Source: Acidimicrobiia bacterium (lineage in GTDB: Bacteria > Actinomycetota > Acidimicrobiia > Acidimicrobiales > AC-14). Taken from it: 19,317 nucleotides of DNA. The stretch spans positions 1 through 19,317 of the forward strand of contig JAFAUA010000445.1 in NCBI GenBank assembly GCA_019243595.1, in the 5' to 3' direction. The notes beneath the pieces were generated by a model. That model saw nothing but the letters and a program-made list of their open reading frames with translations, made no database searches and was not told where the DNA came from. A program made the translations under genes and the position numbers. Positions 1-19,317 of the stretch are shown here, piece after piece (the first letter of the stretch is position 1; every line of letters starts with the position of its first letter).

Positions 1-2
1 TG

Positions 3-1577
3 GAGCGGTATCGAGCCAACGGATGGTGGTCCGACACGACCCTCGGCGCCCTGACGGCGGCGGCGAGCGAACAAGCGGGCCGCAACCGGTTCCGCGTCTA
101 CTCGGCCGAGCGCCCGTGGCAGGGAACGTGTGCGGACGTCGACAAGCTGGCCCGATCACTGGCGGCAGCCCTGCAGAAGGACGGTGTCAGCCCGGGCGAC
201 GTCGTCCTTCTCCAAATGCCGAACTGGGCGGAGGCCGCAGTCGCCTTCTGGGCGGCGTTGTACCTCGGCGCCGTGGTCGTACCCGTCGTGCACTTCTATG
301 GCGCAAAGGAGATCGACTACATCCTGCGCGCCGTGGAGCCCGATGTCGTCGTCACGCCCGATCACTTCCGCGGCATCGACTACCTCTCGACCTACGAGCA
401 GCTCATCGCCGGTCACCCTCAGGCTCGCTGGGTTGTCGCAGCCGAGCCGGGCGCCGCACGCACACTCCCGCCGAACGCCACACCGATCGAGCATCTGTAC
501 GACGCCGACCCCGTCGACGAAGCCGCGTCCGTGGACCCCGACTCGCCCGCGATCGTCGCCTTCACCTCCGGTACGACGAGCGACCCCAAGGGAGTCGTGC
601 ACACGCACCACACGATCGGTGCCGAGCTGGGCCAGATGTCGAGCGGCGCTCTCGGTGGCGACATCCCGGCCATCCTCACGGGAGCGCCCGTCGGCCACTT
701 CATCGGGATGCTGAGCGCGTTTCTCCGGCCGCTCATGCAGGAGAGTGGCGTCGACCTGATCGACGTGTGGGACCCGGGGACTGTCCTCCGGCTCATGCTC
801 GACGAGGGCCTGATGTTCGCGGGCGGGGCGACGTACTTCTTGACGAGCCTGATCGACCATCCCGACTTCACGCCCGAACACCTGCGCTACATGCCGATGT
901 GCGGGCTCGGCGGCTCAGCTGTGCCTCTGGCCATCGCCGAGCGCGCGTCCGAGCTCGGCATCCTCGTGTTCCGGTCCTATGGCGCGACCGAGCACCCGTC
1001 GGTGACGCGGTCCGCACCGACGGACGCGGAAGACAAGCGCCTGCGGACTGACGGTCGCGCCATTGACGGCGTCGAGCTTCGCCTCGACGACGAAGGCCAG
1101 ATTTGGACGCGGGGCCCCGACCTCTTCATGGGCTACACCGACCCGGACCTGACCGCGTCGGTGCTCGACGCCGATGGCTGGTACGCCACGGGCGACGTCG
1201 GGGTGCTGGACGACGACGGGTACTTGACGATCACCGACCGCGTCTCGGACGTGATCATCCGGGGCGGCGAGAACATCAGCGCCCAGGAAGTCGAGGAGCT
1301 CCTCCTGCGGATGGACGGCGTCGGCGAGGTCGCCGTCGTGGCGGCGCCCGACAACCGCCTCGGTGAGCACGCAGCCGCCATCATGACGGTCCGGCCCGGC
1401 GTCGCCGCGCCCTCTCTCGACGACGTGCGCACTCACCTGCATAGCTCGGGCCTGGCACGACAGAAGTGGCCCGAATCGCTCTATGTCGTGGGCGACCTGC
1501 CTCGGACGGCATCGGGCAAGGTGCAGAAGTACCGCCTGCGCCAACAGCTACGTGAGGGATCGGTCACAAGCACGTGA
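3..1577 (+). CDS. Acyl-CoA synthetase (AMP-forming, ANL superfamily), 5'-truncated by the window
   Basis: The gene activates a carboxylic acid to its acyl-CoA through an acyl-adenylate, in the cytosol. The frame is open from the first in-frame codon at 3, so the true start lies upstream. The 524 visible residues lack probably only 10-30 N-terminal residues. All ANL core motifs are present. The phosphate-binding loop FTSGTTSDPKG starts at visible residue 187, YGATE lies at about 326, GWYATGD at about 392, the hinge-region DRVSDVIIRGGENI at about 412, and the C-terminal catalytic lysine in TASGK at 506. The opening residues (GWWSDTTLGAL) resemble actinobacterial ligases often named cyclohexanecarboxylate-CoA or long-chain-fatty-acid-CoA ligase, but the acid cannot be told from sequence. 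The stop TGA overlaps the GTG start of the TetR gene by 4 bases, so the two are probably translationally coupled. Confidence 0.93.
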   Translation, partial: ERYRANGWWSDTTLGALTAAASEQAGRNRFRVYSAERPWQGTCADVDKLARSLAAALQKDGVSPGDVVLLQMPNWAEAAVAFWAALYLGAVVVPVVHFYGAKEIDYILRAVEPDVVVTPDHFRGIDYLSTYEQLIAGHPQARWVVAAEPGAARTLPPNATPIEHLYDADPVDEAASVDPDSPAIVAFTSGTTSDPKGVVHTHHTIGAELGQMSSGALGGDIPAILTGAPVGHFIGMLSAFLRPLMQESGVDLIDVWDPGTVLRLMLDEGLMFAGGATYFLTSLIDHPDFTPEHLRYMPMCGLGGSAVPLAIAERASELGILVFRSYGATEHPSVTRSAPTDAEDKRLRTDGRAIDGVELRLDDEGQIWTRGPDLFMGYTDPDLTASVLDADGWYATGDVGVLDDDGYLTITDRVSDVIIRGGENISAQEVEELLLRMDGVGEVAVVAAPDNRLGEHAAAIMTVRPGVAAPSLDDVRTHLHSSGLARQKWPESLYVVGDLPRTASGKVQKYRLRQQLREGSVTST

Positions 1578-2212
1578 CGACAACAGCCGAAACCCAGCGC
1601 GAACCACGAGCGGCGATCATCGCCGCGGCGCGGCGGCTGATCGATCAGAAGGGCGAGGCGTTCACGACGCAGGAGCTGATCAAAGAAGCCGGCGTCGCCC
1701 TCCAGACCTTCTACAGGCAATTCGAGGGCAAGGACCAGCTGATCCTCGCCGTCATCACCGAGGTCATCGCCGAGGGCTGCGCTGCGTTCGCAGAGCAGGC
1801 CCGCCAAGTCGACGACCCCGTGTCCCGGCTCGAGCTGTTCGTCAAGCTGTCGGTCGGCGCGTTCTCGGTGTCGGCGTCGTCAATGGGTCCAGGCTTCGTC
1901 GCCGCCGAGCACCTGCGGCTGCACCAGATGTTCCCGAACGAGATCGCCGCCGCCACGCAACCGTTCGTCGACCTCATCCGGCCTGACCTCCAGGAAGCGA
2001 CCGAGCGGGGCCAGCTGGCTTCGGCCGACCCCGAGACGGACGCGTGGCTCATCACCCATCTGGTGATGACGGTGTTCCATCACTACGCCTTCATGCCCGA
2101 CGACCCGAGGGCGGCGACGATCCCCGACGACGTGTGGGGGTTCTGCCTGAACGCCGTGGGCGGGAACGCCGAAACGGCGAAGCGGACGACTCGCCGGCGC
2201 AGGCGCCGCTAG
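1574..2212 (+). CDS. TetR/AcrR-family transcriptional regulator
   Basis: This is a 212-residue one-component regulator. The N-terminal TetR DNA-binding domain occupies about residues 10-58, with the helix-turn-helix around 31-50 (TTQELIKEAGVALQTFYRQF) followed by the usual GKDQL start of helix 4. The rest is an all-helical ligand/dimer domain without a recognisable signature. The GTG start is chosen because it forms a GTGA overlap with the synthetase stop. The C-terminus is a short Arg-rich tail. Co-transcription with an acyl-CoA synthetase suggests the ligand is an acyl-CoA or pathway acid, as for many actinobacterial TetR regulators of lipid or steroid catabolism (inference). It is the only regulator in the window and the natural candidate for binding the repeated 17-base palindrome. 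Its stop codon interlocks with that of the convergent gene in a shared CTAG. Confidence 0.92.
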   Translation: MTTTAETQREPRAAIIAAARRLIDQKGEAFTTQELIKEAGVALQTFYRQFEGKDQLILAVITEVIAEGCAAFAEQARQVDDPVSRLELFVKLSVGAFSVSASSMGPGFVAAEHLRLHQMFPNEIAAATQPFVDLIRPDLQEATERGQLASADPETDAWLITHLVMTVFHHYAFMPDDPRAATIPDDVWGFCLNAVGGNAETAKRTTRRRRRR

Positions 2213-2634
2213 CGCGGGGTCAGCACGACGACCGGGATCTCGCGGTCGGTGCGTGACTGGTACTCGTCGTAGTTCGGCCAGATCTCGCGCATGATCTTCC
2301 AGAGGCGCGGCTTCTCGTCAGCGGTTGCCGTGCGCGCCATGACCGGGATCCGCTCGCTCTTCATCTGGATCTCGGCCTCGGGGTCAGCCCGGAGGTTCTC
2401 GTACCACCACGGATGCCGGGGCATCCCGCCCATCGACGCCACGATCAAGTAGTCGTCGCCGTCGCGCCCGAAGATCAGCGGCGTTGTGCGCTTCTCGCCC
2501 GATCGCCGACCCGTCGACGTCAGCAGAAGGATCGGCGCGCCGTTCCAGAGGTAGCCGACCTCCCCGTCGGTCTCTCGGTACTTCTTCGTGTGCTCCTCAT
2601 TGAGCAGCGAGTAGTCGACCTCTTGCTTGCTCAT
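2209..2634 (-). CDS. Deazaflavin-dependent nitroreductase-family protein (Ddn/DUF385-like)
   Basis: The 141-residue protein is typical in length for the nitroreductase/deazaflavin-dependent oxidoreductase family, whose characterised members bind coenzyme F420 in a split-barrel fold. Diagnostic segments are LLLTSTGRRSGEKRTTPL at about 36-53, SMGGMPRHPWWYENLRADP at about 67-85, and a C-terminal YDEYQSRTDREIPVVVLTP. The ATG at 2634 is chosen because it overlaps the upstream P450 stop as ATGA; the open frame continues upstream but only inside the P450 gene. It is last of the eight-gene minus-strand run. A role in reducing an enone or other pathway intermediate, or in quinone protection, is possible but not shown. 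Many family members carry no assigned substrate. Confidence 0.88.
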   Translation of the reverse strand: MSKQEVDYSLLNEEHTKKYRETDGEVGYLWNGAPILLLTSTGRRSGEKRTTPLIFGRDGDDYLIVASMGGMPRHPWWYENLRADPEAEIQMKSERIPVMARTATADEKPRLWKIMREIWPNYDEYQSRTDREIPVVVLTPR

Positions 2635-3875
2635 ATGTCCCACACCACCGGGATCTCCATCACGCCTCGCTCGTAGAAGCCCGTCGGACGCGGCGGCTCG
2701 GCGTCCGGATCGAGTCGCAGATTGCACAGCCGGTCGAGCAGGGCGCCGATCCCCGTGGCCATCTCGGCGCGGGCGACGTGGCTGCCGAGGCAGACGTGGG
2801 GCCCGCCGCCGAAGCCGAGAGTGGGCTTCACCGCGCGATAGACGTCGTACTCGTCGGGCCGGTCCCAGCGCTCCGGATCCCGGTTGGCGGCGCCGAGGCA
2901 TAGGTGCAGCATCGACCCCTTCGGAATGTGTGTGCCGAAGAAGTCGATGTCGTCGACGACCCACCGCGAGAACATCGGATCCGTCGGCTCCCAACGCACC
3001 GACTCCTCGATGGCGGCCTTCAGCAGTGCCGGATCCTCGCGCACAGCGTCGAGAACCTGGGGTTGGGTCAGTAGCGCGGCCAGCGTGATGCCCATCTGTT
3101 TCCACGTCGTCCCCGAGCCGGCAGCGAGGAGGAGAATCGCGAACGAGTAGATCTCCGGATCGGACAGTCGGTGGGTCTGGCCGTCCTGGTCCTTGATCTC
3201 TGCTTCGACGAGCACGCTGATGAGGTCATCGCCGGGGTGCTCGCGCCGCGCTGCAACGATGGGGGTGAGGATCTCGACGACCCTTCCGGGATCCTGCACC
3301 GCGGCCCGCACATCGAGAGCCTGGTCGATGGGGATGCCGAAGCTGCCGGTGATCGTCAGGACCGGGATCGACGCGCAGAAGTCGACGTTGAGCTCGGCTT
3401 GGCCGGCGTCGACGAAGCCGTCGATGAGGGTGTCGACGGTCTCCTGTATCCAGTTCGCGATCCACCACTTAGCCTTGGCTGGGACGAACGACGGCTGCAC
3501 GAGGGCGCGGTACTGCCGGTGTCGCATGCCGTTCATCGCCAGCATGCTGTTCATCACACCGATGCCTGCTGCATCCACGGGTTCCGGCGCCGAACGGAAG
3601 ACATCCTCGTTGCGGTAGGCGGCGTCGCACGCCGCGAAGCTGAACGCCGAGAAGTGCGGACGGTCGGGCTCGGGGAGGCCGTGGAAGGCGGCGAACTCCT
3701 CGAACCCCGTGAGCTCGTGGACGATCCCCGGCTGGATCGGACCGCTCTCCCGCAGCTCGTGCCAGCGAGGGTGAGGATCACCCGTGTAGCTGCCGCCGCT
3801 GAAGACGCCGGCGTTCTCCCGAAGATCAAAGAGCTCGCGAATGCGGTCCCGGTCGAGGCCGGCAACGCCACTCAC
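2631..3875 (-). CDS. Cytochrome P450 (class I bacterial type), first of two
   Basis: This 414-residue soluble P450 would monooxygenate an unknown substrate using electrons from a ferredoxin encoded elsewhere; no ferredoxin or ferredoxin reductase gene is in the window. The C-helix MRHRQYR lies at 117-123, the I-helix oxygen-activation segment AAGSGTT at 251-257, the ExxR motif at E291-R294, and the haem loop FGGGPHVCLG with axial Cys362. Length and spacing are normal, with no membrane anchor. The GTG at 3875 is chosen because it gives a GTGA overlap with the SDR stop and a start just before the first conserved P450 residues. The context of SDR and aldehyde dehydrogenase upstream suggests hydroxylation followed by further oxidation (inference). 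It is clearly divergent from the other P450 at 17754-19031 and not a recent duplicate. Confidence 0.93.
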   Translation of the reverse strand: MSGVAGLDRDRIRELFDLRENAGVFSGGSYTGDPHPRWHELRESGPIQPGIVHELTGFEEFAAFHGLPEPDRPHFSAFSFAACDAAYRNEDVFRSAPEPVDAAGIGVMNSMLAMNGMRHRQYRALVQPSFVPAKAKWWIANWIQETVDTLIDGFVDAGQAELNVDFCASIPVLTITGSFGIPIDQALDVRAAVQDPGRVVEILTPIVAARREHPGDDLISVLVEAEIKDQDGQTHRLSDPEIYSFAILLLAAGSGTTWKQMGITLAALLTQPQVLDAVREDPALLKAAIEESVRWEPTDPMFSRWVVDDIDFFGTHIPKGSMLHLCLGAANRDPERWDRPDEYDVYRAVKPTLGFGGGPHVCLGSHVARAEMATGIGALLDRLCNLRLDPDAEPPRPTGFYERGVMEIPVVWDI

Positions 3876-4651
3876 TTGGCCACGTACCCGCCGTCGATGG
3901 GCAACAGCACACCGGTGATGTTCTTGGCCCGGTCTGAGCAAAGGAACACGGCCGCCTCGGCGCAGTCCTCGGCGGTGACCGGCCGGCCCATGGGGTGGAT
4001 CGAGCCAGCGGCCTGCGCCACCTGTTCGATCTGATCCTCCGGGAGCTGCAGGCCGCCGGCGGCCATGAAGCCGGTGTAGGGCATGGCCCCGGGGCACAGC
4101 GCGTTCACGCGGATGTTCTCGGGAGCAACCTCCACGGCGACTGCGCGCGTCAGCTGCACCACAGCGCCTTTGGTGGCTCCGTACACCGTGCCACCCCAGC
4201 CGACGAGGCCGGCGACCGAACCGGTGTTGAGGATGACGCCACCGTCGCCCTGCTTCTTGAACTGCTCGACGGCGTACTTGCAGCCGAGGAACACCCCGCC
4301 GAAGTTGACCGCCGCGAGCTTCTGGTAGTCGGCGAACGAGTGGTCGGTGAACGTCATGCCGAGGCGAGGGGTGGGGATGCCGACGTTGTTGAACATGATG
4401 TCGAGGCGACCGAAATGCTCGACGGCCGCTTGGATGGCGGCGGCGACGTCTCCTTCCTTCGACACGTCGGTGGCGACGGCGACCGCGGTGCCGCCAGCCT
4501 CTTCGATCTGGCGCACGGTCTCCTTGGCGCCATCGGCGTCGAGATCGGCGCACACGACGCGCGCCCCTTCTTCAACGAAACGCAGGGCGGATGCGCGCCC
4601 CACGCCCGACGCCGAGCCGGTGATGACTGCGTTCTTGCCTTCGAGAAGCAT
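3872..4651 (-). CDS. Short-chain dehydrogenase/reductase (classical SDR)
   Basis: This 259-residue NAD(P)-dependent alcohol dehydrogenase or keto-reductase has the expected classical SDR length. The cofactor motif TGSASGVG lies at 11-18. The acidic residue D37 after the second beta strand favours NAD(H). The usual NNAG reads NNVG at 88-91. The catalytic residues are Ser145, Tyr157 and Lys161 (YGATK), and the C-terminus is the usual IDGGYVAK. The ATG at 4651 is chosen because it directly precedes the LEGKNAVITG opening; the open frame upstream lies in the amidohydrolase gene. It lies 11 bases after that gene and overlaps the P450 by 4 bases. A plausible job is oxidising an alcohol made by the P450, or a beta-hydroxyacyl intermediate. 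The substrate is not determinable. Confidence 0.93.
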   Translation of the reverse strand: MLLEGKNAVITGSASGVGRASALRFVEEGARVVCADLDADGAKETVRQIEEAGGTAVAVATDVSKEGDVAAAIQAAVEHFGRLDIMFNNVGIPTPRLGMTFTDHSFADYQKLAAVNFGGVFLGCKYAVEQFKKQGDGGVILNTGSVAGLVGWGGTVYGATKGAVVQLTRAVAVEVAPENIRVNALCPGAMPYTGFMAAGGLQLPEDQIEQVAQAAGSIHPMGRPVTAEDCAEAAVFLCSDRAKNITGVLLPIDGGYVAK

Positions 4652-4662
4652 GGGAGCGCGAC

Positions 4663-5868
4663 CTACGCCGTCGCCAGGACGGGAGGCTCGGCCGGCGTGA
4701 ACCGGTAGAGCCGCTCGGCGTTGCCTCGGAGGAGCTTGTACTGCGTCTCCTCGGGGAGGTGGGCGATCTGCTTGCGCACCGAGCCGATGCACTCGGGCCA
4801 GGTCGAGTCGGAGTGCGGGTAGTCGGTCTCACACATGACGTTGTTCTCACCGATCTCGTCGAGGCTGGCGATGCCGTGCTCGTCGTGAATGAAGCAGCCA
4901 AAAACGTGGTCGCGGAACGTCTGGCGGATGTCGAGGGTGAAGAGGTCGACGCCGGAGTTGGCGCCGTGGTCCATGAACTTCTGGCCCTTCGACACCCAGT
5001 GCTTCTGCTTGTCGAGCACGTCCTCGGCCCGCTCGAGGAAGTACGGGATCCAGCCGATCTCACCCTCAGACAGGGCGATCTTGAGCTTCGGGTACTTCTG
5101 GAACATGCCGCTGAAGATCCACGACAGCATGGCGCCCGACGTGCGGATCGCACCCCACGTGAGGTTGGCCATGAACGGCGAGTCGGGTGCGATCTGGGGG
5201 ACCTCCGACGACGAACCCACGTGCATCGACACGACCATCTCGAGGTCGTTGGCGACCTTCATCACCGGGTCCCAGTAGCCGTCCTTGTCGTGGATCGTGG
5301 GGAGTCCGAGCTTGGACGGGTTCTCCGAGAACAGGAACGAGGTAGCGCCCTTCGCCGCGCAGCGCTCGAGCTCCTCGACGGCGAGCTTGGTGTCCCACAT
5401 GGGGAACAGCACCAGCGGGATGTAGCGGCCGGGCGCCGTCGCGCACCACTCGTCGATGAGCCAGTCGTTGTACGCCTTCAGGCACACCAGGCCGAACTCG
5501 CGGTCGCTCGCCTCCATGAACAGCTGCCCGCAGAAGCGCGTGATGGTCGGGAAGCACGCCGACGCCAGGATGCCGGCGCGGTCCATGTCCTCCAGGCGCG
5601 CCTTCGGGTCGTAACAACCCGGCCGCATCTCCGAGTACGGCAATGGCTTGGGGCTGAACTCTTCCCTGGACTTCCCGGCGACCGCACTGAGGCCCGAGCT
5701 CGGGTAGTGCTTGCCGTCGTACACCCAACCCTCAATGCCGTCGCGGGTCTCCATGTGCGGGGCGCGATCTCGGTCCTTCGCCGGCACCCGGTCCACCCAC
5801 ACGTTGGGCGGCTCGAGGATGTGGTCGTCGACGGAGATGAGCCAGTCGAGATTCAGGTTGGGACTCAA
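4663..5868 (-). CDS. Amidohydrolase-2 family metal-dependent hydrolase (ACMSD-like fold)
   Basis: The 401-residue protein belongs to the amidohydrolase-related family (TIM barrel, PF04909 type), which includes hydrolases of cyclic compounds and non-oxidative decarboxylases. The N-terminal motif is D14-D-H16 within SVDDHILEPP instead of the classical HxH. His216 sits in SMHVGSS, the segment SEGEIGW (267-273) has acidic residues where a metal-binding His is common, and D349 lies in ETDYPHSD. The start is TTG at 5868, forming a TTGA overlap with the aldehyde dehydrogenase stop; the next in-frame Met is residue 39, beyond the metal motif, so TTG is needed. It has no signal peptide, so it is cytosolic. 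Members with this DxH opening are frequent in actinobacterial clusters with P450, SDR and CoA-ligase genes, mostly uncharacterised. Whether it hydrolyses or decarboxylates is open. Confidence 0.88.
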   Translation of the reverse strand: MSPNLNLDWLISVDDHILEPPNVWVDRVPAKDRDRAPHMETRDGIEGWVYDGKHYPSSGLSAVAGKSREEFSPKPLPYSEMRPGCYDPKARLEDMDRAGILASACFPTITRFCGQLFMEASDREFGLVCLKAYNDWLIDEWCATAPGRYIPLVLFPMWDTKLAVEELERCAAKGATSFLFSENPSKLGLPTIHDKDGYWDPVMKVANDLEMVVSMHVGSSSEVPQIAPDSPFMANLTWGAIRTSGAMLSWIFSGMFQKYPKLKIALSEGEIGWIPYFLERAEDVLDKQKHWVSKGQKFMDHGANSGVDLFTLDIRQTFRDHVFGCFIHDEHGIASLDEIGENNVMCETDYPHSDSTWPECIGSVRKQIAHLPEETQYKLLRGNAERLYRFTPAEPPVLATA

Positions 5869-7331
5869 CGCAGGTCTCCAATCACCAGATGCTTCACTTC
5901 CTGGAATTCGCGGATGCCCTCGATTCCGCGCTCGCGACCGACGCCGCTCTGCTTGTAGCCGCCGGCGGGTGCGTACGCGGTGAACAGCGACCGGTTCACG
6001 TTGACGGCACCGCTGCGCAGCCGTCGGGCAATCGCAGTGGCCACCGCGGTATCGGCCCCGTAGACCTGGTTGGACAGGCCGTAGGGCGTGTCGTTGGCGA
6101 TGCGAACTGCGTCGTCGACGTCGTCGTAGCCGAGCACGGTGAGCACGGGACCAAAGATCTCGTCTCGGGCCGCCGGGTTGTCGTTGTCGGGGACGTCGAG
6201 GACGGTCGGCTCGAAGTAGTAGCCACGCTCGAGCTCGGGGGGACGACGGCCACCGCAGCCGACCTTGCCGCCGTTCTCCTCGGACAGGGCGACGTAGCGC
6301 TCGCAGCGCTCGACGGCCGCGGCGTTGATCAGCGGACCGATCATCGCACCCGGGTCCTCGGCGGGGTTGCCGACCTTCAGCTGGCTGTAGGCACCGGCCA
6401 CCAGCTCGAGGGCCTCCGCTTTCCGCTCGTGGGGCACGAGCATGCGGGTGGCGGACACGCACGCCTGCCCCGACGTCATGGCCACCGCCTGCATGGCGCC
6501 GAGCGGCGTGCAGTCGATGGCGTCGTCGAGAAAGATCTGTGCCGACTTCCCGCCGAGTTCGAGCGACACGCGCTTCACCGTGCCGGACGCCTGAGAGAGG
6601 ATGCGACGGCCGACGGCGGTCGAGCCCGTGAACGACACCATGTCCACTCTCGGGTCGCTCGTGAGCAGCTCCGCTCCCGCTGAGCCGTCCTCGATGACGA
6701 CACTGAGCACGCCGTGCGGCAGGCCGGCGGCGTCGGCCGCGTGGCCGAAGATCAGAGAAGACAGGGGCGTCAGCGGACTCGGTCGCAGGATCACCGAGTT
6801 GCCAGCCATGAGTGCCGGGATCAGCTTTTGGAACGCCATGATGATGGCGCCGTTGTACGGCGTGATTGCGCTCACCACGCCGACGGGCTCATAGCGGCGC
6901 ACGCTGAGGCCGACCTTGCCCGCCGTCAGTTCGGCGACGGGAACGGGGTTCGACTCCTCTTCTGGCAACGAGAGGTACAGGTCGACGGTGTTGCGAGCCA
7001 GCGCCATGCCCATGCCGTACTGCGAGCTGTCGGCGTACATGCGGGGCTGGCCGGCCTCGGCCATCATCGTTTCGACGAGGTCGTCCTTCTTCGCGGCCAC
7101 CTCGTCGAGGAAGGCGTGCAGCTTCTCCGCCCGCTCGCGCCGCGGAACGTCGGTCCACTCGCCGCCATCAAAAACCTCGCGAGCCGCGACGATCGCCGAT
7201 TCGACCTCGGCGAGCGGCGTGGCGCCCGCTTCGGCAACGACGGACTCGTCAGCCGGGCTCTCGACGCTGAACGGCTCCCCTTCGACCCACCGTCCCGCGA
7301 CATACGACCGCCGCCCGTCCAGGATCGTCAT
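5865..7331 (-). CDS. NAD(P)-dependent aldehyde dehydrogenase
   Basis: This 488-residue aldehyde dehydrogenase oxidises an aldehyde to a carboxylic acid. Numbering from the ATG at 7331, PYNG with Asn160 lies at 158-161, the cofactor motif FTGSTAVG at 234-241, the general base Glu258 in ELGGKS, the nucleophile Cys291 in GQACVSA, and EIFGPVL at 391-397. The KPSE-type lysine that usually contacts the cofactor phosphate or adenosine ribose is Arg183 (ILRPSPLTP), an unusual but conservative change. An ATG at 7340 is also in frame, but the AGGATGG five bases before 7331 makes the inner start the better one. A palindromic operator-like site (7352-7368) lies just upstream, so the genes from here to 2209 may have their own promoter. 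The neighbours suggest oxidation of a P450/SDR-derived aldehyde. Confidence 0.93.
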   Translation of the reverse strand: MTILDGRRSYVAGRWVEGEPFSVESPADESVVAEAGATPLAEVESAIVAAREVFDGGEWTDVPRRERAEKLHAFLDEVAAKKDDLVETMMAEAGQPRMYADSSQYGMGMALARNTVDLYLSLPEEESNPVPVAELTAGKVGLSVRRYEPVGVVSAITPYNGAIIMAFQKLIPALMAGNSVILRPSPLTPLSSLIFGHAADAAGLPHGVLSVVIEDGSAGAELLTSDPRVDMVSFTGSTAVGRRILSQASGTVKRVSLELGGKSAQIFLDDAIDCTPLGAMQAVAMTSGQACVSATRMLVPHERKAEALELVAGAYSQLKVGNPAEDPGAMIGPLINAAAVERCERYVALSEENGGKVGCGGRRPPELERGYYFEPTVLDVPDNDNPAARDEIFGPVLTVLGYDDVDDAVRIANDTPYGLSNQVYGADTAVATAIARRLRSGAVNVNRSLFTAYAPAGGYKQSGVGRERGIEGIREFQEVKHLVIGDLR

Positions 7332-7351
7332 CGCCGCCATCCTACGCCGTG

Positions 7352-7368
7352 GTAGAGCGACATTCTAC
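7352..7368. promoter_or_regulatory. Operator-like palindrome, site A (aldehyde dehydrogenase start)
   Basis: On the plus strand it reads GTAGAGCGACATTCTAC, and on the minus strand GTAGAATGTCGCTCTAC. The outer arms GTAGA/TCTAC pair perfectly around seven central bases. It fills most of the gap between the thiolase-like stop (7369) and the aldehyde dehydrogenase starts (7340/7331). It shares the arms of sites B and C. On the minus strand it contains TAGAAT, which could be a -10 hexamer, but I see no good -35 upstream. Confidence 0.6.
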
Positions 7369-8559
7369 CTAGACGTCCGCGCCGTAGACGATGGCGCCGC
7401 CGAAGTGGGGCGACGAGTGACAGGCCAGACCGACGGTGGCCTTCTCGCGCTGACGCTCGCCGGCGCGGCCGGAGAGCTGGAGGTAACACTCGAGCATCTG
7501 GGGGACGCCGTGCATGCGGCCGTTGCCGAGGGCGCCGCCGCCCGACAGCACCGGCAGGCCGGTCCGTGAGTCGCTGTCTATGCCGCCGTCCTTGACCAAG
7601 CGGTGCGCCTCCCCTACCGGGCAGAGGCCGAGCACCTCGAGCCAGAAGTACACGAACGGCGAGAAGCCGTCGTAGAGCTGGGGTACGTCGAGGTCGCCGG
7701 GGCCCAGCCCCGACGTCGTCCACAGACGCCGCGCTGTTTCGGTGCCGACCTCATAGAGGTCGTCGAGCGGCCAGTGCAGCGGCAGCCGCCGGCGGGTCGG
7801 GGCGCCCATGCCGAAGCCGCGTACGTAGACCGGCTTGTTCGGGAGGTCACGCGCCCGTTCGGCGGACGTGAGCACGAAGCACGCCACGCCGTCGACGGGG
7901 ATGTCGGCGTCGTACCGGCAGATCGGCTCGCTCACCAGCGGCGCCGCCAGGTACTCGTCGGCAGTCAAAGGGCGGTCGTGCCAGTACGACCAGGGGATTC
8001 GCGCACCGTTCTTGCGGGCCTCGACCAGCACAGCTGCCATCGATTCCCGGCACGCGCCATAGCGCTGCAGGTACTCGTTGTACGTCATGCCGATCATCGC
8101 CAGCGGACCGAAGAACCCCTGAGGGGCCGTCCACTGGTTCGACCCACTGGCCTCCTGCATCGGATTGCCGTGGTAGCTGCCAGCGGGATTGTGGAGGGCC
8201 CGGTGCACCAGCACGTGCGTGGCTGCGCCGCTGGCGATGGCATTCACCGCCAGCATCACAGACCCCGGTAGCTGCCCGACGCCCTGGAAGCCCGACACGT
8301 ATGTCGGGTTGACGCCGAGGTGCTCGGCCAGCCAGTTGGACGTCACCATGCTCACGCCGTCCTGCATGGCGTGGGCGCCGGCCGTCGGGAACAACGCACT
8401 CGAGGTGAAGCCGTCGATCTGGTCGACTCGCAGACCCGCATCGGTGATGGCTTGCTTCGCCGTGTCGAGGGCGACGGCGCCGAGTGTGCGGTCGAAGTGC
8501 CGGACGATCGGGCTCTGCGCGTACCCGGCGACGGCGACCGCGTCGCGTTTGAAGGTCAC
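7369..8559 (-). CDS. Thiolase-like protein (lipid-transfer/SCP2-thiolase family), no canonical nucleophilic Cys
   Basis: The 396-residue protein has the thiolase fold pattern: an N-terminal AVAVAGYAQSP opening, a central conserved segment (VSGFQGVG at 88-95) and a C-terminal GGGALGNGRMHG. Where a true thiolase carries its acylated cysteine (around residue 88-89) there is Val-Ser. His350 occupies the usual GHP/GxxH region. LYDGFS at 295-300 carries Tyr296, as in Ltp-type proteins. The start GTG at 8559 overlaps the DUF35 stop as GTGA. The adjacency matches Ltp2 with its DUF35 partner, a retro-aldolase in steroid side-chain degradation, so a C-C lyase or aldolase role is more likely than thiolysis. 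That is inference from family knowledge; a non-catalytic acyl-CoA-binding role is the alternative. Confidence 0.88.
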   Translation of the reverse strand: MTFKRDAVAVAGYAQSPIVRHFDRTLGAVALDTAKQAITDAGLRVDQIDGFTSSALFPTAGAHAMQDGVSMVTSNWLAEHLGVNPTYVSGFQGVGQLPGSVMLAVNAIASGAATHVLVHRALHNPAGSYHGNPMQEASGSNQWTAPQGFFGPLAMIGMTYNEYLQRYGACRESMAAVLVEARKNGARIPWSYWHDRPLTADEYLAAPLVSEPICRYDADIPVDGVACFVLTSAERARDLPNKPVYVRGFGMGAPTRRRLPLHWPLDDLYEVGTETARRLWTTSGLGPGDLDVPQLYDGFSPFVYFWLEVLGLCPVGEAHRLVKDGGIDSDSRTGLPVLSGGGALGNGRMHGVPQMLECYLQLSGRAGERQREKATVGLACHSSPHFGGAIVYGADV

Positions 8560-8975
8560 GCCTCGGGAACCAACGCGAACGCGGGGATGGCGACGCCCGG
8601 CGCCAGGTCCTCGAACGTCACGGTGACGCGGCTGCCGGCGCGCAGCGCCGCGTCCGCGCCCCCGAGCAGGCGGCCGATGAGGCGCACGTCGCCCTCGTCG
8701 AGACGCACGTCGACGAGGAGCAGCGGGAGGTCGTCATCGAAGCCGGGCAGGAACGACTGGTGGAGAACCGTCCACGAGCACACGGTGCCCGAGCCGCTTA
8801 CGGGCTCGAAGCGGAACTGGGGATCGGTGTGGTGGCAGTGCGGACACACCAGGTCGGGCGGATGGGTGAGCTCGTTGCAGCGGAAGCAGCGGGCGATGAC
8901 CAGCCGGTGCTCGGCCGCCGCCGCCCAGAAGGATGCCGAGAGATCGTCGGCAACCGGAAGGGGGCGGCCAGGCAT
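8556..8975 (-). CDS. DUF35 zinc-ribbon/OB-fold protein (acyl-CoA-associated)
   Basis: This 139-residue protein has the two-part DUF35 layout: an N-terminal rubredoxin-like zinc ribbon with Cys30-x2-Cys33 and Cys44-x2-Cys47, then an OB-fold from about residue 55 (GSGTVCSWTVLHQSF onward) ending in FALVPEA. The ATG at 8975 shares one base with the CoA transferase stop (TGATG), and its own stop overlaps the thiolase-like start by 4 bases. DUF35 proteins are known to bind next to thiolase-fold partners, for example the DUF35 part of ChsH2 with Ltp2, where they position the acyl-CoA and are needed for activity. Coupled translation with the thiolase-like gene supports a complex of the two here. Confidence 0.9.
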   Translation of the reverse strand: MPGRPLPVADDLSASFWAAAAEHRLVIARCFRCNELTHPPDLVCPHCHHTDPQFRFEPVSGSGTVCSWTVLHQSFLPGFDDDLPLLLVDVRLDEGDVRLIGRLLGGADAALRAGSRVTVTFEDLAPGVAIPAFALVPEA

Positions 8976-10186
8976 CAGGGAATGACGGCTGTGTCGCGCA
9001 GGGCCGTGATGTCGTCCCAGCCGTAGCCGAGCTCCAGCAGGATCGTCTCCGTGTGCTCGCCGTGTTCGGGCGACCGGCGCAGATCGGGGGGATGCTCGTC
9101 GAACTGCACCGGAACGCTCGGCAACCGGTAGGCCGGTCCACCCTCGGCCGCCACGTCGCCGATGTAATCGTTAGCGACGACCTGCGGGTCGTCGAGCAGC
9201 TCCTCGACGGCTTGGACCGGCGCCCACGGCACGTCGAGCGTGTGCAGCAGGTCCTTCCACTCGGCGAAGGTCTTGCTGACGAACAGCTCGTCGAGCACGG
9301 CCACGCACGCCGCTGCGTTGGCCCGCCGGGCGTGGTGGTCCGCGAAGCGCTCGTCACTTGCGAGATCGGGCCGTTCGACGAGATCGCAGAACGGCGCCCA
9401 GTAGCGGTCGGACTCGAGAAACATCAGCTGGATGTGGCGGCCGTCTTTGGTGCGGTAGGCCGCGACGAGCGGGTTGGCGGTGCCGCGGTCATTGCTCGCC
9501 CTGGGCTCACCGCCTTGCAATGCGGCGAGCAGATCCGACGACAGCGTCCACATGGCCATCGCCAGCAGCGAGACGTCGACCACGCTCCCCTCGCCTGTCC
9601 GCGCGCGGCCGAGCAGGGCGGCGGCGATGCCGAACGCCAACGCCATGCCGCCGTTGCGGTCGCCCATCGCCCCCCGCTGGTTGATCGGGTACTGGCGATC
9701 AGGCGGCGTCAGCACATGGGCCAGGCCGCCGCGGGCGAAGAACGCCGACGCGTCGTACCCGGCCATCCCTGCGTCGGGGCCGCGCATTCCGTAGCCCGTG
9801 CCCCGCGCGTAGACGAGCCGCGGGTACCGCGAACGCACCTCGTCGACGCCAAGCCCGAGTCGTTCCAGCGCCTCGGGCCGGAAGCTGGTGAGCAGGACGT
9901 CGGCCCCGTCGAGCAGCTCGTGCAGGATCTCCCGGCCCTCGTCGGTGCGCAGGTCGACAGCGAGCGAACGCTTGCCCCGGTTGGCGAGGGCGACCGAAAG
10001 ATTGACCCCGCTCCCGCTGTCCACGCCGATCCCCTGCGTCGCCAACGCCCGGTACGGATCACCTTCGGGCTTGTCGACGCGGACGACGTCGGCGCCCCAG
10101 TCGGCCAGGAGGGCGCCCGCCACTGGCACGAACACCCACTGCGCCAGCTCCACGACCCGAACGCCCTCGAACGCTCCCTGCTGCAC
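8975..10186 (-). CDS. CaiB/BaiF-family CoA transferase (family III)
   Basis: This 403-residue protein, normal family length, transfers CoA between carboxylic acids. The opening FEGVRVVELAQWVFVPVAG, the following LLADWGADVVRVDKPEGDP and the RGKRSLAVDL segment are hallmarks of the family. Asp176 in GAMGDRNGG fits the catalytic aspartate that forms the mixed anhydride. The GTG at 10186 is chosen because GGGAGGGAA lies immediately before it and it begins the conserved domain; the frame is open further upstream but only through the promoter region and the divergent gene. It is the first gene of the minus-strand run, and site B lies 35 bases upstream. With the acyl-CoA synthetase it gives the island two routes for thioester formation: ligase for entry, transferase for recycling CoA (inference). 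It could also act as an alpha-methylacyl-CoA racemase-like enzyme, which shares the fold. Confidence 0.92.
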   Translation of the reverse strand: MQQGAFEGVRVVELAQWVFVPVAGALLADWGADVVRVDKPEGDPYRALATQGIGVDSGSGVNLSVALANRGKRSLAVDLRTDEGREILHELLDGADVLLTSFRPEALERLGLGVDEVRSRYPRLVYARGTGYGMRGPDAGMAGYDASAFFARGGLAHVLTPPDRQYPINQRGAMGDRNGGMALAFGIAAALLGRARTGEGSVVDVSLLAMAMWTLSSDLLAALQGGEPRASNDRGTANPLVAAYRTKDGRHIQLMFLESDRYWAPFCDLVERPDLASDERFADHHARRANAAACVAVLDELFVSKTFAEWKDLLHTLDVPWAPVQAVEELLDDPQVVANDYIGDVAAEGGPAYRLPSVPVQFDEHPPDLRRSPEHGEHTETILLELGYGWDDITALRDTAVIP

Positions 10187-10220
10187 TTCCCTCCCGCGTG
10201 ACTCGCGATGGCGCCGTAGT

Positions 10221-10237
10221 GTAGAACGTCGCTCTAC
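10221..10237. promoter_or_regulatory. Operator-like palindrome, site B (divergent caiB-like / transporter promoter region)
   Basis: The site reads GTAGAACGTCGCTCTAC, with perfect GTAGA/TCTAC outer arms. It lies in the 157-base divergent region between the CoA transferase start (10186) and the substrate-binding protein start (10344), so one bound dimer could control both directions. On the plus strand TAGAAC (10222-10227) is a possible -10, with a weak GTGACT 18 bases upstream at 10198-10203. The minus-strand promoter is not clear to me. Confidence 0.65.
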
Positions 10238-10259
10238 CAGTGTGCTCTCGAGGGAGGAC

Positions 10260-10340
10260 GTGGCCGGGCTAGTGGCGAATTTCTCGCACAGAGTGCGCCG
10301 CACGAGGGGGTCCATGAACACGCCGGGGAGGCGCGCGTAG
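10260..10340 (+). CDS. Possible 26-codon leader ORF (or interrupted 5' end of the binding-protein gene)
   Basis: A GTG at 10260 follows GAGGGAGGAC and opens 26 codons ending in TAG at 10338-10340. A second in-frame start (ATG 10314, with GAGGGGG upstream) lies within it. The frame is the same as that of the substrate-binding protein, whose first GTG follows the TAG by only three bases. The encoded peptide is basic (NFSHRVRRTRG, NTPGRRA) and has no recognisable domain. It may be a translated leader that lets ribosomes reinitiate on the binding-protein gene. It may instead be the real N-terminus cut by a nonsense mutation or sequencing error, or chance. The ribosome-binding-site match and shared frame are seen; translation is not shown. 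Confidence 0.35.
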   Translation: MAGLVANFSHRVRRTRGSMNTPGRRA

Positions 10341-10343
10341 CCG

Positions 10344-11903
10344 GTGCCAGTGTTCCTCCAGCTCCGGTTGTGGCTCTCGCAGGGACCGGCCCGCGAGCGC
10401 GTCGCCGCCGGAGTCGCGGTTGCCATCGCCATCACGCTCCTGATCTTGGCGTCGCTCCCGATGACCGACAGCGGTGGCGGGCACGGATCAACGATCGCCA
10501 GCGCAGGCGGCGAAGCGAACGGCGCCGACGTGCTGGGCGGCGCCACATCCGCCAACGGCGCGACTGCGAACGGCGCGGGCGGCACGGCGGGAGCACTCGG
10601 CGCCAGTGGCGTCAACAGCGGCACCGCCTCCTCGACGGGCGCCGGTTCGACAGGCGCAACGTCGGGAAGCGCAAGCGCTCGGACGGCGGCTGCCGGCCCC
10701 AGTTGCACCGGGACACTGGCCGCCAGCGCCCCGGGGATCACGCCCACCCAGGTGAGCGTCGACGTGTCCTACGTCGACCTGGCGGGGCCCGTGGGCAACG
10801 CCGCCTTCAGCATCCGCCCCGACCAGCAGCAGATCATCGCCGCCGCCGCGGACAACATCAACAAGACCGGCGGCGTCGCATGTGGGCGCAAGATCGTCGT
10901 GAAGTCGTATGCGGTCAACCCGATCGACCAGAACGACCAGCAGTCGAAGTGCCTACAGATGGTGCAGGACAAGCCGTTCGCTGTGCTCGACGCCGCCGGC
11001 TACATCACGCCCGTCTCACGCGCCTGCTTCTGGCAGAACAAGCTGCCGTTGCAAATCTCGACCTCGGCCGGCAACACCGAACTGGGAAAGGGCGCCCCGT
11101 ACCTGTACGGCATCATCGCCCCGTCCGAGAAGCAGCTGCGCGACGCGGCGCTCGGTCTCGCCGCCCAAGGTTTCTTCGCGGCGCCGAAGTTCAAGAAGCT
11201 CGGCCTCCTCGAAGACAGCTGCGACCCGGCCGCGAACGGCGAGCTCGAGTCGAGCCTGGCCAAGGCCGGCGTCGGCTCGGGCCAGATCAGCAAGGTCGTG
11301 ATCAGCTGCCAGCTCGTTGCGCCCCCGAACGAGATCCAGCAGGCCGTGATCACGAACCGGACGGCGGGCGCCACCCACGTCCTGCTCGCCAGCTCGATCT
11401 CGAACTCGCAGAACTACACGACGCTCGCCGCCCAACAGAACTTCCATCCTGTTTATGCGACATCGGATTACGGCACCGACACCGCGAACACCGGCCATTG
11501 GGATGCTTCGTTCGTCGGAGCGCTGGCCATCACGAGCAACCACTACGGCGAATTGAGCTCGGGGATCCGCAACGCGCAGGTCAATGCGTGTGATGCCCTC
11601 CTGAAGGCGCACGGGCTTACGGGCATCAACAGCGAGAAGAACGACGAAACGGCCTTGCAGATCTGCGACCAGTTCAACTTCTTCCGCCAGGCGCTCGACA
11701 CCGTTGGCGGGAACCCCACCAGGCAGTCGTTCATCGACGCCGGCCTCGACCGCATGGGTTTGTTCCACGGCTCGATCATGGGCGACGGCAACTTCGACCG
11801 GCCCGACAAGCTGGTCGGCGGCGACTTCCACCGCACCATCCAGTTCGACGGCGGGTGCAGCTGCTGGAAGGTCAAAGACCCGAACTTCACACCGGGTTTC
11901 TGA
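10344..11903 (+). CDS. Branched-chain-amino-acid-type ABC transporter substrate-binding protein, N-terminally membrane-anchored
   Basis: The 519-residue protein is the extracytoplasmic receptor of the LIV-type transporter encoded next. Residues 20-39 form one hydrophobic helix (VAAGVAVAIAITLLILASLP). A Gly/Ala/Ser/Thr/Asn-rich linker of about 75 residues follows (43-117), then a type-1 periplasmic-binding fold from about 120 to the end. No lipobox cysteine follows the hydrophobic segment, so it looks tethered by an uncleaved helix rather than by lipid. The globular part has ten cysteines, unusually many, suggesting disulfides outside the cell. The GTG at 10344 is the first start after an in-frame TAG (10338); GTG 10350 is an alternative, and neither has a strong ribosome-binding site. 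The permease gene starts 9 bases after its stop. The ligand is unknown: LIV-type receptors also bind aromatic, amide and steroid-like acids. Confidence 0.9.
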   Translation: MPVFLQLRLWLSQGPARERVAAGVAVAIAITLLILASLPMTDSGGGHGSTIASAGGEANGADVLGGATSANGATANGAGGTAGALGASGVNSGTASSTGAGSTGATSGSASARTAAAGPSCTGTLAASAPGITPTQVSVDVSYVDLAGPVGNAAFSIRPDQQQIIAAAADNINKTGGVACGRKIVVKSYAVNPIDQNDQQSKCLQMVQDKPFAVLDAAGYITPVSRACFWQNKLPLQISTSAGNTELGKGAPYLYGIIAPSEKQLRDAALGLAAQGFFAAPKFKKLGLLEDSCDPAANGELESSLAKAGVGSGQISKVVISCQLVAPPNEIQQAVITNRTAGATHVLLASSISNSQNYTTLAAQQNFHPVYATSDYGTDTANTGHWDASFVGALAITSNHYGELSSGIRNAQVNACDALLKAHGLTGINSEKNDETALQICDQFNFFRQALDTVGGNPTRQSFIDAGLDRMGLFHGSIMGDGNFDRPDKLVGGDFHRTIQFDGGCSCWKVKDPNFTPGF

Positions 11904-11912
11904 GCGCCACCG

Positions 11913-14681
11913 ATGCAGAGCGGCCTCGTCCTCGGCGTCATCACCGGCCTGACGTACGGGATCCTCGCCGTCGGCATCGTCCTGATCTTCAAGACCAACC
12001 GCTTCATCAACATGGCCCACGCCCAGCTAGGCGCGCTGGCGGCCTTGCTGCTGGGTCGGTTCGTCCTCACCAACGGATGGAGTTGGTGGTTGGCCTTCCC
12101 GGCGTCGCTCGCCATCGGCGTCGTCACTGGACTCGTGATCGAGCGCCTGGTCGTTCGTCCGATGGTCGCCCGAAAGCGCAAGGGCATCTCGCTCCTGCTC
12201 GTGTCGATCGGGGTCGCTCAGCTGCTCACGACGCTGACGTACCTCAAGCAGTTCTCGCCGGACAGCACGACGCTGTACTCGAAGGGCTACCCGACGCCGT
12301 TCGACGCGTCCTGGGAGGTGGGTTCGGTCGTGCTCCGGTCGAACCACATCATGATCCTGGTGCTGGTCCCGCTTGTCGTCATCGGCCTGGCGGCGTTCCT
12401 GCGCTACAGCATCTGGGGCAAGGCGATCCGCGCGTCAGCCTCCAACGCCCAGGCGGCGCGGCTCTGCGGCATACCCGTGTCTCGGGTCAGCGCCATCGCC
12501 TGGGGCATCGCGGGGCTGCTGAGCGCGCTGACCGCCGTCCTGCTGGCGCCGAGCCAGGGCTCGTTCAACGCCGCCGCCCTCGGACCGCAGTTGCTTTTCG
12601 CGTCGCTCGGCGCCGCCGCCCTCGGCGGGTTCACGAGCATCCCCGCCGCCCTGGTGGGTGGGCTGCTCATCGGTGAGGTCGAGCACATCACGCTGGCGGT
12701 AAAGCACAACGGGGGCGACGCACAGCTCGCAGTGTTCGTCGCCGTCCTCGTGATTCTCTTCGCTCGCGGCCGAGTCATCAGCCGGTCGGCAGGCGAGACG
12801 TCGATGGCCATGACCGAGGACGCGCCACCGCTGCGCATCCCGCCGGCCGTCGCCGACCGCGCCATCGTGCGGTACCAGCGTGCGTACCTCGCGGCCGGCG
12901 CGTTGCTCGTCGGCATCGTCGCTCCCCTGCTGCCGTACTTCCACACCGAAGGCCACCGCTTCGAGCTGGTCGTGATCCTCGTCGTCGCCATAGCCGGCGT
13001 GTCGCTGACGATGCTGGTCGGGTGGGCCGGCCAGGTGAGCCTCGGCCACTTCGCGGTGCTGGGCCTCGGCGGCTACATGGCGGCCAAGCTCGGCGCGCAC
13101 GACCTCCCCCTGGTCCCCGTGGTCCTGCTCGCGGGCGTCACCGGAGCCGTCGCCATGGTGATCGTGGGCCTCCCCGCGCTGCGCCTCCGCGGCCTCACTC
13201 TTGCGGTCACCACACTGGGGTTCGCGGTCGCCGCCCCTGCATGGCTGTTCCAGCAGTCGTGGCTCGGCGCCGCCGGTCAGGGCACCGTCCTGGTGCCCCC
13301 ACTCGGACTGCACGGCGTGGGCCGGCTCCACTCGCAGCTCAACGTGTATTACGTGACGCTCGCCCTGCTCGCTGTCGTGCTCGTCTGCGCCAGCCAGTTC
13401 CGTCGCTCCAACCCGGGCCGGCTGGTCGTCGCCGTGCGCGACAACGAGCGCTCGGTCGCCAGCCTCGGCATCACGCCCGCGACCGTGAAGCTGGGTGTGC
13501 TCGCGGCTTCAGGGTTCTTCGTCGCCGCGGCCGGCGTGCTGTGGGGCGCGTCGTGGCGGTCGCTGTCGGTCGACCTCCTGCGTCCCGAGCAGTCACTCGT
13601 CCTGCTCGCCGTACCCGTGATCGGCGGGCTCGGGTCGCTGGCGGGCGCCGTCGCGGGCGCCGTTACCGTCTACCTGCCTTCGTTCCTGCTCGGCGGGGTG
13701 CTGGAATCGATCTTCGGCTCGTTCGCGAAGCAGATCGGGTTCCAGCTGGCGCTCGGCGGCGTCGGCCTCGTGCTGATCCCGCTCTTCTACCCAGCGGGGT
13801 TGGCGGGCGCTGTGCGGGACCGCTGGGAGAAGTTCCTCGAAGGCTTGCGACCAGTCGTTCCCCAGGAAGAGGAGACCGCCGAGACCCCGCTCGTGGTGCG
13901 CGATGTCGACAAGCGCTTCGGCGGCCTCGTCGCTCTCGCGGAGGTCTCGCTCGACGTCCGCCCCGGCGAGGTCGTGGGCCTGATCGGCCCCAATGGCGCC
14001 GGCAAGACGACGCTCATGAACGTCATCTCCGGTGACCTGCGCTGCGACGAGGGCACGGTCTGCGTCTTCGGACGCGACGTAACCGCGCTGGCGCCCGAGT
14101 TCCGAGCGCACTTCGGGCTGGGCCGCAACTATCAGGACGCCAAGCTCTTCCCCGGACTCACCGTCCGCGAGACTTTGCAGCTGGGGGCGTCTCGGCGCGC
14201 GCGCGTGGGCGTCTTCTCGTCGATGGTTGGGGCGCCGTGGGTGAAGTTCGCAGAGCGCCGGTCGCGGCAGCGGGCCGACGCCGTCATCGAGCGCCTGGGT
14301 CTCGACGAATGGGCCGACACGCTGACGTCAGACCTCTCCACAGGAACGCGACGGATCTGCGAGCTGGCCGTGCAGGTGACCGCGGAGCCGCGAGTGCTGC
14401 TACTCGACGAGCCGACGGCGGGCATTGCCCAGCGCGAGGCCGAGGCCTTCGGGCCGCTGCTCCGCCGCATCCGCGACGAGCTCGAGTGCAGCATCCTGAT
14501 CGTCGAGCACGACATGCCGCTGCTGATGGGCGTGTGCGACCGCGTCTACGCCATGGACCTCGGTCGGGTGATCGCCGAGGGCACGCCCGACGAGATCAAG
14601 AACAACCCCGACGTCATCGCTAGCTACCTAGGCACGAGCGACGTTGCCGTCAACCGGTCAGGAAAGGTGGTAGTCCGATAG
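11913..14681 (+). CDS. Fused LivH-LivM-LivG: ABC permease-permease-ATPase in one polypeptide
   Basis: This 922-residue protein joins three normally separate LIV-transporter subunits. Residues 1 to about 295 are the LivH-type permease (TNRFINMAHAQLGALAAL near the start). About 315-640 are the LivM-type permease, with GWAGQVSLGHFAVLGLGGYM around 369-388. From about 657 comes the LivG-type ATPase: Walker A GPNGAGKT at about 692, a Q-loop region GLGRNYQDAKLFPGLT, a signature reading LSTGT at about 808 instead of LSGGQ/LSYGQ, Walker B LLLDEPTAG from about 829, and the H-loop IVEHD at about 864. The reading frame runs unbroken through both junctions, so the fusion is real in this sequence. It would form the transmembrane pore and one ATPase half, with LivF as the other. 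The ATG at 11913 is the start, 9 bases after the binding protein. Confidence 0.94.
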   Translation: MQSGLVLGVITGLTYGILAVGIVLIFKTNRFINMAHAQLGALAALLLGRFVLTNGWSWWLAFPASLAIGVVTGLVIERLVVRPMVARKRKGISLLLVSIGVAQLLTTLTYLKQFSPDSTTLYSKGYPTPFDASWEVGSVVLRSNHIMILVLVPLVVIGLAAFLRYSIWGKAIRASASNAQAARLCGIPVSRVSAIAWGIAGLLSALTAVLLAPSQGSFNAAALGPQLLFASLGAAALGGFTSIPAALVGGLLIGEVEHITLAVKHNGGDAQLAVFVAVLVILFARGRVISRSAGETSMAMTEDAPPLRIPPAVADRAIVRYQRAYLAAGALLVGIVAPLLPYFHTEGHRFELVVILVVAIAGVSLTMLVGWAGQVSLGHFAVLGLGGYMAAKLGAHDLPLVPVVLLAGVTGAVAMVIVGLPALRLRGLTLAVTTLGFAVAAPAWLFQQSWLGAAGQGTVLVPPLGLHGVGRLHSQLNVYYVTLALLAVVLVCASQFRRSNPGRLVVAVRDNERSVASLGITPATVKLGVLAASGFFVAAAGVLWGASWRSLSVDLLRPEQSLVLLAVPVIGGLGSLAGAVAGAVTVYLPSFLLGGVLESIFGSFAKQIGFQLALGGVGLVLIPLFYPAGLAGAVRDRWEKFLEGLRPVVPQEEETAETPLVVRDVDKRFGGLVALAEVSLDVRPGEVVGLIGPNGAGKTTLMNVISGDLRCDEGTVCVFGRDVTALAPEFRAHFGLGRNYQDAKLFPGLTVRETLQLGASRRARVGVFSSMVGAPWVKFAERRSRQRADAVIERLGLDEWADTLTSDLSTGTRRICELAVQVTAEPRVLLLDEPTAGIAQREAEAFGPLLRRIRDELECSILIVEHDMPLLMGVCDRVYAMDLGRVIAEGTPDEIKNNPDVIASYLGTSDVAVNRSGKVVVR

Positions 14682-14704
14682 CTGTCGAGCCCGCCACCGA
14701 TCCC

Positions 14705-15475
14705 ATGCTGCGCGTCGAGCACGTCGACTTCGCCTACGGCCGCACGCAGGTTCTGTTCGACGTCTCGCTAGACGTCGGCGCAGGCGAGGCGTTGGCGCTG
14801 CTGGGCACGAACGGCGCCGGGAAGTCCACGTTGCTGAAGTGCATCGCCGGGCTCGAGCGCCCGACCGCGGGTCGCATCGAGATGGGCGGCGCGGACATCA
14901 CCGGCGTGGACGCCGAGGATGTGGTGAAGCGGGGCGTCGTGCTGGTGCCGGGGGGCCACGCGATCTTCCCGGACATGACGGTCGCCGAGAACCTCGAGAT
15001 GCAAGCGTTCGTGCTCCGGCACGATCCGGTCCGTCTCCGCGAGGGTCGCGAGCGGGTGCTGGAGTTCTTCCCGCGCCTCGGCGAGCGCCTGCAGCAGCAA
15101 GCGGGGACAATGTCCGGCGGCGAGCAGCAGCAGGTGGGCTTGGCGAAGGCGATGCTGCTCGAGCCGGTCGTGCTCTGCGTGGACGAGCTGTCGCTGGGGC
15201 TGGCACCCGTGATCGTCGAGGAGCTGCTGCACGCGATCGAGCGCATCCGCACGACGGGGGTTTCGCTCGTGGTCGTGGAGCAGAGCCTCAACGTGGCGTG
15301 CGCCATGTGTGAGCGGGCTGTGTTCCTCGAGAAGGGCGCCGTGCAGTTTGAGGGTCGGGCCGCCGAATTGCTCGAGCGCGATGACATCGCACGAGCGGTG
15401 TTCCTCGGCGACCGGTCCGCCACCGACGGGAAGGCGTCGCCGAAGCGACGCACCCGCCGGGCCCGCAAGAGCTAA
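14705..15475 (+). CDS. LivF-type ABC transporter ATPase
   Basis: The 256-residue ATPase is the second nucleotide-binding subunit of the LIV-type transporter. Walker A GTNGAGKS lies at 34-41, the signature MSGGEQQQ at 136-143, Walker B VVLCVDE at 155-161, and the switch residue is Gln193 in VVVEQS, as is normal for LivF. A basic tail (SPKRRTRRARKS) follows the domain. The ATG at 14705 has no visible ribosome-binding site. An in-frame ATA at 14678, seven bases after GGAAAGGTGG, would overlap the LivHMG stop as ATAG and add nine residues (discussed as a finding). The TAA stop interlocks with the stop of the convergent hydrolase gene. It acts together with the fused LivHMG protein at the inner face of the membrane. 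Confidence 0.93.
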   Translation: MLRVEHVDFAYGRTQVLFDVSLDVGAGEALALLGTNGAGKSTLLKCIAGLERPTAGRIEMGGADITGVDAEDVVKRGVVLVPGGHAIFPDMTVAENLEMQAFVLRHDPVRLREGRERVLEFFPRLGERLQQQAGTMSGGEQQQVGLAKAMLLEPVVLCVDELSLGLAPVIVEELLHAIERIRTTGVSLVVVEQSLNVACAMCERAVFLEKGAVQFEGRAAELLERDDIARAVFLGDRSATDGKASPKRRTRRARKS

Positions 15476-17640
15476 CTGTTCGGCGTCAGGACGTAGGCGT
15501 GGGTGCCGCTGAAGTCGGCGCCGAGTGACAGGTGCCCGTTCGTGGGCGTGAGCGTGCCCACCTCGGCTCCATCGCGTGTCACCGAGACGCGACCGCTCCA
15601 GGGGCCGGTCAGGACGATCGTGGCGGGGCCGTCGCCGGTGACCGACAGCTGCACCGGCGAACCCGTCTCGATCGAAGCCCGGGTCAGATCGAGAGTTGTC
15701 GTCGCCACGTTCGTGAGCTTCACCCGGAGGCCGTTGAGCGTGGGCTGCGCCGGCCCCGGCGTCACTCGGTTCTCGAGCTTGTACCAGGCGTCCCGGGTCT
15801 GCACTGTCGACCCAGGCGTGCCGCACACGTCGCCCGGTGTGACGATGTTCTGGCCGAACGCGGGCGGCTGCACGGAGGAACTCGTGCTTCGGTCGGCGCG
15901 AGCGAGGCTCGAGACGTCGATGGTGGCCTTGGGCGTGGAATCGACCCGGGCCTCGACATCGGTGACCCAGTACGCGCTCCGGTAGCGGAGGTTCAGTCCC
16001 GTGGACGGGTCGGACATCTCCAGGTCCGGCTCCGTTGTATAGACGACGCGCGCCGGGTTGGTGTTCCGGCGATGCGTCAGCGCCTCGAGCAGCACGCAGT
16101 TCTGGGCGGCCGGGACCACCTGGTGATGGCGAAGCAGCATCTGCCAGTAGCGCATGTCGATGCCGAGGCGGGTGGCGTTCACGAAGTCGGTGTCCTGGCC
16201 GTCAACGGCGATCTCGTCGGACAGCGGGTCGAGACGGCCGGCCAGCACCCGTACGGGGATGTCGGTCACGTTCTCCTCGGCGTTCGGGAAGATGTGGCGC
16301 AGGGGGCCGACGACCTGTTCGAGCGGGAACGTGCTGGGGGCGATCATGGGAACGATCGCCGAGAACATGTCGGGGTGCAGCTCCGAGAACCGCCACGTCC
16401 CTTGCCCGCCGAGCGAGATGCCCGACAGCACCATCCGGTTGGGGTCGATGTCGAAGCGCCGGCGGGCGTCGCTGATCACGTCGAGGATGTCCTGCTCGGC
16501 GATGCCGAAGTAGTAATCGGTCTCGCTGCGTCCGAGCGGTGTGACGACGATCGCCGGCACGTCGAACGTCGTGTTTCCGAAGAAGAAGGCACCGGGTCCC
16601 GACGGCGGCGGCGCGCCGGCGAACACTGCCTGCATGTGGTTGCCGAGGGCGCCGTGGAGCATCGTCAGCAACGGCGCCGGGCCCGGCGGGAGGTGCTTCG
16701 GGATCCACACCATGTACGGCTGGTAGGGGCCGAGGTAGTACAGCGAGTTCGCCCCTTCGATGCTGACGGGCGCGGTTCCCTCGGCCAGCTTCAGCCCGGA
16801 GTGGTAGAGGAAGGTGTGGTAGCCGCTGCCGACGGCGGGCGTGTACGTCGACTTGTTGCGCACCTTGGCGACGTCGACGGTCACCTCGGCCTCGCTCGCG
16901 GGAAGGCGCCCGGCGAGGACGTCCGCCTGCTTGGCGTCCTGCCATCCGGCCGGGAGCTCGCCGCCGACGAACGCCAGGTCGTAGACCGGCCCGCCCATCA
17001 TCCAGGAGGCGGGTGTGACGCCAAGGACGCCGGTCACTTTCCACGGCGCATCGCCTATGACCGGCAGGACGCTCGAGGGAATCGTCGTCGTCATCGTGTT
17101 GGCGGTGGGATCGATGGTCGTCGGGAAGGAGGCCACCGGGTACCACCCGGCGCCGTTCCATGCGTACAAGATCCCGCCGCTGTTGTCGGCGACCAGGAAG
17201 CGGTCGAGCCCGAGCGGGCCCTTCACCTTCCATGACCCACCGGGAATCCCCGGCGCTCCCGTCGCGCTGTTGCCGTCGGTGTCGAAGCCCACCCCGAGAA
17301 GCGGCAGCGAAGGATCGACCAGGGTTTCGAGGACCGCGGTGATCTTCGTGCCGTTCGTCGCCGGCGCCAGCTGGAGCTGGATGAGGTCAGCGGCGTTCGG
17401 CGGCGTCGACGAGTACGTGGCCGCGCCCTCGCCCCCGGCGGCCGTGTTGGTGCCCCGGTCGTCGTACGCGTAGTCCGTCCACACGAGCGCGCCGTTGACG
17501 TACGAGGTCTGGCCGGACACGAGCGCGCCGAGCGCGGGACCGTTTGGCGCGCTCGCAGGCTGGGGACTCGACGCCCGGGCGAGAGGCAGCACGCAGGCGA
17601 CGAGCGCGGCAGTGCCAACGGCGACGACTCGGACGCGCAT
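15472..17640 (-). CDS. Secreted multidomain alpha/beta-hydrolase (esterase/peptidase S9-like)
   Basis: The 722-residue protein has a signal peptide (Arg-containing start, hydrophobic stretch to about residue 22, likely cleavage after ARA near 23-25). A beta-rich N-terminal region follows, about 25-320. An alpha/beta-hydrolase domain at about 320-560 has the nucleophile elbow GISLGG (Ser409), a probable catalytic Asp471 in GRLDPLSDE and His505 or His506 in LRHHQVV. A C-terminal beta-sandwich-like region follows, about 600-722. The ATG at 17640 has a strong GGGAGG six bases upstream; the frame is open to 17682 but only into the operator. It is transcribed alone, towards the transporter, with site C 22 bases upstream. 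An extracellular ester hydrolase feeding the transporter is the simplest reading; peptidase or polyester-depolymerase activity cannot be excluded. The substrate is unknown. Confidence 0.9.
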   Translation of the reverse strand: MRVRVVAVGTAALVACVLPLARASSPQPASAPNGPALGALVSGQTSYVNGALVWTDYAYDDRGTNTAAGGEGAATYSSTPPNAADLIQLQLAPATNGTKITAVLETLVDPSLPLLGVGFDTDGNSATGAPGIPGGSWKVKGPLGLDRFLVADNSGGILYAWNGAGWYPVASFPTTIDPTANTMTTTIPSSVLPVIGDAPWKVTGVLGVTPASWMMGGPVYDLAFVGGELPAGWQDAKQADVLAGRLPASEAEVTVDVAKVRNKSTYTPAVGSGYHTFLYHSGLKLAEGTAPVSIEGANSLYYLGPYQPYMVWIPKHLPPGPAPLLTMLHGALGNHMQAVFAGAPPPSGPGAFFFGNTTFDVPAIVVTPLGRSETDYYFGIAEQDILDVISDARRRFDIDPNRMVLSGISLGGQGTWRFSELHPDMFSAIVPMIAPSTFPLEQVVGPLRHIFPNAEENVTDIPVRVLAGRLDPLSDEIAVDGQDTDFVNATRLGIDMRYWQMLLRHHQVVPAAQNCVLLEALTHRRNTNPARVVYTTEPDLEMSDPSTGLNLRYRSAYWVTDVEARVDSTPKATIDVSSLARADRSTSSSVQPPAFGQNIVTPGDVCGTPGSTVQTRDAWYKLENRVTPGPAQPTLNGLRVKLTNVATTTLDLTRASIETGSPVQLSVTGDGPATIVLTGPWSGRVSVTRDGAEVGTLTPTNGHLSLGADFSGTHAYVLTPNS

Positions 17641-17661
17641 GAACGACCTCCCAGCGGAGCG

Positions 17662-17678
17662 GTAGAACATCGTTCTAC
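17662..17678. promoter_or_regulatory. Operator-like palindrome, site C (hydrolase start), perfect 7-base arms
   Basis: The site reads GTAGAACATCGTTCTAC, a perfect inverted repeat of GTAGAAC around ATC. It is the best copy of the repeated site and lies 22 bases upstream of the hydrolase ATG at 17640, where it could cover that gene's -10 region. The core TAGAAC-N3-GTTCTA resembles the KstR-type pattern TnnAACnnGTTnnA but has a three-base centre rather than two. Confidence 0.75.
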
Positions 17679-17702
17679 ACACACAGCGCGAATCCCTGCC
17701 GG

Positions 17703-17731
17703 TTGAAACGACATTCTCTAGTACGTAGAGT
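17703..17731 (+). promoter_or_regulatory. Sigma-70-like promoter of the second P450 gene
   Basis: A -35 TTGAAA (17703-17708) and a -10 TAGAGT (17726-17731) are separated by exactly 17 bases. Transcription would begin near 17738, giving a leader of roughly 15 bases before the GTG at 17754. The -10 overlaps operator-like site D, as expected for repression. Confidence 0.55.
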
Positions 17732-17741
17732 GCTGTTCTCA
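17725..17741. promoter_or_regulatory. Operator-like site D (weaker copy) over the P450 -10 box
   Basis: The site reads GTAGAGTGCTGTTCTCA. The left arm GTAGA and the inner right arm GTTCT match site C, while the last two bases differ. A further half-site ATTCT at 17713-17717 lies just upstream, within CGACATTCT, which is identical to nine bases of site A. CTCTA/TAGAG at 17716-17730 forms an extra inverted repeat. The centres of sites C and D are 63 bases apart, about six helical turns. Confidence 0.45.
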
Positions 17742-17753
17742 GAAGGGGGCCAC

Positions 17754-19031
17754 GTGGGCGACTGGACGACGATCGACTTCTTCAACGACGAGTTGCTGGT
17801 CGAGGACCCGTACCCGTACTTCGACGAGCTGCGGTCCCAGTGCCCAGTGCTGGCGCTTCCCCATCTCGGCGTGGTCGCCGTCACCGGCTACGAGGAGCTC
17901 CACGAGGTCTACCGGGACACCGACAGCTTCTCGTCGTGCAACTCGGTCGTCGGACCGTTCGCCACGTTCCCGGTTCCGCTCGAGGGTGACGACGTGAGCG
18001 AGGTCGTCACCCTTTACCGCGACCAGCTCCCCATGCACGAGCACATGGTGACGATGGACCCGCCGGATCACACCCGCGAGCGGGCGCTGCTCATGCGGCT
18101 GATCACGCCGAAGCGTCTGAAGGAGAACGAGGCGTTCATGTGGCGGCTCGCTGACGAGCAGCTCGACACGTTCGTCGCCAAAGGCCGGTGCGAGTTCATC
18201 TCCGCATACGCGCAACCGTTCGCCATGCTTGTCGTAGCCGACCTGCTCGGGGTTCCCGAGTCGGATCACGACACCTTCCGGCAGTTCTTCGGCATGAGCA
18301 GGAAGCCTGGGAGGGTCGGCGCCGGCGACGAGCACGAGCAGGGTGAGAATGCCCTCGCCGGCCTCGACGACTGGTTCGCCCGGTACATTGAGGATCGGCG
18401 ACGCGAGCCACGCCAGGACGTCCTCACGCAACTCGCGATCGCCAACTATCCCGACGGCACGACGCCTCCGGTGACGGCGGTGGTGCGCACGGCGACGTTC
18501 CTTTTCGCGGCTGGCCAAGAGACGACCGCTCGCCTACTCGCAGCCGCCCTCAAGCACCTGGCGGAACACCCTGATCTCCAAGACGAGCTGCGTGAGCACA
18601 AGGAGCGCATCCCCAATTTCATCGAGGAAGCGCTGCGCATCGAGAGTCCCGTGAAAGCCGACTTCCGCCTCGCCAAGCGCACCACCACGGTGGGCGACGT
18701 CGAGATCAAGGCGGGAACACCGGTGATGATGCTCAACGGGGCGGCCAACCGCGACCCTCGCCGGTTCGAGTGCCCTCACGAGTTCAAGATCGACCGGGAG
18801 AACGCCCTGAACCACATCGCCTTCGGCCGCGGCGCCCACTCCTGCCCGGGTGGTCCGCTGGCCCGAGCCGAGGGCCGCGTCAGCCTCGAGCGCATCCTCG
18901 ACCGGACCCGGGACATCCGGCTCTCCGAGGACCACCACGGGCCGCGCGCCGATCGCAGGTTCGCCTACGAGAACACATGGATCCTGCGGGGCCTCACCAA
19001 CCTGCATCTCGAGTTCACGCCCGTCGCGTGA
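17754..19031 (+). CDS. Cytochrome P450 (class I bacterial type), second of two
   Basis: The 425-residue soluble P450 has the PHE-like substrate-region pattern MDPPDHTRER at 101-110, the I-helix AAGQETT at 252-258, ExxR at E292-R295, and the haem loop FGRGAHSCPG with axial Cys364 followed by GPLARAEGR. The GTG at 17754 is chosen because AAGGGGG lies four bases upstream and just downstream of the predicted promoter. TTG 17703 and GTG 17730 are in frame but fall on the promoter elements. The canonical AGxET here contrasts with AGSGT in the P450 at 2631-3875, so the two probably act at different steps. It is followed with a GTGA overlap by the DapB-fold reductase gene. No ferredoxin is encoded nearby. 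The substrate is unknown; hydroxylation of a hydrophobic acid or terpenoid/steroid is inferred from the context. Confidence 0.93.
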   Translation: MGDWTTIDFFNDELLVEDPYPYFDELRSQCPVLALPHLGVVAVTGYEELHEVYRDTDSFSSCNSVVGPFATFPVPLEGDDVSEVVTLYRDQLPMHEHMVTMDPPDHTRERALLMRLITPKRLKENEAFMWRLADEQLDTFVAKGRCEFISAYAQPFAMLVVADLLGVPESDHDTFRQFFGMSRKPGRVGAGDEHEQGENALAGLDDWFARYIEDRRREPRQDVLTQLAIANYPDGTTPPVTAVVRTATFLFAAGQETTARLLAAALKHLAEHPDLQDELREHKERIPNFIEEALRIESPVKADFRLAKRTTTVGDVEIKAGTPVMMLNGAANRDPRRFECPHEFKIDRENALNHIAFGRGAHSCPGGPLARAEGRVSLERILDRTRDIRLSEDHHGPRADRRFAYENTWILRGLTNLHLEFTPVA

Positions 19032-19317
19032 CCCTCCGCATCGTCCAATGGACCACGGGGAACGTGGGCAAGCGTTCCGTCGAGGGAGTGGTGAAGCGTC
19101 CGGACCTGGAGCTGGTCGGGTGCTATGCGTGGTCCGCCGACAAGGTCGGCGTCGACGTCGGTGAGCTGTGCGGCATCGCTCCCATCGGCGTCACGGCGAC
19201 CAACGATGTCGACGCCCTGCTCGCCCTCAAGCCCGACTGCGTCGTCTACAACCCGATGTGGCGCGACATCGACGAGCTGGTGCGCATCCTCGAGGCGGGC
19301 GTCAACGTCGTCAGCAC
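19028..19317 (+). CDS. Dihydrodipicolinate-reductase-like (DapB-fold) NAD(P)-binding protein, 3'-truncated by the window
   Basis: The 96 visible residues open with RIVQWTTGNVGKRSVEGVV, a Rossmann nucleotide-binding start with GNVG, followed by ELVGCYAWSADKVGVDVGEL and a second strand near KPDCVVYNPM. This is the N-terminal half of the dihydrodipicolinate-reductase-like family, which includes amine/diamine dehydrogenases and many uncharacterised actinobacterial proteins near P450 genes. It is not lysine-pathway DapB by context. The GTG start overlaps the P450 stop as GTGA. The frame is open to the window end, and about 250 more residues are expected. Confidence 0.85.
   Translation, partial: MTLRIVQWTTGNVGKRSVEGVVKRPDLELVGCYAWSADKVGVDVGELCGIAPIGVTATNDVDALLALKPDCVVYNPMWRDIDELVRILEAGVNVVS

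What the first reader, a model, noticed from the sequence alone, without database searches (positions are those of the whole stretch)
7352..17741. One repeated 17-base palindrome marks every transcription start in the island: a probable single regulon
Copies of GTAGA-N7-TCTAC stand at 7352-7368 (before the aldehyde dehydrogenase), 10221-10237 (between the divergent CoA transferase and transporter operons) and 17662-17678 (before the secreted hydrolase; perfect 7-base arms). A weaker copy is at 17725-17741 (over the -10 of the second P450). I found no copy inside a coding region when scanning for TAGAA/TTCTA arms. Together the sites would put uptake, extracellular hydrolysis and both catabolic blocks under one regulator. 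The core TAGAAC-N3-GTTCTA is close to, but one base longer at the centre than, the KstR pattern TnnAACnnGTTnnA known from cholesterol catabolism, so it may be a distinct TetR operator type.
Basis: partly seen in the sequence, partly recalled or inferred. Interest (0 to 1): 0.75.

Follow-up and report, generated by a model that had tools for sequence, protein, structure and literature searches.

The report
TetR operator for a conserved catabolic regulon
A short mirror-image DNA sequence found at the gene starts of one catabolic gene island is very probably the landing site of the island's own TetR-type repressor; the pair recurs in many actinobacteria and resembles the cholesterol regulator KstR's site with one extra base in the middle.

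Summary
GTAGA-N7-TCTAC occurs exactly at 7352, 10221 and 17662 (none in 200 shuffles) and nowhere else in the 81%-complete genome. The weak fourth site (17725) also holds: a weight matrix built only from other organisms ranks the four sites first to fourth in the window (28.6, 23.2, 22.8, 15.7; next 6.1). The sister species keeps the sites its assembly shows, has one more ahead of the operon that ends in ligase and tetR, and a 93% TetR; a third congener shows neither close TetR nor sites. Among 78 loci with TetR homologues (Acidimicrobiia, Nocardia, Mycobacterium, Rhodococcus, Frankia and others) the gene cluster recurs, and 42 of 47 core loci carry the motif before the CoA-transferase, aldehyde dehydrogenase or ligase gene. 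Loci with the TetR but no cluster gene also carry it (7 of 17), which points to the TetR as reader. The right arm runs into a TACNNT −10-like box in 40 of 63 sites. Half-site and architecture are KstR's, but the spacer is 3 bp, not 2; the same genome also has a KstR-like protein and N2 sites. Binding, inducer and substrate are untested. New member of a known kind.

The parts
7352..7368 (.). Operator 1, in the thiolase-ALDH gap, ahead of the ALDH-amidohydrolase-SDR-P450-F420 reductase run (minus strand); read on the minus strand its left arm gives a possible -10 TAGAAT
   Evidence: score 23.2; a site of score 10 or more in 21 of 51 ALDH upstream regions
10221..10237 (.). Operator 2, between the divergent CoA-transferase (minus) and transporter (plus) genes; TACACT (TACNNT) on the minus strand
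   Evidence: 22.8; 17 of 17 identical in the sister, where the flanks are 90%; a site in 26 of 45 CoA-transferase upstream regions
17662..17678 (.). Operator 3, perfect 7-base arms, 19 bp before the ATG (17642) of the secreted hydrolase
   Evidence: 28.6; sites 3 and 4 together 33 of 34 identical in the sister, rest of the aligned stretch 58 of 84 columns, 7 of these end gaps
17725..17741 (.). Operator 4 (weak), over the -10 of the second P450
   Evidence: 15.7, rank 4; identical in sister, but so is most of that promoter; -10 TAGAGT lies inside it
17703..17731 (+). Promoter-like TTGAAA-N17-TAGAGT of the second P450
   Evidence: 1 found, 0.0 in shuffles
1574..2212 (+). TetR-family regulator, proposed reader of the operators
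   Evidence: PF00440
216..1577 (+). acyl-CoA ligase (its frame is open upstream of the listed ATG to the contig edge), overlaps tetR start
   Evidence: PF00501/PF13193
2209..2634 (-). F420H2-dependent quinone reductase family protein
   Evidence: PF04075; start placed by me
2631..3866 (-). cytochrome P450 (first)
   Evidence: PF00067; start placed by me
3872..4651 (-). short-chain dehydrogenase
   Evidence: start placed by me
4663..5856 (-). amidohydrolase_2 family, nearest solved chain 'DitZ'
   Evidence: PF04909; start not fixed
5865..7340 (-). aldehyde dehydrogenase
7369..8559 (-). thiolase / lipid-transfer-protein type
8556..8975 (-). ChsH2-type OB-fold (DUF35) protein
8975..10186 (-). family III CoA-transferase
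   Evidence: start placed by me
10344..11903 (+). protein in the position of a substrate-binding protein (no Pfam match)
   Evidence: N-terminal hydrophobic stretch in the translation
11913..14681 (+). fused branched-chain-type ABC permeases plus ATPase
14705..15475 (+). second ABC ATPase
15472..17642 (-). secreted hydrolase (signal-peptide-like start), weak match to PHB-depolymerase esterases
   Evidence: partial, below cut-off
17754..19031 (+). cytochrome P450 (second), CYP150A6-like

Best explanation
The palindrome is the operator of the island's TetR-family protein (1574-2212). A TetR dimer reads two GTAGAAC half-sites 3 bp apart; the sites sit on or beside the -10 box, so the bound dimer would shut RNA polymerase out. 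When an inducer, most likely the substrate or one of its CoA thioesters, binds the TetR, it would let go, and the transporter, secreted hydrolase, CoA-transferase block, aldehyde dehydrogenase block and second P450 (and, judging by the sister, the ligase) would come on together. Because tetR appears co-transcribed behind a site, it should repress itself. Shown by sequence: the sites, their confinement, conservation, position, and coupling to this TetR subfamily. Inferred: binding, operon structure, repression rather than activation, inducer, substrate.
For: Local: 3 exact copies in the own assembly, all in this island. Sister species: conserved sites, 93% TetR, and a site ahead of the run that ends in tetR; the third congener has no close TetR (best 29%) and no site at up to 2 mismatches. 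Broad: in the 78 TetR-homologue loci (sister included) GTAGAAC-N3-GTTCTAC gives 31 hits at up to 2 mismatches in 27 loci against a mean of 1.4 (largest 8) for permuted half-sites; at up to 1 mismatch 9 against 0.017 (largest 1); spacers 2 and 4 give 2 and 0 at up to 2 mismatches. Sites precede CoA-transferase, ALDH and ligase genes, not the operon-internal ones: score 10 or more in 26/45, 21/51 and 16/24 against OB 1/48, thiolase 0/47, amidohydrolase 0/53, SDR 0/51, P450 0/52, F420 reductase 0/52, and tetR itself 9/84 (mismatch counts agree). TetR-only loci: 11 sites within 2 kb in 7 of 17 loci; 300 permuted matrices average 1.5, largest 9. -10: the right arm ends in TAC, and the base three further on, the sixth of a TACNNT box, is T in 43 of 63 sites (full box in 40). 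Whole genomes: of 10 hits in 14 chosen genomes only 2 lie away from the island.
Against: No binding, transcription or phenotype data. 5 of 47 core loci have no site of score 10 or more, and 10 of 17 TetR-only loci have none within 2 kb. Homologues of the second P450 elsewhere show no site at up to 3 mismatches (0 of 22; 2 of 22 at 4), though two Nocardia carnea loci have a variant site about 80 bp before one. Counts are not independent (many Nocardia, Mycobacterium, Frankia), and the 78 loci may be a capped sample. The matrix was trained on the same upstream regions whose three counts are quoted, so those are partly circular; at cut-off 6 (observed 26, 21, 16) column-permuted matrices average 3.3, 3.2 and 1.5, but the largest reach 22, 25 and 16, so one exceeds the ALDH count and one equals the ligase count. 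TA of the TACNNT box is fixed by the motif itself, so only its sixth base is informative. In the window only CoA-transferase has TACNNT and only ALDH and the second P450 have TAGANT; no promoter was recognised for the transporter or the hydrolase. Near-perfect sites in G021 and G077, genomes without a close TetR, are not explained; G002 has one more 2-mismatch hit on C386.
Confidence: 0.88

Rival explanations
1. The sites are KstR operators and the island belongs to the KstR (steroid) regulon.
For: Same half-site TAGAAC and same overlap with -10 as reported for KstR (PMC1995591 passages); a KstR-like protein exists in the genome.
Against: KstR sites have a 2-bp centre; in the 78 loci spacer 2 gives 2 hits and spacer 3 gives 31 at up to 2 mismatches. 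In the own genome the N2 sites (4 at up to 1 mismatch) lie on C564, the contig of the KstR-like gene (3), and C358 (1), none in the window; the backwards control is also 3, so only the two exact ones and the clustering count. The third congener keeps N2 sites (5, control 0) while lacking N3 sites and the TetR.
Confidence: 0.05
2. A regulator other than this TetR, not linked to the island, reads the sites; the TetR is a passenger of the cluster.
For: Coupling through a conserved cluster cannot by itself tell reader from neighbour; 10 of 17 TetR-only loci have no site within 2 kb.
Against: The other 7 of 17 loci with a TetR homologue and no cluster gene in reach do carry sites near tetR, 11 in all, more than any of 300 permuted matrices; tetR and sites are present or absent together in the three genus members.
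Confidence: 0.06
3. The palindrome is a promoter element or chance symmetry, not an operator.
For: The arms can contain -10-like TAGAAT/TAGAGT and abut TACNNT.
Against: Both arms are conserved with fixed 3-bp spacing and two-fold symmetry; in the own assembly only here; permuted palindromes are not enriched.
Confidence: 0.01

Closest known systems
KstR (Rv3574) of mycobacteria and its operator TAGAAC-N2-GTTCTA
   Same: TetR family; TAGAAC half-sites; operator overlapping -10 and autoregulation reported for KstR (PMC1995591 passages); catabolic lipid-type genes. Recognition-helix stretch VALGTLYR (own-genome KstR-like) against VALQTFYR here.
   Different: 3-bp instead of 2-bp centre, G rather than mostly C/T outside the half-site, 26% identity to the own-genome KstR-like protein over 149 residues, one island instead of a genome-wide regulon; this TetR gives only 19.6 bits to the KstR model, cut-off 280.
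AibR of Myxococcus xanthus (name recalled; PDB 5k7f, listed as a TetR family regulator)
   Same: TetR family, best-scoring solved chain in the profile search (4.2e-14)
   Different: Distant; its operator was not compared here.
Mce3R of M. tuberculosis
   Same: TetR-type, lipid genes; matched (5e-9)
   Different: Double-TetR protein that binds non-palindromic 25-bp sites (PMC11667970, abstract and passages).
LexA box of actinobacteria (recalled)
   Same: GAAC...GTTC arms
   Different: 4-bp centre and different outer bases (recalled; not tested by search).

Membership tests
TetR family regulators | TetR_N helix-turn-helix domain | tested here: met
   PF00440, 45.1 bits against cut-off 24
TetR family regulators | Palindromic operator at the promoters of adjacent genes | tested here: met
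   (by sequence only)
TetR family regulators | Dimer binding and release by a ligand | not testable with these tools
   needs purified protein
KstR | KstR curated model over its cut-off | tested here: not met
   19.6 bits against 280
KstR | 2-bp centre in the operator | tested here: not met
   3-bp centre; spacer 2 gives 2 hits, spacer 3 gives 31 at up to 2 mismatches
KstR | TAGAAC half-site overlapping -10 | tested here: met
   (by sequence; half-site variants such as GAGAGT occur); KstR description from PMC1995591 passages
Mce3R | Tandem TetR domains and non-palindromic site | tested here: not met
   212 aa with one TetR_N; palindromic site

The most novel reading that the evidence does not exclude
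Two TetR regulators of the same cell, KstR and this one, read practically the same half-site and are kept apart mainly by one base of spacer (N2 against N3), a spacing code held across Acidimicrobiia, Nocardia, Mycobacterium, Rhodococcus and Frankia; and the N3 regulon is a widespread catabolic programme not described in the papers searched here, perhaps for terpenoid-like acids (CYP150A6-like P450, DitZ-like amidohydrolase, thiolase/OB-fold pair).
Probability: 0.4. Interest if true: 0.72.

Novelty: new member of a known kind. Interest (0 to 1): 0.57.

Why it matters
It gives a regulator, its operator and a conserved target set for a gene cluster found in many environmental actinobacteria, so that the substrate can be sought by asking what releases the repressor. 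It also offers a natural test of how TetR paralogues with similar recognition helices avoid cross-talk: half-site shared with KstR, spacer one base longer.

Tried and rejected
Laxer scans: at 3 mismatches neither form of the motif is enriched. Exact scan of 99 genomes: 20 have a match; leaving out the own genome and G002, the other 18 have 33 forward matches against 37 to the backwards control, so those are mostly noise. The near-perfect sites of G021 and G077 and one in G007 were fetched, and only 100 bases on each side were read. TetR paralogues at 33% identity or less in relatives were not followed. Plasmid records for an annotated copy of the cluster: 483 records match the ALDH, all under 60% identity, so none looks like an orthologue. 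Literature: 10 searches; searched for the motif letters (all terms in 456 and 8 papers; two listed, judged by title and start of abstract); only the KstR paper was about such a site. Nothing useful on DitZ or CYP150A6. Subscription papers are not held, so absence from print is not shown. Papers: PMC1995591, PMC11667970, PMC4482099 and PMC6891630 were seen as passages, the rest as listings. Spacer controls with the matrix: spacers 1, 2, 4, 5 give 10, 37, 7, 62 hits of score 10 or more against 108 for spacer 3 with the centre unweighted; for some only 3 of 37 and 1 of 62 lie within 25 bp of an N3 site, and I looked at the best 14 of each. The site ahead of the ligase run cannot be checked in the own assembly because that stretch was not found, nor the ALDH site in the sister. 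Structure prediction of the TetR was queued and had not finished at the last poll; no result is used.
Full report
OBSERVATION. Three exact copies stand against none in 200 shuffles. In the 3.70-Mb own assembly (81% complete) there is no other exact copy and no other GTAGAAC-N3-GTTCTAC at up to 2 mismatches. Laxer matching shows nothing: at up to 3 mismatches the counts fall below the controls (22 against 30.4 in the window; 29 against 33 in the genome).

GENES. Pfam and NCBIfam give: acyl-CoA ligase and TetR (plus strand); then, on the minus strand, CoA-transferase III, ChsH2-type OB-fold protein, thiolase, [site 1], ALDH, amidohydrolase_2, SDR, P450, F420 reductase; divergent from CoA-transferase across site 2, a putative binding protein and branched-chain-type ABC transporter; then a secreted hydrolase (minus) and a second P450 (plus) divergent across sites 3 and 4. 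The second P450 matches CYP150A6 over nearly its whole length (1.6e-181); the amidohydrolase matches chains named DitZ and PtmU3 (5e-61, 1e-31).

SISTER SPECIES. G002 (same genus, 70% complete) has three exact copies, on contigs that align to the window at 86-93%. Two are orthologous. Site 2 is 17 of 17 identical, but its flanks are also 90% (126 of 140 columns), so that alone says little. In the hydrolase/P450 gap sites 3 and 4 are 33 of 34 identical while the rest is 58 of 84 columns, 7 of them end gaps; the divergence is on the hydrolase side around site 3, whereas the P450 promoter with site 4 is nearly unchanged. The distance of 63 bp between the two is kept. The third copy is new: it stands about 30 bp before a cupin-like gene, followed by a phosphotransferase-like gene, the ligase and tetR, all in one direction with overlapping or close ends. 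The matching stretch was not found in the own assembly, nor the ALDH stretch in the sister's, so neither absence counts. G002 has one further hit at 2 mismatches (C386), not examined. G001 (same genus, 90% complete) has neither a close TetR (best 29%) nor sites at up to 2 mismatches, and no listed amidohydrolase match above 44%.

BROAD CONSERVATION. GTAGAAC-N3-GTTCTAC: 31 hits at up to 2 mismatches in 27 of 78 loci, mean 1.4 and largest 8 for permuted half-sites; 9 at up to 1 mismatch against 0.017; spacers 2 and 4 give 2 and 0. The gene set CoA-transferase, OB, thiolase, ALDH, amidohydrolase, SDR, P450, F420 reductase, tetR recurs, mostly at 60-80% protein identity (OB 48-68%, tetR mostly 40-53%). 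Sites stand before CoA-transferase, ALDH and ligase but not before the operon-internal genes. Of 47 loci with ALDH, amidohydrolase, P450 and tetR, 42 have a site scoring 10 or more upstream of CoA-transferase, ALDH or ligase; 79 of all 101 such hits in those loci lie before CoA-transferase, ALDH, ligase or tetR starts. The five without (L098, L106, L107, L109, L126) include three Frankia-group loci that share GAGAAGTCAACGTTCTAC before CoA-transferase, an intact right arm with a changed left one. Before homologues of the second P450 there is none at up to 3 mismatches (0 of 22).

INDEPENDENT PREDICTION. The matrix was trained on 34 distinct sites (37 in all) from these loci, without window and sister. 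This supports the weak fourth site, which a plain mismatch count could not. Column-permuted matrices are a weaker control than hoped: at cut-off 6 they average 3.3, 3.2 and 1.5 upstream regions of CoA-transferase, ALDH and ligase (observed 26, 21, 16), but the largest reach 22, 25 and 16.

WHICH REGULATOR. Of the 78 loci, 17 hold a TetR relative but no cluster gene in reach. They have 11 sites within 2 kb of tetR, in 7 loci; 300 permuted matrices average 1.5, largest 9. In two Nocardia carnea loci of this group (L080, L082) a site lies about 80 bp before a homologue of the second P450, some 3 kb from tetR. In the genomes of 14 chosen loci (12 chosen because they had a site), 10 matches at up to 1 mismatch were found in 9 genomes, 8 of them at the island (coordinates matched by me), 2 elsewhere; backwards control 0. 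The informative part is that so few lie elsewhere.

HOW IT WORKS. In 63 sense-oriented sites, TANNNT begins at the T of the right arm's TAC in 40; the motif itself fixes that TA, so the informative base is the sixth, T in 43 of 63, where the positions next to it have T in 6 to 28. So the last three bases of the operator are usually the first three of a -10-like hexamer. In the window the second P450 instead has TTGAAA-N17-TAGAGT with the -10 inside site 4, ALDH has TAGAAT in the left arm, CoA-transferase TACACT; for the transporter and hydrolase no promoter was recognised. Steric block of polymerase is the natural reading. As tetR lies at the end of a run that begins with a site-bearing gene in both layouts (CoA-transferase or ALDH ... 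F420 reductase, tetR in most core loci; ligase, tetR in the sister), it should repress itself. Neighbouring sites are 23 bp apart in 15 of 20 close pairs, most of those I could place being in Nocardia and two in Mycobacterium, which suggests two dimers side by side there.

KNOWN RELATIVES. KstR binds TAGAAC-N2-GTTCTA overlapping -10 (PMC1995591, passages). The own genome holds a KstR-like protein (6.2e-49, 167 bits, below the curated cut-off of 280; weaker matches of this model ring in 13 of 14 control genomes), and N2 sites on the same contig C564 and on C358 (4 at up to 1 mismatch, 2 exact; backwards control 3). The two proteins are 26% identical over 149 residues; the recognition stretches read VALQTFYR and VALGTLYR. 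Whether spacing alone separates the two regulons is not shown, since the base outside the half-site also differs (G here, mostly C or T in the KstR sites printed).

VERDICT. The finding is real and its interpretation right in substance. It is a new regulator-operator pair of the TetR kind, conserved with a catabolic cluster across actinobacteria. Substrate is unknown; terpenoid-like acids are a guess from CYP150A6, DitZ and the thiolase/OB pair.

Noticed in passing
among others L075, L077, L078, L090, L102, L103, L119, L122, L124, L125, L127, L141 (sites before CoA-transferase, ligase or a second tetR): Two N3 sites stand exactly 23 bp apart in 15 of 20 close pairs, hinting at side-by-side dimers.
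   Followed up: partly
window 17662-17741; L055 4165-4244: The two sites of the hydrolase/P450 gap are 63 bp apart in both species, about six helical turns, although part of the DNA between them has diverged.
   Followed up: no
window 11913-14681: One 922-aa ORF joins branched-chain-type permease stretches and an ATPase.
   Followed up: no
window 4663-5856: The amidohydrolase_2 family is greatly expanded: 16 matches in each of the three genus members and 43 in G004.
   Followed up: no
L057 about 8098; L058 about 8003: Near-perfect N3 sites in G021 and G077, genomes without a close TetR relative; the genes around them were not examined.
   Followed up: no
L106, L107, L109: Frankia-group loci without an N3 site share GAGAAGTCAACGTTCTAC before the CoA-transferase gene.
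   Followed up: no
window 15472-17642: The secreted hydrolase has no relative in the 78 loci at 1e-10 and 50% coverage; it may be a lineage-specific addition to the regulon.
   Followed up: partly
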